Shown here: positions 1 through 64,000 of the stretch, piece by piece | Layout: every line of letters begins with the position of its first letter | Numbering within the stretch: the stretch's first letter is position 1 | Source of the DNA: Mycolicibacterium tusciae JS617 | Lineage (GTDB): Bacteria; Actinomycetota; Actinomycetes; Mycobacteriales; Mycobacteriaceae | Assembly: GCF_000243415.2 (NCBI RefSeq) | Contig: NZ_KI912270.1 | Span: 2,294,001 to 2,358,000, forward strand | Direction of reading: 5' to 3' | Length of the DNA: 64,000 nucleotides | Translations under genes and position numbers: made by a program | Notes under the pieces: generated by a model | What the model saw: only the letters and a program-made list of their open reading frames with translations | The model's database searches: none | What the model was told of the DNA's origin: nothing

Positions 1-68
1 CGTCGACGTCAGCGGCGTCGTTGTCCAACCGCCGGCGGCAGTACAGCGACAACGCGGTTCGACCGAAT
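1..68. other. window edge, no gene assigned
   Basis: No complete gene is visible here. On the minus strand an open frame runs leftwards from a GTG inside the operator at 69-84 and off the window edge, so a divergent gene (possibly a regulator) could begin here, but about 25 codons are too few to name it. Confidence 0.3.
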
Positions 69-84
69 CCGGACACTTGTCCGG
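69..84. promoter_or_regulatory. palindromic operator, distal copy (GGACA-N2-TGTCC)
   Basis: Perfect inverted repeat with 7-base arms (CCGGACA / TGTCCGG) around a 2-base spacer. The same core recurs at 169-184 at the start of the oxidoreductase gene, which argues for a dimeric repressor, TetR-like by geometry, that controls this gene and perhaps a divergent one. The regulator is not identified in the window. Confidence 0.6.
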
Positions 85-164
85 CTCCGGAAGGCAGCGA
101 AAAGAACCGGTGCCGCAACGGCCCTCATCTCGCACATTTCGCGGACATATGCCGCGGGACTCCC

Positions 165-184
165 TAGACTGGACAGGTGTCCAG
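165..184 (+). promoter_or_regulatory. -10 box and operator over the transcription/translation start
   Basis: TAGACT (165-170) matches the mycobacterial TANNNT -10 element, and six bases later comes the GTG of the oxidoreductase, the geometry of a leaderless transcript. The palindrome CTGGACA-GG-TGTCCAG (169-184) covers the end of the -10 box, the inferred +1 and the first codons, so a bound repressor would block initiation directly. The promoter assignment is inference; the repeat itself is visible. Confidence 0.55.
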
Positions 185-2429
185 GAACGTTGCGGTGACC
201 TGCCCGCTATGCGAGGCGATGTGTGGCCTTCAGGTACGCGTCGACGGCGACGAGGTGGTTGATGTCCGCGGCAACCGCGAAGACGTGTGGTCGCGCGGCC
301 ACATCTGCCCGAAGGGCACCTCGCTGGCCCATCTTCACACCGACCCCGATCGACTGCGCGAACCGATGGTCAGGACTCAGAGCGGACACGTCCCGGTGTC
401 ATGGGACGACGCCTACGCCGAAGTCGAACGCGTACTGCGACCGGTGCTGAACCGTCACGGCGCCGCCGCAGTCACCGTCTATGTGGGTAACCCCGTCGCC
501 CACAACCTGGGGTTGAGCACCCATATCGGCGCGCTCATCGGAATGGCACAGGCCGCAGGGATGCCTTCGTACTACTCACCCGGCACCGTCGACCAGTGGC
601 CGTTGAACCTCGTCAGTGCACTGCTGTTCGGCCATATGTGGAATGCGCCGATTCCCGACGTGGATCGGACCGACCACCTGATGATCTTCGGCGCGAATCC
701 GGCTGCGTCGCAAGGCTCGATGCTGTCGGCGCCCGATCTCATGGGTCGCCTCGCCGCGATTCGCGGGCGTGGCGGCACGGTGACCGTCGTCGATCCGCGC
801 CGGACACTCACCGCGCAACGCGCGTCGCAATGGGTGCCGGTCCGGCCTGGCACCGACGCGCTTCTGCTGTTCGCGATCCTGCGCACGCTCGACGAGAACA
901 ACTGGGTGCGCCGACCCGCCCATCTCGAAGGCCGCGTCACCGGACTCGACGACGTGATCGCGATGGCCGCCGACTTCGCGCCGGAAACCGTCGCCGGCGC
1001 GTGCGGTATCGACGCGACGACCATCCGTCGGCTCGCGCACGACCTCGCGCACGCCCAAACTCCGGTGTTGTACAGCCGCATCGGCGCATGCACACAGGAG
1101 TTCGGCACATTGGCCACCTGGCTGGTGTTCGTCGTCAACATCGCACTCGGCTCACTCGACCGCGCCGGCGGTGCCGTGTTTCCGAAGCCGGCCGTCTGGT
1201 CTCCGATGTTCATGAAGCCGCCGGACCAGGACGGGCCGGGCTGGCAGTTCGGCCGCTTCCACAGCCGGGTGCGCCGTGCGCCGGAGGTGTTCAGCCAGTT
1301 TCCGGTGAGCTGTCTCGCGGAGGAGATCGACACGCCAGGCGATGGTCAGTTGCGCGGGCTGATCACCGTCGCAGGCAATCCGGTGGTGTCGGCGCCCGGG
1401 ACGCGGCGCCTCGATGCGGCGTTGGCGACGCTCGACGCGATGATCTCGGTCGACCATTACCTCAACGAGACCACCCGCCACGCCCACGTCATCCTGCCCG
1501 GGCTCTCACCGCTGCAACGGCCGCACGCCGACGACCTCTACTGGATCTACGCGGTGTCGTCATGCCTGAAATGGTCCGACCCGGTGTTCGCGCCCTCGCC
1601 GGAACAACCGCCGGAGTGGCAGATCCTGCTGCGGCTCGCAGGCGCGATGGTCGGGGTGCCGATGCCCGAGGTGGACGTCGCCGCCATGGACGACCTCTAC
1701 GTGGCCGGCTTGGTCGCCACCGCATGCTCGACGCCGGGGACGCCGTTGAGTGGTCGGGATCCGCAGGAGGCAACGGCGGCGCTGATCGGATCCGGCCCGG
1801 AACGACTCGTGGACATGGGAATTCGGCTCGGCCCATGGGGTGACGACCTCGGCAGGCGGCCCGGCGGGTTGACGTTGGCCGAGGTGCGCAAACATCCCAA
1901 TGGCCTGCACCTGGACGACCTGGACGGGGGTCGGCTGGAAGAGGTGGTGTGCACGCCCTCCGGCACTGTCGAACTGGTCCACCAACGACTTGTCGATGAC
2001 GTGCCCCGCCTGCGCGCCCGACTTCAGCGAGCCGACGGCGAGCTGTTGCTCACCAGCCGTCGACACCTGCGCTCCAACAACTCGTGGATGCACAACGTGC
2101 CGGCGCTGATGCGGGGCAAGGACCGCTGCACGCTACTCATCCACCCCGACGACGCACAGCGAGCCGGCCTCCGGACCGGTGACGTCGCCGAGTTGTCCAC
2201 CGATGCGGGCTCGTTGTCGGTGCCCGCCGAGGTGTCCGACGAGATGATGCCCGGCGTGGTGTCGCTGCCGCACGGCTGGGGTCACGGACTCGACCGAACC
2301 CGGTTGCAGGTTGCCAACGACCACCCGGGCGTCAACTCGAATCTGCTGAACCCCGCCCATTTGATCGACGTGCCCAGCAATACTCAGGTGGTCAACGGCG
2401 TGCCGTGCCATGTCCGAAATCGAACCTGA
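177..2429 (+). CDS. molybdopterin-dependent oxidoreductase (formate dehydrogenase/DMSO reductase superfamily)
   Basis: This 750-residue protein has the N-terminal [4Fe-4S] site of the family: C9-x2-C12-x3-C16-x27-C44, followed by PKG. Long molybdopterin-binding domains and a C-terminal dinucleotide-binding cap (about 620-745, with a GWGHG segment) complete the fold. No twin-arginine signal is visible, so it is probably cytoplasmic. GTG at 177 is preceded by a -10 box at leaderless distance. Its stop lies just before the start of the P450 gene, so the two are probably co-transcribed and the enzyme may act on a steroid or lipid intermediate. The substrate cannot be read from the sequence; proteins of this type are often annotated simply as molybdopterin oxidoreductase. 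Confidence 0.88.
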   Translation: MSRNVAVTCPLCEAMCGLQVRVDGDEVVDVRGNREDVWSRGHICPKGTSLAHLHTDPDRLREPMVRTQSGHVPVSWDDAYAEVERVLRPVLNRHGAAAVTVYVGNPVAHNLGLSTHIGALIGMAQAAGMPSYYSPGTVDQWPLNLVSALLFGHMWNAPIPDVDRTDHLMIFGANPAASQGSMLSAPDLMGRLAAIRGRGGTVTVVDPRRTLTAQRASQWVPVRPGTDALLLFAILRTLDENNWVRRPAHLEGRVTGLDDVIAMAADFAPETVAGACGIDATTIRRLAHDLAHAQTPVLYSRIGACTQEFGTLATWLVFVVNIALGSLDRAGGAVFPKPAVWSPMFMKPPDQDGPGWQFGRFHSRVRRAPEVFSQFPVSCLAEEIDTPGDGQLRGLITVAGNPVVSAPGTRRLDAALATLDAMISVDHYLNETTRHAHVILPGLSPLQRPHADDLYWIYAVSSCLKWSDPVFAPSPEQPPEWQILLRLAGAMVGVPMPEVDVAAMDDLYVAGLVATACSTPGTPLSGRDPQEATAALIGSGPERLVDMGIRLGPWGDDLGRRPGGLTLAEVRKHPNGLHLDDLDGGRLEEVVCTPSGTVELVHQRLVDDVPRLRARLQRADGELLLTSRRHLRSNNSWMHNVPALMRGKDRCTLLIHPDDAQRAGLRTGDVAELSTDAGSLSVPAEVSDEMMPGVVSLPHGWGHGLDRTRLQVANDHPGVNSNLLNPAHLIDVPSNTQVVNGVPCHVRNRT

Positions 2430-2457
2430 GCCGGAATCGAACCTGAGGAGGTCCTCG

Positions 2458-3684
2458 ATGGCCGCACCGAATCTGCCTGCCGGCTTCGATTTCACCGATC
2501 CCGACATCTACGCCGAGCGCCTGCCCACGGAGGAGCTCGCCGAGGTCCGTCGCGCGGCTCCGATCTGGTGGAACGAGCAGGGCCCCGACGCCGGCGGGTA
2601 CCGCGACGGTGGCTTCTGGGTGGTCAGCAAGCATTGCGACGTCCGCGAGGTGTCGCTACGCAGCGATGTGTTCTCGGCGGCCGCGAAAACCGTCGTCCCG
2701 CATTTCAAGCCCTCGGTCGATGTCGAAGGACAGATCAAGGCATCCAAGCTGTCGATGCTGATGATGGACGACCCCGGGCACGCCCGGCTGCGCAAGATCG
2801 TCTCGCGCGGGTTCACGCCCCGCGCCGTCGAGCGGCTCCGCGCCGAGCTCAACGAGCGGGCGCAGCTGATAGCCGCCGAAGCGGCCACGCACGACTCCGG
2901 CGATTTCGTCCTCGACGTCTCGCGTGAACTGCCGTTGCAGGCGATCGCCGGACTCCTCGGTGTTCCGCTGGAGGACCGCGAGAAGTTGTTCGACTGGTCC
3001 AACCAGATGGTCGGCGGTGACGACCCCGAGTTCGCGGAACACAACTCATTGGCCGCGGTCATCGAATTGATCGGCTACGCCATGGAATTGGCGAAGCTTC
3101 GGGAGGAGGAGCCGGGCGAGGACATCGTCAGCACGCTGATCGACTCCGAAGCCGACGGTCAGCTCACCGAGGCCGAGTTCGGGATGTTCGTCGTCACGCT
3201 CGCGGTGGCGGGTAACGAGACGAGTCGCAACTCGATCACCCAGGGCATGATGGCGTTCACTGACTTCCCCGACCAGTGGGAACTGTTCAAGCGTGCGCGT
3301 CCGAAGACCGCTGCCGACGAGATCATCCGCTGGGCCTCACCGATCACCGCGTTTCAGCGGACTGCGCTGGCCGACACCGAGCTGTCGGGTGTCCCGATCA
3401 AGAAGGACCAGCGGCTGGTGTTGTTCTACCGATCGGCAAACTTCGACGAGGACGTGTTCGACGATCCGTACACGTTCAACATCCTGCGAGATCCCAATCC
3501 GCACTTGGGCTTCGGCGGTACCGGCGCGCACTACTGTGTCGGCGCGAACCTCGCACGGATGACGATCGACCTGATGTTCAACGCGATCGCCGACCACATC
3601 CCCGATCTGAAACCAGCGTCGGCGCCCGAGCGGCTGCGGTCGAGCTTCATCAATGGCATCAAGCACTGGCAGGTGGAGTACTGA
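2458..3684 (+). CDS. cytochrome P450, CYP125 (steroid C26/27-monooxygenase) type
   Basis: The 408-residue enzyme shows the I-helix segment AGNETSRN (about 251-258), a K-helix region and the heme loop FGGTGAHYCVG with Cys360 as the axial ligand. The wording around the N terminus (NLPAGFDFTDPDIYAERLP) and the end (FINGIKHWQVEY) is very like M. tuberculosis CYP125A1, which oxidises the sterol side-chain terminus. I prefer ATG 2458 because GAGGAGG precedes it; an upstream ATG at 2410 overlaps the oxidoreductase stop and lacks a ribosome site. It faces the igr-like operon, whose last gene overlaps its 3' end by 26 bases. It could be a CYP125 paralogue with a different sterol substrate. Confidence 0.9.
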   Translation: MAAPNLPAGFDFTDPDIYAERLPTEELAEVRRAAPIWWNEQGPDAGGYRDGGFWVVSKHCDVREVSLRSDVFSAAAKTVVPHFKPSVDVEGQIKASKLSMLMMDDPGHARLRKIVSRGFTPRAVERLRAELNERAQLIAAEAATHDSGDFVLDVSRELPLQAIAGLLGVPLEDREKLFDWSNQMVGGDDPEFAEHNSLAAVIELIGYAMELAKLREEEPGEDIVSTLIDSEADGQLTEAEFGMFVVTLAVAGNETSRNSITQGMMAFTDFPDQWELFKRARPKTAADEIIRWASPITAFQRTALADTELSGVPIKKDQRLVLFYRSANFDEDVFDDPYTFNILRDPNPHLGFGGTGAHYCVGANLARMTIDLMFNAIADHIPDLKPASAPERLRSSFINGIKHWQVEY

Positions 3685-5302
3685 TCCTGCCGATTTCGGT
3701 GCGCGCACGTTCGCTCAGCGACTGTCCGCGCACCGAAATCGCAGAGTAACGGCGCCCGCGGGCTTCGCGTTCCCACAGTTGGCCGTCACCCGCGGTGACA
3801 CCCTCCAGAATCAGCGTGCGCTTGAGGATCTTGTTCGTCGCGGTCTGCGGCAACTCATCGTTGATTCGCACATATCGCGGCCACGCCTTCGGTGACAGGT
3901 CCTGCTGTGCGGCGAGGAAATCCTCGAATCGCCGCGGCGTCAGTTCGTCGTTGAGCACGACGGCCGCCATCACCTGATCGCCGACATGTTCGTCGGGCAC
4001 CGCATACACCGCGACCAGACTGATCTCCGGCAGGCGCTGCAGGATCCGCTCGACCGGGCCCGCGGCTAGGTTCTCCCCGTCGACGCGCATCCAGTCCGCG
4101 GTACGTCCCGCCAGAAAGATCCACCCGTCGGCGTCGCGGTACGCCAGATCACCCGACCAGTACATACCGTGCCGCATCCGCTCATCTGTGGCCGACTGGT
4201 CGTTGTAGTAGCCCGTGAACCCACCGGAACCGTAGGTGTTCACCAACTCCCCCACGGCCTCGTCGAAATTGGCCAGCGCTCCGTGCTCGTCGAATTCCGC
4301 AGTCGCACATTCGGTCACGGTGTCGGCGTGATACACGCTCACCCCCGGATACCCCTTACCGATCGATCCGGGCGGGCATCCGTCCTCGCGCATCACCACG
4401 ACCGCGAACTCGCTCGACCCGAAGCTGTCCACCACTCGGCAGCCGAACCGTTTGGCGAACAACTCGATATCGCGTTCGGTCGCTTCGTTGCCGAACGCGG
4501 CTCGCAGGGTGTTGTCCGCATCGTCGGGGCTCTCCGGCGTCGCCAATACCAGCGCCAGCGGCTTGCCGACGTAGTTCATGTATGTGACCCCGTACCGTCG
4601 AATATCGGGCAAAAAACGCGACGGCGAGAACTTCGCGGGCACCATCGTCGCCCCGCACGCGATAGCGACCGCCCACCCCGCCGCCACCCCGTTGGAGTGG
4701 AACAGCGGCATCGACAGGTAGGCCACGTCGTCGGCCGTCAGCTCGAACCGGTCCACCAGGCTCGCTCCGCAGAGCACCGCCATCGCGTGCGCGAATCGCA
4801 CCGCTTTGGGGTCCCCACTGGTTCCCGAGGTGAAGATCATCAGCGCAGTGTCTTGGCCAGTGACCTCACGATGTGGGACAAGGGGTTTGGCCGACTGCAC
4901 CGCCGCGAGGTAGTCGGCGCTGTCGACATCCACTACTGTGGCGGCGCCAACATCCAATCCCTCGAGCAGCGGCAGATGGTCGGCGTCGACGAGCACCAGC
5001 CGACAGTCGGCGCGCCGAATATCGGTCGCCAGGCCCTCGCCGCGCCGCGTCGTGTTGATACCGCACAGCACATAGCCGCCGAGCGCCGCCGCGGCCATCG
5101 CCCGCAGCATCGCGGGTGAATTACCCAGCAGCGCACCGACGTGCAACGGCTCATTCGACGGAGCTAAGTCGATCAGAGCCGCGGCCTCTGCCGACGCCTC
5201 GGCCAAATGTTCGCGCCACGTCCACGTCCGATCAGCATGCATCATCGCGACGCCGTCGTCGCCCATACGTGTGCGCAGCAGCTGCTGCACCGTTTCAATC
5301 AT
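3659..5302 (-). CDS. fadD17: acyl-CoA synthetase, FadD17 type
   Basis: An ANL-superfamily ligase of 547 residues that forms acyl-CoA from a carboxylate through an acyl-AMP. The P-loop motif IFTSGTSGDPKAV is present, as are the DxxG-type motif in MYWSGDLAYRD and the C-terminal catalytic Lys region (TNKILKR). Whole stretches match remembered FadD17, an enzyme of the sterol regulon. It is the last gene of the leftward operon and overlaps the DUF35 gene by 8 bases. The normal family end is near GRRYSAI; the final ~25 residues are encoded by a palindromic repeat (3691-3741) and look acquired by readthrough. Confidence 0.85.
   Translation of the reverse strand: MIETVQQLLRTRMGDDGVAMMHADRTWTWREHLAEASAEAAALIDLAPSNEPLHVGALLGNSPAMLRAMAAAALGGYVLCGINTTRRGEGLATDIRRADCRLVLVDADHLPLLEGLDVGAATVVDVDSADYLAAVQSAKPLVPHREVTGQDTALMIFTSGTSGDPKAVRFAHAMAVLCGASLVDRFELTADDVAYLSMPLFHSNGVAAGWAVAIACGATMVPAKFSPSRFLPDIRRYGVTYMNYVGKPLALVLATPESPDDADNTLRAAFGNEATERDIELFAKRFGCRVVDSFGSSEFAVVVMREDGCPPGSIGKGYPGVSVYHADTVTECATAEFDEHGALANFDEAVGELVNTYGSGGFTGYYNDQSATDERMRHGMYWSGDLAYRDADGWIFLAGRTADWMRVDGENLAAGPVERILQRLPEISLVAVYAVPDEHVGDQVMAAVVLNDELTPRRFEDFLAAQQDLSPKAWPRYVRINDELPQTATNKILKRTLILEGVTAGDGQLWEREARGRRYSAISVRGQSLSERARTEIGRISTPPASA
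3691..3741. repeat. 15-bp inverted repeat, REP/terminator-like
   Basis: Arms CGATTTCGGTGCGCG (3691-3705) and its exact complement (3727-3741) flank a 21-base loop, between the stop of the P450 gene and the body of the ligase gene. It could form a strong hairpin in either direction and may serve as a bidirectional terminator. It lies inside the ligase reading frame. Confidence 0.7.
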
Positions 5303-5729
5303 CGGCGGGCCGGTAGCGAAGCAGTGTTACGCCGTCCCCGTCGCAGAACACCGGAACGACCCGCATGCCGATCCGAATGTTTTCGGGATCCACGTCGACG
5401 AGTTCGGTGCTCACGCGCGGACCGACGTCCCATTCGACGACCGCCAGTAGCTGCGGCAGCTTCTCAGCCCACGGCGGTCCGGTGGGGCGGCGCGCGACGG
5501 TATAGGTGTACAACGTTCCCGCGCCGTCGATCTCGCGCCACTCAAGATCGTCGGCGAGGGTTCTGGGCGCCAGCGTGCGCGGGTAGAACACATACCGGTC
5601 GGCTGAGGGCGAGTACTGGATCAGTATTTTATGCTCGCGCAACGCATCCCAGTACGGTTGCGACACCGGCGTCGGTTCGGGTGAGGGCGCGGTCATGTCA
5701 GATCCGTCGCTCTTCGCGCGAGCGCTCAT
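5295..5729 (-). CDS. DUF35 OB-fold protein, partner of the Ltp thiolase
   Basis: A 144-residue protein with the DUF35 layout: an N-terminal helix (QPYWDALREHKILIQY), a knuckle, then an OB fold (GAGTLYTYTVARRP ... VSTELVDVDPENIRIGMRV). In ChsH2 of the igr operon this domain is the C-terminal half of a hydratase and binds Ltp2 to make the side-chain retro-aldolase; here it is a separate gene next to the Ltp gene. The usual zinc-ribbon cysteines are absent, so it is a zinc-less variant. ATG 5729 overlaps the Ltp stop as ATGA; longer frames upstream are shadows. Confidence 0.8.
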   Translation of the reverse strand: MSARAKSDGSDMTAPSPEPTPVSQPYWDALREHKILIQYSPSADRYVFYPRTLAPRTLADDLEWREIDGAGTLYTYTVARRPTGPPWAEKLPQLLAVVEWDVGPRVSTELVDVDPENIRIGMRVVPVFCDGDGVTLLRYRPADD

Positions 5730-6931
5730 CGATCGCCTCCGAGGATCAAGGCGACCTGCTCGCTCATGATGCCGCCGGTGCCGCTGACGAACGCCGTGTT
5801 GCAGTCGGCAACCTGCGCCTGCCCGGAACGGCCCATCACCTGCCGGGCGCCGTCGACGACGTGGTGCATACCGCCCGCCATCCCGGCCTGTCCGTAGGAC
5901 AACTGCCCGCCGGCGGTGTTGAGCGGGAAGTCGCCGCGGAAGGTGAGGTCGTGCTCTGTCAGCCACTTCATGCCCTCGCCCTTGCCGCAGAAGCCCGCGT
6001 CCTCGAGCGTCATCAGCACCGTGATCGTGTAGCAGTCATAGACCGATGCCACGTCGATGTCGGACCGTTGCAGTCCCGCCATCGCGAAGGCGCGTTCCGC
6101 GGACAGGGCAATGGGCGTCTGCATGAGATTGTCAGCGTAGGTCGGCGTCTTGAATCGGATGTGCTCCCCGAAACCCTTGAGCCAGACAGGGCGATGGCGA
6201 CCACGGCGTGCCACGTCCGCGTTGGCGATCAGCACCCCCGCGCCGCCCTGCACGCGCATCACGGTCTCGAGCATGTGTATCGGGTCGGCGATCACCGGGC
6301 TGTTCAGCACGTCATCGACGGTGATCGGCGTGCCGTGGAACACCGCGCCGGGATGGGCACACGCATTGGTCCGCTGATCCACCGCGACGCGCGCCAAAGC
6401 CGCCGCGTCGTAACCATATTCGTGTGCATAGCGCTGGGCGATCTGCGCGAAGGGGCCGTTCTGGCCGACATTGCCGTACGGGATCTCGAATTCGGCCTGC
6501 GGTGAGCCGTAGTTGTTGCTCGACGCGCCGTACCAGCTGAGAGTGCGCCCGGGCTTGGCCTCCGAGCGTGGCACTTCGGTCGACCCGGGGACGACGGCGA
6601 GCACCGCATCGCACAGACCCAATTCGACTGCGGCGGCGGCGCGCCACACCATACCCGCCGCGGTTGCCCCGCCGAGATCCACTCGGTCACCGAAGTTCAG
6701 CGGCAGCCCAAGGTACTCCGACAGCGTGGCCGGGGCGAACATATCCGACTCCGCGATACCGTGCGTCGAGAGGCCATTCACCACAGCGGGTTCCACGCCG
6801 GCGTCCTCTATGACCATCTTGGCGAGCCGGGCGTACTGATCCAGCGTGAACGACGGCGGAGCGCTTTGGCGCTTCTCCGCGGGCAACTCCGCGATGCCGA
6901 TGATGGCCGCCTCGCCGCGCAGGCCCGTCAC
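5726..6931 (-). CDS. lipid-transfer-protein-type thiolase / side-chain aldolase (Ltp2-like)
   Basis: A 401-residue thiolase-fold protein of the SCP-x/Ltp family, with the Ltp-style segments LGGATAAGMVWRAAAAVE, VYDCYTITVLMTLEDAGFC and a C-terminal GGQLSYGQAGMAGGMHH loop. Family members paired with a DUF35 protein cleave C-C bonds of steroid side-chain CoA esters (Ltp2 releases propionyl-CoA from the cholesterol side chain), and the adjacent DUF35 gene supports that role over simple thiolysis. GTG 6931 overlaps the preceding hydratase stop as GTGA. Substrate chain length is not deducible. Confidence 0.82.
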   Translation of the reverse strand: MTGLRGEAAIIGIAELPAEKRQSAPPSFTLDQYARLAKMVIEDAGVEPAVVNGLSTHGIAESDMFAPATLSEYLGLPLNFGDRVDLGGATAAGMVWRAAAAVELGLCDAVLAVVPGSTEVPRSEAKPGRTLSWYGASSNNYGSPQAEFEIPYGNVGQNGPFAQIAQRYAHEYGYDAAALARVAVDQRTNACAHPGAVFHGTPITVDDVLNSPVIADPIHMLETVMRVQGGAGVLIANADVARRGRHRPVWLKGFGEHIRFKTPTYADNLMQTPIALSAERAFAMAGLQRSDIDVASVYDCYTITVLMTLEDAGFCGKGEGMKWLTEHDLTFRGDFPLNTAGGQLSYGQAGMAGGMHHVVDGARQVMGRSGQAQVADCNTAFVSGTGGIMSEQVALILGGDR

Positions 6932-7350
6932 GGCGCAACCCGTGAAGGCAGTGCAACGGTCGCGGTACCCGGCATCAACACGTCGTCGCCGCGCTTGCAG
7001 TAGATGTCGAGGTCGACGAGGCCGTCCGCCCGCTTCCCGGTGACCACGCCGCCGAACGTCAACTGCTGCCCGGGATAGGCGATCGCCCGGTTCTGGACGG
7101 AGAACGCCACCAGCCGGCCGGCGCCGCCGATCCAGTCGGTCAGCGCGCGCGAAAGCAGCGCCGCCTGCAGCGGTCCCTGGACGAGGACGTTGTCGTAGCC
7201 CTCGGAGTCGCGGGCCCAGTCCTTGTCGTAGTGGATGCGGTGGCCGTTGTACGTGGCGGCGCTGAAGAAGAACATCTGCGTCTCGTCGACGGTCACCGAC
7301 AGCACTCCGATCACGTCACCTTTGTGGATGTCCTCGTAGAACGGGCTCAT
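6928..7350 (-). CDS. MaoC-like hydratase subunit (ChsH1-like)
   Basis: A 140-residue single hot-dog protein starting MSPFYEDIHKGD, with the hydratase-2-like stretch TYNGHRIHYDKDWA (Asp/His active-site region) and a conserved VQGPLQAALL helix. It probably forms a heteromer with the protein encoded just upstream and hydrates an enoyl-CoA made by the two FadE proteins, as ChsH1-ChsH2 do. ATG 7350 overlaps the upstream stop as ATGA. A longer open frame further upstream is a shadow. Confidence 0.8.
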   Translation of the reverse strand: MSPFYEDIHKGDVIGVLSVTVDETQMFFFSAATYNGHRIHYDKDWARDSEGYDNVLVQGPLQAALLSRALTDWIGGAGRLVAFSVQNRAIAYPGQQLTFGGVVTGKRADGLVDLDIYCKRGDDVLMPGTATVALPSRVAP

Positions 7351-7850
7351 GCGGGCCGCGCGATCATCGATGTCGTCGCCTCGGCGAGAAGCGCACGATG
7401 CTGGTTTCGGTATTCGGCACGCCAGGTCACCAGAACGAATCTGCCTGATCTGCCTTCCTTCTCGACGATCGACTCGACCGTGCGCGCCATCGTGACCTCG
7501 TCGCCGTGGTAGGCAGGCAAGTGGAAGGTGGTGCTCTCGCCACCGGCCATGCGCCGCGGCGCTTTCGGGAAGGCCATGCTGCCCGTTACCGCGCCAGAGG
7601 ACCCGTCGGGCCGTAACTCGTCGAGTGCAGCGACCCCGAGGATCGCGTATTGCAGATACAGCGGCGGGCAGATGATGTCGCGATAGCCGTGCCCGCGTGC
7701 GTATTCCGCGTCGAACCACAACGGGTTGTGATCGCCAACTGCGGCGGCCCAACGCTGCCAGTCTCGCCGATATACCTCGCCGGTGGCGATGGCGACCACA
7801 GTGCCGATCTTGGCGGCCGATTCCGGGTCGACCAGGCTTTCCGCAGTCAC
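7347..7850 (-). CDS. FAS1-like dehydratase / hot-dog hydratase subunit (ChsH2 N-terminal-like)
   Basis: A 167-residue hot-dog protein. The segment WQRWAAAVGDHNPLWFDAEYARGHGYRDIICPP is the substrate-binding half typical of FAS1-like dehydratases, and it corresponds to the N-terminal domain of ChsH2. In M. tuberculosis that domain is fused to DUF35; here it stands alone and DUF35 is encoded two genes downstream. GTG 7850 overlaps the preceding dehydrogenase stop as GTGA, so translation is coupled. Confidence 0.8.
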   Translation of the reverse strand: MTAESLVDPESAAKIGTVVAIATGEVYRRDWQRWAAAVGDHNPLWFDAEYARGHGYRDIICPPLYLQYAILGVAALDELRPDGSSGAVTGSMAFPKAPRRMAGGESTTFHLPAYHGDEVTMARTVESIVEKEGRSGRFVLVTWRAEYRNQHRALLAEATTSMIARPA

Positions 7851-8857
7851 CGTGAAACTCTCGTGCCGTCAAGCCATTTCGCGGCGACGTCCGCTCCACC
7901 GCCGAGTGTCGACAGCACCCGCGCGCGTTCGGAGAACACGTGTAGGCCGGTGTCGACGACGTATCCCATCCCGCCGTGCAGTTGGTGCGCGTCGAGAGTG
8001 ATCTTCTTGACCTCGGTGGCGCGCATCCGGGCGATCGCCGTCTCACGGGTCGCCGGTTTGCCGCGTCCGATCCAGAACGTCGCCGACTGCGCCGCGAGAC
8101 GCGCTGCGGCCAGCGCGATGTGCATGTCGGCGACCAGATGCTGTGCCGCCTGGAATGAGGCGATCGGCCTGCCGAACTGCTCGCGCATCTTCGTGTACGC
8201 AACGGTGCGGTCGATCACCGCCTCGCCGATACCGACGAGGTCCAAAGAGTCCAGCGCCACAATGGCATTGGCCGTCCGTCGTAGCTGTTCGATGTCAACG
8301 GGCGTGGGCTCGTCGATCGAGACGTCGTCGAACCGGACCGTGAACACCGGAAATCCGCCCATGATGGGCAGGGGGTTGATCTCGACGCCGTTCGCAGTGG
8401 TGTCGACGGCGACGACGCCCGCGTCTGTGCTCGCGACGATCACATCGGCCTGGTCGGCGTCGGCGACGTAGTGCGCGTCGCCGCTCACCCGCCAGGCGTC
8501 GCCGTCACTGCGCACGCGCAATCGCGGTGTCACGTCGGATGCGTCGCGCGGGTTGAACAGCGCGTACGTTCCGCGGGCTTCGCCGGATGTCAGACGGGGC
8601 AGCCATGCCGGCCCGACGTCGAGCCAGTCGACGGCGATCGCCGCGTACACCGAGCTCTGAACCACCCTGGGGCACAGCGCTCGTCCCGCCTCGACGCAAA
8701 ACACACCGATATCGTTGAGGCTGGCGTCGACCACCAAGCCGAGGATGCCCGCGGACGCGAGCGCCTTCCACTGCGCGTCCGGTTCGAGGTCGGCCGACAG
8801 TACGCTGCGGCACATCGCGGCCAGGTCGCGTTCGTCCTGCGAAGGAATCACTCGCAT
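7847..8857 (-). CDS. acyl-CoA dehydrogenase, short FadE subunit (FadE28-like)
   Basis: A 336-residue flavoprotein, shorter than ordinary tetrameric dehydrogenases and the size of FadE28 (ChsE1), which works as an alpha2beta2 complex with a longer FadE. The C-terminal FAD/CoA-binding wording MREQFGRPIASFQAAQHLVAD and LDAHQLHGGMGYVVDTGLH is present. ATG 8857 has a strong GGGAGGTGA site. Directly upstream lies the longer partner, fitting the heterotetramer arrangement used on steroid side chains. Confidence 0.85.
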   Translation of the reverse strand: MRVIPSQDERDLAAMCRSVLSADLEPDAQWKALASAGILGLVVDASLNDIGVFCVEAGRALCPRVVQSSVYAAIAVDWLDVGPAWLPRLTSGEARGTYALFNPRDASDVTPRLRVRSDGDAWRVSGDAHYVADADQADVIVASTDAGVVAVDTTANGVEINPLPIMGGFPVFTVRFDDVSIDEPTPVDIEQLRRTANAIVALDSLDLVGIGEAVIDRTVAYTKMREQFGRPIASFQAAQHLVADMHIALAAARLAAQSATFWIGRGKPATRETAIARMRATEVKKITLDAHQLHGGMGYVVDTGLHVFSERARVLSTLGGGADVAAKWLDGTRVSR

Positions 8858-8861
8858 GCCG

Positions 8862-10025
8862 TCACCTCCCGTACGACGGCATCTTGTGACCGCGCTGGGC
8901 GATCACGTCGCGAAGGACTTCGTTGGTGCCACCGCCGAACCGCATGAGCGGCGACACCCGGTAGAGGCGCTCGAAGAATCCGGCGAGCGGTGCGCCGGCG
9001 CTGCGGTGGGCCCGCAGGCCGTCAGGCCCGAGGAGGTCGAGCGCGAGGTCGGCGATTCGCTGCCGCAACTCGCTGGTGAAGATCTTCTCGACGCTGACCT
9101 CCACGGATGGGATGCGACCGCTGTCGAGCATCGAGGCTGCTTCCAGACCCATCAATCTGGCGACCTCGACGTCGGCCTCGGCCTGCGCGAGCCGCCGCGC
9201 GAACGCTGGATCCGGGTGTGGAGCCAGCACGGTCAGCTCGTCGAGCGCGCGACGCAGGTCGCCCACGTTGATCAATGCGCCGCGCTCCAGATCCAGCGCG
9301 CCGGTGATGTAGGTCCAGCCCATGTCGAGCTCGCCGATCAGATTGGTGACCGGTACGCGCACGTCGCGGAAAAACGTCTCGTTGGTGCGATAGCCCGACC
9401 ATGCGTACAGCGGGTGTATCTCGATGCCCGGGCTGTCGATGGGGACCACGATCACCGAGATTCCGCGGTGTCGCGGTGCGTCCGGGTCGGTGCGCACACA
9501 CAACCACTCGTGGGTAGACCGCTGGGCCCCGCTGTTCCAGATCTTGGACCCATTGATCACCCATTCCGCATCATCTCCTGAGCCCTCGCGCACGGCACGG
9601 GTGCGCAGGCTGGCCAGGTCGGTGCCGGCGTTGGGCTCGGAGTAGCCGAGCGCGAAGACGATCTCACCCCTCGCGACGCCGGGCAGGAATTCCTTCTTGT
9701 TCTGCTCGGTACCGTGCCGCATGATCATCGGCGCCACCGACGTCACGGTGAGATCGGGTCCGGGCACACCGACGTACTCGAACTCGCTCATCAGCAGGTG
9801 CTGGTGCATGGCGGTGAGGCCGAGGCCGCCGTACTCCTTCGGCCAGTTCAGGCCGAACCAGCCCTTCTCGCCGATCTTGCGGCGAAACGCTGTCAGCTCA
9901 CCGCCCTGGTGTTCGAGTCCGTGCTCGGCCATCTCAGCCCGTAGCGCGGCGGTGACATTCTCGTCGAGGAACTGCCGCACTTCGGCCATCCAGGCTCGCT
10001 GCTCGTCGTCGAGCTCGAAGTCCAC
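8862..10025 (-). CDS. acyl-CoA dehydrogenase, long FadE subunit (FadE29-like), first gene of operon
   Basis: From GTG 10025 the product is 387 residues, the same length as remembered FadE29, starting VDFELDDEQRAWMAEVRQFL. The segments GYSEPNAGTDLASLRTRA (FAD/substrate loop), RFGGGTNEVLRD (C-terminal loop) and an ordinary dehydrogenase fold are clear. It probably pairs with the next gene product to desaturate a steroid CoA ester. An ATG at 10112 gives a 416-residue form with an atypical 29-residue leader; I prefer 10025 because TAGTGT lies seven bases upstream, fitting a leaderless start. Confidence 0.85.
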   Translation of the reverse strand: MDFELDDEQRAWMAEVRQFLDENVTAALRAEMAEHGLEHQGGELTAFRRKIGEKGWFGLNWPKEYGGLGLTAMHQHLLMSEFEYVGVPGPDLTVTSVAPMIMRHGTEQNKKEFLPGVARGEIVFALGYSEPNAGTDLASLRTRAVREGSGDDAEWVINGSKIWNSGAQRSTHEWLCVRTDPDAPRHRGISVIVVPIDSPGIEIHPLYAWSGYRTNETFFRDVRVPVTNLIGELDMGWTYITGALDLERGALINVGDLRRALDELTVLAPHPDPAFARRLAQAEADVEVARLMGLEAASMLDSGRIPSVEVSVEKIFTSELRQRIADLALDLLGPDGLRAHRSAGAPLAGFFERLYRVSPLMRFGGGTNEVLRDVIAQRGHKMPSYGR

Positions 10026-10032
10026 GAAGGCG

Positions 10033-10038
10033 ACACTA
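10033..10038 (-). promoter_or_regulatory. candidate leaderless -10 element
   Basis: TAGTGT on the minus strand fits TANNNT and ends seven bases before GTG 10025 of the first fadE gene. No ribosome-binding site is visible there, which agrees with leaderless translation. Confidence 0.35.
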
Positions 10039-10141
10039 TCGAGAAAGTGTTCACCCGGCGGGCGAACGCCGGAGCGTGACTCGCGCGTGTCCGACAGCGC
10101 TTTCCGAGCCATGTGGGAACGGATCGAGGTCCTCTTTGCAG

Positions 10142-10211
10142 TCCTATGCTCGAGATTGAACCTATGGCTGTGATCGGCGCAACGACCCTGAGTTCAATCT
10201 CGACTGTAGGA
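10142..10211. promoter_or_regulatory. pair of inverted 20-bp sites between the fadE operon and the kinase gene
   Basis: TCGAGATTGAAC (10150-10161) and its perfect complement (10192-10203) are separated by 30 bases. The repeat extends outward through TCCTA/TAGGA, giving two inverted copies of TCCTA-N3-TCGAGATTGAAC that match at 17 of 20 positions. It lies upstream of the leftward degradation operon and of the rightward kinase gene, so it may be a two-site operator for an unidentified regulator. Confidence 0.6.
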
Positions 10212-10360
10212 CGTGCAGGCGGCAGTGCCGACCGCTGCCGTCAGGGCGACCAACGCGTCAATGTGCGCGAAAACGCCCTGATCGGTCATCTCGGTCCACC
10301 GAAAACGCTCGTGATCGGCATAGTTCGTCCCATGCGGGTCCTGGTTTGTAGTCTTCGGGG

Positions 10361-12160
10361 ATGCCATTCGACGACGGCGAGGTCTTCGCCGGCTACGTGA
10401 TCCAGCGGTTGCTGGGCACCGGTGGCTCGGGTGAGGTCTACCTCGCCCAACATCCGCGCTTGCCTCGTCAGGACGCGCTCAAGATCTTGTCACTGGACTC
10501 GACGGCCGATGAGGAGTTCCGGGCGCGATTCAACCGCGAGGCCGAATTGGCGGCGACGTTGTGGCACCCCCACATCGTCGGCGTCCTTGATCGTGGCGAA
10601 TTCAACGGTCGTCTGTGGATCTCGATGGACTATGTGGACGGCACCGACGCGGGACGATTGATTCGTGAGACCTACCCCGGCGGGATGCCGGAACAAGACG
10701 TGTGGGAGATCGTGGCAGCGGTGGCCGATGCGCTCGACTTCGGTCATGAGCGCCAGTTGCTCCATCGTGACGTCAAACCCGAGAACATCCTCGTCACTGC
10801 CTCCGATGGCCACCGGCGCCGGGTGTTGTTGACCGACTTCGGGATCGCCCGCAGGATCGATGACGCCAGCAACCTCACCAACACCAACATCGCCTTGGGC
10901 ACCATCAACTACGTGGCCCCCGAGCAGCTGCTGGGCAAGGCGATGGACGGCCGGGCGGATCAATACGCCTTGGCTGCCACGACCTTTCACCTGCTGACCG
11001 GCTCGCCGGTGTTTGAAGACTCGAACCCCGCCGTCATCATCAGCCACCATCTGGGTACGTTGCCGCCGCGGATATCGGACCGTCGACCCGAGCTCGCACA
11101 CCTCGACGCGGTGCTGACGAGGGCGCTCGCCAAAGACCCGACCGAGCGCTTCGACACGTGCATGGACTTCGTCCGGGCCCTCATGCAGCAGAATCCACGC
11201 CCGCAGGCGGGCCCACTAACGGCGGAGTTGCCCACCACCGAGGGCGTCGGCGGCGCCGGTCGTCCGAACACGCAGCGTCTGCAACGTCTCGCCGTTCACG
11301 GCACCGCACGGGGCGTGCAGCGCCGCGCACTGGGCACCCAAGATGCAATCGGGGTCTTGTCATTTCATCTGGTGCCGTACGAACCCATTGCCGGACGGGA
11401 TGCTCCGGTCCCGGTCGAGATTCAGACTCAGCTCGTCAAGGATCAGCTCGCGGACGGAGATGAGGTCGAGGTCAGCGGGACCTGGGACGGCGACAGTCTC
11501 GACGCGGACACGATCGTGAACATCTCGGCCGGAGTCAAGCCACCACGGCGGCGGCCCAAGACCCCAGCTGAACAGCCACGTCACGAAGCCCCGGCCAAGG
11601 CGCGCCGACGCAAATGGATCCCGATCGCAGCAGTTCTCGCCGTGATCGCTGTCGCGGCGGCAGCCGTTCTGTACTTCACCGGCGCACTCGGGGTCTCGAC
11701 CGGTCCCGGACCGATCGTCGACCCCGCAAGCGCGACCGTGTTCTCCCCTGGCGGCACACCGGACAACCCGCAAGATGCCGGCAAGGCGATCGACGGCGAC
11801 CCGGACACCGCATGGAAGACGGTCACCTATCGCGACGCCGACCCGTTCCCGACGTTCATCGAGGGCCAGGGTTTGATGCTGCACCTGTCCGAGCCGACGG
11901 CGCTGAGCGCCGTCACCGTCGACATCTCCAGCACGGGAACGGAAGTGCAGATCCGCTCATCGCCGACCGAGAAGCCCGCGACGTTGTCCGACACCACCGA
12001 ACTGGCTCCCACTGCGACGCTGCAGCCCGGACAGAACCGCATCGAAGTGCACGACTCAGCCAAGACATCCAATGTGCTGGTGTGGATCTCCAAACTGGGC
12101 ACGACCGACGGCAAGAGCCGCACGGAAATCTCGGAGGTCACGCTGCAGGCAGCGGGCTGA
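10361..12160 (+). CDS. transmembrane Ser/Thr protein kinase with discoidin-like sensor domain
   Basis: A 599-residue Pkn-type receptor kinase. The cytoplasmic kinase domain (about 10-275) has the glycine loop GTGGSGEVYL (19-28), Lys41, the catalytic HRDVKPEN (Asp137) and DFG (159-161). A second small beta-rich domain (about 310-390, possibly OB-like) precedes a single membrane span (about 419-440). The extracellular end (about 450-595) contains an AIDGDPDTAWKT-type motif and beta strands resembling F5/8 discoidin ligand-binding domains. The signal it senses is unknown. Start ATG 10361; the thioesterase gene follows after seven bases and is probably co-transcribed. Confidence 0.88.
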   Translation: MPFDDGEVFAGYVIQRLLGTGGSGEVYLAQHPRLPRQDALKILSLDSTADEEFRARFNREAELAATLWHPHIVGVLDRGEFNGRLWISMDYVDGTDAGRLIRETYPGGMPEQDVWEIVAAVADALDFGHERQLLHRDVKPENILVTASDGHRRRVLLTDFGIARRIDDASNLTNTNIALGTINYVAPEQLLGKAMDGRADQYALAATTFHLLTGSPVFEDSNPAVIISHHLGTLPPRISDRRPELAHLDAVLTRALAKDPTERFDTCMDFVRALMQQNPRPQAGPLTAELPTTEGVGGAGRPNTQRLQRLAVHGTARGVQRRALGTQDAIGVLSFHLVPYEPIAGRDAPVPVEIQTQLVKDQLADGDEVEVSGTWDGDSLDADTIVNISAGVKPPRRRPKTPAEQPRHEAPAKARRRKWIPIAAVLAVIAVAAAAVLYFTGALGVSTGPGPIVDPASATVFSPGGTPDNPQDAGKAIDGDPDTAWKTVTYRDADPFPTFIEGQGLMLHLSEPTALSAVTVDISSTGTEVQIRSSPTEKPATLSDTTELAPTATLQPGQNRIEVHDSAKTSNVLVWISKLGTTDGKSRTEISEVTLQAAG

Positions 12161-12167
12161 GCAAGTG

Positions 12168-12923
12168 ATGCCGAACAACGATGTCGACCGACGGCTGACC
12201 CCGAAGCCGTCAGCCGGCTATGTCTACCAGACCTCCTGGCCCGTCCCGACCGGTGACATCGGCGGTCAGCTGCAGCTGCGCCTCGATGGGGTGGCTCGGT
12301 ACATCCAGGAGGTCGGCGCCGAGAATCTGCTCGACGCAGGTGAAGCCGAGGAACATCCGCATTGGCTGGTCCAACGCACGGTGATCGACGTCATCGAACC
12401 GATCGAGTGGCCCAACGAGGTGTCGTTCAGCCGGTGGTGCTCCGCGCTGTCGACGCGGTGGTGCACCATGCGTGTCGACCTGGTCGGCAACGACGGCGGC
12501 CGCGTCGAAACCGAGGGTTTCTGGATCGCGATCAACGAACGGACCCTGACACCGCAGCGGGTCTCCGACAGCCTCATCGAGAAATTCGCCAGCACCACCG
12601 AGGAACACCGACTCAAGTGGCGACCGTGGCTGACCAACCCGGACGATTTCGACGTCGCTACGCCATTCGCATTGCGCCGCACCGACATCGATGTGTTCGA
12701 ACACGTCACCAACACCGCCTACTGGCACGCCATTCACGAAGTCATGGCCGAAGTGCCCGACGTGTGCCGGCCCCCGTATCGCGCGGTCGTCGAATACCGC
12801 CGACCGATTCAATACGGCGAAGACGTCACGCTGCGGTGGGCCCGCCGCGACAACGACGTGAACATCGCCATCGCCGTGGGCGACGAAGTCCGCGCCGCGG
12901 CACTGCTCCGAAGGCTGCGCTGA
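12168..12923 (+). CDS. acyl-ACP thioesterase-like double hot-dog protein
   Basis: A 251-residue protein with two tandem hot-dog domains as in FatA-type thioesterases. The N half has YVYQTSWPVPTGDIGGQLQLRLDGVARYIQ, and the C half has RRTDIDVFEHVTNTAYW, the N-x2-Y/H region of 4-hydroxybenzoyl-CoA thioesterase-like folds. It is likely to hydrolyse acyl-CoA or acyl-ACP. Seven bases separate it from the kinase stop. Confidence 0.8.
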   Translation: MPNNDVDRRLTPKPSAGYVYQTSWPVPTGDIGGQLQLRLDGVARYIQEVGAENLLDAGEAEEHPHWLVQRTVIDVIEPIEWPNEVSFSRWCSALSTRWCTMRVDLVGNDGGRVETEGFWIAINERTLTPQRVSDSLIEKFASTTEEHRLKWRPWLTNPDDFDVATPFALRRTDIDVFEHVTNTAYWHAIHEVMAEVPDVCRPPYRAVVEYRRPIQYGEDVTLRWARRDNDVNIAIAVGDEVRAAALLRRLR

Positions 12924-13009
12924 GTGTCGTCGGCCGGCGGTCTCCGTCAAAGACATCTCCGCGGCTGAAATGGCGGCAGACCGGCCGGTGCAGTGTCAAG
13001 GTAGGACCC

Positions 13010-13393
13010 ATGCAGCGACGAAATCTCGGAGTTCCGTTCGCGGTTGCCGCTGCAGCCATCTGCTTCACGGCGGCGCCAGCGGCTGGGGCTGACGAGTGCA
13101 GCGTCATCATGCCCACGACTGATCGGCTGGGGGCGGTATTCAGCGCGATTTCCTCCTCCGGACCACCGCCGTACGTCGCCGGCCAGATTCGACAGGCTTT
13201 AGCTCCGCTGTATGGCCTGAGAAGTCCGGCCGCCATCGACCTCCGGATCCGGTCGGACATGGTGGCGAGTCAGGTCGACAACAGTGACCCCTATCGGCCG
13301 GCCCGCCCAGAACTCTTCGCAAGCGACTTCGCCAAGGCGACACAATTGCTGGCCGCGGCGCGCGAATACTGCGCGCCCCAACCGGGCGGTTAA
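13010..13393 (+). CDS. small secreted protein of unknown function
   Basis: A 127-residue protein with a clear signal peptide (MQRRN, a hydrophobic run of about 20 residues, then APAAGA with cleavage near residue 27). The mature part holds two cysteines (in DECS and REYCAP) and helical segments but no domain I recognise. AAGGTAGG precedes ATG 13010. Its stop overlaps the end of the convergent secreted-protein gene by four bases. Confidence 0.7.
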   Translation: MQRRNLGVPFAVAAAAICFTAAPAAGADECSVIMPTTDRLGAVFSAISSSGPPPYVAGQIRQALAPLYGLRSPAAIDLRIRSDMVASQVDNSDPYRPARPELFASDFAKATQLLAAAREYCAPQPGG

Positions 13394-14160
13394 CTCCCGG
13401 GACCCCAGACTCGGACGGATAGACGTTCTGCGCCAGGCCAGATGGCGGCCGCGGCCGGTGATGCGCAGAAGGCCGCCTCTGCCTGGCGGATCGTCATGCC
13501 GACCGCATGAAGACCGTCTTCCTGGTGGGCGCGGCAGATCACGGTCAAGGCCTGGTGAGTCGCCGGATCGACTTCCTGAGCTTCGATGGTCAACACCACA
13601 ACGAGCGTGTACCCGGCCCCCGTCGGAAGATAGAAGGTGAGATCTCGGCTGACCAGACCGCCACCGTTGACCACGAGGTAGCCGTCACCGCTGGGATAGG
13701 CGGCCTGCCCTACCATCTGCGTGCGTTCGTAGTGGAGGCGGTCACCCGGCGCACGCCACGTCGCGAACCGGGTATTTGGGCTGCCGTTGAACAGGTTTCG
13801 TGCGATCGGGATGATCAGTTCCTCTCGGCCGTCGGCGTCGACGTCTTGTAGCCCGACACCCGCTGGGCTCGACGGCTCCAACAGCTCATCGATCGTTTGC
13901 ACCACCTCACCCGCCGCGTCGGTCACGGTGACCTTCACCGCCCTCGGCTCCGGCAAGTCGGGCACGGACCAATACGTGACCGCAAAATCGAGCGCACTCG
14001 AACGCAGGGAGCAGTCGACGTGCGGCGACGTGGCCTCGGGGCTGATGACCGGGATCACCTGTGGGCACGGCGGCAGCGCGGTGTCCGCGGAGGCAACGGG
14101 CCACACGATGCCGACCGTCGCGATCCCCACGACGCCGGCCAGTAGCGACAACGGCTTCAT
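13390..14160 (-). CDS. secreted protein with FG-GAP/EF-like repeat segment
   Basis: A 256-residue protein with an N-terminal signal peptide (cleavage near ASA-DTA, residue 26). The middle contains LQDVDADGREELIIP, the Asp-rich loop typical of VCBS/FG-GAP repeats that bind calcium. No enzyme motif is seen. It lies ten bases downstream of the mce-associated gene and may be the last cistron of the mce operon, although a different role is possible. Confidence 0.7.
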   Translation of the reverse strand: MKPLSLLAGVVGIATVGIVWPVASADTALPPCPQVIPVISPEATSPHVDCSLRSSALDFAVTYWSVPDLPEPRAVKVTVTDAAGEVVQTIDELLEPSSPAGVGLQDVDADGREELIIPIARNLFNGSPNTRFATWRAPGDRLHYERTQMVGQAAYPSGDGYLVVNGGGLVSRDLTFYLPTGAGYTLVVVLTIEAQEVDPATHQALTVICRAHQEDGLHAVGMTIRQAEAAFCASPAAAAIWPGAERLSVRVWGPGS

Positions 14161-14170
14161 GGATACGCGC

Positions 14171-14854
14171 CTACCGCCGCGGTGTCGGCTTGGTGGGCGG
14201 TGCAGGAGCCGCAGGAAGCGCCGGGATCTGTTGCTCTACAGGCGGGTTGGTGCCTGTTTTGGGACCGATGTCGGAGACCTGCCAGGTGTCGCCCACCTTG
14301 TGCACGGTGACCTGCAGCAGGATGATCGATACCTTGGGCGTCGGGTTCTGCAGATTACGGGTGGTCTGGTGGGCCGACACCACCACCTGATAGGAACCGT
14401 CCGGCTGAGCGACGGGATCCGTGGCCAACACTTCACCGGTCGAGCTGACCTGCGCCTCCAGCATGACGGCTTTGAGAAGCTCGGATGCATCGACGTACTT
14501 GTCTTTGAGTTGTTGCGACACACCGTCTTCGACGGCGTGGAAGAAGGCGTCCGGATCTTCGAAGGTGTAGTCCAGCGACTTGAGCGCGTAGTCCCTGGCG
14601 AGCTGTGCCGCGGCGTCGCGATCGGCCTGTCTCTGGCCCAGCTGCTCAAGCTCGAGGTTCACCTGGTGGTACTTGACGAACCCGAACACGCCGCCACCGA
14701 ATAGCGCCGCCGCCAGAACCGCGGCAACCCACGGCCAGGGCCTCTTGGACCAGACCCGCGGATTGCCGGACGGGCCTGGCGGTTCATCGGTGGTGTCGAG
14801 CGAGTCCTCGGTCTCGTCTCCTGCTTCGTCGGCGTTGACGTTCGAATCGGTCAT
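14171..14854 (-). CDS. mce-associated membrane protein (Mas type)
   Basis: A 227-residue protein with an acidic N-terminal cytoplasmic tail, one membrane span (WPWVAAVLAAALFGGGVFGF, about 51-70) and an extracytoplasmic NTF2-like domain with conserved wording (RDYALKSLDYTFEDPDAFFHAVEDGVS). Such proteins are encoded at the 3' end of mce operons and stabilise the importer. ATG 14854 follows an AAGGA site; the longer frame from 14893 overlaps mceF and is less likely. Confidence 0.85.
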   Translation of the reverse strand: MTDSNVNADEAGDETEDSLDTTDEPPGPSGNPRVWSKRPWPWVAAVLAAALFGGGVFGFVKYHQVNLELEQLGQRQADRDAAAQLARDYALKSLDYTFEDPDAFFHAVEDGVSQQLKDKYVDASELLKAVMLEAQVSSTGEVLATDPVAQPDGSYQVVVSAHQTTRNLQNPTPKVSIILLQVTVHKVGDTWQVSDIGPKTGTNPPVEQQIPALPAAPAPPTKPTPRR

Positions 14855-14877
14855 ACCAGTTTCCTTCTCCCGTCGCT

Positions 14878-15846
14878 TCACGGATGGTGCCATTCGGGAA
14901 CGTTGAGTTGAACCCGCACGCCACCAGTGTCGTTGAACGTCGATTCCCAGAAGTCGAGCCAGTGCCCGGCGTCTATCTTGACGTCGTGCAGCGGTGCGAG
15001 CGCCGGTTGCAGGACGGTGGCAAACGAGCCCAGTGGACCGGCCAGCATGTCGAGGTATTCACCCAGTTTCGCGATCATTACCGTGACCGCATCACCGGGT
15101 CCGATCGCGCCCACCCCGGCGTACGAAATGTTTTCGATTTCGTGAATCAGCTTCAAGAATGCGGTCACTGAGCGTGGCAGCTGACTGCCCGTCTCGCTTA
15201 TCACTTGGCCGGCGTTGACGTCGCCCATGTTGGTGGTCAGGGTGGAAACATTGTTGAGCAGAGTGGCCAGGAGTGCCTTGTCATCCTGGATCACCTCGGC
15301 GGTCAACCCGGCAGTGGTCGCCAGGGAGTCGATGGTTTCGTCGTTGCCGGTGAACACTGCGGACACATCGTTGATGATGGCGTGTATCTGGTCGAGATCC
15401 AGCACCGTGAACAAGATATTGATCTTGGCGAGCAGGTCACTGGCGGTGACGATCGGGGCGACCCGATCCGCGGGAATCAGTGCGCCGTCGGTGAAGTACG
15501 GCGGCGCAATCAGCTCCGGTTTGAAGTCGATGTATTGTTCGCCTGCGGCGGAGAGATTTTCGATGCTGATCGGGCTGTCGGCGGGAACCGGATGTGCGCG
15601 GTCGACCTCGATCGACACGGCCAACCCGGAGTTGGTGGTCTGGATAGCTGACACCCGACCCACCTTGATGCCGCGCATCGTCACGTCCGACGTAGGCATC
15701 AGGCCGCCGGAAGCATTGAGCAGGAGGGTGAGTCGGGTAACCTGCTTGGTCGGACTCATGTCGAGCACACCAAAGGACATGTAGGCGGCTCCCAGTAGCG
15801 TCATCACCGCAAGGATGATCAGCGTGGTGCGGGCATTGAATTTCAT
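14878..15846 (-). CDS. mceF: MceF, MCE-domain substrate-binding protein
   Basis: A 322-residue protein with an N-terminal membrane anchor (about 8-30) and one MCE (MlaD-like) domain: TSDVTMRGIKVGRVSAIQ, then AGEQYIDFKPE. A helical region follows. It is shorter than many MceF proteins, which often carry long low-complexity tails. It probably forms part of the hexameric MCE tunnel that carries lipid or sterol across the envelope. Its ATG overlaps the mceE stop as ATGA. Confidence 0.9.
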   Translation of the reverse strand: MKFNARTTLIILAVMTLLGAAYMSFGVLDMSPTKQVTRLTLLLNASGGLMPTSDVTMRGIKVGRVSAIQTTNSGLAVSIEVDRAHPVPADSPISIENLSAAGEQYIDFKPELIAPPYFTDGALIPADRVAPIVTASDLLAKINILFTVLDLDQIHAIINDVSAVFTGNDETIDSLATTAGLTAEVIQDDKALLATLLNNVSTLTTNMGDVNAGQVISETGSQLPRSVTAFLKLIHEIENISYAGVGAIGPGDAVTVMIAKLGEYLDMLAGPLGSFATVLQPALAPLHDVKIDAGHWLDFWESTFNDTGGVRVQLNVPEWHHP

Positions 15847-16904
15847 GGCGGCAGCAGGCCCATCGTTTGCATCGCTTCGACCGCCGCGTCGGTCTTGTCC
15901 GCGGGATCCACACCCTCGCGTCCGGTCGGTGGGTGAAGTTCGGTGATCGTGAACTTCGGTCCCCCGTTTCGGAAGAACCCGAGAAGCTTGTAGCGCAGGA
16001 ATGCGACGAACTTGTCGGCGAGCACCGGAATGGTGGTGTCGACGGTCGCCATCGTTCCCACCATCGGCGTGAGGTAGGAGAGGATCTGAATCAGATCGCC
16101 CGCGACCGGGTTGATCAATTCGCCGTTGAGAGCGCCGATGTCCTGAGAGCCGTTTACCACGTCGAGAATTGCCAGTGTGATCGCCGACAGACCTTCGAGC
16201 TTCGCGGGGCCCTCGCTGATCAACCGGTTGAACACAGTGGTGTTCGCTGCCATCGCGGTGGTGATGTTCTCCATGCTCGAGAGCATGGAGTTGACGGTGT
16301 CCTGGTTGACCGCAAGGTCGTTGAGTACGCCGGCGACGGTGTGCTGCATCCGGGTCAGTTCGGCGGGGTCGTCGGGGAACGCTTTATTGACCTCGACCAC
16401 GGTGGTTTGCATGGTGCCCATCGCGCCGCCGCCGACCAGGTTCGACATCGATCGCAACAGGTCTTCGACGTTGTCGGGTGGGGCGGTGTTGCGCAGCGCA
16501 ATGGTGTCGCCGTCGCGCAAGGTTGCCGCCGACCGATTCTCCGGTGACAGCAGCGCGATATAGATGTCGCCGAGCGGCGTAGCCTGGCGAAGTTCAGCGC
16601 GGGTGTTGTCGGAAAGTGTGGTACTGCCGGCTATTTCGACGTACGCGACCGCAGTATCCCCGTCGAGCTGGACGTGGTCGAGCACGCCGACCTGTACGCC
16701 GCCGGAGTCGACCTTGGCTCGGGCGGGCAGATTGAGCACGCTGGAGAATTCGATCTTTATGTTGTACGCATCGTGCGGGGTAAAGGCGCCCGGCACCGGC
16801 AGCCGTGTGGGATCCAGCGAGCATGCCGCCGTGGCGCTGATTGCCACTACGGCCATTCCTGAGGCCAGCAACAGGCGGACGGCACGCATCGATCGTCGGG
16901 TCAT
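15843..16904 (-). CDS. mceE: MceE, MCE-family lipoprotein
   Basis: A 353-residue MCE protein with a lipoprotein signal: hydrophobic run then SATAAC, with Cys28 as the lipidated residue, the usual feature of the fifth MCE protein (LprK type). The MCE domain includes PARAKVDSGGVQVGVLDHV and RQATPLGDIYIAL. ATG 16904 overlaps the mceD stop as ATGA; a longer upstream frame is a shadow of mceD. Confidence 0.9.
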   Translation of the reverse strand: MTRRSMRAVRLLLASGMAVVAISATAACSLDPTRLPVPGAFTPHDAYNIKIEFSSVLNLPARAKVDSGGVQVGVLDHVQLDGDTAVAYVEIAGSTTLSDNTRAELRQATPLGDIYIALLSPENRSAATLRDGDTIALRNTAPPDNVEDLLRSMSNLVGGGAMGTMQTTVVEVNKAFPDDPAELTRMQHTVAGVLNDLAVNQDTVNSMLSSMENITTAMAANTTVFNRLISEGPAKLEGLSAITLAILDVVNGSQDIGALNGELINPVAGDLIQILSYLTPMVGTMATVDTTIPVLADKFVAFLRYKLLGFFRNGGPKFTITELHPPTGREGVDPADKTDAAVEAMQTMGLLPP

Positions 16905-18064
16905 CCGAACGCGGCCCCCAAGACGAGATCGGTGAGGCCGAGGGTGACGGGATCTGAAGGGTTCCCCGACGCACACGCCGACGCAGCACCGGGAATGTTG
17001 CGCTGCGTCAGCGCCTGACAGATCGCACCGGCCTGTGTCGGAGCCACGGCCACCTGCGGTGGAATGTAGGTGACGTTGTGGGTGCCCCACGCCGGCTCGT
17101 AAATGTCGGCCATCCAGTTGCTGAACTGAGGCCAGGAATTGATCATGGCGAGGATGGCGGGGCTGTGATTGTTCAGCAGGTCCCGCAGCCATGCGACCTG
17201 TCTGTCGGCGGTCCCATACATTCGCGGGCCTAACGGACTCGCGACATCGACGAGGATCGGCAGCAGGTGTGACAGGTGGGCCAGGGCCGCCCCCAAATTG
17301 TCCGACAGGCCTTCGACCAGTTCAGTGGTTTCCGGCAGCGTTCGGATGACCGAGGCGAAGCTGTCCCAGTTCTTGAGGAAGTCCGAGGTGAGGATCTCGC
17401 TGTTCTCGAACAGCTGTCGGTAATCGGCGTCGGCCTTGTACGGGTCGCCGAGCATGGTGACCAGATTGCGCATCGTCTGGTTGAGGCCTGGGCCGGTGCC
17501 TTCGAGCGAACGGCTGGCCGCGCTCAGGCTGTCGTTGATGGCTAGCACGCCTGGCGCATTGGACGGGTCCTGGCCAGGTTGGGATCCGATGATGGTGTCC
17601 GCGAGATTTCCGACGGCAGAGAAGGTTTCGCTGATGCTGACCGGGGTCTTGGTGGAGTTCAGTTTGATGCACCCCGGCCCGGTGAATGTGGGCCCTCCGG
17701 TGTAGGCCTTCGTCAGCTCGATATGCCGATCGGTGACTATCGATTGCGAGTATGTGACCGCGCCGACGTCGGCAGGCAGGTCGAGGTCGGCAGGCACGGT
17801 GAACTGGACCTCGACATGTTCGGGCTTGTTGACAATCGCGCTCGTGGAACCGACTTCAATGCCCAGCAGTGCAACCTTGTTGCCTGGGTAAAGCCCTACC
17901 GCATCGGTGAATTCGGCGCACATCGCCCGCGTGCCACTGACCTTGGTTGTCACAACTTTGGCACCCATGACCGCCGCTGCCGCGACGACGACCACGGCGA
18001 TCGTCGCCGTTGCGATCCCCAATGGGGTACGCAACCTCGCACCGATAGCTGACAGCACCGCCAT
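16901..18064 (-). CDS. mceD: MceD, MCE-domain protein
   Basis: A 387-residue MCE protein: membrane anchor (about 15-38), MCE domain with FTDAVGLYPGNKVALLGIEVG and YSQSIVTDRHIEL, then helical segments and a C-terminal region with cysteines (AICQAL, ASACAS). It is a component of the envelope-spanning MCE assembly. One base separates it from the mceC stop. Confidence 0.9.
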   Translation of the reverse strand: MAVLSAIGARLRTPLGIATATIAVVVVAAAAVMGAKVVTTKVSGTRAMCAEFTDAVGLYPGNKVALLGIEVGSTSAIVNKPEHVEVQFTVPADLDLPADVGAVTYSQSIVTDRHIELTKAYTGGPTFTGPGCIKLNSTKTPVSISETFSAVGNLADTIIGSQPGQDPSNAPGVLAINDSLSAASRSLEGTGPGLNQTMRNLVTMLGDPYKADADYRQLFENSEILTSDFLKNWDSFASVIRTLPETTELVEGLSDNLGAALAHLSHLLPILVDVASPLGPRMYGTADRQVAWLRDLLNNHSPAILAMINSWPQFSNWMADIYEPAWGTHNVTYIPPQVAVAPTQAGAICQALTQRNIPGAASACASGNPSDPVTLGLTDLVLGAAFG

Positions 18065-18065
18065 G

Positions 18066-19109
18066 TCAACAGTGCCTCATGATGCTCGGAAGACATAGAT
18101 CCTGCCCGGGAGCCAGCCGCCGGTCGCTCTCATCGAAGACGACTCCGTTGCCACTGAGCATCGGCACCACGATGTTGAGAATTTGCCCTATGCCATCCAG
18201 GGCCATGCCCCAACGCTCCGGATGGGCGGCCAGCGTGTCAGTGATGTCTTCAAGACCCTGCGTGATCGGTGCGGCCTCGCGACCGTAAAACACCACTAGA
18301 CGGTCGAGGATGCGGGTCAACTCCTTGAGCAGACCAAAGAACTCGACGATATCCACCGCCCGCGAGGTGTACATCCGGCCGAGGCTGTCGAACTGCTCGA
18401 CGAGTGCGATGAGCTGTGCGCGGTTGGTGACCATTGCCAGCAGGCCGTTGTTCACGAAGTCGAGGCCGCGGTGGAAGTCGCTGGTGGACTCACTCATCGT
18501 CGTGGTCAACGTGTTGGCCGACCGGATGAGGTCGCGCACCGCGTCGGGATAGCTGTTGGCCGCGTTGGCGACCTCGGTGAAGGTGTCGTGGATGACGTCG
18601 CCGTCGACCTCTTTGATCACCGGTGTCGCTGCCTGAATGATGTCGTTCACCTCGAACGGCAACGTAATACGGCTTGGCGGAATGACATTGCGCCCCAGCG
18701 GGGATGCGCCCTTCGGATCAAGCGCAATATAGTGGCCGCCCAGCGGGGTCAGCAGCTTGACGTCCAGGGTCGAATCCGAACCGATCGGTACCGAATTCTC
18801 GACGTCGAACTTCATCTCCACGAGCGCCCCGTCGAGGCGAACGCTGGTGACCTTGCCGACCGGAATGCCCGCGATGCGCACCTGATCATCGACGCGTACA
18901 CCGGCCGAGTTGGCCATGTGCGCGGTGTAGCCGGTGTGACCTGTCGGATTGAGGTAGGCAAACGCGGTGACGGACAACGAGACAACGATGACGAGTACGC
19001 CGATGATGCCGAGCCGACGACTGCGGGCGGTCGCTGCGCGTTCATCGAGCATGCGGCGCGTCCCGCCCAGCCTTGAGCGCATGGCGGAGAGTCTGTTGCC
19101 GAACGCCAT
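18066..19109 (-). CDS. mceC: MceC, MCE-domain protein
   Basis: A 347-residue MCE protein. After a basic N terminus comes a membrane anchor (LGIIGVLVIVVSLSVTAFAYL), the MCE domain (VRVDDQVRIAGIPVGKVTSV, LTPLGGHYIALD) and long coiled helices. ATG 19109 overlaps the mceB stop by one base (TGATG), so the longer frame from 19295 is rejected. Confidence 0.9.
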   Translation of the reverse strand: MAFGNRLSAMRSRLGGTRRMLDERAATARSRRLGIIGVLVIVVSLSVTAFAYLNPTGHTGYTAHMANSAGVRVDDQVRIAGIPVGKVTSVRLDGALVEMKFDVENSVPIGSDSTLDVKLLTPLGGHYIALDPKGASPLGRNVIPPSRITLPFEVNDIIQAATPVIKEVDGDVIHDTFTEVANAANSYPDAVRDLIRSANTLTTTMSESTSDFHRGLDFVNNGLLAMVTNRAQLIALVEQFDSLGRMYTSRAVDIVEFFGLLKELTRILDRLVVFYGREAAPITQGLEDITDTLAAHPERWGMALDGIGQILNIVVPMLSGNGVVFDESDRRLAPGQDLCLPSIMRHC

Positions 19110-20119
19110 CACCGGCACACCACCAGATTCTGTTGTGCGAACGACACCTCGCCGATCCCCGGCAACGCAACTTCTCCGTTGGAGCAGATAAACGTAGGTT
19201 CGGCTGGCGCGGCGTCGACCAGCCAGTTCCGCATCCCCTGGATCAAGGATGGCGCCAACGACAGGCCCGCGATGATCGTCGGGGTCTGCGGCCACATTCG
19301 GCTGACGAGGTCGTACACCGGAACCGTCGTCCCGTCGAACGTGCGCTCGGTGTACTGCAGGAGATGGACGGTGCTTCGCAGCCCGGGCAGCTGGGTATCC
19401 AGCGAGGCACCGAACTTCTCACCCACGGAGGCGAACCTCGTCAGCACGTCGTTGAGCTCGGTGATGAGGTTGAACAGTTGCCCTGATTTACCACCCAGAT
19501 CTTGGGAGATCGCGTTGAGGTTGCGGATCATGACGGTGATGACCGCCTGGCGGTCCACGGCCAACTTTGAAATGACGTCGAGGTGATGGAGAAACGGACC
19601 GATGCCGGATTCATCGCCTTGAATCAACTGCAGCAGATTCTCGCCCAGAAGATTGAACTGGGCGGGATCAAGGGTTTGGAATATCGGCTGAAAACCGTTG
19701 AACAGCTTGGCTACATCGAACGACGGAATCGTCTGCTCCAGTGGAATCGATCCAGTATTCGTCAGCTGGGCGTGCGGCTCGGCCGGTTGTACGAGTTCCA
19801 CATAGCGTTGGCCGATCAGAGTTTGATAGCGCACGGCGGCAACGGTGTTGGTGAACAGCGGGTGGTCAGCTTGCGCTGTGAAATCCACCTTGGCGATCCG
19901 CCCGTCGAGTCGGATGGTCTCCACCTTGCCGACCTGCACGCCGGAGATGCGCACGTCGTCGCCGACGTAGAGCCCTGACACGTCGGAGAACTCCGCGGTG
20001 TAGCGGGCCACCGCACCGGTCACCGGACTGCGTAAAGCCGTCAGCACGACGAGCGTACAAACCACCGCGATGGCGAAGAAGATCGTCAACCACGTGACGG
20101 ACTTGGCAACACTTCTCAT
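19109..20119 (-). CDS. mceB: MceB, MCE-domain protein
   Basis: A 336-residue MCE protein with a membrane anchor (about 7-29), an MCE domain (FSDVSGLYVGDDVRISGVQVG, YQTLIGQRYVELVQP), a long helical region and two cysteines near the C terminus. ATG 20119 overlaps the mceA stop as ATGA, showing tight coupling of the operon. Confidence 0.9.
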   Translation of the reverse strand: MRSVAKSVTWLTIFFAIAVVCTLVVLTALRSPVTGAVARYTAEFSDVSGLYVGDDVRISGVQVGKVETIRLDGRIAKVDFTAQADHPLFTNTVAAVRYQTLIGQRYVELVQPAEPHAQLTNTGSIPLEQTIPSFDVAKLFNGFQPIFQTLDPAQFNLLGENLLQLIQGDESGIGPFLHHLDVISKLAVDRQAVITVMIRNLNAISQDLGGKSGQLFNLITELNDVLTRFASVGEKFGASLDTQLPGLRSTVHLLQYTERTFDGTTVPVYDLVSRMWPQTPTIIAGLSLAPSLIQGMRNWLVDAAPAEPTFICSNGEVALPGIGEVSFAQQNLVVCR

Positions 20120-21201
20120 CGGCCACCGCCGTGGGGCACCGGTTCGGGCGTGGGCAAGGGCGTGGGCGTGGGCAAGGGCAGGGCCGCCGCCAACCCGGGC
20201 ATGGTGTCCAGCGTGACTTCGATTCGCATGCGGACCTTGCCGTCAATGATCGGAAGTGCCGCGCTGGTGCGGTCCAGCAGGCCCGAAAGCCGGTCATAGG
20301 CCGGCGCAAAGCTCCCCTGGAAGTACGACACGGGCAAATACACGCTCATCATCGCACTGGAGAGGGGTACGAGCCACGACATGTTCTTTGCAAGCATCCC
20401 GTTGAGGTTGGACAGCAGCTCTGTCGCCTGCTTCATGATCAAGTTCATCCGCTCGACCCCGTCGGAGTGCGCCAAAAACTCCATCCCGTTCAACAGGTCA
20501 TATACCAGCCCGATAAGCGGGACGGAGTCGCTGACACCGTTGATCACCGACGCGAACACCGAAAGTGACTGCGAGAAGGGAACTTTCTGGGAATCCGCGA
20601 GCATTTTGACGAGATCGAAGTATGACCGGGTCACCGGCTCGGTGAGATCGGAGTGCCGACGCACCACATCGATGATGTGGTCGACATCGGGCGAATCGAT
20701 GATCCGGCCGAATTTCTGTCCCTCGCGCAGCAGTCCGCTGATGGAGGCTGACCGCACGCTGGTGTCAACCATCAGCGTCTGGTTCGGGCGCAGCCGAGCC
20801 CCGGCTCCGCTGCTCACCAATTCAACGGCTGCGAGGCCGAAGGTGTTGGACGACATGAAATTCGCCGTGGTATCCGCGGCCAAGGCGGCCGCTTGGCGCG
20901 GCTCAAGCTCCAGTGTGATCTTCTGTTTGTTGTAGCCGACCGATTGCAGGCTCTCCACCGACCCGATGGTCAGGCCGCGGAACTTAACCTCCGCGCCCGG
21001 TGTCAGCCCCTCACCAAGTGTGTCGGCGAGCACGGTCAGCTTGAACGTGTTGGTGAAGCCACCTGTGCCCACCTGATAGAGCAAAGTGCCGGCGACACCC
21101 AGGATTACCGCAGCGATCAGGCCTCGGATTCGCAGCGACTGCGAGCGCAGCGCCCGCGCCCCTTGGTCGTAGGACAGCGGTTGATTGAACGACCGAGGCA
21201 T
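20116..21201 (-). CDS. mceA: MceA, MCE-domain protein with Pro-rich tail
   Basis: A 361-residue MCE protein: N-terminal anchor (LRIRGLIAAVILGVAGTLLY), MCE domain (LGEGLTPGAEVKFRGLTIGSVE), helices, and a short C-terminal Pro/Thr tail of alternating P-T/P-L units. It is the first MCE protein of the operon, four bases after yrbEB. Confidence 0.9.
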   Translation of the reverse strand: MPRSFNQPLSYDQGARALRSQSLRIRGLIAAVILGVAGTLLYQVGTGGFTNTFKLTVLADTLGEGLTPGAEVKFRGLTIGSVESLQSVGYNKQKITLELEPRQAAALAADTTANFMSSNTFGLAAVELVSSGAGARLRPNQTLMVDTSVRSASISGLLREGQKFGRIIDSPDVDHIIDVVRRHSDLTEPVTRSYFDLVKMLADSQKVPFSQSLSVFASVINGVSDSVPLIGLVYDLLNGMEFLAHSDGVERMNLIMKQATELLSNLNGMLAKNMSWLVPLSSAMMSVYLPVSYFQGSFAPAYDRLSGLLDRTSAALPIIDGKVRMRIEVTLDTMPGLAAALPLPTPTPLPTPEPVPHGGGR

Positions 21202-21205
21202 GCGG

Positions 21206-22066
21206 TTACCCCGATATCCGAATGCCGGCGCTGTTACCCCAGAACAACAGCGTCAAGACCATATCGACGGCCACCACGGTGACGATGCTGGCCCGGATGG
21301 CACGGCCGGAGGCCCGGCCGACACCTTCGGGGCCGCCGGTGGCGTAGTAGCCGTGATACGTGTGGATGACGATGATCAGCGCCACGAAGATGGCCGCCTT
21401 CAGCACTGAGAACACCACGTCGGACGGCTGGATGAACGAGCTGAAGTAGTGGTTGTAGGTGCCCGACGACTGTCCGTGCAGCACGTTGACGACCAGCGCG
21501 CAAGACGCGTAGCTCAACACCAGGGTCACGATGTACAGCGGAACAATGGTGAGTATGCCTGCGAGCACGCGGGTGGTGACCACGAACGGAATCGACCGAA
21601 TACCAAGGGCTTCCAATGCATCGATTTCCTCGTTGATGCGCATGGCGCCGATCTCGGCGGTCATCCGGCACCCCGCCTGCGCACCGAAGCCGATGCCAGC
21701 GATCATCGGTGCCATCTCGCGGGTATTCGCGTATGCGGAGACGAACCCGGTCAGCGGACCCATGCCGACCATGTCGAGTGCCCCATAGCCTTCGATTCCC
21801 ACCGCGCCGCCGACAGCAGCGCCCATGAGCACCAGGACGCCGATGGTGCCGCCACCGACTATGAGCGACCCGTTGCCCCACATCACGTCGACCAGCAGGA
21901 CCCCGGTCTGGTGACGGTAATTACGCAGAGTGTGCGGGATCGCCCCGAGCACCTGGGTGACGAAGGAGAGCTGGTGACCGAGGCGTTGTAAGAGCGAGTC
22001 ACCCTGGCGCACGATCCACCACGGGGCCCGCAGGGCGCGGGGCAGATGTCGTGACGGTGTCGCCAT
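21206..22066 (-). CDS. yrbEB: YrbEB, MlaE-like permease subunit
   Basis: A 286-residue integral membrane protein of the MlaE/YrbE family, the permease half of the MCE ABC importer. Several membrane spans are visible, and the conserved cytoplasmic segment RINEEIDALEALGIRSIPFVV (EQ-loop-like coupling helix) contacts the ATPase. The ATPase (MceG) is encoded elsewhere in mycobacteria. Four bases separate it from yrbEA. Confidence 0.92.
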   Translation of the reverse strand: MATPSRHLPRALRAPWWIVRQGDSLLQRLGHQLSFVTQVLGAIPHTLRNYRHQTGVLLVDVMWGNGSLIVGGGTIGVLVLMGAAVGGAVGIEGYGALDMVGMGPLTGFVSAYANTREMAPMIAGIGFGAQAGCRMTAEIGAMRINEEIDALEALGIRSIPFVVTTRVLAGILTIVPLYIVTLVLSYASCALVVNVLHGQSSGTYNHYFSSFIQPSDVVFSVLKAAIFVALIIVIHTYHGYYATGGPEGVGRASGRAIRASIVTVVAVDMVLTLLFWGNSAGIRISG

Positions 22067-22070
22067 CAGC

Positions 22071-23054
22071 TCAGCCCATCCTCAGCGGCATGGACATCGA
22101 CACTGCCTGCGTGATGATCAGGTTGAGGATGAACACCGCGACCACGCCGATGACGACGGAGGCGTTCACCGCATCGGCTACGCCACGCGCACCGCCCTTG
22201 GCCTCGAGCCCACGCTGACAGGCCACGAGGATCACGACCGCCCCGAAGAGCCAGGTCTTGAGCATGGCGACCACGACATCGCCGACGCTGGCGAAGGACG
22301 CGAACGATGCGATGTAACTGCCCGGAGTGCCGGACTGGAAGCCGACATTGATCGCGTAGCCGGCTGCGAGCCCCATGAAGATGATGAATGCGCACAGCAC
22401 CGGCGCCACGAGAACCATCGCCGCCAGTCGAGGGGCGACCAGCCGCCGCACCGGGTCGACACCCATGACCCGCAGCGCGTCGACTTCATCGCGAATGGTG
22501 CGGGCGCCGAGGTCGGTGGCCACCGCCGAACCGGCAGCACCGCCCAACAACAGGGCGGCCACCATCGGTGCGCCCTGCCGGATCACTCCGAGGCCACCGG
22601 CCGCACCCGAGATCGACGACGCGCCGACCTGCTGGATGAAACTGCCGACCTGCACGGCCACGATGACCCCGAACGGAATCGACACCAGCAGCGCAGGTAT
22701 CGCCGTCACACTGATGATGAACCAGGCCTGGTTGATGGTGTCCCGCCAAGGGTGGCGCAACCGGATCACATCCACGATCAGGTAGCCGAATGCCTGCGCG
22801 GCCAATTCGAAGAACCGGCCCAGTGTCTGCAACGAATGATCGGACTTTCCGAGGATGTGCCGGAGCGGTTTGCTCAGCATCGTAGAGACCTGGTGGAACG
22901 TCGACACCTCTGCGACAGCTTGCGGGTCCTCTTGCGCGCTGGGTGCCACCACCACGGGATCGGGGACGTCTACGCCGTCGAAGGTGGAACTCGCGTCGAC
23001 ATCGGGAAGTCCATTGACTTCCGGCTCAGCCGCGGTCGCGCTATCCACCCTCAA
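22071..23054 (-). CDS. yrbEA: YrbEA, MlaE-like permease subunit with N-terminal extension
   Basis: MlaE-family permease and first gene of the mce operon. The core from about residue 60 onward is standard, with a coupling segment IRDEVDALRVMGVDPVRRLV. The start is uncertain: TTG 23054 has GGGGAGG eight bases upstream (327 residues); TTG 23156 gives 361; ATG 22880 gives 269, nearer the usual size. With the longer starts the protein carries an acidic, Pro/Val-rich cytoplasmic extension that most YrbEA proteins lack. Confidence 0.88.
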   Translation of the reverse strand: MRVDSATAAEPEVNGLPDVDASSTFDGVDVPDPVVVAPSAQEDPQAVAEVSTFHQVSTMLSKPLRHILGKSDHSLQTLGRFFELAAQAFGYLIVDVIRLRHPWRDTINQAWFIISVTAIPALLVSIPFGVIVAVQVGSFIQQVGASSISGAAGGLGVIRQGAPMVAALLLGGAAGSAVATDLGARTIRDEVDALRVMGVDPVRRLVAPRLAAMVLVAPVLCAFIIFMGLAAGYAINVGFQSGTPGSYIASFASFASVGDVVVAMLKTWLFGAVVILVACQRGLEAKGGARGVADAVNASVVIGVVAVFILNLIITQAVSMSMPLRMG

Positions 23055-23156
23055 ACGCTGGGTCCTCCCCCACTCTGCAACGACTATTCCCCCCAGCAAG
23101 ACGCGAGCCGGGGTGGTCGGATGTTTACCCAGCGATACCGGAGGACGGGCGTTCAA

Positions 23157-23428
23157 TCAGCAATATCAAATATCCGTTCCGGACAGTCATTGAATCTGAC
23201 GCACGAGACAATTTCAAGCAAACTCAGCTAGCAGAAGTTTGCGGGGCGGTTTCAGGGATCTCGGGTCAAGGTCCGCGCCAGTGTGCAGGGCCGTTCGCCA
23301 TCGACCACCATTGGTCACGCGAAACGGTAATCGAGAAGGTGCCCTCCGGCGCGGTCGCCGCTGCGATGACGCGGGTTGCGGCGCGAAAGACTCTCGGTGA
23401 GTGCGTGGTTGACATCCGCGGCTGAGCG
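23157..23428. other. non-coding region upstream of the mce operon
   Basis: No gene is supported. The part next to yrbEA (about 23160-23220) is AT-rich, with AATATCAAATATCC, and is the likely mce promoter zone. The rest is high-GC spacer behind the MFS gene. Confidence 0.4.
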
Positions 23429-24673
23429 TCACACGTAGCGGTTGCGGCCTGCGAGTGCGCCCATTGTCATCTGCAGCACGTAGATCACCAGCACGAAGAT
23501 CCACGGCACCGTCCAGCCGTTGGTCACATCGTGAAGAAGGCCGAAAAGGAATGGCCCGATGCCTGCCAGCAGATAGCCGAAGCCCTGGGCCATCCCCGAC
23601 AACTGCGCGGTGTCGTCGGTGGTGCGGGCGCGTAGCGCAATCACAGTGAGCGCCAACGAGAAAACGCTCAGCCCCACGCCGATGAGCACGCTCCACAGCA
23701 GCGGCGCGGCGGCCGGATCGACCAGCAGGCCGATCACCCCGGCGAAGCCAACGACGCCGAGGCCAAGTATCCAGCCGCTCTGACTACTCGATCGGGCCGC
23801 CAACGGCGCGAGGAAGATGCTGATCGGCACGGCGATCAGCGATATCAGGCCGACGAGCATCCCAGCGGTCGCCTTGCTCACACCGCTGTCAATGAACACC
23901 TCGGGCAGCCAGCCCAACATGATGTAAGCGAGTGTGGACTGGAAGCCGAAGAATAGAGTCACCGTCCACGCCAGGCGATTTCGCAGCAGTGACCCGCCCG
24001 TGGCCCGCGGCGGCAACTCGGCCGCGCTCACCCGCCGCGCCCCGATGAGCCACGCGACGAGGGCCAGCAGCGCGAGGACCGCCCAGCCGCCAAGCGCGCC
24101 GCGCCAACCGCCGAACGCCGACTCCATCGGCGGGGCCAGCGCCGACCCCAACGCGCCGCCGCCCTGAAGGGCCGCGGTGTAGATGCCGGTCATCACCCCG
24201 ATCTGAGCGGGGAACGACCCCTTGATGACCACCGGGATCAACACGTTGATCAGGGCGATGCCGCCGGTGGCCACCACCGTGCCGCCGAGCACGACGAAAG
24301 GACCGTCGAGCACACGCAACAACAGCCCGGCGACCAACGTCACCAGGGCGACGCTGATGGCGTGCTGCAGACCGATCCGGCGAGCCAGCAAGGGTCCGGT
24401 GAATCCCGCGGCGGCAAAACATAGTCCGGGCAGCGTGGTCAGCGCGCCGGCCCACGTCGCCGAGGCGCCCAGCGAATCGCGCATCGCGCCGAGGAGCGGC
24501 CCCACGCTGGTGAGCGCGGGTCGCAGGTTGAGCGCCGTGAGCACCACCGCGGCGATGAGCAGGCCACCACCCGCTACCCGGGCGGCCGGACCTAGTTCAA
24601 GATCGTTGTCGGAAGTGATCGAGGCTCCGCGCTCATCCAGTTTCGGGCTTATGCCGGGCGCATCACCGTTCAC
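23429..24673 (-). CDS. MFS transporter, CynX/NimT family
   Basis: A 414-residue twelve-span transporter. Wording such as ALNLRPALTSVGPLLGAMRDSLG and LPGLCFAAAGFTGPLLARRIG is typical of the CynX/NimT branch (cyanate or nitroimidazole efflux homologues). GTG 24673 is chosen because the longer frame from 24736 would overlap the regulator gene. It is divergent from a FadR-type regulator 48 bases away that probably controls it. The substrate is unknown. Confidence 0.85.
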   Translation of the reverse strand: MNGDAPGISPKLDERGASITSDNDLELGPAARVAGGGLLIAAVVLTALNLRPALTSVGPLLGAMRDSLGASATWAGALTTLPGLCFAAAGFTGPLLARRIGLQHAISVALVTLVAGLLLRVLDGPFVVLGGTVVATGGIALINVLIPVVIKGSFPAQIGVMTGIYTAALQGGGALGSALAPPMESAFGGWRGALGGWAVLALLALVAWLIGARRVSAAELPPRATGGSLLRNRLAWTVTLFFGFQSTLAYIMLGWLPEVFIDSGVSKATAGMLVGLISLIAVPISIFLAPLAARSSSQSGWILGLGVVGFAGVIGLLVDPAAAPLLWSVLIGVGLSVFSLALTVIALRARTTDDTAQLSGMAQGFGYLLAGIGPFLFGLLHDVTNGWTVPWIFVLVIYVLQMTMGALAGRNRYV

Positions 24674-24690
24674 TGGGTTAGTCTGCCATA

Positions 24691-24707
24691 CATCCCATGA
24701 TTGGATG
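24691..24707. promoter_or_regulatory. operator between MFS gene and FadR-type regulator
   Basis: Inverted repeat CATCC-CATGATT-GGATG lies in the 47-base gap between the two divergent starts. Its size and position fit an autoregulatory site for the winged-helix regulator encoded at 24721. Confidence 0.5.
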
Positions 24708-24720
24708 AATCGAGCATACT

Positions 24721-25389
24721 GTGCCCTTGGCAACAACGCGCCGTACCGGGCTGGTCGAGCAGGTGATCGGCCAGCTGCGGCAGTCCGTGGTGTCCGGAGA
24801 GTGGCCCGTCGACACGCGCATACCCAACGAGCCGACCCTCAGCGAGGCACTGGGGGTGGGCCGCAACACGGTGCGGGAAGCGGTGCGCGCGCTGGCACAC
24901 GCCGGGATCCTCGAGGTCCGCCAGGGCGACGGCACCTACGTACGGGCCACCAGTGAGGTGTCCGGGGCGATGCGCCACCTGTGCGGATCCGAACGTCGTG
25001 AGGTTCTGCAGGTGCGCCGGTGCCTCGAGGTCGAGGGCGCACGACTGGCTGCCGCCGCAAGTACCGATGAAGACGTCGCCGCGCTTCGCCAATTACTCCA
25101 GCGCCGAGATGAATTGGAGCTCGGTGAGGATGACGCCGCCTTCGTGAAGGCCGATGCCGCATTGCACTTCGCCGTGGTGCAGGCGTCAGGCAACGCTGTT
25201 CTGACCGAGCTCTACCGCGGGCTCACCGAAGCCGTCACCGCCAGCGTCGCCACTACCAGTGCGGCGCATGAACCCCGCCGCATCCGGCATGGCGGGCTGA
25301 TCGACGCGATCGCCGCGCGCGACGTCGAAGCGGCGGGACGCGAGGCCGGTGGGTTCCTCGACGAACTCATCGAGGAATTGCCGTCTTGA
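24721..25389 (+). CDS. GntR/FadR-family transcriptional regulator
   Basis: A 222-residue regulator. The N-terminal winged helix (about 5-75) has the GntR signature RIPNEPTLSEALGVGRNTVREAVRAL and a wing QGDGTYVRA. The C-terminal all-helical FCD ligand domain (about 90-215) contains the Asp/His metal-site pattern (ADAALHFAVV ... RHGGLIDAIAA). It is divergent from the MFS transporter and likely represses it. GTG 24721 gives VPLATTRRTGLVEQV. Confidence 0.9.
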   Translation: MPLATTRRTGLVEQVIGQLRQSVVSGEWPVDTRIPNEPTLSEALGVGRNTVREAVRALAHAGILEVRQGDGTYVRATSEVSGAMRHLCGSERREVLQVRRCLEVEGARLAAAASTDEDVAALRQLLQRRDELELGEDDAAFVKADAALHFAVVQASGNAVLTELYRGLTEAVTASVATTSAAHEPRRIRHGGLIDAIAARDVEAAGREAGGFLDELIEELPS

Positions 25390-25495
25390 CGCGTATAACT
25401 CGGCCGGTTGCCGCGGAATCGACTGGTGCGCGCATTGGCCCGACGCCGGTGACGCCTCTGGGTCGGGTACGCGACAAATCGGCGTCATCATTCGA

Positions 25496-26925
25496 GGCTC
25501 TTGTGACTCATTCGTGGGTCATTGGCGGCCAGGCAAGGTGGGGCGGTGTCCTCCGAGAGTGAGCATGGCTAGGGCGATTAAGGCGCCGGGGTGGGCGAAG
25601 CCGAAGGCGATGCGGGTGATGAGTCGGATCTTGGTGTTGACCGATTCGATGAGTCCGTTGGAGAGGCCGTGGGCGATGGAAGCGAGGATCTGCTCGCGGT
25701 GGCCGGCGATGCGGCGTTGGAGCTTGACGAATGATTCGATGCGGCTGCGCCGTGCCCAAGCGATCCACCTGTCCAGCGCTTCGGCGGCGTGGTCGGCAGG
25801 GAGTTTGAAGACCGTCCGTAGGCCTTCTTTGAGCAGGTAGGCGCGGTAGAGCCGAGGGTCGGTGGTGGCGATCCAGCGCAGCTTCGCTTGTTGGCGGTCG
25901 GTGAGGTTTTCCGGGTTCTTCCACAGCGCGTAGCGGGCGCGCCGCAATGCTTGGGCTGGCCCGGTGGAGATGGTGGCGCGTCGGCCATGGGCCCACCCGT
26001 GCGAGCGGGTATGCCCGCTGCGGCGAGCATCGCTCCAGGCCTGTTGACGCACGGCATCCAATGCCTCAGTGGCCCAACCAACGACGTGAAACGGGTCGGC
26101 ACAGCGGATGGCGTCCGGGCATCGTTCGCTGACCACGTCGGCGATCCATTTGGCCCCATCAGCGGTGACGTGGGTGATCTGGGCGCACCGACCTGCACCT
26201 GAGGCTTCTAGCGCGTCGAAGAAGGCGCGCACGGTCGCGCGTTCGTGACCGGGATGCGCCCACACCAGGCGGCCGCTGTCGTGGTCGACGACCACAGTTA
26301 GGTACTTGTGATGGCGCTTGTAGGAGATCTCATCAATCCCGATCCGCGTCAGGTCGGCGAACCCATCGACTCCGGCGACGGTGTCGGCCCACACTCGAGT
26401 GATGATCGATCCGACTGTGCGCCAGGCGATCCGCATCAGCTCGGTGATTGCCTTCTTGGAGCAGTGTGTGGCCAACCAGGCCACCTGCTGGTCGAACGAG
26501 CGGGTATGTCCCGCGCCGTGTCGGGCCCAGGGGACTTGTCGCACCGTCGGGCCGTGGGTGGGGCAGTTGACCCGTGGGGCGTCAGCCTCCAGGAAGACCT
26601 GAACGGTTCCCAAATCGAGTCCGCGCCACCGCCGCCGCCCCTGGCCGCGGTCATACCAGGAGGCTCTCGATCCGCAGTCTCCGCATCGACCCTTAAGCGG
26701 TCGTCGCGGTCGCATATGGACCACGAGAGCCTGCGTTTGGTCGTCGAACTCGACGCCCTCGACCACCGCGTTCTCGACGCACAACACGGTGCGCCATAGG
26801 CTGGCATTCCGCACGCCGTTCTCCGATCTGTAGTTTTTGACCTTCGACAAGCCAAAAACCTAGACCGGAAACGGCGTGTGGCCGTTCAGGCGCAATCAGC
26901 AACCCACGAATGAGTCACAAGAGCC
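25496..26925 (-). mobile_element. complete ISL3-family insertion sequence, 1430 bp
   Basis: Ends are perfect 24-bp inverted repeats (25496-25519 and 26902-26925, beginning GGCTCTTGTGAC) with an 8-bp target duplication outside, the ISL3 hallmark. One transposase gene fills it. It inserted in the spacer between the FadR regulator and the SDR gene and does not visibly break a gene. Confidence 0.95.
25519..26814 (-). CDS. ISL3-family transposase
   Basis: A 431-residue transposase. The N-terminal zinc finger CGDCGSRASWYD and the HTH are followed by a DDE domain with GIDEISYKRHHKYLTVVVD (first Asp), HVTADGAKWIADVV (second Asp) and a late Glu in LSNGLIESVNTKIRLI. GTG 26814 (VRNASLWRTVL) matches the usual family start; TTG 26850 adds 12 residues. 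The frame is intact, so the element may be active. Confidence 0.93.
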   Translation of the reverse strand: MRNASLWRTVLCVENAVVEGVEFDDQTQALVVHMRPRRPLKGRCGDCGSRASWYDRGQGRRRWRGLDLGTVQVFLEADAPRVNCPTHGPTVRQVPWARHGAGHTRSFDQQVAWLATHCSKKAITELMRIAWRTVGSIITRVWADTVAGVDGFADLTRIGIDEISYKRHHKYLTVVVDHDSGRLVWAHPGHERATVRAFFDALEASGAGRCAQITHVTADGAKWIADVVSERCPDAIRCADPFHVVGWATEALDAVRQQAWSDARRSGHTRSHGWAHGRRATISTGPAQALRRARYALWKNPENLTDRQQAKLRWIATTDPRLYRAYLLKEGLRTVFKLPADHAAEALDRWIAWARRSRIESFVKLQRRIAGHREQILASIAHGLSNGLIESVNTKIRLITRIAFGFAHPGALIALAMLTLGGHRPTLPGRQ

Positions 26926-26985
26926 TCATTCGATGACGGCGCTCGGTCGGGTCTATGACCACCCGGACACCGCCAGGCGCAATAA

Positions 26986-28404
26986 CTACCAGTTGCTCGG
27001 CGAGTAATCCTTGAGGAAGCAGCCGTACAGATCTTCGCCACGCTCCCCGCGCACGATGGGGTCGTACACGCGGGCAGCGCCGTCGACGAGGTCGAGCGGG
27101 GCGTGGAAACCTTCGTCGGCGAGCCGCAACTTCGTGGGGTGCGGACGCTCGTCGGTGATCCAGCCCGTGTCGACGGCGGTCATGAGAATGCCGTCCTGCT
27201 CGAGCATCTCGGCGGCGCTGGTGCGCGTGAGCATGTTCAGTGCGGCCTTGGCCATATTGGTGTGCGGATGTCCGGGGCCTTTGTAGGCGCGGCTGAACTG
27301 CCCTTCCATCGCCGACACGTTCACGACATACGTGCGCCGGGCCGACGACGCGGCCATCGCCGGGCGCAGGCGACTCACCAAAATGAACGGTGCCGTCTGG
27401 TTGCACAGCTGAACTTCGAGCAGTTCCATCGCATCCACCTCGTGTACGCGTTGGGTCCAGCTGTTGATCGATGCGGTGTCGGGCAGCAGTCCACCCGCAT
27501 CGATGGCGGTGCCCGCGGCGATCCGCTGCGGGGAAGCACTGCGCGCAGTCAGCGCCAGTTTGGTGACCGCGTGCGGCGTCTGATGCTCGGCGAGGCTTCC
27601 CGCGAGTGCGGCCGGGTGGGCGTCACTGACGTGGTCGAACGTGATGACGTCGACGAGCTGCTGCGGCGGCGTGCGCTCGCCCTCGACGAGCGCCGAATAG
27701 GAGCCGGGCGCTCGGCGCACGGTCTGGGCGGCGTTGTTGATCAGGATGTCCAGCGGGCCCTGCGCGGCCACGGTGTCCGCAAGCGCGACGACCTGAGCGG
27801 GATCCCGTAGGTCGATACCCACCACGCGCAGGCGGTGCAGCCAGTCGGCGCTGTCGGGCATCGCGGCGAAGCGGCGCACGGCGTCGTTCGGAAAGCGGGT
27901 GGTGATGGTCGTATGCGCCCCGTCTCGGAGTAGTCGCAGCGCGATGTACATGCCGATCTTGGCGCGGCCACCGGTGAGCAGGGCGCTCCTGCCGGTGAGA
28001 TCGGTGCGGGCGTCGCGCTTGGCGTGGCTGAGCGCGGCGCACGCTGAACAGAGTTGGTGGTAGAAGGCGTCGACCACGGTGTAGTGGTTCTTGCACATGT
28101 AGCACGCGCGCGACCGAAGCAATGTGCCCGCGGTGGCCCCAACGGCAGTGGAGACCAAGGGCAGACCAGCAGTCTCGTCGTCGATACGGCCGGGCGCACC
28201 GGTGGCGGTGGCCGCGACGACGGCGTGATCGGCGGCAGCCACGGCGTCGCGTTTCGCGTCGCGGCGCGCCTTCTTCACCGCCTTGAAGATGCCGGCGGTG
28301 GCCCGACGTACCGCAACGGCATCGGGGTGCTCTGGCGGCAAAGACTCGATGTCGGCCAGCACCTGTAGGCACGTGTCGAGCTTGTCGGGGTCGATCGCGT
28401 TCAC
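26986..28404 (-). CDS. SDR-fold protein with N-terminal zinc-finger region
   Basis: A 472-residue protein. An N-terminal helical part (NAIDPDKLDTCLQVLADI) is followed by a Cys cluster (CYMCKNHY ... FYHQLCSAC, two C-x2-C pairs) and a Rossmann SDR domain with LLTGGRAKIG and the NNAAQ segment. The usual catalytic Y-x3-K is not seen: the expected place reads HPHTNMAKAAL, with Thr for Tyr. Either catalysis is unusual or it is non-enzymatic. GTG 28404 is taken as start because it falls where the conserved-looking part begins; the longer frame from 28491 runs into a gene remnant. Confidence 0.75.
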   Translation of the reverse strand: MNAIDPDKLDTCLQVLADIESLPPEHPDAVAVRRATAGIFKAVKKARRDAKRDAVAAADHAVVAATATGAPGRIDDETAGLPLVSTAVGATAGTLLRSRACYMCKNHYTVVDAFYHQLCSACAALSHAKRDARTDLTGRSALLTGGRAKIGMYIALRLLRDGAHTTITTRFPNDAVRRFAAMPDSADWLHRLRVVGIDLRDPAQVVALADTVAAQGPLDILINNAAQTVRRAPGSYSALVEGERTPPQQLVDVITFDHVSDAHPAALAGSLAEHQTPHAVTKLALTARSASPQRIAAGTAIDAGGLLPDTASINSWTQRVHEVDAMELLEVQLCNQTAPFILVSRLRPAMAASSARRTYVVNVSAMEGQFSRAYKGPGHPHTNMAKAALNMLTRTSAAEMLEQDGILMTAVDTGWITDERPHPTKLRLADEGFHAPLDLVDGAARVYDPIVRGERGEDLYGCFLKDYSPSNW

Positions 28405-28442
28405 CCAGGAAGAATACGGCCCTGTTTTGCGTGTTCTCGCAT

Positions 28443-29074
28443 TCCCACCGCCTTTCGCGAAAAGGCTCGGCGCGGCAGCTGGTGTGGTCACCCAGCGTGG
28501 CTACGTGATGGTCGACGAGTACACGGCCACGAATGTTCCCCACATCTTCGCCGCCGGGGACGTCGACGGAAACAGCATGGTCATCAGCAGCGCGACGCTC
28601 GAAGGCCGGGTCGCCGCCGAGAATGCGGTGCTCGGCCCGCGTCGCCGGGTTGTCCACGAGATCGTCCCCGGGGGCAGTTTCACCGACCCGGAATACGGCA
28701 GCGTCGGCCTCACTGAGGAGCAGGCCCGCTCCCGCTACGACTGCACTGTCGCCGTGGCCCGCTATGAGGACATGCTGCGGCCGGTCGCGGACGGGCAGCC
28801 GGAAGGGTTCTGCAAGTTGATCGTCGAGACCACGCGACGGCAGATCGTCGGCGCTCACGTCCTCGGTGAGTACTCAGCCGAAGTCATCCAGATGGTCGCG
28901 GCCTGCATGGCGGCGGGGATGCGCGTCGAGGAGGTCGCCGAGCTTCAGTTCGCCTTCCCCACCTTCACCGAGGGTGTCAGCCAGGCCGCCCAGATGGTGG
29001 TGCACCAGCTCGGTGTCCGTTCGCAGCCGCATCTTTGGACCCGCCTGGGCTCGATGCCGTCAGATTTGACGTAG
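28443..29074 (+). pseudogene. C-terminal remnant of a pyridine-nucleotide disulfide oxidoreductase (mercuric reductase type)
   Basis: About 200 residues corresponding to the end of a ~460-residue flavoprotein. GYVMVDEYTATNVPHIFAAGDVDG is the second FAD-binding strand, and the dimerisation domain contains DPEYGSVGLTEEQAR, VGAHVLGEYSAEVIQ and FAFPTFTEGVSQAA. The N-terminal FAD domain with the redox CxxxxC and the NAD domain are missing, and upstream sequence belongs to the SDR gene region. No plausible start or ribosome site is seen, so this is a decayed fragment. Confidence 0.8.
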
Positions 29075-29258
29075 CACAGAATCTTTGGCGTCACCCCACG
29101 CTGCGGAGGTTATCGCGCGAGGTATCCCCGTCGCCTCCGGGAGCCCCTTGACGCGCTCCGCCGGAGACTCAGGCACTCGCCTCCCTGCGCAGCGGCTTTT
29201 CGTCGGTTACCTCGGCGGGTACATAACCGTGTCATCGACTGCCAACCGAAGGAATCAT

Positions 29259-30110
29259 GTGAGTCAGACGAGCCAGCGCGAGCTGGGCGACTCGAATCGT
29301 CCGATCGAGGACGAGCTCGAGGATGCTTTCGCCCGAATGATCGACGAGGGGACCCAACGTCTTCACCGGACGTGGCGCGAAGTTCTGGCGACCGGGTTCT
29401 TCGGCGGTACCGAGGTCGCGATGGGCGTGCTTGCCTACCTGTCGGTCCTGCATGCCACACACGATCACCTTCTAGCGGGATTGGCGTTCTCTGTCGGCTT
29501 CCTCGCTCTCCTGCTAGGTCGCAGCGAGCTGTTCACCGAGGGGTTCCTGGTACCGGTCACGACCGTGGCAGCCAAGCGCGCCAGCGTGGGCCAGCTGTTC
29601 AAACTATGGACGGGCACGCTGATCGCCAATCTGGTCGGTGGCTGGGTGCTGATGTGGTTGATCATGACGGCGTTCCCGAAGTTGCGCGCGCAGACCATAG
29701 AGTCCGCCACTCACTACGTCGCAGCGCCGATCTCGGCGGAGACGGTGACCCTGACGCTGCTCGGCGGGATGGCGATCACCTTGATGACCCGCATGCAGCA
29801 CGGCACCGATTCGATGGTTGGCAAGATCGCTGCCGCAGTGGCCGGGGCATTCCTGCTTGCCGGATTGCAGATGTTTCACTCGATTCTGGACTCACTACTG
29901 ATTTTCGGGGCGCTTGCGACGGGCGCGGCGCCCTTCGGCTACCTCAGTTGGCTCTCGTGGTTCGGCTATACCGCCCTCGGGAACGTGGTCGGCGGCCTCG
30001 TCCTTGTCACGCTTCTTCGGCTGCTGCGGAGCAAGGACCGACTTCAAGAAGAACGTGAGGAAGCCGAGGACGCGCCAAGTGGGCACGGAGGCGCTGCCGA
30101 ACGAGGATGA
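29259..30110 (+). CDS. formate/nitrite transporter (FNT) family membrane protein
   Basis: A 283-residue protein with about six membrane spans and FNT-family wording: GFFGGTEVAMGVLAYL, LGRSELFTEGFLVPV, and the repeat-related HYVAAPISAETVTLTLLGG. A long acidic N-terminal helix and a charged C-terminal tail face the cytoplasm. Substrates of this branch are unknown; small monovalent acids are likely. GTG 29259 follows AAGGA at five bases; the frame continuing up to 29085 is not needed. Confidence 0.83.
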   Translation: MSQTSQRELGDSNRPIEDELEDAFARMIDEGTQRLHRTWREVLATGFFGGTEVAMGVLAYLSVLHATHDHLLAGLAFSVGFLALLLGRSELFTEGFLVPVTTVAAKRASVGQLFKLWTGTLIANLVGGWVLMWLIMTAFPKLRAQTIESATHYVAAPISAETVTLTLLGGMAITLMTRMQHGTDSMVGKIAAAVAGAFLLAGLQMFHSILDSLLIFGALATGAAPFGYLSWLSWFGYTALGNVVGGLVLVTLLRLLRSKDRLQEEREEAEDAPSGHGGAAERG

Positions 30111-30112
30111 GG

Positions 30113-30707
30113 CTAGTCCGAATCGGATTCGGTCACTTGGTGCACCAGATCCTTGGTGGCCGGGTAAAGCTCGCGCCACGTGCCATAGAGATCGTCATAG
30201 CGGCGGCGGTAAGCCGGATTCGGCACGATCTCGCGCTCGATCCTCGCCCAGTCGGTGTCGTCGGGCACCATGCCGATACCGATCGCCGCGAGCAGTGCAT
30301 CGCCGTAGCTGGCGCCGATCGACTGCTCCGGCACCAGCTGGACACGCCCGGTGATGTCGCTGAGCGTCTGTGCCCACACCGGGCTGCGTAGGCCACCACC
30401 TACTGCGACTGTCCGCGCGCTGCTGTAAGCATCGTCAAATCGTTCTAAGATCTGCCTGATTTCGAATGAAATGCCTTCGTAGGCAACGCGAATGAGGTGT
30501 CCGCGGCCATGGCGAAGCGTGAGGCCGGCCTACGCCCCGAGCCCGAGGATCGAACACAGGGGTGCGCTCCCCCGCGAAGTACGGCAACATCAGCAGACCC
30601 TCCATCGAATGGGCAATTGTCTCGGTGGCAATGACCGACCCGTACTCGTCCACCAAGACACCCTTGCTGCTGCCCGTTCCCATATCGATGCCGAGCACCG
30701 GGTCCAC
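30113..30707 (-). pseudogene. FGGY-family carbohydrate kinase, deleted and frameshifted
   Basis: Reading leftwards from 30707, the N terminus MDPVLGIDMGTGSSKGVLVD (phosphate-1 motif) runs for about 34 residues, then jumps directly to EGLLMLPYFAGERTP, a motif normally some 300 residues further on. A frame change near 30540 leads to the C-terminal part (SPVWAQTLSDITGRV, IGASYGDALLAAIGIG; open at 30113-30379). So the middle of a ~500-residue sugar kinase is lost and the rest is out of frame. Confidence 0.82.
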
Positions 30708-30746
30708 GCGACAGCCCTACGTCGGCCGGGAGGAACCGGGCGGACG

Positions 30747-31520
30747 CTATTGCGCGAGGTATCCCCCATCGACGGGCAGCACGGCGCCGGTGATGAAGGA
30801 GGCGTCGTCGGATGCGAGGAAGACGATGGCGCTCGCGACTTCGGCCGGTTCGCCGAGACGGCCCATCGGGTGCATGCGTTCGATCTCCTCCAGATATTCG
30901 GCGCCACCCGGCGCGTCCGGGATCCGCTTGACAGCGTCGGTTCGAATCGTTCCTGGGGCAACGGCGTTGACTCTGATTCCCCTGTCGGCCCACTCGACCG
31001 CCAGGTGCTTGGTCAAGCCGGTAGCGACGAACTTGGCGGGCCCGTAGGCCGCCTGCCGCTTCTGCCCGGCCAGTCCGGATATCGAGGAAAGACAGACGAT
31101 GGCTCCACCGCCGGTCGGCAGCATCGCCTCGATCGCGAACTTGCACGTGAGAAACATTCCGCGCCCATCGATGGCCATCACTTCGTCCCAGCCAGCGGTG
31201 GTCACCTCCATCGCATCACCGAGCGGGATGATGCCGGCGTTGGCGACCAGCACATCAAGCCGTCCGAAGCGGTCGGACGCCGCGGCGATCATCCGCCGGG
31301 CGTCGTCCTCAACCGAGACGTCGCCGACCACTGTCTCGACCTGTGCGCCCGCGTGCCGCAGTTCATCGGCCAGCGCCAGCAGCGGTTCGCCCTGAATGTC
31401 GGTCACGATCAGCCGTGCGCCCTCGCGCGCGAAGAGCTCGGCAGTCGCCCGACCAATGCCGAACGCCGCCCCGGTGATCACCGCGGACTTACCGTGGAGG
31501 CGTCCCGGTCCTTGGGTCAT
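30747..31520 (-). CDS. short-chain dehydrogenase/reductase
   Basis: A 257-residue classical SDR: TGAAFGIGRA (Gly-rich NAD-binding), D-at-end-of-beta2 (IVTDIQGE) suggesting NAD preference, NAGII, catalytic Ser in SSISGLAG and YGPAK (Tyr/Lys). It ends with the usual ITGAVLPVDGGYLAQ. The neighbouring FGGY kinase remnant suggests a former polyol/sugar catabolic unit. Start ATG 31520. Confidence 0.88.
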   Translation of the reverse strand: MTQGPGRLHGKSAVITGAAFGIGRATAELFAREGARLIVTDIQGEPLLALADELRHAGAQVETVVGDVSVEDDARRMIAAASDRFGRLDVLVANAGIIPLGDAMEVTTAGWDEVMAIDGRGMFLTCKFAIEAMLPTGGGAIVCLSSISGLAGQKRQAAYGPAKFVATGLTKHLAVEWADRGIRVNAVAPGTIRTDAVKRIPDAPGGAEYLEEIERMHPMGRLGEPAEVASAIVFLASDDASFITGAVLPVDGGYLAQ

Positions 31521-31669
31521 TGCTTGCCCGCCGGGTGTGGGAGAGGACTGTTTTCGCTATTCGCGTTGGGGTTCACCAGAGCATCGTTTCATTGCTCGTC
31601 GACGGTGTCGTCGTTTGATGGCCGTCCAGCGCGTCGGCACGATCTCCCGGCCGAACAAACCAATGTGAT

Positions 31670-31981
31670 TCACGCGAGAGCGACGGTCAGTAATTCAGCG
31701 ATGGCTTCCGGGTCATCCATCGGCGCCGAACGAATCAGCCCCGACTCGATCAGGGCAGCGGCTCGGGCATCAGCCGGCGCGCCGGTCAAGGCGGCGGTGA
31801 ATACATCTGCGGTGCCTCCAGAACCCGAGACGATCAGGACGCGACGGCCGGCTTCGACACTCTGCTCGACATCTCTGTACGCGACCTGGCCACCGTTGAT
31901 GAGCACCGTGATGGACCTAGTTCCATCCCTGACCTGGGCCTTGAAACCCTCAGAAACGCAACACAAGACGGCCACGGACAC
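31670..31981 (-). CDS. short LSDAT/SLOG-domain protein, probably a remnant
   Basis: A 103-residue frame with the SLOG (LSDAT, TRPM-related) pattern: ITVLINGGQVAYRDVEQSVEAGRRVLIVSGSGGTADVF, the nucleotide-binding loop of proteins that bind NAD/ADP-ribose-like ligands. Family members are normally at least twice as long, so this is a C-terminal piece; it overlaps the oxidoreductase stop by 32 bases from a GTG. It may be expressed as a small protein or be decaying. Confidence 0.5.
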   Translation of the reverse strand: MSVAVLCCVSEGFKAQVRDGTRSITVLINGGQVAYRDVEQSVEAGRRVLIVSGSGGTADVFTAALTGAPADARAAALIESGLIRSAPMDDPEAIAELLTVALA

Positions 31982-32906
31982 CGCCTCGTTCCAGTAAGCG
32001 GTGCGCCTCTGCAGCGTCGTCGGCGGGCAGTTCGCGAGCCACCCGCAGCGTCAGCCCTCCCGTGGATGCCAGATCGGACAAGTAGTCCAATCGTGGCTTA
32101 CGGGCGATATCCGGTCCCACCCACGCTGTCTCAAGTTTCAGGTCGTACTCTGGATCTATCGCGCCGCCAAAAACTTCGGCTGGACGCACGGCGACATGGG
32201 TGCCGCCGGCCCGAATGGCGGGTGCGGCGATATTGCCCAGAACTGCGCAGTCCACCAGGGCGTCAACGCCACCTGGTGCGTGACGCCGAATATGGGCCGC
32301 CATGTCCGGGCCGCGGTCGACGACGACGTCAGCGCCAAGGGTCTCCAACAGTGAACGGTCGCGAGCCGATGCGTCGGCGATCACGCGGAAGCCTTGCAAT
32401 TTGGCAAGTTCGATGACATAGCCTCCCAAGACGCCCGCGCCGCCGGTCACGGCGATCACCCCGCCGGCGAGGCCGTCGAGTTTGTCCAGCACTTGGAGAG
32501 CGGTGAGTCCGTTCATCAAAACCGTTGAGCCAGCTGCGAAATCGTGACCGCGTGGAAGCCGGGTCACCGAATCAGCCCCGACGACGACTTTCTCGGCGTA
32601 CGTTCCGCCCCCTTCGATCACCGGCACTTTGATGGCCAGCACCTTGTCGCCGGGTACGTAACCCGTCGCCGGATCGGCATCGTCGACGATGCCTGCGGCG
32701 TCCCAACCGGGAATAAAAGGGGGTTCCACGCCGACGCCGACGTACGCCCAGTGAGTGGTGCCGTTGCGCGTGACCACATCCGTCGGATTCACCGCCGAGG
32801 CAAGAACGCGCACCCGCACCTGATTCGGTCCGACAGCCGGCTCAGCGATATCGAACGCCTGCAACACTTCCGGGCCACCTGGAGCGTCGAATCCGATGAC
32901 CTTCAC
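31950..32906 (-). CDS. NAD(P)H quinone oxidoreductase, zinc-less MDR family
   Basis: A 318-residue medium-chain reductase: an N-terminal GroES-like domain (FDAPGGPEVLQAFDIAEPAVG, VNPTDVVTRNG) and a Rossmann domain with AVTGGAGVLGGYVIELAK. Zinc-ligand cysteines are absent, as in QOR-type enzymes. GTG 32906 overlaps the MarR gene stop as GTGA, so regulator and enzyme form an operon that probably responds to electrophiles or quinones. Confidence 0.85.
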   Translation of the reverse strand: MKVIGFDAPGGPEVLQAFDIAEPAVGPNQVRVRVLASAVNPTDVVTRNGTTHWAYVGVGVEPPFIPGWDAAGIVDDADPATGYVPGDKVLAIKVPVIEGGGTYAEKVVVGADSVTRLPRGHDFAAGSTVLMNGLTALQVLDKLDGLAGGVIAVTGGAGVLGGYVIELAKLQGFRVIADASARDRSLLETLGADVVVDRGPDMAAHIRRHAPGGVDALVDCAVLGNIAAPAIRAGGTHVAVRPAEVFGGAIDPEYDLKLETAWVGPDIARKPRLDYLSDLASTGGLTLRVARELPADDAAEAHRLLERGGVRGRLVLRF

Positions 32907-33523
32907 GAGCGGCCCTCCACGCCAGACGCGCTAGTGGGGCCGCCGTGGTCCACGCGCGTGCACGATGGCCCGCTTCGGCCACTACGGTTGTCGATCTCCG
33001 TCTGCGGGACAGAGCCATGTGCGTCGTGACCATTCGGGTCCAGAATCGCGGTAACGGCCGGATCGATCGCGGCAACGATGCCGCGTGCCGCATGACCCAG
33101 GCTGGCTAGTTCTGCGTCGCTGAGCACGTCGATGACGATGCGACGAGCTTCGGCGACGTGCCCGGGAGCGCTCTGCTCCAGCTTCGCCACTCCGGCGGCG
33201 GTCAGCTGGACCTCAGTCCGGCGGCCGGCTCCCCGGCAGGAACGACGTTGCAGCCATCCGGCGGACTCAAGACGCGATACCGCATGGGACAACCGTGACA
33301 ACGACCCGTGCGCGGAAAGGGCCAACTCGCTCATCGCCCGTTTGCGCTCAGGGGCCTCGGACAGCTGCACCATCACGTGATACTCGAAGAGATTGAGCCC
33401 CGCATCTCGGCTCAGCTGCATGTCCAACCGGGCGGGCAACAGCACCACCATGGCCACGAGGGACGCCCACTCGCGGAGCTGCTCAGCAGTCAACCATTGG
33501 TCCAGCGGCTCATCAATTCCCAT
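32903..33523 (-). CDS. MarR-family transcriptional regulator
   Basis: A 206-residue winged-helix protein: dimerisation helix, NLFEYHVMVQLSEAP, the recognition region SELALSAHGSLSRLSHAVSRLESAGWLQR and a wing with GRRTEVQLTAAG. A Ser/Gly-rich tail of about 40 residues beyond the usual end is unusual. Three palindromes between it and the divergent yceI gene are its likely operators. It has no cysteine placed for OhrR-type peroxide sensing near the N terminus. Confidence 0.88.
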   Translation of the reverse strand: MGIDEPLDQWLTAEQLREWASLVAMVVLLPARLDMQLSRDAGLNLFEYHVMVQLSEAPERKRAMSELALSAHGSLSRLSHAVSRLESAGWLQRRSCRGAGRRTEVQLTAAGVAKLEQSAPGHVAEARRIVIDVLSDAELASLGHAARGIVAAIDPAVTAILDPNGHDAHGSVPQTEIDNRSGRSGPSCTRVDHGGPTSASGVEGRS

Positions 33524-33538
33524 AAGCTCACAGTACCT

Positions 33539-33554
33539 ACTTGAATATTAAAGT
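33539..33554. promoter_or_regulatory. MarR box 1
   Basis: ACTTGAATATTAAAGT is palindromic at 7 of 8 positions and lies 16 bases upstream of the marR start. It shares TTGAA-N2-TT with two sites near yceI, which suggests autoregulation. Confidence 0.6.
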
Positions 33555-33709
33555 CCAGTCGCCGAGGGCTTGGTTAAATAGTCAACTTGTTGCCCCTGAA
33601 GTTCGGGCACCGCCGGTGGCGCTACCCACTGTGAAGCGCCAGGGGTGTATTACACGTCGAGGCCATCGAGGCTGTTCCGATGATTACGCCCCGCTGGTCG
33701 CTAAGTGAC

Positions 33710-33755
33710 TTGAATGTTCAAACGGAGAACGCGTACTGTTGAGTTGTACGTTCAA
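33710..33755. promoter_or_regulatory. MarR boxes 2 and 3, upstream of yceI
   Basis: TTGAATGTTCAA (33710-33721, perfect arms) and TTGTACGTTCAA (33744-33755, one mismatch) have centres 34 bases apart, just over three helical turns, in front of yceI. With box 1 they make a shared operator set for the divergent regulator. Confidence 0.6.
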
Positions 33756-33797
33756 TGTAACCAGTGCCGAGTGTGAGCTTAATGTCTTCACGTCCGA

Positions 33798-34331
33798 ATG
33801 GAAAGATTCCCTGTGACAAATGCAACCACCGCCGATCTGAAGAGCCTGAGCGGCATGTGGCGGCTCGACCCGCACGCCACCACCCTGAGGTTCCGTGCTC
33901 GACTGCTGTCCATCCCGATCGCCAAGGGCGTCGTGCGCGCCAAGGCGGGTCACGCCGAGGTCTCCAGTGCGGGCAGGGCCTCAGGGGTGCTCGTGGTCGA
34001 CCCAGCTTCGATTACCTCGCGGATCGCGAAGCGTGACGCGCACCTACGTTCCGCGGACTACTTCGACGTGGAAAACTATCCCGCGCTCACGTTCACGTCT
34101 AGCGAAGTCCACTCAGTCGGCCCCGGCGAGGTGGAAATCATCGGCGAGATTGAGGTCCTCGGCCGAACCTCTGCGTTGACACTGGCAGGTCACATCGTCG
34201 CGCGCGATCGACGTGCCACCCTCACGGCCACCGCACGCATCGGCAATGACGTCCTACACCTGAACGGCATGAACCCCATTACCACCGATGTCACCGTGGA
34301 GGCTCATTACGCCCTCGTCGATGCGACGTAA
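33798..34331 (+). CDS. YceI-like periplasmic/lipocalin-fold lipid-binding protein
   Basis: A 177-residue YceI-family protein: MWRLDPHATTLRFRAR, LRSADYFDVENYPALTFTS and the final MNPITTDVTVEAHYALVDA are signature parts of the isoprenoid-binding beta-barrel. No signal peptide is evident, so it may be cytoplasmic here. ATG 33798 has no clear ribosome site; GTG 33813 is an alternative. It faces the MarR gene and is likely de-repressed with it. This is the last backbone gene before the island. Confidence 0.87.
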   Translation: MERFPVTNATTADLKSLSGMWRLDPHATTLRFRARLLSIPIAKGVVRAKAGHAEVSSAGRASGVLVVDPASITSRIAKRDAHLRSADYFDVENYPALTFTSSEVHSVGPGEVEIIGEIEVLGRTSALTLAGHIVARDRRATLTATARIGNDVLHLNGMNPITTDVTVEAHYALVDAT

Positions 34332-34461
34332 ACACCGCCCCACCAAGGAGATTAAAGAGACACTGCCGGGTGAAGGTGATGAGCTGGCCCCGTGTCTGCC
34401 AGGCGTGTGCACCGGTCGATGCAGACGTGCTCCCCACCACGCAACGTAATGGTAAAGAAAC
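34332..34461. other. non-coding spacer after yceI
   Basis: No gene is supported between the yceI stop and the terminator of the former tmRNA locus. Confidence 0.5.
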
Positions 34462-34486
34462 AGGCCAGAGGAAAATCCTCTGACCT
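34455..34486 (-). terminator. Rho-independent terminator of ssrA
   Basis: On the minus strand a hairpin with 11-base arms (AGGTCAGAGGA / TCCTCTGGCCT, one G-U pair) and a four-T loop is followed by GTTTCTTT. It sits just after the tmRNA 3' fragment, where the ssrA terminator is expected. Confidence 0.75.
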
Positions 34487-34497
34487 GCATCTTTATC

Positions 34498-34523
34498 GGT
34501 GGAGCTGCCGGGAATCGAACCCG
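34498..34523 (-). other. displaced 3' end of ssrA (tmRNA): attachment site, left island boundary
   Basis: On the minus strand these 26 bases read CGGGTTCGATTCCCG then GCAGCTCCACC: the T arm and 3' acceptor strand of mycobacterial tmRNA. Nothing of the D-like arm, tag frame or 5' acceptor strand follows to the right, so it is a truncated copy left when an element integrated. The next base makes CCG rather than CCA. By the usual logic the intact gene, with the element's own copy of this block, lies at the far end beyond 64 kb. Confidence 0.85.
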
Positions 34524-34682
34524 TTTCACACTTCTGGCCAGGGGGTCGAAATAGCCCAGACCTGCCGATTGACGTTCACCGGGATTCACCAGGATTGACC
34601 GGATTTATCTGTAACTGTGCCCAAAATGTGCCCACGGACCGTACCGGGGCTGGTCAGCCCTTCCAGTTCTCACCGCGCTCTT
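34524..34682. other. island edge, non-coding
   Basis: About 160 bases inside the attachment site with no supported gene; direct CACCGGGATTCACCAGG-like repeats near 34580 could be arm-type sites for an integrase, but this is weak. Confidence 0.3.
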
Positions 34683-35228
34683 TCATCTGTTGAGAATGTT
34701 GTGCGGCAGCCCCTCTTTGTTGCCGGTAGGTACGCCGTCCCAATCCGGTTCGGGGCGGTGTATGCGAAACGGCGCGTGGTACGCCGCCCGACTAAGGGCA
34801 GTCAGACCATCGTGAATCAGTTTGAGTCCGAGTTCATGCTCTTCTTTGGTGTTCTCTCCGGGTGCTCCCGACTTATTGAACAGGATTATCGGATGAAAGC
34901 TGCGCTTGTCGAGCACGTCAGCCGCTTCGCGCACATCGGGATCAGGATGGCCGTGAATGAGGCTTGACAGCCTGGGGTGAATCGTGTCCCGCCAGCGATC
35001 CTCGGCAACCTTCGCCGCCACCTGATCTTCGTCGCTCAATTTCTCGGTGGATTCGCGCGACAGCATGAAAATGGCGACGGTCCAACAGCCCCTCGTCTCG
35101 CCGCGTACGCCCAACCACCATTCCTGAAACTCCACGATGATCTCGATGGTTTCCCGGTGCAGTGAACGAACGAACTGGCGGTATTCTGCATCAAGGGTTG
35201 CGCTGAGTTCAGGATCAATGTCAGTCAT
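34683..35228 (-). CDS. hypothetical protein
   Basis: A 181-residue soluble, mostly helical protein that I do not recognise. It begins MTDIDPELSATLDAEYRQFVRSLHRETIEI and contains a Trp-rich turn (FQEWWLGVRGETRGCW). ATG 35228 overlaps the stop of the membrane-protein gene by eight bases, so the two are translationally linked; the longer frame from 35396 lies inside that gene and is rejected. It is the outermost gene of the island on this side, close to the attachment site. Confidence 0.65.
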   Translation of the reverse strand: MTDIDPELSATLDAEYRQFVRSLHRETIEIIVEFQEWWLGVRGETRGCWTVAIFMLSRESTEKLSDEDQVAAKVAEDRWRDTIHPRLSSLIHGHPDPDVREAADVLDKRSFHPIILFNKSGAPGENTKEEHELGLKLIHDGLTALSRAAYHAPFRIHRPEPDWDGVPTGNKEGLPHNILNR

Positions 35229-36264
35229 CTGGTTCGTCTCCGTTCTCGCCATTCGTTTCTTCCGATGTTTCCTCTGCTGCGGGGTTTTGGCGTACCCGAA
35301 CCCCAATTGCTTCTTCGAATAGGCGGTCGTCCTCAGCGTCCGCGGCGGCTTCGGCTGCGGCCACTTTGCGACGGTACTGGCGTTCGTCTTCGTCACCGCT
35401 GCCGTAAATCCAGATGCCTTCGTGCTCGGTGTTGAATTCGACTAGTCGTCTGTGGATCGCTTCCAGGCCCTTGACGTGTTCTTTAAGGTGCTTATCGAGC
35501 ATTTTAGTAAGGTCGTGCATCGTCTTTATGTCAACCCAAGTCGTCCCCTTGTATTGGTCCGAATCGAGAAGTGCCTCAGTTTCGTAACTTTTACCGCGAC
35601 TGTCTTCGTAAACGACGCTAGCCTTATAACGAGTCGGCAAGAATCGCTCCTGCAAACGTTGTTCTGGGGTCGTTTCGTCTTCTTGACGTGTTGTCCAATA
35701 CTCTCGTTCGAGTTTTTCGGAGTCAGTACGCTCTGACTCCATAGTCTTGGCGAGACGATTCCATTTGTCCTGGTACCGTTTTCTGGTTACGGAGTGGTCC
35801 CAGCCGGTTCGCCATTCTTGTCCAGGTGCCAAGATTAGAAACTCCGGTATTGGTATTTCGTACAGGTTGTCGCCTGAGAGCGAATTTGGCGTTGATGTGA
35901 GCGGGGGTGTGACTGAAACTTTCACGTGGTAGGCCGGCGTGGTGCCGAAGTTTTTGACGACAATCTCAATAAATTGCTTAACGGCCGGATTCAACTCGCT
36001 GTAAATCACAACGTTGGGCTGGGCCTGTTCCTCCCGTGTGCGGCGCGCCTCGCGTACTTGGAACCACGCGAATACGGCAGCACCGAACGCGATCAAGACA
36101 GTTGCCCAGGCGGCGAGGGCCGACCAACCTTCCGGCGACACGTGATCGTGCAGCCAGCGGTAGACCGGGCCGAGTGAACCAGTCATGTCCAACGCTGCAA
36201 CGACGCTCAGAACGACCAGGATTGCAACCGGCCACCACTGTGCAGTTTTGCTGGCGAGACCCAT
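35221..36264 (-). CDS. membrane-anchored hypothetical protein
   Basis: A 347-residue protein with two N-terminal membrane spans (AILVVLSVVAALDMTGSL and LAAWATVLIAFGAAVFAWF, about 15-75), followed by a large soluble domain and an acidic Glu/Asp-rich tail. The segment after the spans (PNVVIYSELNPAVKQFIEIVVKNFGTTPAYHVKV) looks like an immunoglobulin-like beta domain seen in other two-span bacterial proteins of unknown role. ATG 36264 is preferred to TTG 36297. Codon use is more AT-rich than the backbone. Confidence 0.65.
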   Translation of the reverse strand: MGLASKTAQWWPVAILVVLSVVAALDMTGSLGPVYRWLHDHVSPEGWSALAAWATVLIAFGAAVFAWFQVREARRTREEQAQPNVVIYSELNPAVKQFIEIVVKNFGTTPAYHVKVSVTPPLTSTPNSLSGDNLYEIPIPEFLILAPGQEWRTGWDHSVTRKRYQDKWNRLAKTMESERTDSEKLEREYWTTRQEDETTPEQRLQERFLPTRYKASVVYEDSRGKSYETEALLDSDQYKGTTWVDIKTMHDLTKMLDKHLKEHVKGLEAIHRRLVEFNTEHEGIWIYGSGDEDERQYRRKVAAAEAAADAEDDRLFEEAIGVRVRQNPAAEETSEETNGENGDEPDD

Positions 36265-36341
36265 GTCCGGGATCGTACGCAGTGGGGGTGACAGCAAGTG
36301 ATTCGATACAGCGTGGCTGGCGCACGCCCTCGGTTCGATGT

Positions 36342-37685
36342 TTACAGGTGGCCTTGCTTGACGACATCGCGAATGCGCTGACCCAGCCCGTAAATCCTGT
36401 GGCTCTCACAGATTGTGCGCGTCAGACGTTTGTGTCTTGCAATTTGATTCATTAATGCGCATTGAAGCAATATTTCACCCGCGCGCGTAATTACGTAGAC
36501 CTCTTCGATTCCATACTTGAACCGAGGATTATGCTTTAACTCATTATACGTGAATTGGAACAATTTCGACCACGTCGTGATATCGCCGACAAATTCCTCA
36601 AAAGCTGGGCCCACATATTTAGCGAGCGAGTATGGATTGTCGCCTTTCTTAACCTGCGCCCATTTGGTCGTGCGGCGGTGCGAGGTTATCCAATAGTCAA
36701 GTGCCACCGCTATTTCCATTAGGCGGGTCTCTATCGCCAGCGAGTCGCCAAATCGGTAGACCTTCGCAAGAGGCCCAGCGGCACGCGGATGCGTTTGTTC
36801 GAGCCTGATCCACGCATCAACCCCCGTTACCCCGTTGATGTCATTAAGGTTGAATGTGGGGTACTCCGTCATCGACTTCGGGGGCTTCGTCCCCTTGGGT
36901 AGATGCATCAAATCTGAAATCCACATTTCGGGGCCAGACTGTGGACGCTCGCCAGAATGGCTCTCAATAATCGCGGTCCCGCTCTCGGCTGCAACGAAAC
37001 CCTGAAACCCAAGGTTAATCAGATTCTGAACCGCGAGAATGGGCGTAACATGGTCAATCCAGCTCCGTGGTTTACGGCTGATGGTTGTCACCGTAAGTGG
37101 ATTCGCTAGGACCTTTTTGTCGGTCGGGCCAGTAGCAGACCAACGCGATGCAAGTGATACGACGATTCCCTTCCGTTCGGGCGTGGATCGCGCAGGTGCA
37201 CTGCGAAGAGTCACACTGTAGGACTGAGCACGATTTTCGCCGTCCTTCTCCGATATTCCGTGCACTCCACCAATACCCGACCATTTAAACACCCCGGGAA
37301 ATGTAACTTTCATTTCTGTAAACTTCTCGCTCTTTATATCCCGCAAGTTGAGCCCTGCGAGTAGTCCGCCGCATCGGTACGTCTCTATGGAAGCGCGGGT
37401 AGCACCCATAATTGAGGAGCCCCCGGCGCTAACTGCGTCAAAGAACACCGAACCTGCTGGATGAGTGGCTGCGTAGAGTGTTTCGATCGACCTTGATGGC
37501 TCATCGTTGGGACGCATCCACCTATCCATTGCGCGGTGGCTAGCCAGAAAGTCAATCCAGAAATGACCATCGTCGCTGAACCGGACGTGTCCTGATTCTG
37601 CCGAATCGAGCTTGCCGATAGTCTCGGTGCTTGACCAAAAATGTCCCAGTGTTCCCTGTTTGATTTCGTCTAGACGGCCCGCCAC
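36342..37685 (-). CDS. ApeA-like HEPN abortive-infection protein
   Basis: A 447-residue protein. Its N-terminal half has the ApeA_NTD layout (GTLGHFWSS ... GHVRFSDDGHFWIDF, then TYRCGGLLAGLNL and MKVTFPGVFKWSG), and its C-terminal quarter a helical HEPN domain ending YVITRAGEILLQCALMNQI. ApeA proteins are antiphage RNases that act through R-x4-6-H. Here the motif place reads YNELKH, with Tyr for the catalytic Arg, so RNase activity is doubtful. The gene is AT-rich relative to neighbours, starts at GTG 37685, and is separated from mcrC by 205 bases, so it is probably its own unit. Confidence 0.62.
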   Translation of the reverse strand: MAGRLDEIKQGTLGHFWSSTETIGKLDSAESGHVRFSDDGHFWIDFLASHRAMDRWMRPNDEPSRSIETLYAATHPAGSVFFDAVSAGGSSIMGATRASIETYRCGGLLAGLNLRDIKSEKFTEMKVTFPGVFKWSGIGGVHGISEKDGENRAQSYSVTLRSAPARSTPERKGIVVSLASRWSATGPTDKKVLANPLTVTTISRKPRSWIDHVTPILAVQNLINLGFQGFVAAESGTAIIESHSGERPQSGPEMWISDLMHLPKGTKPPKSMTEYPTFNLNDINGVTGVDAWIRLEQTHPRAAGPLAKVYRFGDSLAIETRLMEIAVALDYWITSHRRTTKWAQVKKGDNPYSLAKYVGPAFEEFVGDITTWSKLFQFTYNELKHNPRFKYGIEEVYVITRAGEILLQCALMNQIARHKRLTRTICESHRIYGLGQRIRDVVKQGHL

Positions 37686-37890
37686 GTTCGGAGCGTAACA
37701 ACGGTGAGATCAACGAGACCGCATGTTTTGGCGACTCATCGAGACGTTCGACAGCCCGCCCAAACTGTTTTCACGCGCTTACGCGAGGAAGCGCCACATC
37801 CTACGGTCTTCCAGTAGAGGCCGGACCAACGCGACGACTTCGGGACCGGGTCGGCCCGGCGATAGGTCGGGGCATCGAGCGGTGCGTCAG

Positions 37891-39099
37891 TCAGACGAGG
37901 TCTGCGGTCACTGCACACGTCTGTGCCACTGTTCCCGCGAGCTGATCAACCTGCCGCAGCAGCTCAGCCGGCGGGGCGCTCAAATCGAGAGCATGACAGT
38001 GGATTACTACACCGCTGCCCCGAGCGGTGTGCAGGTCAACTGGCTCATTGCCTTTCGCGTACACCAGGTGCCCTTCGGGAAGGTCCAAGACGGTGCAGTA
38101 TGCCAGCATTTGGTAGAGGTCGGCGTTCGGAAAGCCCTCGGGCCGTTCGGCTTTGTACTTGGCGTCGACCACCGCGCGCACATCCCCGTCACGCATCCAC
38201 ATCAGGTCGGGTCGCATCACTACCCGGTCCTGCACATCGAGGCTCAGAGACTTCTGGCAGATGCTGTGGCCACCCACATACCGCAGCGATTCCCGAAGCG
38301 CAGTCGTGACGAAGTCTTCGAACACCCGCCACATGTCGAACACGTACCCGGTAACCGTGAGGTCACCCACGTGGTGCTCGAAAGACTCCGCCGCGAGCAC
38401 GATGTGCGCAAGGGCCAGTGCCGAGTGGTACCGAGCGTTGAGTCGGCTGCGGTGCCATTTCGGCGGTATCGCGCCGCGTGGCGAAACCGTCACGCTGGCG
38501 AGGATGCGCCGCAGTCGCTGCAGGCGGCGACGCGCTGCCTCCGCCAGTCTGGGAACCGCGATCAGCCGATTGACGGCCATCAGCAGCAGTTGGTTCTCAG
38601 CGATGTCGATGGTGAAGTCGTCGTACTCAACAGCCACCGGAACGGGGAGGCCATAGAGGCGGGTCATCTGCTCGCCCGCTAGCAGTCGGCCGCGCAGCAC
38701 CGGCAGCCTGTCGGTGACGGTGCGGTATCCCTGCAATAAGCCCTGCTCCACCGCGCGAAGGGCAAGCCGGCCGAAAGCTTCTGCCAAAGCAGGCAACAGA
38801 TCTTCGTCGGCGGAGAGATGCACCAGATCATCACGCCAGATGCCTGGATCCTTGGCATAGCCGAGCAGGAACACAAGACGGTTCAGGTCGGCGATCTTGG
38901 GGCGGACGACGATCTGACGCTGACCGATGAGCACGGCGCCGACTTTGCGGCTGGCCGAGATGTCGAACAGCCCGCGCGTCAGTGTGGGTGCCACGTTCAC
39001 CAGGGCGAGCCCCTGCAGCGCAACGTATTCCGCGTCAGCGAGGGCGACAGACTGGGCTGCCTCACCCTCAGTCAGCAGCAGCGGTGTCGGCGCCATCAT
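37891..39099 (-). CDS. mcrC: McrC, nuclease subunit of a McrBC-type restriction system
   Basis: A 402-residue McrC protein with the conserved middle region (FTIDIAENQLLLMAVNRLI) and a C-terminal PD-(D/E)xK nuclease: RPDLMWMRDG and VVDAKYKAE (about residues 296-316). It works with McrB, which hydrolyses GTP and translocates, to cut DNA with modified cytosine. It starts at about ATG 39099 (39096 also possible), overlapping mcrB by about 30 bases, and is the last gene of the large defence operon. The longer frame from 39216 is a shadow of mcrB. Confidence 0.9.
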   Translation of the reverse strand: MMAPTPLLLTEGEAAQSVALADAEYVALQGLALVNVAPTLTRGLFDISASRKVGAVLIGQRQIVVRPKIADLNRLVFLLGYAKDPGIWRDDLVHLSADEDLLPALAEAFGRLALRAVEQGLLQGYRTVTDRLPVLRGRLLAGEQMTRLYGLPVPVAVEYDDFTIDIAENQLLLMAVNRLIAVPRLAEAARRRLQRLRRILASVTVSPRGAIPPKWHRSRLNARYHSALALAHIVLAAESFEHHVGDLTVTGYVFDMWRVFEDFVTTALRESLRYVGGHSICQKSLSLDVQDRVVMRPDLMWMRDGDVRAVVDAKYKAERPEGFPNADLYQMLAYCTVLDLPEGHLVYAKGNEPVDLHTARGSGVVIHCHALDLSAPPAELLRQVDQLAGTVAQTCAVTADLV

Positions 39100-41353
39100 C
39101 GGGTGCTTCCGGAGGAGTTGTAGCAGGGCCGTCGGCGGCCTGCAGGGTTTCGCCGACAGGGGTCTTGTTCTGTAGCGCCTTACGGATGACGTAGAGACCA
39201 TAACGGGATCGAACATCGGTGCCGTCTCCGTAGTGGTGCTCTTCGAGCAGCGGCAGGATTGCGGTGCGCCAGACCCGCTCTAGCCCTTTGTCGCCGGCGT
39301 TGTGCACCGCCGCCCGCATGAAGTACGAGGGTCCGATCTTGAAGTCGGAATCCTCGATGCGCGAGTTGAGTTCCTCGAGCAGTTCGGCGACGTCGTTGGG
39401 ACGGTTCGTCGCCTTGAGCCACTTGCGGAGAATCCCGTTGGTCGGGCTCTCGGAGGGATGAAGCGGAAGGAAGGCGAAGCGCCGGCGCATCGCCGCGTCG
39501 ACGAGAGCGATCGAACGGTCGGCGGTGTTCATTGTCCCGATGATGAGGATGTTCTTTGGCAGCGAGAACGGCTCGGTGTTGTCGGCGGAGTAGAGGAGGT
39601 CGATTGCGCTGTCGCGATACTCCAGCAGGAAGTAGAGCTCACCGAAAACCTTGGCCAAGTTGCCCCGATTGATCTCGTCGATAATCAGCACATAGACCGC
39701 ATTCGGATTGTCTTTGGCCTTGTCGACGAGGGAGCGCAGCGGCCCTGGGGTGAGGGCGAAGCCAACCTGGCCGCCGCCGTGTTCCTTGGGCCGATATCCC
39801 TCGAAGAAGTCCTCGTAGGTGTAAGCCGGATGGAACTGGACGATCTTGACGTTCGCCCCGGTGGTGAGATGGCGGGCCAGTTCTTGGGCAATGTAGGTCT
39901 TGCCCGTCCCGGGCGGGCCGTAGAAGATCAGTTGCGGGCGGTCTCGTAGCAGGTCGATACATTCCTGCAGCCACTCAGTGGGCACGTTCAGACGCGTCGC
40001 CAGTTCATCGGTCGCATCCGGAAGGTTCAACGATGCAGGCCCTTTCGGTGGCTGCCGATGTTCGGCCAAGGCGGCGAGTGTGTCCAGATGCTGGGTGAGG
40101 TCCAGGACCTCGCCTTGGGCACTGAAACGAGCCGAGACCTCGGCCGGCAGGTCTGCCAGAGGCATTGAGCGGGAGTACCACCGAACGGTACGTCTGAGAT
40201 TGGACCGCTGGTCACTGCTCTTGACGAATTCAGGCGGCCCCGTGATGGTCCCGAAGTAGACCCGTCCCTGACTTACCGTTACAACAAGGTCTTCAGGGTG
40301 CATGCGCGCCAGGAAGGCATAAAACTCGTCGAGCTTTTCCTGACGCTGCGCGTAGCCGGAAGAGCGGTAGTCCTCCTCGACGAAGCCCTTGAGCTCATCT
40401 TTCGAGACATCGGGCTCGACGTGACGCAGCAGGCTCGCGGCGAGGGACACCGTGCCTTTGTTTCGCCAAATGGGCACCATGTCTTGGCCTTTGACGTTGG
40501 AGCCGTGCACCCGCCATGCGTGGCGCACCTCGTCGGTGGGAGCCGGATCGACGATGACCGGCGGTTCTTGCCACATCTCCAACCACGGCGACTTGTAAAA
40601 ATCGACCACGCCGTGCTGGTCCACCATCGCTTCATAAATGAGGTGGAGGTCCTCGTCGACGTCACCGACAGGCCGACCCAAGTACTCGGGGGCCAAGGTG
40701 TCGCGGATCAGTCGACGCTGCCCGCGGCTGACGATCGGAAGAAAGAAATCGGGAAACGCCAGATACAGCAGGGCCTGGCGTTGTGCCCATTGGCCGGACA
40801 CGACAGTGTCCACCTCGGAGCGGAAGACCAGCGGTTCGATTAGTGCGTCAACCCCGCGCTGCTCGGAGAGCGACTTGAAGTGTCGGGCGACGGCGATCAG
40901 GTACGCCAGCTGATTCGGCTTATTGCCGCCGTACGCAGGGCCGCCGTGAAAGGCACGTCCCTCCAGCAGTGCCTGATTCACATCGTCGGGTATCTCGACG
41001 CGCGGCTCACAGCGGTCCAGCACCGCCTGAACTTGCTGAAGTTTCAACTGCCCGCCGAGATTACTGATGGGCAAGACGTTAAGGATCAGAAGCTCCGCGA
41101 AGAGCTGGACGGCACCCGATGAGGTTGTCGCCAGCTGCTCGTCGAGCTTTTCGATTAGACCGCCTGATCCGAGGTCCGGCCGATCAACGTAGTCGTGCTG
41201 AAGCTCAGCAAGATGGCCGGTCGTCCAGATCAGCTGCCCAGGTGTCAGCAGTGAGCCGTCCTGCCCGAACGCCGAGTCGATCAGCCGGCGGTCGATCTTC
41301 TCAACCACAGCAGCCTCACGCCGACCAAAGACGCCAACATCTTCGGTGGCCAC
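39068..41353 (-). CDS. mcrB: McrB, AAA+ motor of a McrBC-type restriction system
   Basis: A 761-residue protein. The C-terminal AAA+ motor has GPPGTGKTYIA (about 476-486), Walker B LIIDEINRGNLAKVFGEL, the McrB sensor NILIIGTMNTADRSIALVD and RRRFAF. The N-terminal ~330 residues form a long specificity region (LYLAFPDFFLPIVSRGQRRLI) that I cannot assign to a named reader, so the modified base recognised is unknown. GTG 41353 follows GGGAGGG. The gene sits 45 bases after the unknown 246-residue protein in the same operon as a methyltransferase and two helicases. Confidence 0.9.
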   Translation of the reverse strand: MATEDVGVFGRREAAVVEKIDRRLIDSAFGQDGSLLTPGQLIWTTGHLAELQHDYVDRPDLGSGGLIEKLDEQLATTSSGAVQLFAELLILNVLPISNLGGQLKLQQVQAVLDRCEPRVEIPDDVNQALLEGRAFHGGPAYGGNKPNQLAYLIAVARHFKSLSEQRGVDALIEPLVFRSEVDTVVSGQWAQRQALLYLAFPDFFLPIVSRGQRRLIRDTLAPEYLGRPVGDVDEDLHLIYEAMVDQHGVVDFYKSPWLEMWQEPPVIVDPAPTDEVRHAWRVHGSNVKGQDMVPIWRNKGTVSLAASLLRHVEPDVSKDELKGFVEEDYRSSGYAQRQEKLDEFYAFLARMHPEDLVVTVSQGRVYFGTITGPPEFVKSSDQRSNLRRTVRWYSRSMPLADLPAEVSARFSAQGEVLDLTQHLDTLAALAEHRQPPKGPASLNLPDATDELATRLNVPTEWLQECIDLLRDRPQLIFYGPPGTGKTYIAQELARHLTTGANVKIVQFHPAYTYEDFFEGYRPKEHGGGQVGFALTPGPLRSLVDKAKDNPNAVYVLIIDEINRGNLAKVFGELYFLLEYRDSAIDLLYSADNTEPFSLPKNILIIGTMNTADRSIALVDAAMRRRFAFLPLHPSESPTNGILRKWLKATNRPNDVAELLEELNSRIEDSDFKIGPSYFMRAAVHNAGDKGLERVWRTAILPLLEEHHYGDGTDVRSRYGLYVIRKALQNKTPVGETLQAADGPATTPPEAPDDGADTAAAD

Positions 41354-41398
41354 AAACCCTCCCTCTCACAGACAGCATCGACAACGTCTATCGACCGA

Positions 41399-42139
41399 TC
41401 AGCCTTCGGAAGGCATCCGCGATGCGGAAATAGTCAACTGCACCCGGTGCCCCAGTTGCTCACCAATCGACAAATGATCGAACCCCAAGTCGACGATCTG
41501 TGCGCTATCTATTTTTTCCTTCTGCGATGGACGCGCGCAGACCGCTGAGACTGTGGGACCCCATAGACGCGACCATGTGCGCGGCAGACCCGTTTTGTAC
41601 GACACATGAAGCCCAAACGGCGCATTTGGAGCGATGATCTTGCGGAAAGAGCGAGTAGCTTCTTCCACCTCCTGCCCGAAAGCCGGTGTCGCGTACGAGC
41701 GTCTCGTCGTAATTGTGACTTCCGTGGAGCCTGCAGGACGCGCCCACTGCAAAGCCTGCACCACCGCCACGCTAGTCAAATCGCTGTGTCGTTTTGACAA
41801 CCTGACACTGCTGAACTGCACACCAGATACCGTTTTGATCCGGTCAGCAACCGCTATGGCATAGAGCTGTAAATTGTGCCCAGACAGCAAATTTGAATCG
41901 TCACGAAAGCCCAATTCGAGGAGAAGCGCCGGACGTTGAGTTGTTCGAGAATGTGAAACTATCCAGTCCTCTGACTCTCTCAAGAGCGACTCCGTCACCG
42001 ATTCCCACTCTGTGCGGCTCTTGATACCTTCGCGGAATACTACGAGTCTCCCCTCCTCGCCAGGCGACACGCAGTTCGGATCGCGAGACAGTTTAGGGCC
42101 GGAACGGGTGCTTTCGCTCCTTGCACGCTTAGTAGGCAT
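41399..42139 (-). CDS. hypothetical protein between methyltransferase and mcrB
   Basis: A 246-residue protein with no domain I recognise. A basic N terminus (MPTKRARSESTRSG) is followed by an alpha/beta region (PALLLELGFRD, LQLYAIAVADRIKTV) and a C-terminal beta-rich part. AGGAGG six bases before ATG 42139 is the best ribosome site of the operon, suggesting high expression. Placement inside the operon points to a dedicated accessory role, for instance linking the helicase-methylase module to McrBC. Confidence 0.7.
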   Translation of the reverse strand: MPTKRARSESTRSGPKLSRDPNCVSPGEEGRLVVFREGIKSRTEWESVTESLLRESEDWIVSHSRTTQRPALLLELGFRDDSNLLSGHNLQLYAIAVADRIKTVSGVQFSSVRLSKRHSDLTSVAVVQALQWARPAGSTEVTITTRRSYATPAFGQEVEEATRSFRKIIAPNAPFGLHVSYKTGLPRTWSRLWGPTVSAVCARPSQKEKIDSAQIVDLGFDHLSIGEQLGHRVQLTISASRMPSEG

Positions 42140-42162
42140 ACCACTCCTCCTGAAGTAACTGA

Positions 42163-45100
42163 TCAGCTAGAAGGTTGTCCCAGACTAGACACATAGGGCA
42201 CGCTGGATTCATTGATCACCTCATAAATTTCGAGGATTGCATGCTTTGTTCGGTAGTCGCCAAATTCGGAAATATCCTTGCGCTTGACGATTGGGAATGA
42301 CTCCATGATGTAATCAACGTCTTCTCGATCCAGGCCGTAAAGGTGAAAGAACGCGGCGTCAAGTTCGGCAAGTAACTGCCGACGGACCGGCTGGGCCACG
42401 CCATCGTTCAAGCTTCTAACACGGTCGCCAATCCACTCCCGAATCGGTCCACCGGCCCACGCACTCTGCCCGTTGATCACCGCCGGAGACGGTAGCGCCA
42501 ACTGCTGCATGTAATTGAAAGTGAGGTTTGTCCCGCCAAGCTTCTGTCGGAGGACAAAATCCAGAGCGTACGACGTAAATGCCCCCTGCAGAACATCATC
42601 GGCATCGCTAGCGATCAAGGGCATGCTGTGTCCGACCGCGGCCCTGGGTAGGCTTGCGGCGATCAAGGTCCGAATGTCTGTGCTGCGGGCGATGTTCCGG
42701 AAACCCAGTAGCCATTTTCGGTCCCAACGGCCTGATAATTTCGCATCGACTTCACGCTTGTCCACCCAATACCTCGGCAGCACTGCGAAACTCGTATCCC
42801 TCTTCTCCTCTGGAGTAACGTCCCTAAAGGTGCCATCACGCTCGAAGGTCGACCAGCGGTAGTCGTAGTGGTGGACCATCTTCGCCTCGTACAGCGGCAG
42901 CATCTCCTGCTTGCCCTTGCAGAACACATTCCCCCGCAGGGTCCAACCGTCACCCTCAAGCTCATTGCGGGTTCGGAACAGGTGGGAGTCGCTAGTCATG
43001 TTGAACAAGCCCTGCATGAACTTCACACCCCAGGGGTTTCCGTCCGGATCCCCCTCTCGGATAAGCACCGGCACCCGCCGGTAGATACCAAGAGTGATCT
43101 CCGCGTCTCGGCGGCTGCGGAACACCGGGCATGTCCCAGTGTTTGGATTGAGCAGCGTGATTTCCTCCGGCGAGAGCGCGAACCGCATACCCGGCCGCTC
43201 CAGGTCTGTGGGGTCGTGGGCGAAGAACGCGAAATCGGCTTCGGACTCGCGGAAATCTCGACCGACAAGCGTCAATAGGCAGAACTTATAGCTGCGGTGT
43301 ACACCCTCGAAAAGGGGTTTCGCGTTCTCGAAGTCGTAAAGACTTGAGATGGAGCCGGTCTCGACAAGATCCTTGAAGAAGTACTGCGTCGTCGCATCGG
43401 TGGCGATACCAGTAGGGAGGATCATCCCCGATCGGCCTTCGCCCGCCAGTAGCGCACGTCCCGTCTCCGCGAAGAGCGGGTCAGTCTTGATCCGGCCGCG
43501 CCCGCACAGGGGGTAAATCCCAGAATTCGCCGCGAAGTGACGGACCCCATCCAGGCGACGCTTCGCGGCCATGTAGTCACGGCCGACGGGTGAGTCGCCA
43601 GCCAAGAGTTCGGTGATCATGCGTTTGCGTTTGGCGCCAGCCGCCTTGGCGATATCTGGATCGCGTGCTTCGAAGTACTCCTGCTCCTTGAGTTCAACGT
43701 GTTCCCACGGCGGATTGCCGATTACCGCAGAAAATCCGCCACACCAGCCAGTTGTCTCATTGACAGTGTCGTTAGCCGTCGACTCGGTCGGGAAGATGTG
43801 CGGGAACTCCAAGTGCCAGTGGAAAAACCGGTATTCGGCCGTCAAACGTTCGATCTCAGCGCGCTGCTTGTCGGTCAGCTTGTCGCTACCGTCGATCAGC
43901 GTGGTGATGGTGCGCTGGGTGACCGCGGGTGGTGCGCCGACGCTCTTCGGCCACACGAATGCGGCGCACCAAGCGTTGGCCGCCAGGAGTTGCTGACGGT
44001 AGGCGGTCGACTCGGTGTAGGCGCGCAGCCGTTGCTCCTGCACATGGACGTCAGCCAGTGACAGCGCCGGTGCGGCGACGACCTTCTCCACCTGCTCGGC
44101 GAGTCTCGTATTGGCGGCGACCATGTCGACGTCGAATAGGCTGCCCTGGGCGCTCCGTTCGGCCTTGTTCTTCTTGGCCAGACCGGCGGTGATCTTCTTG
44201 TCGTCGCCCTCGATCGGCTTGAACGCCTCATCAGGTACCCCGTCAGCGAGCAATCGCGGTGTCACGCCGACGAGGGCGTTGCCAATTCTAATCTGCGCGT
44301 CCAGGAACGTCAGTGGTCGGCCGGGGTCGAGAGCCTCCAGCCACAGCGACACCTTGGCCAACTCGGCGGCGAGTGGGTTGAGATCCACACCGTAGATGCA
44401 GCGCCCGACCACGTCTCGCATCGCCGAGCGCACCGCCTCGGGGGCCGGTTCGGGATCACCGCTTCGCAGGGCGGCCACCCGCTTGGCGATTCGGCGGGCC
44501 GCGCCGACCAGGAAATGTCCACTGCCACAGGCGGGGTCGCAGACGGTGACGCTCAGCAGAGCCTGCTCGGGTTCGCCGGATTTCTCGGCGTCGTCCAAGA
44601 CCGGGTCGAGCGCGGTGTCCAGCAGCGACTCCACCAGTGACGTGGGAGTGTAATAGGAGCCGGTGTCTTTGCGTTGGTTGCCCGATGCGACGGTCAGCGA
44701 GTAGATCTTGGTGGCCGGGTCCCAACTCGGCATGAGTTCCAGCAGCGACTCGTAGATGCTGCCGAGTTCCTCGGCGCCCAGGTTGCGGTAGTCGACGATC
44801 CGCATGGCCTGCGAGCGGGGTTCACGCACCAGTGACAGCGAGCGCACCGCAGACTGCAAAGCCTGGTTGCTCAACGAGCACTCCATGAGGAAGTCCAGCG
44901 CACCGGTGTCGAATAGACCGCCGATGCCCGGCAGCCCGAGTTCGGGCAGGCCGTCGACACTACCGAGGCCGCGCCACACGACTTTAAGGGCTTCCCATCG
45001 GTCGCCGTAGCGACCGCCGCGGCGGCGACGGGACGTCCGCCGCAACCGCTCGGTGGAAAAATAGTCGAGATAGCGACGGCGGGCCTGTGGACCAGCGTGC

Positions 45101-46044
45101 GGATCGAGCAGTGCGTTGCGGTCTTCGGCAACGAACGTGAACAGCAGTCGGTAGGTGACCCGCAGCAGGGCGTGGTTGATCTCCTCGACGGTGATCTCGC
45201 CGTCGGCGAGAACTTGGCGCAGCTTCGCGTTGTCGGGGTGGGTGAGAAATCCCGAGCCGAGGGTGTGCAGAGCCTCGATGACGCCGTCGCGCAGCAGGTT
45301 CAGCGCCCGGGAACCGGATTCGATGGCGTCCTGGCGCCAGTGCTCCATCCAGCAGGAGGCGGGACCGACCTCGGGGTCGCGGGGCTCGAGGCGAGAGACG
45401 TGGCACAGCGAGTACAGCAGCAGGAAGTCCGCGAAGAGGTCGCCGTCGAAGATCGCCTCCAGGTCGAATTCGACGTAGGCCGACCCCACCAGCGAGGTGG
45501 AGTCGCGGACCAGCCGCAACGTGGTCGCGTTGGCGAGGATGGCCCACAGGTGGTCATCGGAGCGGTTGAGCAGCTCCTGCACCATCGACTGCGGCGAGGC
45601 GCCGGCCGCCCCGGCTGCGCCCTTCGTCCGGGTATCCACTGCGACCCGTCCGAGCAGATGGATCGGGACGTTTCCCCACACATGTGAGATGGGGAAGCTG
45701 CGGTCCCCGACGTGCAGGCCGCCTTTCCCGGTGGGATGGACACGGCCGTACCCCAGCTGGTCGAGCAGCACGAGAGTGAAGCGTTCCCGGGTGAGCCCCG
45801 TCGCGGCATCGTTGTCAGGCAGCGCAGCCAAAGCAGCGCGGTAGGTGGTCCAGGCGCCCCGCAGATACGCCCATACCCGGTTGGCGGCGTCGCGCACCGT
45901 TTCGCCGGCGGCGAGATGGAAGTCTTTGGAGGACAGTCCGTCTTGGGTCTGGCCGGCCACAAGTTTGGCGAGCAGGTCCGCTGGCAGCAGGCCGCCGACG
46001 ACACGGACGCCGATGAAATTGGTGGATGCGGTGTCGGCGCTCAC
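42163..46044 (-). CDS. large N6-adenine DNA methyltransferase (DISARM DrmMI-like)
   Basis: A 1293-residue protein. The SAM motif VCDPACGSGHFLVGAA (about 503-518) and the catalytic NPPWEH (about 775-780) define a gamma-type N6-adenine methyltransferase; IYGVDLNPLAAELAKVSLWLEAL lies between them. The long N-terminal region (FIGVRVVGGLLPADLLAKL) and C-terminal target-recognition region fit PglX/DrmMI/Eco57I-like enzymes. It probably marks host DNA as self. GTG 46044 overlaps the SNF2 stop as GTGA. No nuclease motif is evident, so cutting or unwinding would come from the neighbours. Confidence 0.85.
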   Translation of the reverse strand: MSADTASTNFIGVRVVGGLLPADLLAKLVAGQTQDGLSSKDFHLAAGETVRDAANRVWAYLRGAWTTYRAALAALPDNDAATGLTRERFTLVLLDQLGYGRVHPTGKGGLHVGDRSFPISHVWGNVPIHLLGRVAVDTRTKGAAGAAGASPQSMVQELLNRSDDHLWAILANATTLRLVRDSTSLVGSAYVEFDLEAIFDGDLFADFLLLYSLCHVSRLEPRDPEVGPASCWMEHWRQDAIESGSRALNLLRDGVIEALHTLGSGFLTHPDNAKLRQVLADGEITVEEINHALLRVTYRLLFTFVAEDRNALLDPHAGPQARRRYLDYFSTERLRRTSRRRRGGRYGDRWEALKVVWRGLGSVDGLPELGLPGIGGLFDTGALDFLMECSLSNQALQSAVRSLSLVREPRSQAMRIVDYRNLGAEELGSIYESLLELMPSWDPATKIYSLTVASGNQRKDTGSYYTPTSLVESLLDTALDPVLDDAEKSGEPEQALLSVTVCDPACGSGHFLVGAARRIAKRVAALRSGDPEPAPEAVRSAMRDVVGRCIYGVDLNPLAAELAKVSLWLEALDPGRPLTFLDAQIRIGNALVGVTPRLLADGVPDEAFKPIEGDDKKITAGLAKKNKAERSAQGSLFDVDMVAANTRLAEQVEKVVAAPALSLADVHVQEQRLRAYTESTAYRQQLLAANAWCAAFVWPKSVGAPPAVTQRTITTLIDGSDKLTDKQRAEIERLTAEYRFFHWHLEFPHIFPTESTANDTVNETTGWCGGFSAVIGNPPWEHVELKEQEYFEARDPDIAKAAGAKRKRMITELLAGDSPVGRDYMAAKRRLDGVRHFAANSGIYPLCGRGRIKTDPLFAETGRALLAGEGRSGMILPTGIATDATTQYFFKDLVETGSISSLYDFENAKPLFEGVHRSYKFCLLTLVGRDFRESEADFAFFAHDPTDLERPGMRFALSPEEITLLNPNTGTCPVFRSRRDAEITLGIYRRVPVLIREGDPDGNPWGVKFMQGLFNMTSDSHLFRTRNELEGDGWTLRGNVFCKGKQEMLPLYEAKMVHHYDYRWSTFERDGTFRDVTPEEKRDTSFAVLPRYWVDKREVDAKLSGRWDRKWLLGFRNIARSTDIRTLIAASLPRAAVGHSMPLIASDADDVLQGAFTSYALDFVLRQKLGGTNLTFNYMQQLALPSPAVINGQSAWAGGPIREWIGDRVRSLNDGVAQPVRRQLLAELDAAFFHLYGLDREDVDYIMESFPIVKRKDISEFGDYRTKHAILEIYEVINESSVPYVSSLGQPSS

Positions 46045-48863
46045 TTCTCACCTCCAGCCGGCGGCACGTATACGAAGACGCCGAGGACGTCCGCGCCCGG
46101 TTCTACTGTCACTGTCAGTCCGCGCACCACGTCGGCGGCCGCCTGTCGCACCCGGCGGTGCGATTCGAGCAGGCGTGCGGCGAGCTCTTCGCCGTGTTCG
46201 GCGAGATGTGTGGCGATGTCGGGCACGCCGTCGAGGGCGCGGGTGATGAACTGGGTCGCCTGCGGCGCGGGCACGTTGCCGGACGGTCGGGCGTGCAGCA
46301 GCGGTGCTACCGACTCCGGTGAGAGCCAGTGCGGGGTGCCGGGCGATCCTTTGAAGGCGAGCGACGCGACGTCCTCGGCGACCAGCTGACGACTGCCGGA
46401 CCGGGATGGCAGCTGCAGATGGAAGCGGTAGCGGACGATGAGCAGCGTGGTGCGCATCGACACCGACTTTGTGCGGATGACCGCGCAGCGCCGGGCCGGC
46501 CGCTGATCGTCGGGAAGCTGCGGGTCGAGGGCCGATTCCAGGACGTAGTTGGCGACGGCCTCCACCGATGCGTCGGTACGGGTGAGCACGGCGTCGCCCC
46601 GGGCAACGGGCAGCTCACCGGCAAAGTGCAGGGGGTCCTTGCGGCCGGGCGGCAGCGCGTCACGAAGTCCCAATGGCAATGGCCCGAGCGTCGCGGTGAA
46701 GCCGGAGTCGGCCGTGGTCACCGTTGATCGCAATGCCCGCAGCGCGTGGTCGACGAATTCGGCGACGTCGGTGTTGGTGCCCAGGGTGGCGCGGGTCTCT
46801 TTGAGCTCAGTCTCAACTTCCTGTTGTTTGATGCCGTGCTGGGCGTACTTGGTCTGCGCGTTGCGTTCCCGTGCGGCCGCCGACTCCCATTGGTTGTGCA
46901 GCGCATCGCGCTTTTCCTCCAAGTCGAGTTCCAAACCCAATTGCTCCGCGTCGCGGCCGCGCAGCAGCAGGCCCTCCATAAGTGCCTCGACAACGGCCTC
47001 ACTGTTGTCGGGTACCGGAACCGCGACGCCAGTCGCCTTGCGGATCGCCTCATGTTTGCGAAGCAGGACTTCGAGCACGATCCCGTCGATCTGGTTGTCG
47101 CGGCCATAGAGAGTCACCGCGCGCACCGTGTCGGCCCGTTGGCCGAAACGGTCCACGCGGCCCTCCCGCTGTTCGTGGCGGGTGGGGTTCCACGCCAGGT
47201 CATAGTGGACCACCGCCTGGAAGTTCTCCTGCAGATTGACACCCTCCGAGAGACAGTCGGTGGCTACCAGGGCGTGCTGGCCGGGGATGGCCGCCAGCTC
47301 CTCGATGCGAGCGACTCGTTCAGCTGGGGGCAGGGTGCCTGTTACGGCGCGGACGGTGACGTTCTTGCTCAGAGCCGCACCGAGTTGCTCGGCCACGTAC
47401 TCGGCGGTGTCAATGAATCGGCAGAACACGATGGGGTTGAATCCGTCGCCCAGTAATTCCTTGACGCTCTTGACCAACGCAGTGATCTTGCGATCGGGCT
47501 TGCCTTCGAGTTTGAGAGCTTCAGCCCGGAATGCTTGCAGCCGACGGGATTTGGCATTGCTGGCCTTAGTGGTGCTGTCGGTGTCGGCGCCCGATGTCGT
47601 GTCGACCGCCTCCAGCGCCTCGTCGTCGGTCTGGTCGAGCACGATGGCCCGGCCGATGGCGTCGGCTTCCTCCGGAGAGTCGGCGGCGACCGTCGCCGCC
47701 CGGGTCTGCAGGGTCTGCGCCGCCGCTCGCGGCGACGAGGCCAGCGCGCGCAGGAGCGCCAGCGCCGACCACCAGTTGACCCGCCGAGCCAGCCCGCCTT
47801 CGTCGGTGCGCACCGTTTCCCGGGCGTAGTCGAGGACTTTGGTGAACAACGCGTGGTACTCCGGGCTCAGCGAATAGGGCACCTCAGCGGAGAGGCGATC
47901 CTTCGGGAACGGGGTGTCCTCGTCGAGGTACCGGCGGAGGTCCGCGCGACGGCGCTGCACGAAGTGCCTAGCCAAGTGTTCCCGGTCGGCTTTCTTCTCC
48001 AGGTCGACGGTGGCCAGCTCGGGTTTCAACAGCCCCAGCAAGTTGCGGAATGCCTCGTCCTTCCCGCTGTGGGGGGTGGCACTGGCCAGGATCAGGTGGC
48101 GGGAAGGGTCGGCCGCCAGGTCGCGGACCAATTCATAGCGCTGAGTGCGGCCCGATCCGCTGGTGGTGGAGTCCGCGACGCAAGTGTGCACCTCGTCGAC
48201 GATCACCAGATCCGGGCAGGTGCGGAGGAACTCGTGGCGACGCCGTGCGCTCTTGATGAAGTCGGTGGACACCACGGTGACCGGGTAACGCTCGAAGATC
48301 GACTCCGCGCCGATCAGTCCGCGTTCCAGCCGGCGAACCGTGCTGGGCAGAACGAGTTCCGCTTCGAGACCAAACTTCTCTCTGAGCTCGCCCTGCCACT
48401 GCTCGGCCAGCGCGGGGCTGCACAGCACCGTGAGCCCTCGTGCGTCACCGACCTTCAGCAGCTCGGTGGCAACCAAAGCGGCCTCGATGGTCTTGCCGAT
48501 GCCCACGTCGTCGGCGATCAGCAGGCGCACGACGTCCTGACGGAGCGCCATCATCAGCGGCACCATCTGGTAGGCGCGAGGCTCGACGGCGATCGAGGCC
48601 AGGCTCCGGAATGGGCCTGCGGTGGAGCGGAACCCGATCCGGAGCGAACTGCGTAACAGCGATGCGCTCAGGTGGTCGCCGAGATCCTCCGCGTGCGGCG
48701 GCGGGAACGATGCCGGGCTGACACCCTCGCTGGCGAGCACCCCGGCGATGTCGTCGTCGATGCCGCCGATGGGCCGCAGCACCAGAAAGTCATCTGTGCT
48801 CTCCGGCAGCACCACCCATTCGCGGCCGCGTGCCGTGACCAGATTTCCAGGGGCGAATCCCAC
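46041..48863 (-). CDS. SNF2-family helicase (DISARM DrmD-like)
   Basis: A 940-residue SF2 ATPase of the SNF2/RapA type: DDVGIGKTIEAALVA (Walker A, about 115-130), DEVHTC (Walker B, about 222), SEGVNLQENFQAVVHYD and HEQREGRVDRFGQ (motif VI, about 565). Long coiled-coil stretches follow. DrmD proteins of class 1 DISARM have the same plan and sit beside an adenine methyltransferase. GTG 48863 lies five bases after the previous stop, and its own stop overlaps the methyltransferase start. Confidence 0.87.
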   Translation of the reverse strand: MGFAPGNLVTARGREWVVLPESTDDFLVLRPIGGIDDDIAGVLASEGVSPASFPPPHAEDLGDHLSASLLRSSLRIGFRSTAGPFRSLASIAVEPRAYQMVPLMMALRQDVVRLLIADDVGIGKTIEAALVATELLKVGDARGLTVLCSPALAEQWQGELREKFGLEAELVLPSTVRRLERGLIGAESIFERYPVTVVSTDFIKSARRRHEFLRTCPDLVIVDEVHTCVADSTTSGSGRTQRYELVRDLAADPSRHLILASATPHSGKDEAFRNLLGLLKPELATVDLEKKADREHLARHFVQRRRADLRRYLDEDTPFPKDRLSAEVPYSLSPEYHALFTKVLDYARETVRTDEGGLARRVNWWSALALLRALASSPRAAAQTLQTRAATVAADSPEEADAIGRAIVLDQTDDEALEAVDTTSGADTDSTTKASNAKSRRLQAFRAEALKLEGKPDRKITALVKSVKELLGDGFNPIVFCRFIDTAEYVAEQLGAALSKNVTVRAVTGTLPPAERVARIEELAAIPGQHALVATDCLSEGVNLQENFQAVVHYDLAWNPTRHEQREGRVDRFGQRADTVRAVTLYGRDNQIDGIVLEVLLRKHEAIRKATGVAVPVPDNSEAVVEALMEGLLLRGRDAEQLGLELDLEEKRDALHNQWESAAARERNAQTKYAQHGIKQQEVETELKETRATLGTNTDVAEFVDHALRALRSTVTTADSGFTATLGPLPLGLRDALPPGRKDPLHFAGELPVARGDAVLTRTDASVEAVANYVLESALDPQLPDDQRPARRCAVIRTKSVSMRTTLLIVRYRFHLQLPSRSGSRQLVAEDVASLAFKGSPGTPHWLSPESVAPLLHARPSGNVPAPQATQFITRALDGVPDIATHLAEHGEELAARLLESHRRVRQAAADVVRGLTVTVEPGADVLGVFVYVPPAGGEK

Positions 48864-48868
48864 AGCGC

Positions 48869-51800
48869 CTAAACCCTTCCGTCGCCGAATACGTATGAGT
48901 GCTCGCGCACCTGAGCCAGCCAGTCCTCGCCGGGATGAAGTCTCAGCACCGACCAGCCGGCGTCGTTGAACATTTCCTCGACCTCTTCAGCGTCTGGCGG
49001 GGTGGACTCTTCGACGAACACCGCCAATGCAGATCCGTCGGCAATGAACGCGAAGTCGGGGCGCACCGTTGCCTTTACTACCGATTGCCCGACGTTATCG
49101 GGGAGGGCGAACTCGTGCTGCACCAGCAAGTCGATGAAGGCCCGTTGCAACTCAGATTCACACTGCGCCTTGAGCTCTGACGCCTTGTCGCCGCGGGGCT
49201 CGTCGTCGATGACCGGCAGCGTCGTTGCTTCCGCGAGCCGCAACAACAGGTCGCGGATCACATGCCGGTCGATCACCGCATGGTCGGTCTGGTTGCCGTA
49301 GGACAACAGGCAGTCATAACAAGCCTTCTCGCATCGTTCCCGGGCACCCTCCGCCCGGCCCAGATCGGTGCCGTCGGCACTGAAATGCATGATCTCCAAC
49401 GCGGCGAAGGCGACTCGAGCTAAGGCGTCCGATTCGGTGTGCAGCCGCCGCAACACACCTGCGCCGCCCTCGGCCGACTCGGTGAACAGCATTCGGCCGC
49501 GTCCGTCGTTGTCGGGAAGGGCCTCGCTGGACAATTCGGAGTCCTCAAGCTGGAACTCGGCTTCGATACCGCGTTCCAGCGCGTAGCGCAGGCTTGTGGA
49601 CACGTCCTCGGCGACAAGCGTGTCGAGTCGGACCACGAGGATGTTGCGGGTGTCCTCGACGTAGGGGATCACCTTCTGCTTAGAAGGGACGTCGGCGGCG
49701 TCGTCCAGCGTTTCATCCTGCGGCGTGGTGTCTTCGGCGTCCCGCTCAGAAAGCCAGTTGCCCTTGACGGTGTCGAGCCAGTAGCCGAGGTCTGCCGGAT
49801 GCTTGCGTCGCCGACGGCCGACATTGGTGACGCGCACCGTCGCAGTGTCGCCGTAACTGACGGTCATCAGCCTGCCATCAACATCTCCGACCGCGGCGTC
49901 GGAGCGCCCCAGGCGAGGACCGTGCTCGCTGAACCGGTAGGACGTGTGCAACTCGAAACCCGCTCTGCGGCGTTCTTCCTCATCGCTGGAGATGCGTTCG
50001 CGGCGGCGGGCGAACACCGTCTGCATGCGCATCAGCCCGTACTGCGGCGCGCTCAGCGGTGCCGCGCAGTTCTCGCACACGTCGAGTCCGGGGCGGCGCA
50101 CGTGGTGATAGCCGCACGACTGACAGCGGTAGGCATCTTGAGTGTCGACCGTGCCGATGCCGCCCGAATTCATCGGAACCTGAATGCGCTTAATCTCGTA
50201 GCGGGCGCCTTCGTGGTAAATGATTGCGCCAGGCCCGAATTCGCTGATCGCAAGGAAACGCGGGCGTTGCAGGTAGTCGCCGCCCGCTCGGTTGCCGATC
50301 GTCGGCCGCACGCCCGGAATGTAGGCGGCCAGCGGCAACCGGGGAAAGCTGTACCCGGGCAGGAATCCTTCACTGGCGAAGTAGCGGTAGGTGTAGAAGT
50401 CGGAGTGGGTGCGGTCAGTGTCCTCGTTGCGCAGCAAACGAAGCTGACCCTCGGCCTCACGTCGGCGCCCCTCGGCCGCAGTCCGCGCCTGCTTCCTCAC
50501 CGAGCCGTCCAACACGATCCGGTTCTGCTCGGCCTGATCGTCGAGCGCAGCTTGGTACAGCTCCCGCCACCGCTCGCACGCCCGATCGAACTCATCTGGT
50601 GCAGCCGCGATGACGGTTGCGGGCCAGTCCTTATGCCACCACGACGTACATTGAAGATCCTCGATGAGTGGGGCGATCACCGTGGCGGCCCGTTCAGTTG
50701 CTCGCCGGATCGCATCTGGGTTACGCAGGGTCTTTTCGAGGTCCGAGGTCAACGGCATGGCGGGCGATTCAAGTTCCAGCAGCTGGGGCATCCGCGAGTG
50801 CAGATCGGCGCCGGTCTCGGACAGCCACAGCGCCTGCAGGTGGGAGGCAAGCAGGGCTTCATTGGTTAGGTCAAGGCGCGGTGGGGCGACTGAGCCGGCG
50901 ACCATGTCGACTGAACGCCGGAAGTAATACTGGTCATGCGAATTGCCGGTTGCGCAGTAGGTGGTGACCAGTGCGGGTTGACCCGACCGGCCGGCACGTC
51001 CACTGCGTTGGGCGTAGTTGGCGGGCGTCGGAGGAACATTGCGTAGGGCGACGGCGTTCAGACTCGCGATGTCGACACCGAGCTCCATCGTGGGTGAGCA
51101 GTACAGCACCTTCAATTCGCCTTTGCGGAAGGCCTTTTCACGTTCCTCACGGTCCGCGGCGGTCACCTGGGCGGTGTGTTCGCGGGCGTACATGCCGATG
51201 AGTTCGGGTGCGGTGTGGCGGTAGAGCTCGAGAAAGAAGGGGTTGACCCGGGTGCCCTGATCCGGGTCGAAGCCCTTCCGCAGCGGATCGGGTGCGCCGG
51301 TGACACCGTCACCCCGCTTCCAGATCACCGCCGAGGCCTTCAGCCGGTAGTTCGGTCCCGACAGGCCTTCGACGTCCACGGTTGTGAGAAGACCCGCGCG
51401 GTCAAGAACCTTGAGGAGATCTTCAATCACCTTCTGGGAGTCGGCGGTATCCATCTGCTCGCCGCCGAGGGTGAGCCCGCTGGATTCACGGATGTACCGT
51501 CCCAGCGCGGTCCGACCGGTCAGGCGGGCGATCGACCGCAGGGCGCCCGGCTTACCTCCCTCGGTGGAGACCACCGCTGGCCGGGGCCGAGGCTCGTGGG
51601 GCGGAATCGACCACAGTCCTTGCAGGTGCTGATCTGACTGCCGCTTCACACGATCGAATCCGTCGTCGGTCAGACAGTCGATGGCGACCGCAAGATCGCG
51701 CCGGAACTCGTCAAGAATGATATGGCACAACTCTTTTCGCTGGATGGCGGTGGCGTTGCGCAGCGGTTCATAGGCCTGCTCCCAGAGTGCGGTGTCGGCC

Positions 51801-54010
51801 GCAATTTCGGGGAGCGACTCGTACTCCACGACAAGCAAGCCGGTCTGCTCCAAGTTGGGCATCGTGACCCGCCAGCCGCGTTGAAGGTCGGAGTACAAGC
51901 GGTACTCGATGAACTCCTTGAACGCGCGCTCGGCCGACGACCGGGCGCCGTACACCGCTTCGGGGTTGGCGGCGTAATCCTCGAATCGCAGGCCCAGGCT
52001 CTCGACCGCTCGCTGCGCGACGTCCTCGTGGTGCAGGCTTCCGCTCTGCAATGCCCTGTAGACGGCCCCGCGAAGCTGAACCATCTGGACGAAATCATTG
52101 AAGTGCCCGGCCTGCAAGCTCGCGTCCTGACGGTTGTCGACGAAAGTCAGTAGTTTGCGTGACTCCTCGCTGAGTTCGCCGGGTGGGATCTTGTCCAGCG
52201 AGCGCACTATCGAGGTGCTGAGCACAGAAACCGCGGAGCTTCGGCCTTCGGCATCCAGCGTCGCCAGCTTGGCGAAGTCACTTCCTCGAGCTTGTTCGTA
52301 GGACACCTTGCAGCGCAGGCAGAACCGGAACGGAGCCGGGACGAACGCTGCGTCGATGCCAGCGCCGGTGATCTCGTTACCACCGACGTCGACTCGGACC
52401 CGGCGCGGCAGGTATTGGCGGCGGCGTTCGGCGACTTGCCCGTCAGCCAGCCAAGAGTCAGGCAAGCGCCCCTCCGGAAGCGGGTCCGCCGGCCACGGCT
52501 GATCGGTCGAGATATAGAGGTAGCCGTTGGCTTGGTCTCCCCCGCTGGCGTCGCGGTCACGCCGCGGACGGTAGATCACATCCGAGCCCTCAGAGGACCG
52601 CGCCACCACCAGATACTCCTGACCGCACTCCCGGCAGAAGGCCGACGGCATCAGGATGTGGTCGGGCCGATCGGGCACCGCGATCTGGTACTGCGAGGTG
52701 ATGTGCCGCCGGGCTTCGTTTTCCAGCGACACATACACCGTGTCGCCCTTAGAGACGAACTGGTGCAACCGGAAGGCGAACAGCGGTCGGCCCGTGACCG
52801 GGTGTCTAGCCGCCGAACCAGCCAACAGTGTGGTGCGAATCGCTTGGGCGCACTGATCCACGGTGCGCCCGGTGAGGTCCGCCAGGCGCGCGGCCGAATC
52901 CCGCACTCTGGCCGGCCGCTGCCGAATGACTCGGCCCGAATCCTGTTCGATCGCAAGCCCGAACGTTGTCTCGATCCAGGACGCCAGCGCCGAATCGGCC
53001 AAGCCCTCGTAGTCGCCTGCGGCGCCACCCGCGTGAATTTCTCGGGACAACTGCGCGGTGTCGCCGGGATCGCCAGTGGTTGCATGGTCGAGTGTCTCGC
53101 CGATAACACGGTCAGGGCTGACCGTCGCGCCGAACAGGCCCGTCGCGACTTCGGCGACAACACGACGCTGGTCGGCGTTGGTGCCGCCGCTGGCCATCGT
53201 CGCGGAGGTACCGACACACTGCATGGCCGGTGACTGGCAAGCATCACGTACCCGGCGAACCAGCATGGCGACGTCCGCGCCCTGACGTCCGCGGTAGGTG
53301 TGCAGCTCATCGAGGACCAAGAACTCCAGGCCCTTCGCCGCGTCGACAAGCTTTCGCCGCTCTTCCGGCCGGGTGAGCATCAATTCGAGCATCACGTAGT
53401 TGGTGAGCAGGATGTCGGGTGGATTGCGGAGGATGGCCTCGCGGCGCTCGCCTTGCTCCTGACCGGTATAGCGGGCGAAGGTCACCGGCTCGTTGCTCTC
53501 GCCGTAGCCGAAGCGCAGGAACTTCTCGAGCTCACCAACCTGGCTGTTGGCGAGGGCGTTCATCGGATAGACAATTATGGCCTTAACTCCGGGCTGGCGC
53601 GGCCGTTGGCGGAGCACCCGGTCGACAATCGGGATGATGTAGGCCAGTGACTTCCCGGAGCCGGTGCCAGTGGTGAGCACGTAGCTCTTTCTGGAGCGCG
53701 CAGTCTCGATGGCCTCGCGCTGGTGGCGGTGCAGGGTGATCGGCCGGTCGCCAGGGTCCGATAGGTTTGACTTCGGGCGGAAGATCTTGGCGCATTCGGG
53801 GTGCAGCAGGTCGTCGGCGACCAGTTCGTCAATGGAGCCGCCGGAGGCGAAAGTCGGGTTCAGCGAGAGCCACGGCTCGGGCCATTGCTTGCCCTCGGCG
53901 AGCTCGTCGTCGACGTACTGCTTGATCCGAGGGTCCCGCGGGACGACCGCGCTGGTGGTGAAGGACTTGTAGTCGTCGATCAGCTCCTGATGGACCCGAA
54001 AGATGTCCAC
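48869..54010 (-). CDS. giant DEAD/DEAH helicase with zinc sites and DUF1998 (DrmA/DrmB-like fusion)
   Basis: A 1713-residue protein. Helicase core: TTGTGSGKSLAYIIP (about 108-122), LDELHTYRGRQGAD (about 234), SPTMELGVDIASLN (about 975) and QRSGRAGRSGQ (about 1000). Several Cys pairs (FCRECG, FCLRCK; CQSCGYHH and CENCAAP near 1300) and the DUF1998 element CEKACYDCLLSYGNQ (about 1558) follow. The last ~100 residues (RPDFAFIADGSALAVFVEES) look like a degenerate PD-(D/E)xK fold. DISARM encodes DrmA helicase and DrmB DUF1998 as separate genes; here both are one chain. GTG 54010 is chosen for its GAGGAGAG site; GTG 54040 lacks one. Confidence 0.83.
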   Translation of the reverse strand: MDIFRVHQELIDDYKSFTTSAVVPRDPRIKQYVDDELAEGKQWPEPWLSLNPTFASGGSIDELVADDLLHPECAKIFRPKSNLSDPGDRPITLHRHQREAIETARSRKSYVLTTGTGSGKSLAYIIPIVDRVLRQRPRQPGVKAIIVYPMNALANSQVGELEKFLRFGYGESNEPVTFARYTGQEQGERREAILRNPPDILLTNYVMLELMLTRPEERRKLVDAAKGLEFLVLDELHTYRGRQGADVAMLVRRVRDACQSPAMQCVGTSATMASGGTNADQRRVVAEVATGLFGATVSPDRVIGETLDHATTGDPGDTAQLSREIHAGGAAGDYEGLADSALASWIETTFGLAIEQDSGRVIRQRPARVRDSAARLADLTGRTVDQCAQAIRTTLLAGSAARHPVTGRPLFAFRLHQFVSKGDTVYVSLENEARRHITSQYQIAVPDRPDHILMPSAFCRECGQEYLVVARSSEGSDVIYRPRRDRDASGGDQANGYLYISTDQPWPADPLPEGRLPDSWLADGQVAERRRQYLPRRVRVDVGGNEITGAGIDAAFVPAPFRFCLRCKVSYEQARGSDFAKLATLDAEGRSSAVSVLSTSIVRSLDKIPPGELSEESRKLLTFVDNRQDASLQAGHFNDFVQMVQLRGAVYRALQSGSLHHEDVAQRAVESLGLRFEDYAANPEAVYGARSSAERAFKEFIEYRLYSDLQRGWRVTMPNLEQTGLLVVEYESLPEIAADTALWEQAYEPLRNATAIQRKELCHIILDEFRRDLAVAIDCLTDDGFDRVKRQSDQHLQGLWSIPPHEPRPRPAVVSTEGGKPGALRSIARLTGRTALGRYIRESSGLTLGGEQMDTADSQKVIEDLLKVLDRAGLLTTVDVEGLSGPNYRLKASAVIWKRGDGVTGAPDPLRKGFDPDQGTRVNPFFLELYRHTAPELIGMYAREHTAQVTAADREEREKAFRKGELKVLYCSPTMELGVDIASLNAVALRNVPPTPANYAQRSGRAGRSGQPALVTTYCATGNSHDQYYFRRSVDMVAGSVAPPRLDLTNEALLASHLQALWLSETGADLHSRMPQLLELESPAMPLTSDLEKTLRNPDAIRRATERAATVIAPLIEDLQCTSWWHKDWPATVIAAAPDEFDRACERWRELYQAALDDQAEQNRIVLDGSVRKQARTAAEGRRREAEGQLRLLRNEDTDRTHSDFYTYRYFASEGFLPGYSFPRLPLAAYIPGVRPTIGNRAGGDYLQRPRFLAISEFGPGAIIYHEGARYEIKRIQVPMNSGGIGTVDTQDAYRCQSCGYHHVRRPGLDVCENCAAPLSAPQYGLMRMQTVFARRRERISSDEEERRRAGFELHTSYRFSEHGPRLGRSDAAVGDVDGRLMTVSYGDTATVRVTNVGRRRRKHPADLGYWLDTVKGNWLSERDAEDTTPQDETLDDAADVPSKQKVIPYVEDTRNILVVRLDTLVAEDVSTSLRYALERGIEAEFQLEDSELSSEALPDNDGRGRMLFTESAEGGAGVLRRLHTESDALARVAFAALEIMHFSADGTDLGRAEGARERCEKACYDCLLSYGNQTDHAVIDRHVIRDLLLRLAEATTLPVIDDEPRGDKASELKAQCESELQRAFIDLLVQHEFALPDNVGQSVVKATVRPDFAFIADGSALAVFVEESTPPDAEEVEEMFNDAGWSVLRLHPGEDWLAQVREHSYVFGDGRV

Positions 54011-54247
54011 ACAACTCTCCTCCCCAGGCGCACCCCCCACAGCCGCATCCAGTCACCCCTGCCTGCCCGAGGCCGATCGCTACATGTCCCTGACCGAAGG
54101 GTCACGTCGAACATACCGGCGGCTAGTCGCCTTCGGGCCCGTCTTTGCCACTGCTCCCGCTGCCACTTCTTGGTCATCTGGTTGGCTATGGGTCCTGGGT
54201 GGGTTCGAGCCGTCGGAGTAGTGCGGTGAGTGCACTGGTGCTTCCCT
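54011..54247. promoter_or_regulatory. promoter region of the defence operon
   Basis: A 237-base gap between the recombinase stop and the first gene of the six-gene operon. Transcription must start here or in the recombinase gene. No hairpin or clear -10/-35 pair can be singled out. Confidence 0.4.
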
Positions 54248-54811
54248 TCAGGCCACGGCGTCGGCAGCCAGGTACCGGTAAACCGTGGCGCGGGACACGC
54301 CGAGCATCTTCGCGATGTCGGTGGCGGTGATCCCCTTGCCCCGCAGACTGCGAGCCTTCGCGGCGTCAGCATCGTCGACCTTCCGTGGGCGTCCGCCCTT
54401 GCGACCGTTGGCCGCCGCTGCTGCTAGTCCCGCACGGGTGCGCTCGATCATGGTGTCGCGTTCGAGTTGAGCAAAGGCCGCCATGATGGTGAGCATCGCC
54501 TTCCCCATCGGACCGTTGGTGTGCAGGCCCTCGGTGATGCTGCGGAAGCCGATGCCGCGTGATGTCAGTTCGTCGACTACTGCGAGTACCTGTTGAGTAT
54601 TGCGCCCAAGCCGGTCGAGCTTCCAGACGGTTAGAACATCCCCTTCGCGGAGGTGGTCAAGGCAGGCGTCGAGTTGCGGACGGCTAGCGGTCGACCCGCT
54701 GATGCCTTGGTCGGTGAAGATACGGGCGGCACCGGCGTGCTTGAGAGCGTCGAGCTGCAGCCGGGGGTTCTGATCTGTCGTCGACACCCTCGCGTAGCCA
54801 ATGATGGCCAT
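54248..54811 (-). CDS. serine recombinase, TnpR/Hin resolvase-invertase family
   Basis: A 187-residue small serine recombinase: GYARVST with catalytic Ser10, LDRLGRNTQQVL, the conserved E helix GKAMLTIMAAFAQLERDTMIERTRAGL, and a C-terminal HTH (GITATDIAKMLGVSRATVYRYLA). It would cut and rejoin DNA at a short inverted-repeat site. No transposase lies nearby, and its upstream region holds res-like repeats, so it may be a resolution module, a transposon remnant, or a switch for flanking defence genes. Confidence 0.92.
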   Translation of the reverse strand: MAIIGYARVSTTDQNPRLQLDALKHAGAARIFTDQGISGSTASRPQLDACLDHLREGDVLTVWKLDRLGRNTQQVLAVVDELTSRGIGFRSITEGLHTNGPMGKAMLTIMAAFAQLERDTMIERTRAGLAAAAANGRKGGRPRKVDDADAAKARSLRGKGITATDIAKMLGVSRATVYRYLAADAVA

Positions 54812-54818
54812 GGTTGCT

Positions 54819-54875
54819 CCTGTCTCATAATCCCGTCGCCTAGCCCGGTTATGAGAATACCGGTTATGAGACAGG
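54819..54875. repeat. res-like inverted repeat upstream of the recombinase
   Basis: CCTGTCTCATAA (54819-54830) and its exact complement (54864-54875) flank a third partial copy (GGTTATGAGA, 54848-54857). Spacing and position, directly upstream of the recombinase start, fit binding sites of a resolvase. Further GAGACA or TGTCTC cores occur at about 54933 and 54963 and may be additional subsites. Confidence 0.65.
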
Positions 54876-55335
54876 TTTTCAAGACAGCGGGCGGTTTCGT
54901 TGCACCTGGACGCCGCACGAAGACGCGAGGTGTTGTCTCAGTCGCAAGAACCCATCGTTTTCGAGACAGGGATACTGCGTCCGTGGCGGCTCGATTTGAG
55001 ATATGCCCGACCCGAGTGCAGGAGCGCCGAAGGTGGCCGCACCTCAACAATGCCGGAGCGCCTCAGCGCAATGTTCGATCAATAGGTGTTGGAGCCTCTG
55101 CGCGCGCCCTACGTGCAACACGTCCCTGATTGACCGCGGTGCGCCGAGGCAGGTCAACACGGTGCGCACCAGTCGGTACTTTCCCCGGTTGCTTAGGAAG
55201 CCGCAACCGCGGTCTGGTAGTAATAGCTCCGTCACGGCAAGGGCAGGACTCAACTTCGTCATTGCACCGAGCCACCGCTCGTGCCAGTACCGATTCTCCT
55301 CGGATAACAGCTGCTACGCAGGGAGGACGTAATTC
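54876..55335. other. non-coding region between recombinase and AAA+ gene
   Basis: About 460 bases with no confident gene. It carries extra TGTCTC/GAGACA cores (54930-54970) and, near the end, GGGAGGA serving the AAA+ start. A 72-codon minus-strand frame (55044-55262) is open but has no recognised feature. Confidence 0.4.
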
Positions 55336-57699
55336 GTGGACGTTAGCGACTATTTGGATCGCCGGTACTCTCTGGACCGAGCGATGGTCACAGAGGTTCA
55401 GTTACAGACAGATCGCGCGCTCGAAACCCTCCTCAAGACAAACCTTGGACAAGATGGGTGGCCATACTCTCTTACCGATGGCAACAGTCTCCAACGGGAT
55501 GAATTCTCGGAAAGCACTGCAGCGATGATTTTGCACGCAGTCGCGGTCGAGTACGGCGTAATTACCGATAGCGTTCTTGTCCCGCGAACTCAATCTGGCA
55601 TGGTCCGAACTGGCGATGGGAAGAAACGTAAACCAGAGGCCGTCTCTAAGCTGCTCCGCGACGGAGAGACCGTCAGTAAGCTGCTCCGCGACGGAACGAC
55701 AGCTCTTATAAAAGATTTTCCGAACGGCGACTATCTAACTTCTTCGAAGACGTGGGGGCACGATAGCCCGCTTACGTTGACGTGGGTTTATGAGCTACTC
55801 AAAGCAAATGTTACCGATGACACACAAGTTGGGCCCGTGCTCGCGCGGATCGCAACGCTAGCCGACCAGTGGATAAAGGTGCTTATCGACGATCCAGCAT
55901 CCATGGTGCTGAAATTCACACCGAACGGCGATGATTACCCAATTCCACACACATTTGTCCTCTTGCGAGCCTTGCAACTAACACAAGCCGTTCGCCCCGA
56001 ACGTCTTGCCGAATTGCAGTTGAAAAAGCTCCCCTCGGTCTTTCTCAACCAACTCCACACCGAGCTTTCTAACAGCGCAATACAAGATGGAGGGTTTGAT
56101 CCTGCTTGTCTAGTATTCGCGCTCGAAGGTTTATTGATCCTCAATCGCGATGCCATCACGGATTCTCTTTTGCAGCAAGTGGTCGACATCCTTGGTAAGG
56201 CACCCGCTGTCGTGACACACTGGCAACCAGTACGTCCTCTGGTTGTGAATAAGCGAGGGTTCACCCTTCTTCCTCAAAGTGTTGAAGTTGCTAATTCGTA
56301 TCTCCGAATTTGCGGCTTCGAGGAAGATAAGCGGAGGATTTCGCCGGAGCCACTGTTTACACGCAGCTTTGCCGCTCTACAGTCATACGCGGATTGGCTC
56401 TTGTCGCGGGTATATACCGTTCACATCGATATTGAAGCGAACGCTGCAGAGCTTCAAGGCTGGCAATCCGAGCACACGTATAAACCAGACATCCTGCACC
56501 TGTGGGCTACAAGTCAAGTTGTGCTGTTTTTGCAAGCTTACGGCGCGATGTTACAGCAACACATCGCCCACGCGGCGGGGGTAGCTGTGAATCTCGACTT
56601 CCGCCGCAAACAGAAGAAGTCGCCAAAAGAGGCTTCAGACGCGTGGGAGAAAGCAAAGCAGAAACGTGAGCCGCTACTAGGATTAACTGGCGCCTTTCAG
56701 GCGTACAACCGCGTCGACACACTAGTGGTGGCGCCGCGTAACGACACGTCCGGCGGCTCTCCATCATCATCGGCAAAGTACTCGATCCTTCTCTATGGAC
56801 CTCCCGGGACGGGGAAAACGTCGTTTTGCGAATCTCTCGCGGCAGCACTGCAGTACGACTTCGTATACGTATCGCCGAGCGATTTCATTCGCGGAGGCGA
56901 AGCTGGAGTCGAAGATCGGGCCAAACGCGTGTTTGAAGCGCTGCTTGAACAGTCCAACTGTGTAATACTTTTGGACGAAGTTGATCGGCTTCTTCTAGAT
57001 CGAGACAGCGTCGAGTACGCCCGCCAAGGCGATATGTTCCAATTTATGACGCCAAGCATGTTGACCAAGATTAATGATCTTCGGCAAAAGGAAACTTCCG
57101 TGTTAGTGATCGCGACCAACTACGCGGAACGTATCGACAGCGCCATCAAGCGACCGGGCCGCATCGACGAACAGATTGCGTTACTTCCTCCAAATCGTGA
57201 ACGGCGCGTGGAGATTATCATTGACTGCGCTAAAGATGTTGGGGTGACCTTCGACAGTACTGATATAGACGAAATTGCGAACAGGACGTCTCTCTACATC
57301 TACAAAGAACTCGAATATATTGTGCAGGCTGTAGCAAATAGAGGGTCGGGCACGTCCGAAAGCGAAGCAATCACCGAGATATTGGAGCAATTTGGCTCTC
57401 CAACTATCTCGTTGGAAAGTTACAACGGGAGGTTCCACCGGGCTGATGTTGTTGAGACCGACGGAGACCAAATTGATCCCGACTCGGGAAGTGACAAGTG
57501 GGTTCTCAAAGACCTTTTAAGCACGCCTTGGAAAGAGTTTGCTCTGTTGGCATACTTGCAGGCCGAGACGGACCCAGGAAATATTCCAGACTGGGCAGAA
57601 CCAGTACTCAAGGATATCTCGAACAGGCCTAAGTTCTTTAACCAGCTCGGTCCTATTATCTCGCCGTGGCTTAGAAGCTACGTCGACTCGCTGAGTTGA
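55336..57699 (+). CDS. AAA+ ATPase with long N-terminal domain
   Basis: A 787-residue protein. A ~430-residue N-terminal helical region of unknown family precedes an AAA+ module: YGPPGTGKTSF (Walker A, 487-497), VILLDEVDR (Walker B, about 542-550), VIATNYAERIDSAIKRPGRIDEQ (sensor 1 and arginine finger), then a small lid domain. It is closest in style to FtsH/Cdc48-type remodellers, without a protease. GTG 55336 follows GGGAGGA. Codon use is clearly AT-richer than the backbone. It converges on, and overlaps by 22 bases, the ATP-grasp gene; I suspect a joint function. Confidence 0.82.
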   Translation: MDVSDYLDRRYSLDRAMVTEVQLQTDRALETLLKTNLGQDGWPYSLTDGNSLQRDEFSESTAAMILHAVAVEYGVITDSVLVPRTQSGMVRTGDGKKRKPEAVSKLLRDGETVSKLLRDGTTALIKDFPNGDYLTSSKTWGHDSPLTLTWVYELLKANVTDDTQVGPVLARIATLADQWIKVLIDDPASMVLKFTPNGDDYPIPHTFVLLRALQLTQAVRPERLAELQLKKLPSVFLNQLHTELSNSAIQDGGFDPACLVFALEGLLILNRDAITDSLLQQVVDILGKAPAVVTHWQPVRPLVVNKRGFTLLPQSVEVANSYLRICGFEEDKRRISPEPLFTRSFAALQSYADWLLSRVYTVHIDIEANAAELQGWQSEHTYKPDILHLWATSQVVLFLQAYGAMLQQHIAHAAGVAVNLDFRRKQKKSPKEASDAWEKAKQKREPLLGLTGAFQAYNRVDTLVVAPRNDTSGGSPSSSAKYSILLYGPPGTGKTSFCESLAAALQYDFVYVSPSDFIRGGEAGVEDRAKRVFEALLEQSNCVILLDEVDRLLLDRDSVEYARQGDMFQFMTPSMLTKINDLRQKETSVLVIATNYAERIDSAIKRPGRIDEQIALLPPNRERRVEIIIDCAKDVGVTFDSTDIDEIANRTSLYIYKELEYIVQAVANRGSGTSESEAITEILEQFGSPTISLESYNGRFHRADVVETDGDQIDPDSGSDKWVLKDLLSTPWKEFALLAYLQAETDPGNIPDWAEPVLKDISNRPKFFNQLGPIISPWLRSYVDSLS
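55643..55702 (+). repeat. 30-bp in-frame tandem duplication inside the AAA+ gene
   Basis: Two adjacent 30-base units encode VSKLLRDGET and VSKLLRDGTT (about residues 103-122). The units differ at few positions, so this is a fairly recent slippage event that lengthens the N-terminal domain without breaking the frame. Confidence 0.85.
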
Positions 57700-59090
57700 G
57701 AACCATCATCGGGCGCTACGCTTCGGTCTGGAATTGGCGAGCGCTGCCTGATAGGTACCAAGGAATTCGATAGTAGTTCTCCGACATGAGACGTGATCCC
57801 AAAGTCGCCGACAATTTCAACTCCTTGGTGTTCTTCCTCAGCCTTCGCTAGGACACCACGCAGCGCTTCCAGCCCGTCACTTGTGTTGTACATCACCCAG
57901 GTAGCCGGATCGGTCCCCGCGCGAAGCACAGTAGTGGCGCCGGCAACCGCTTTGGCTCGATGCATTTGGAGAATCCAAACTTTCGCGCCGTCGTGAACCC
58001 ATTCAATCCGTACAACCCCGAGCTGCTTCCGGAGATCAGCAGTCACTTTTCGGACGTCCTCGATGATCTCTTGCGGTAGGGGCTCAGGAATATCTTTTCC
58101 CAGCATAAAGTCGTCGCCACGACCGGCGACACCTTCTACAATATCGATTTTGGAATTGTTGGCCGCTTTCGTAGCGCCGCTATAAGCCCCATTGACGCCT
58201 TCTTGAGCCAAAACAGATGCGACGATATGTTGCTCGCTGTCCTCATCGTTGAGAACTCGGAAGGGATCCGTCCAACCATATGTAGTCGTATACATTCCCG
58301 GCACCGGCTCTTTTGGAGCAGTCCGCATCCACCACTCGCCTGTCCCGGTCCGCCGACCAAATGAAAACGGGGCAACGTTTCTGGAAACCACCGTTGTGAA
58401 CGGCACGTTGTGCCCCAAAGCGTCGGCGAGAATTAATCCAAATGCTTTGTCGCCAATAAAGCGACTGAATCGGTTGGGCCAGACGATTTCAGAGCCGAAC
58501 TGGCCAGCAGCGTAATCGGACACCTCCCAGACAATTGCGTGTTCCCCCCGAGTTCCACACCGACGCGGATGGAGACTGAACTCCAACCTTGTGTTGAGAA
58601 GGTCACCAAAGTCGATGTCGAAACCGTAAATCGCCTGAAGTACATCGAATCCAATTTCGATGGGGAGTCTTGCTATGCCAGGCTTCTCGACTGCTCGGGG
58701 CGTGTCGCCGGGTGCAAATTCTACGATCCCCCCCGCCGCGACTCCAGATACTCCGCCGTCGTTGATATCGATTGTTTCATTGGCGATCGTGTACAAGCCT
58801 GAACGGGCAAGTTCGCGAATCAGTGCGGCGGCGTCATCCGCGTTCGAGATCCCATAGTGGAATGGGTTACCCGACGCGCGCGCTGCCGAGAACGATCGAA
58901 TGTTGATTGAGCCGCTTGTGCTGACTTGTATGAGATACGCAAGAACGTCTTCGAGAGCACCATCCAAACGGCTCGAGTCACGCACCGCGTGGTGTCGGAT
59001 CGTCGGGTCGCCGTCGCTGAAGCTGACAAATTGTGCCACGTTGTAGCTGCAGGCCAAATTAGCGAGGACATCATCCTTCAGATTCGTCAT
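57678..59090 (-). CDS. PEP-synthase/PPDK-like ATP-grasp domain protein
   Basis: A 470-residue protein. RFIGDKAFGLILADALGHNVPFTTVV resembles the IGGKgasLgel...VPpgFvv opening of PEP/pyruvate-binding (PPDK_N) ATP-grasp domains, and IDIVEGVAGRGDDFMLG with VRIEWVHDGAKVWILQMHRAKA (about 362-383) resembles the closing lobe that ends in ..QaRP. The phosphohistidine and PEP/TIM-barrel domains are absent, so it is not a full dikinase; it may phosphorylate or ligate another substrate. ATG 59090 overlaps the upstream stop as ATGA. Its last 22 bases overlap the convergent AAA+ gene. Confidence 0.6.
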   Translation of the reverse strand: MTNLKDDVLANLACSYNVAQFVSFSDGDPTIRHHAVRDSSRLDGALEDVLAYLIQVSTSGSINIRSFSAARASGNPFHYGISNADDAAALIRELARSGLYTIANETIDINDGGVSGVAAGGIVEFAPGDTPRAVEKPGIARLPIEIGFDVLQAIYGFDIDFGDLLNTRLEFSLHPRRCGTRGEHAIVWEVSDYAAGQFGSEIVWPNRFSRFIGDKAFGLILADALGHNVPFTTVVSRNVAPFSFGRRTGTGEWWMRTAPKEPVPGMYTTTYGWTDPFRVLNDEDSEQHIVASVLAQEGVNGAYSGATKAANNSKIDIVEGVAGRGDDFMLGKDIPEPLPQEIIEDVRKVTADLRKQLGVVRIEWVHDGAKVWILQMHRAKAVAGATTVLRAGTDPATWVMYNTSDGLEALRGVLAKAEEEHQGVEIVGDFGITSHVGELLSNSLVPIRQRSPIPDRSVAPDDGSQLSEST

Positions 59091-59713
59091 GAGCCCTGCT
59101 CCCGTTCACGCGCAGTCGTCGATATCGCTTGCTCGATGATGTGGCGCGCGGTCAACAACCCGCTGACCGCATGCCCCTCGTCTCGAAGCCGCCCGATCGC
59201 CTGTTCCGTCAACATAAGTGCGACGTTAGGCGGTAGCACCGACAAGTTTGCATCCAACGAAGTGGCCTCGGCATTCACCGCGGCGGCGTACTCCCTACAG
59301 CACCCCGTGCTGTACTCCCAGCCATCGTTGAACACCACGACGCCGACGTAGTCGGTGATGAGACGGGTCCAGAAGGCGTGAAAGTCGTCTTGGGTCCAGA
59401 AAGGCACATCAAGGCGGGTCGGATCGACGACCGTCTTATCGAAGCGACGCCGCACCGTGGCCACAAGTGCTTGGGCAGATGCTGTGTTTTTCGCGATTAC
59501 TTCGCGCGCGTGAGCCTGTCCGTACTCTGCCCCCGAATCGGGTAGGTACCCAGAGGCCAGGAGCCAGTCGTAAAAGCGTCTGCCCGTCGTAATCGGTGTA
59601 CTCACGTACATGACGCCCTTGCGTTCGAGTCCCAGACAGGCTCCGAACGAATCCAGCACGTCAGCCAGCCGGCTCGCGGATCCCAACAGGTCCGCTTCCG
59701 CCGCAGTCGACAA
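59087..59713 (-). CDS. nucleoside 2-deoxyribosyltransferase-like (DUF4406-like) protein
   Basis: From TTG 59713 (GAAGGGA just upstream) the product is 208 residues; a GTG at 59845 adds 44 Arg-rich residues that look like shadow coding. MYVSTPITTGRRFYDWLL (about 35-52) and VVVFNDGWEYSTGCCREY (about 125-142) match the first strand and the D-G-W-x3-x-G-C..E strand of the nucleoside deoxyribosyltransferase/DUF4406 fold, which cleaves or transfers N-glycosidic bonds. It is translationally coupled to the ATP-grasp gene. A nucleotide-cleaving toxin or signal-processing role is inference. Confidence 0.55.
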   Translation of the reverse strand: MSTAAEADLLGSASRLADVLDSFGACLGLERKGVMYVSTPITTGRRFYDWLLASGYLPDSGAEYGQAHAREVIAKNTASAQALVATVRRRFDKTVVDPTRLDVPFWTQDDFHAFWTRLITDYVGVVVFNDGWEYSTGCCREYAAAVNAEATSLDANLSVLPPNVALMLTEQAIGRLRDEGHAVSGLLTARHIIEQAISTTAREREQGS

Positions 59714-59916
59714 CTGGCCTATCCCTTCTGCGCCATGGCCATCATGCGAGTCAGGGTACCGCTCTGTCCGGAGCCGCGTTGTGCGATGACGGCCGCCGCG
59801 GCGGCGTGTCGCGCTTCGATGTTTTGGGCGACAAACGCTGGTCACCTCGGGCCGATTCGATTACTCGATGCTCTTACGATCACACGGCTCGAACTGCGGC
59901 TTCATCGCCTTGACGC

Positions 59917-61314
59917 TCAGAACGCACTGAATCCCAGCCGCTTTCTGAACTCCGCGAGTTCGCCGTAGGCGGGTGGCCTCACGGTCGGCACGGCAATCGC
60001 CTTTGTCGTTGGGTCATGCTCGGCGGCGTACGTTTCACACCACTGCAGCCACTCGATGGCTGCCGATCGCTCACCGCCATCGGTCATTGTCTCGACTCGT
60101 TCCGACAGCATGGCAAGGTATGCCCGCAATCGGCTGACGAGTTCCCACGCGTCGAGATCGGCAATGAGTCGATCGGCGAGCGCTTGTTGCCTGTACGCCT
60201 CTAGGGCGATCGCATCCTCGCGTTCTCGTCGTTCGCGAGCCGCAATCTGACGTTGTCGCTCAGCTTTCTTTCGCTCAGCGTCAAGCGCTGCCCAGTGTTC
60301 GAAGAGGGGGATGACGTCGCACAGGCGTGACTCCAGCCGCAGTTTTGTGGTGTCTTGCCATCCGACCTTGGAGTGGTACCCGCTGTCGGTGGCCATGGTG
60401 AGGTGGAGCCTGCCGGACTTCACGTAGTCATGCGTCGGAATGCGGTACCAGGTGTCGCGCTTGGCCTTCGCTAGCTCCGTCTCGGTCGCGACGTGCGGCA
60501 CCCGATCCTGCGGCTCTGAAAGCGATAGCGCGCACCGAATGTCGTTCACATCGAATACAAGGCATCCGATGATGCCGCCGACCTGTTCACCGTATCCGTA
60601 CTGACTCGGGCGCTTCGACACGCGCACCTTATGGCGACGCACCTCAGCTTCGCGGACCAGCGCATGCAGAAGTCGGTAGGTGCGCGGACGAAGCGAAGCG
60701 GCGATGTTGTCCAGGCGGTTGTCGCTCCTCAGTTCAGTGACGATCGGGTGCAGCTTGCTGATGCGCTGCGGCAGTGTCCCGCTTCTCCAGTTCCAAGCTG
60801 CACTTGAGAACCGCAGGACGATGGAGCCGGACTTAGCCCAGTCGTTCATGATGACTTGCGCGTCATCGGGGGCGATGTTCCGACCGTTGATGATCGATAC
60901 CAGGTGCTTGTAGTTGGTGCTGTCCTCGGACACGTCACGCTCCAGGACGCCTCCGGCATCGAGGATGTCCTTGACGAGTTGATGCGTTGGTTTCGTCGCG
61001 GCCGGTGCCGACGGTTTCGTCGGGCGCGGCGACGTAGCGGGCAACTGAGAGACGACCGGTGGCCGAGGTGGGCGAATGCGATGGAGCCGATGTCCGGGCG
61101 GGTAGTTGCCCGTCTTCAGGTAGTGCGAACCAGCCGGCGTAATCGACGCGGTCCAAATGCCGCCGCGCTTCGAGACCGTGATCAGGCCGCGCCATTCAAG
61201 AGCGCTTGCGGTCGTCTTGTGTGTGAAGTCTTTCCAGTGGCCCTCTGGACACCCGTCGCCTACCCAGCGCAACACGTCGATCTGCCGTTGGTTAAGTGGA
61301 GCATCAAGAGGCAC
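59917..61314 (-). CDS. hypothetical coiled-coil protein of the mobile element
   Basis: A 465-residue protein of no recognised family. An N-terminal winged-helix-like part (LNQRQIDVLRWVGDGCPEGHWKD ... SALEWRGLITVSKRGGIWTASITPAG) is followed by a Pro-rich linker, an alpha/beta middle and a charged coiled coil (about 345-395, ERKKAERQRQIAARERRERED). Similar winged-helix plus coiled-coil proteins are common cargo of actinobacterial integrative elements. Start GTG 61314. Confidence 0.65.
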   Translation of the reverse strand: MPLDAPLNQRQIDVLRWVGDGCPEGHWKDFTHKTTASALEWRGLITVSKRGGIWTASITPAGSHYLKTGNYPPGHRLHRIRPPRPPVVSQLPATSPRPTKPSAPAATKPTHQLVKDILDAGGVLERDVSEDSTNYKHLVSIINGRNIAPDDAQVIMNDWAKSGSIVLRFSSAAWNWRSGTLPQRISKLHPIVTELRSDNRLDNIAASLRPRTYRLLHALVREAEVRRHKVRVSKRPSQYGYGEQVGGIIGCLVFDVNDIRCALSLSEPQDRVPHVATETELAKAKRDTWYRIPTHDYVKSGRLHLTMATDSGYHSKVGWQDTTKLRLESRLCDVIPLFEHWAALDAERKKAERQRQIAARERREREDAIALEAYRQQALADRLIADLDAWELVSRLRAYLAMLSERVETMTDGGERSAAIEWLQWCETYAAEHDPTTKAIAVPTVRPPAYGELAEFRKRLGFSAF

Positions 61315-61515
61315 ATCGGTATTGGATCAGCCCCCGCAATCTCGCGCACGCGGAGTGGTCGACGAGAGCCTGCGAGATCGACTCCTGGTCCGCTACGGCA
61401 GGGATGCGCTCGAACCACGCAGTTTGGCCAGCGGCCCTCAACTGTGAACCAGCCGAGTGGGTGGGCGACCGTGCGCAACACCGCCCGGTCGCCCAACCAA
61501 GCCCTCGTTACGAAG
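61315..61515. other. intergenic spacer
   Basis: About 200 bases between two leftward genes; nothing distinctive is seen. Confidence 0.4.
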
Positions 61516-62079
61516 TCATGCCGGACGGCGTCGGATGGTGCGCCGTTTGGTCGGGCCATCGACGGTGTCGTGCGAATCCGCCGAGATCTCTGGGTCGATT
61601 GGTGATTGAATGTCTTGACGTATTTCTTCGAGCGCTCCACTACTGCCGCTGCATTCCAGCGTTGCCTGCGATCGGCGAAAGGCTTCGCGCGAACCGCCTT
61701 CGAGCACCAAGATGCGGTCGAATATCTGCTCGTACGGCTTGGGCGGTCCGAGTTCTACCTCAACGGCGTTCTTCGCCGCCAGGCCGGCCCGGTCGAGAGC
61801 GTCTCGAATCGCTGCAAGCTTGACGGAATCAGCCACGTTGCCGTCGGTCGCCATCCTCAACAGTTCGCAAGCCATTCGGTCGGCCGCCTCCTCAATGCGT
61901 TGCCGCGCTTTGCGCTTCACCTGAGGCGCCTTGGCGCCATGAAAGTCGCACACACTTGTTCCGCGGCGGGCAGCGTTCTTGCACTGGTCGCCGTTCTTCC
62001 TGTGCGCAGTGCATCGCCGCTCGGGGTGGGCACTTCGTGCCCACCGGTCGATAGGTTCGCGGTTCGATAGGTCAGTCAT
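61516..62079 (-). CDS. zinc-finger protein resembling phage terminase small subunit-associated proteins
   Basis: A 187-residue protein with an N-terminal Cys/His site C23-x9-C33-x10-C44-x2-H47 in RCTAHRKNGDQCKN and VCDFHGAKAPQV, a motif frequent in actinophage and satellite small-terminase-type or HGG-motif proteins. A helical region with EVELGPPKPYEQIFDRILVLE follows. ATG 62079 has AAGGAGG upstream; the longer frame from 62175 is rejected. It suggests the island derives from, or exploits, phage packaging. Confidence 0.65.
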   Translation of the reverse strand: MTDLSNREPIDRWARSAHPERRCTAHRKNGDQCKNAARRGTSVCDFHGAKAPQVKRKARQRIEEAADRMACELLRMATDGNVADSVKLAAIRDALDRAGLAAKNAVEVELGPPKPYEQIFDRILVLEGGSREAFRRSQATLECSGSSGALEEIRQDIQSPIDPEISADSHDTVDGPTKRRTIRRRPA

Positions 62080-62226
62080 TGTGGCCTCCTTCGGCAAGAC
62101 TTCCGCGAGTTCGCAACTCCACCTGAATGGACACCGGAGAGTTCCGCTGGCGCGATCAGCAGAAGCTCGAAGCATCTAAATCGCTTTGCCACCGAATACC
62201 TTCGAGAACGAGTCAGGAAGGTCGAG

Positions 62227-62246
62227 GTGTACAGCGTGTACCGAAT
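62227..62246. repeat. GTAC iterons, left pair
   Basis: GTGTACAGC followed by GTGTACCGA: two 9-base direct repeats with GTAC at 62229 and 62238. The same GTAC phase of nine recurs at 62353. Confidence 0.6.
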
Positions 62247-62352
62247 CCATGGTTTGGCTAATCCACCCTGGAGGTGACTCGCACGCGATTGACAATTTCC
62301 CTTTTGACCTGGTGAAGGGGGCCAGGCGGGTTGCACAATCTTATGCCCACAC

Positions 62353-62380
62353 GTACACGTAGTACACCGTGTACACGGTG
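62353..62380. repeat. GTACACNNN iterons and 16-bp palindrome
   Basis: Three tandem 9-mers (GTACACGTA, GTACACCGT, GTACACGGT) start at 62353, 62362 and 62371. The last two form the perfect palindrome CACCGTGTACACGGTG (62365-62380). It lies 25 bases after the primase-polymerase stop, in a spacer of about 325 bases that has no gene. It may be an origin, a Rep/Xis binding array or an operator. Confidence 0.7.
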
Positions 62381-62404
62381 ATAGCCGTCTGCCTAGTCCC
62401 ATAT

Positions 62405-63189
62405 TCATTGGTTACCAACGCCTTCCCCGGCCAGCCGCAGCAAGAAACCGCACGGGCCGCTGTTCTCTGACGGCAGCTTGTCGATGCGGCCGGTGTCGAC
62501 CAATAACTCCTCAGCCTTGTCAAATAGGAGGCGGTCGCGTTGGTGGATCGTCTTTCGTAACATGCTGCGAGAGAGCTCCCCTCCGTTGGCTTTCAACTTG
62601 CGCTCGATGTTGTGAGCGACTCGCTGTATCCGCTCCGCTTCCTCGCTCTGCACCACTTCGGTCTTGGCGATCTCGCGGATACCGTCCGCGCGGCCACGGG
62701 TCGCGTTCTCCGCGTAAACCTTCGAGCGCAATACATCAGCCACGCGACCGCGAGTTAGGTCAGATATGGCCATCACAATCCCAGCGAGCGACCAATCATC
62801 TTGGTTGATCTCATCCGTTCGGCCATCTAGCCACATCAATGCAGCCGCAACTTTCAAACGGCAAAGCAGCCGATGACCGTCCAGTGGGTCAACCTCGCCG
62901 CCGCGCAGCATTTCAACGCGGTGAGAGTCCACTGCCCGCCTTGCATCATCGGGCACCCCCAAAACCTGCAGTTCGATATCCGACACTCGAGCGTCGAGCA
63001 GACTTGGAGAAGACCCGCGGGCGGCAGCCCGTTGCTTTGGCCAGGCACCGAGGTGTCGCGGGGCAGGCAACTCCGGTAGGTCATTTGGCGCTTCAACGTC
63101 GCTGGTGGGCAACCACACGAAGCGCTGAGGTGTACCGCCATCAACATCGTCGAGCAGTGGCTTACCGCGACTGTCGCCTGCCAGGAGCA
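62405..63189 (-). pseudogene. 3' fragment of a primase-polymerase/helicase gene cut by an IS21 element
   Basis: The ~260 codons read GDSRGKPLLDDVDGGTPQRFVWLPTSD, then LDGHRLLCRLKVAAALMWLDGR and DDWSLAGIVMAISDLTRGRVAD, matching the C-terminal third of bifunctional primase/polymerase (PrimPol-AAA) proteins of actinobacterial plasmids and integrative elements. The N-terminal polymerase and ATPase parts are missing because IS21-like terminal DNA begins at about 63190. A hybrid frame continues to an ATG at 63283 inside the IS, so a truncated protein might still be made. Confidence 0.78.
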
Positions 63190-64000
63190 TGGGACCAGCG
63201 TGAGCTGATTTTGCCAGGGTGATGGGACCACCTGGATTGCCAGTTATGGGACCACCGGCGCGTCGCGTCGGTGGTCCCTTCATCTGTTCGTTTGATCGCC
63301 GTGACGGTTCAAGTCACGGAGGCGGCGGGCATGGCTTTTCGGGAGGTCAGTGTGAACGAGATCAGGGAAGTGCTGCGGGTGTGGCTGGGGGTCGCCGGGT
63401 TGCCGGCACCGGGTTACCGCACGATTGCCGCGCATTGCGGCGTGGACCGCAAAACGGTGCGCCGCTACGTCGAGGCCGCGCAGGCGGCTGGTTTGCGCCG
63501 TAGCGACAGCGTCGAGGCTGTCGATGACGGGTTGATCGGGGCGGTCGCCGACGCGGTGCGCCCAGTACGCCCGGATGGTCACGGCGCGGCGTGGGAACAG
63601 TTGGTGGGGTTCGAGCAGCAGATCACCGCGTGGGTAGCCGGCGACGGTGAACAACGTCCGTTGACGATCACCAAGATCCACACCCTGCTGGCTCGCCAAG
63701 GCTGCCTGGTGCCGTATCGCACGTTGAACCGATTCGCCGGTGAGCGTTGCGGTTTCGGTGCCAAGGACACCACGGTGCGGGTCACCGATGGGGATCCCGG
63801 GGTGGAATGCCAGATCGATTTCGGCTACCTGGGGATGCTCACCGATGCCGATGATGGGCGGCGCCGCAAGGTGCACGCGTTGATCTTCACCGCCGTCTAC
63901 TCCCGGCACATGTTCGTGTGGCTGTCCTACTCCCAAACCCTGGCGGCGGTGATCGCCGGCTCTGAGGCGGCGTGGGGATTTCTTCGGCGGCGTGTTCGCG
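63190..64000 (+). mobile_element. IS21-family insertion sequence, left part
   Basis: The end carries repeated TGGGACCA blocks (about 63190, 63233 and 63247; the third followed by an inverted GGTGGTCCC near 63270) like the multiple terminal repeats bound by IstA. The istA gene starts inside. The right end and istB lie outside the window. The exact left boundary is inferred from where primase-polymerase similarity stops. Confidence 0.75.
63331..64000 (+). CDS. istA: IS21-family transposase IstA, 5' part
   Basis: Runs off the right edge; 223 codons are visible. MAFREVSVNEIREVLRVWLG and YRTIAAHCGVDRKTVRRYVEAA form the N-terminal HTH. The DDE catalytic core begins with VECQIDFGYLGML (first Asp), and RKVHALIFTAVYSRHMFVWLSYSQ follows. 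GGAGG lies eight bases before ATG 63331; GTG 63352 is an alternative. The frame is intact as far as seen. Confidence 0.9.
   Translation, partial: MAFREVSVNEIREVLRVWLGVAGLPAPGYRTIAAHCGVDRKTVRRYVEAAQAAGLRRSDSVEAVDDGLIGAVADAVRPVRPDGHGAAWEQLVGFEQQITAWVAGDGEQRPLTITKIHTLLARQGCLVPYRTLNRFAGERCGFGAKDTTVRVTDGDPGVECQIDFGYLGMLTDADDGRRRKVHALIFTAVYSRHMFVWLSYSQTLAAVIAGSEAAWGFLRRRVR

What the first reader, a model, noticed from the sequence alone, without database searches (positions are those of the whole stretch)
55336..59713. Three-gene cassette: AAA+ ATPase, PEP-synthase-like ATP-grasp protein and deoxyribosyltransferase-like protein
Seen: an AAA+ gene (plus strand) converges with 22 bases of overlap on a two-gene leftward unit coupled by ATGA. 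Known: PPDK_N-type ATP-grasp domains phosphorylate small substrates, and the deoxyribosyltransferase/DUF4406 fold acts on N-glycosidic bonds of nucleotides. Inference: a defence system in which an AAA+ sensor controls a nucleotide-modifying pair. It lies in an island full of antiphage genes, and I know no named system with this trio.
Basis: partly seen in the sequence, partly recalled or inferred. Interest (0 to 1): 0.85.

Follow-up and report, generated by a model that had tools for sequence, protein, structure and literature searches.

The report
Candidate three-gene nucleotide defence cassette
Three neighbouring genes in a mycobacterial defence island, an AAA+ machine plus two nucleotide-type enzymes, recur together in unrelated bacteria as one unit and may form an undescribed virus-defence system built around an unusually small relative of PEP synthase.

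Summary
The cassette is real and is one unit. The AAA+ gene (787 aa) overlaps the middle gene by 22 bases; the other two genes share ATGA. The 208-aa protein is of a DUF4406/deoxyribosyltransferase-like family. The 470-aa protein is a compact dikinase: PPDK/PEP-synthase-type ATP-grasp plus a short catalytic-His segment (TSH), no PEP barrel. Its ATP-site residues and H435 are invariant in 122 of 122 rows.

Both enzymes occur together at 30 distinct loci, fused at 11. The third gene is this AAA+ at 16 and a membrane-type protein at 7, never both; 4 of the 7 match Pycsar TM effectors (E 2.3e-08 or better). But 66 of 103 dikinase locus ids lack the deoxyribosyltransferase; many carry dGTPase or adenylosuccinate-synthetase/HD/DUF7002 genes instead.

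Best reading: the enzyme pair makes or controls a nucleotide-derived ligand, and the exchangeable third protein is the effector. Defence and chemistry are inferred; nothing was tested in cells. Rivals: nucleotide depletion, or ordinary nucleotide metabolism. Ten paper searches listed no description of the trio.

The parts
55336..57699 (+). AAA+ ATPase, 787 aa: ~460-aa helical N-terminal region of unknown family + classical AAA module (Walker A GPPGTGK, Walker B DEVD, sensor ATNY, R606/R609)
   Evidence: same family at 16 of 30 enzyme-pair loci
55336..56736 (+). N-terminal region of the AAA+ protein (first row of alignment A5)
   Evidence: of 53 proteins found by residues 1-460, 51 carry a precomputed AAA domain and 2 shorter ones none; only weak Pfam matches (best E 0.0044) and PDB sequence matches (best E 1.1); helical in the model
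57678..59090 (-). compact dikinase, 470 aa: N-terminal domain of unknown fold, PPDK/PEP-synthase-type ATP-grasp, short catalytic-His segment
   Evidence: no Pfam, PADLOC or NCBIfam match up to E 1
57951..58478 (-). ATP-grasp part of the dikinase, about residues 205-380 (K215, R256, E363, Q375)
   Evidence: each 122 of 122 rows; fold match
57786..57794 (-). T433-S434-H435, aligned with the catalytic TSH/TCH of PPDK/PEP synthase
   Evidence: hhalign; S434 and H435 122 of 122, T433 116 of 122; TSH in 120 of 120 listed relatives
59087..59713 (-). DUF4406/deoxyribosyltransferase-like protein, 208 aa, TTG start (longest ORF reaches 59845)
59291..59293 (-). Glu141, candidate catalytic glutamate in the S.G...E motif
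   Evidence: 30 of 30 in alignment A7; catalytic role recalled for the deoxyribosyltransferase superfamily, not tested
57678..57699 (.). 22-base convergent overlap of AAA+ and dikinase genes
59087..59090 (-). ATGA stop/start overlap coupling the two minus-strand genes

Best explanation
The three genes are one system. SHOWN by comparison: the deoxyribosyltransferase-like protein and the compact dikinase form a pair (adjacent or fused at 29 of 30 loci); the dikinase keeps the ATP-site residues and the catalytic-His motif of PEP synthase/PPDK but lacks their PEP/pyruvate barrel; the third gene is exchangeable between one AAA+ family and membrane-type proteins, some of them Pycsar-TM-like. INFERRED: the dikinase takes phosphate from ATP through H435 and passes it to a nucleotide-derived acceptor made or cleaved by the deoxyribosyltransferase-like protein (Glu141). 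The product is a small ligand that activates, or keeps quiet until infection, the third protein. In the window that effector would be the AAA+ unfoldase, acting on host or phage proteins when the ligand level changes; in relatives it would be a membrane pore. The purpose is most likely abortive anti-phage defence. Sign of the signal (activating or inhibiting), substrate and trigger are not known.
For: Pairing: 30 distinct loci carry both enzymes, 11 as one ORF, plus 4 fused metagenome proteins. In a 396-genome phylum sample 3 of 3 deoxyribosyltransferase hits, own genome included, lie beside a dikinase. Third gene: AAA+ at 16 of 30 (one cut by a contig end), membrane-type protein at 7, neither at 7 (two of those on contigs of about 4 kb), both at 0. 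Full-length AAA+ at 0 of 66 locus ids without the deoxyribosyltransferase. Reciprocal searches with the AAA+ N-terminus: 3 of 3 viral-contig hits are on contigs already found with the dikinase, and 2 of 2 hits in 394 class genomes, own included, are cassettes. All 4 T1 membrane proteins match PADLOC PycTM (E 2.3e-11 to 2.3e-08) and, more weakly, CBASS 2TM effectors; outside the pair locus of G214, itself a row of the T1 model, no T1 hit was found in 296 genomes. Orientation varies (AAA+ convergent in 4 mycobacterial loci, upstream and co-directional in 12) while adjacency stays. Rare and patchy: dikinase in 5 of 396 phylum and 4 of 396 genus genomes, own included. Catalytic residues invariant. 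In another branch the dikinase sits with a dGTPase-like gene; the one scanned matches PADLOC's dGTPase (1e-67). Clover is a published dGTPase plus signal-enzyme pair (PMC12265719, abstract and passages seen).
Against: No phage assay exists. The dikinase family is not tied to the other two genes: 66 of 103 locus ids lack the deoxyribosyltransferase. T1 and T2 were recognised by looking at the neighbours of these same loci, so their counts (4 and 3) have no independent test. The three T2 proteins match no PADLOC model and the L038 one is only weakly hydrophobic. Seven of 30 loci have neither AAA+ nor a recognised membrane protein; at L011 an 826-aa gene separates the pair. The dikinase also lies in phage contigs without any recognised partner and a deoxyribosyltransferase-like protein in an actinophage contig, which fits plain nucleotide metabolism. 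PADLOC found nothing for DUF7002, the PurA fusion, the YfbR-like or the PfkB-fused proteins. Foldseek ranks ATP-grasp ligases before PPDK. In dGTPase loci the nucleotide enzyme itself looks like the effector; by analogy the deoxyribosyltransferase could be too.
Confidence: 0.4

Rival explanations
1. Nucleotide depletion. The enzyme pair itself is the toxic effector: the dikinase turns ATP to AMP and the deoxyribosyltransferase-like enzyme cleaves the nucleotide (or NAD+) at its N-glycosidic bond. AAA+ or membrane protein senses infection and releases the pair.
For: The recognisable alternative partners of the dikinase are nucleotide enzymes: dGTPase-like, YfbR-like HD, adenylosuccinate-synthetase-like; DUF7002 is of unknown function. 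Retron-Eco1 uses a nucleoside-deoxyribosyltransferase-like effector, and a cited title calls its filaments NAD+-hydrolysing (PMC12887533, two passages seen).
Against: A PycTM-like protein is an effector, not a sensor, in its known setting (recalled). Why a phosphotransfer His would be kept for mere ATP burning is unclear. Phage contigs carry the dikinase.
Confidence: 0.25
2. Nucleotide salvage or base modification. The pair makes an unusual nucleotide for DNA, RNA or metabolism, and AAA+ is an accessory; no defence role.
For: Phage contigs carry the dikinase, in L086 and L088 among genes that read like a replication module; a QueC-like gene and a PfkB-deoxyribosyltransferase fusion lie near some dGTPase-type loci (QueC paper PMC13329287, one passage seen).
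Against: Rarity and patchiness, the window's defence-island setting, exchange of AAA+ for PycTM-like proteins. Island setting was not tested for the other loci.
Confidence: 0.2
3. Unrelated neighbours brought together by the island.
For: Convergent AAA+ gene; defence islands collect genes.
Against: Same trio in Actinomycetota, Bacteroidota, Pseudomonadota, Planctomycetota and Myxococcota (labels) with changed orientation; fusions; reciprocal hits.
Confidence: 0.01

Closest known systems
Pyruvate phosphate dikinase / PEP synthase / rifampin phosphotransferase family
   Different: No PEP/pyruvate barrel, very short His segment, N-terminal domain with invariant N104/E105/D111/G112/G113/E170/H174; Pfam PPDK_N not detected in 30 members
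DUF4406 / nucleoside 2-deoxyribosyltransferase superfamily
   Same: Pfam DUF4406 in 25 of 30 members at E <= 1; Foldseek matches to phage deoxyribosyltransferases, e.g. target TM-score 0.72 at E 9.2e-03
   Different: Fused or coupled to a dikinase; window member itself below Pfam detection; no profile match to the PfkB-linked deoxyribosyltransferases (prob 2.1)
Pycsar (cyclase + TM effector)
   Same: PycTM-like protein as third gene at 4 related loci
   Different: No cyclase recognised; a deoxyribosyltransferase-dikinase pair sits in its place; no T1 protein in the window's genome
Clover (CloA dGTPase + CloB nucleotidyltransferase)
   Same: dGTPase-like gene beside a second enzyme in one class of dikinase loci
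   Different: Partner is a dikinase, not a Pol-beta nucleotidyltransferase; the window cassette has no dGTPase
IetAS and CBASS/TRIP13 AAA+ proteins
   Same: AAA module matches IetA (4e-20) and TRIP13 (1.8e-14) models
   Different: Matches are confined to the AAA module; different N-terminus; the cassette partners match no protease or HORMA model

Membership tests
PPDK/PEP-synthase-type dikinases | ATP-grasp domain of PPDK_N type | tested here: met
PPDK/PEP-synthase-type dikinases | catalytic His in a T-S/C-H loop | tested here: met
   TSH aligned with the T-C/S-H loop of 13 actinobacterial relatives; H435 122 of 122; phosphorylation itself untested
PPDK/PEP-synthase-type dikinases | C-terminal PEP/pyruvate-binding barrel | tested here: not met
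   the protein ends 15-46 residues after TSH in 120 of 120 listed relatives, 35 in the window
DUF4406/deoxyribosyltransferase superfamily | family profile | tested here: met
   25 of 30 members at E <= 1, best 2.4e-07; the window's own protein had no match
DUF4406/deoxyribosyltransferase superfamily | glutamate in the C-terminal S.G...E motif | tested here: met
   30 of 30
Classical AAA ATPases | Walker A/B, sensor 1, arginine fingers | tested here: met
IetAS | subtilase partner IetS | tested here: not met
   the two cassette partners have no protease match
Pycsar | PycTM effector | tested here: not met
   no match among the three cassette proteins, none in the window's genome with the T1 profile; present at 4 related loci
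Pycsar | uridylate/cytidylate cyclase | tested here: not met
   neither enzyme of the window pair matches a PADLOC model
Clover | dGTPase with Pol-beta nucleotidyltransferase | tested here: not met
   none of the three cassette proteins matches a dGTPase or nucleotidyltransferase model
Anti-phage defence system (any) | measured phage protection | not testable with these tools
   no assay

The most novel reading that the evidence does not exclude
A compact dikinase family is a hitherto unseen signal-making (or signal-quenching) enzyme of prokaryotic immunity. It uses phosphohistidine transfer instead of a nucleotidyltransferase or cyclase, works with a deoxyribosyltransferase to make a new kind of phosphorylated sugar or nucleotide messenger, and is shared by several systems with exchangeable effectors: AAA+, PycTM-like pores, and in other branches dGTPase or HD/PurA/DUF7002 sets.
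Probability: 0.25. Interest if true: 0.93.

Novelty: new variant of a known kind. Interest (0 to 1): 0.72.

Why it matters
If right, nucleotide-signal immunity would gain an enzyme class not looked for so far, a dikinase with a phosphohistidine step, and one enzyme family would link several defence-like gene sets across about ten phyla or more (labels). Invariant residues, natural fusions and swappable third genes make it directly testable. It also points to a family of at least 1828 proteins (only 8000 candidates scored) in which Pfam found nothing in the 30 members tested.

Tried and rejected
Rejected: chance neighbourhood. Rejected: the 470-aa protein as a plain PPDK_N domain, since it also has the His loop. 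Rejected: IetAS, Pycsar or Clover membership (see membership rows).

Led nowhere: hhalign of the DUF4406 family against PfkB-linked deoxyribosyltransferases (prob 2.1). PDB sequence searches with the three profiles. A fold for the AAA+ N-terminal region: both fold lists are filled by the AAA module, so it remains untested alone. DUF4406 search in 21 genomes (own and relatives): 0 of 21. Dikinase in 50,697 phage records: none; in 72,556 plasmid records: 13, all of rhizobia-type or Methylobacterium hosts. Papers: ten searches; no listed paper describes the trio by title or abstract. One search listed only 20 of 1,093 papers. PMC4678834 (nucleotide-centric conflict systems) is not held and was not read; in the main text of DefensePredictor (PMC13092281) dikinase, DUF4406, ATP-grasp and deoxyribosyl occur 0 times. 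Two reviews were probed for passages only (PMC7824862, PMC9503650) without a relevant mention.

Limits: PADLOC is a 2023 copy. The structural model of the enzyme pair is of a fused relative (P0081, 49% identical to the window dikinase), not of the window proteins. The PEP-synthase set for hhalign was 13 of 30 loci chosen by having a GGK/GNK-type and a T[SC]HA motif, which favours canonical members; that E-value is for one pair only. The genome scan kept the best 80 of 98 loci and used two short peptide patterns. Context labels mean presence within the fetched stretch (up to 10 kb each side); labels other than deoxyribosyltransferase, AAA+, T1 and T2 could not be set for ids fetched. Some loci are near copies (L022/L035, L091/L092). 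The 122 rows hold 121 different strings, 4 rows repeating another wholly. The tree dropped 1 of 93 rows (L079) and is a quick tree with 25 of 88 inner branches weak.

Full report
OBSERVATION. The AAA+ gene 55336-57699 (+) overlaps the dikinase gene 57678-59090 (-) by 22 bases; dikinase and deoxyribosyltransferase-like genes share ATGA. The third gene most likely starts at TTG 59713 (208 aa; P0121). The AAA+ start GTG 55336 follows gggagga. No tRNA gene was found in the window.

The 208-aa protein: no own match in Pfam, PADLOC or NCBIfam, but 25 of 30 family members match DUF4406 at E <= 1, best 2.4e-07. The fusion model matches phage nucleoside deoxyribosyltransferases in BFVD (for example A0A8S5T3R7, E 9.2e-03, target TM-score 0.72, rmsd 3.5). 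Ten columns (Y, T, G, N, P, W, W, S, G, E) are invariant in 30 of 30.

ONE UNIT. A genome scan (80 loci), a viral-contig scan (11 loci) and genome searches gave 103 locus ids. Third gene: AAA+ at 16 of 30 (L003 cut by the contig end), T1 membrane protein at 4, T2 at 3, neither at 7 (L017 and L048 sit on contigs of about 4 kb), both at 0. T1 and T2 profiles were built from these same loci, so those counts define the groups rather than test them. Of 66 ids without the deoxyribosyltransferase, 0 have the full-length AAA+ and 1 has a weak generic AAA hit (L059). The AAA+ gene is convergent in 4 mycobacterial loci (window included) and upstream, co-directional in 12. In three mycobacterial relatives the trio is shared with the window but, apart from a distant resolvase match in one, nothing else from position 34000 on. 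Nocardioides endophyticus has dikinase and AAA+ under neighbouring locus tags 35920/35930.

RECIPROCAL TESTS (own genome counted). Deoxyribosyltransferase-like: 3 of 396 genomes, all three with the dikinase beside it. AAA+ N-terminus: 2 of 394, both cassettes; viral contigs 3 of 3. T1: 1 of 296, the pair locus of G214 that is itself a row of the profile. Dikinase: 5 of 396 in the phylum sample and 4 of 396 in the genus sample; two of the five phylum hits lack the deoxyribosyltransferase, one on a 3.4-kb contig and one a fragment. So the genes are rare and patchy.

EXCHANGE OF PARTNERS. All four T1 proteins match PADLOC PycTM (E 2.3e-11, 4.8e-09, 2.8e-09, 2.3e-08) and more weakly CBASS 2TM effectors (best 1.1e-05); the three T2 proteins match nothing in PADLOC and one is only weakly hydrophobic. 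Where the deoxyribosyltransferase is missing, 28 ids have adenylosuccinate-synthetase-like (PF00709 4.6e-55 for the one scanned), YfbR-like HD and/or DUF7002 genes, and 24 have a dGTPase-like gene (PADLOC dGTPase 1e-67 for the one scanned), 9 of these with a PfkB-deoxyribosyltransferase fusion and 7 of the 9 also with a QueC-like gene; 14 have none of these. On a quick tree of 92 dikinases the context labels need 21 changes against 53.9 for shuffled labels; the AAA+ type alone needs 7, of which well-supported branches force 4. So context is inherited but has been switched repeatedly. Phage contigs L086 and L088 carry the dikinase among genes that read like helicase, primase and SSB (read from sequence, not scanned).

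HOW IT PROBABLY WORKS. The dikinase has what it needs to take a phosphate from ATP through a histidine, and lacks the part that makes PEP. Its often fused partner belongs to a superfamily that acts on N-glycosidic bonds (recalled). The constant pair with a swappable third protein, one form of which is Pycsar-TM-like, resembles signal-enzyme plus effector defence. Clover shows that a dGTPase can be ruled by a ligand made by its partner enzyme (PMC12265719, abstract and passages seen), which parallels the dGTPase branch here. I therefore favour a ligand-controlled effector (0.4), with depletion by the pair itself (0.25) and non-defence nucleotide chemistry (0.2) as live rivals. The AAA+ is then more likely effector than sensor; this rests on the exchange pattern alone.

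NOVELTY. No library used here names the dikinase, and ten paper searches listed no description of the trio. The open-access library lacks most subscription papers and listings were capped, so prior description cannot be excluded. I rate it a new variant of a known kind (nucleotide-signal defence), with a bolder reading in the section on the most novel reading.

Noticed in passing
window 42163-54040: Three large minus-strand genes with DrmMI/type IIG-, DpdE- (1040 bits) and DruE-like (340 bits) matches: a mixed Druantia/DISARM/Dpd-like set close to the cassette.
   Followed up: partly
window 36342-41353: ApeA N-terminal/HEPN protein (36342-37685) and an AAA_5 protein, McrB-like by my reading (39068-41353), in the same island.
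   Followed up: no
window 54248-54811: Serine resolvase gene just upstream of the cassette; a distant resolvase (34%) also lies near the cassette in L003.
   Followed up: no
window 61516-63283: Phage-like genes: HGGxSTG/phrog_3678-type protein and a phage polymerase/primase C-terminal-like protein.
   Followed up: no
L006:11359-14270 and 27 other ids: Set beside the dikinase, mostly in Alphaproteobacteria: DUF7002, P-loop kinase fused to adenylosuccinate synthetase, YfbR-like HD protein (not all three at every locus); the search for DUF7002 found no paper.
   Followed up: partly
L060:11398-17122 and 6 other loci: dGTPase-like gene plus dikinase next to QueC-like, PfkB-deoxyribosyltransferase and other genes; the QueC/PfkB link is noted in PMC13329287 (passage).
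   Followed up: partly
L107:7941-8600: An actinophage-like contig carries a DUF4406-family protein without the dikinase within the fetched stretch.
   Followed up: no
L086, L088, L089, L090, L092: Viral contigs carry the dikinase without any recognised partner; possible phage nucleotide enzyme or counter-defence copy.
   Followed up: no
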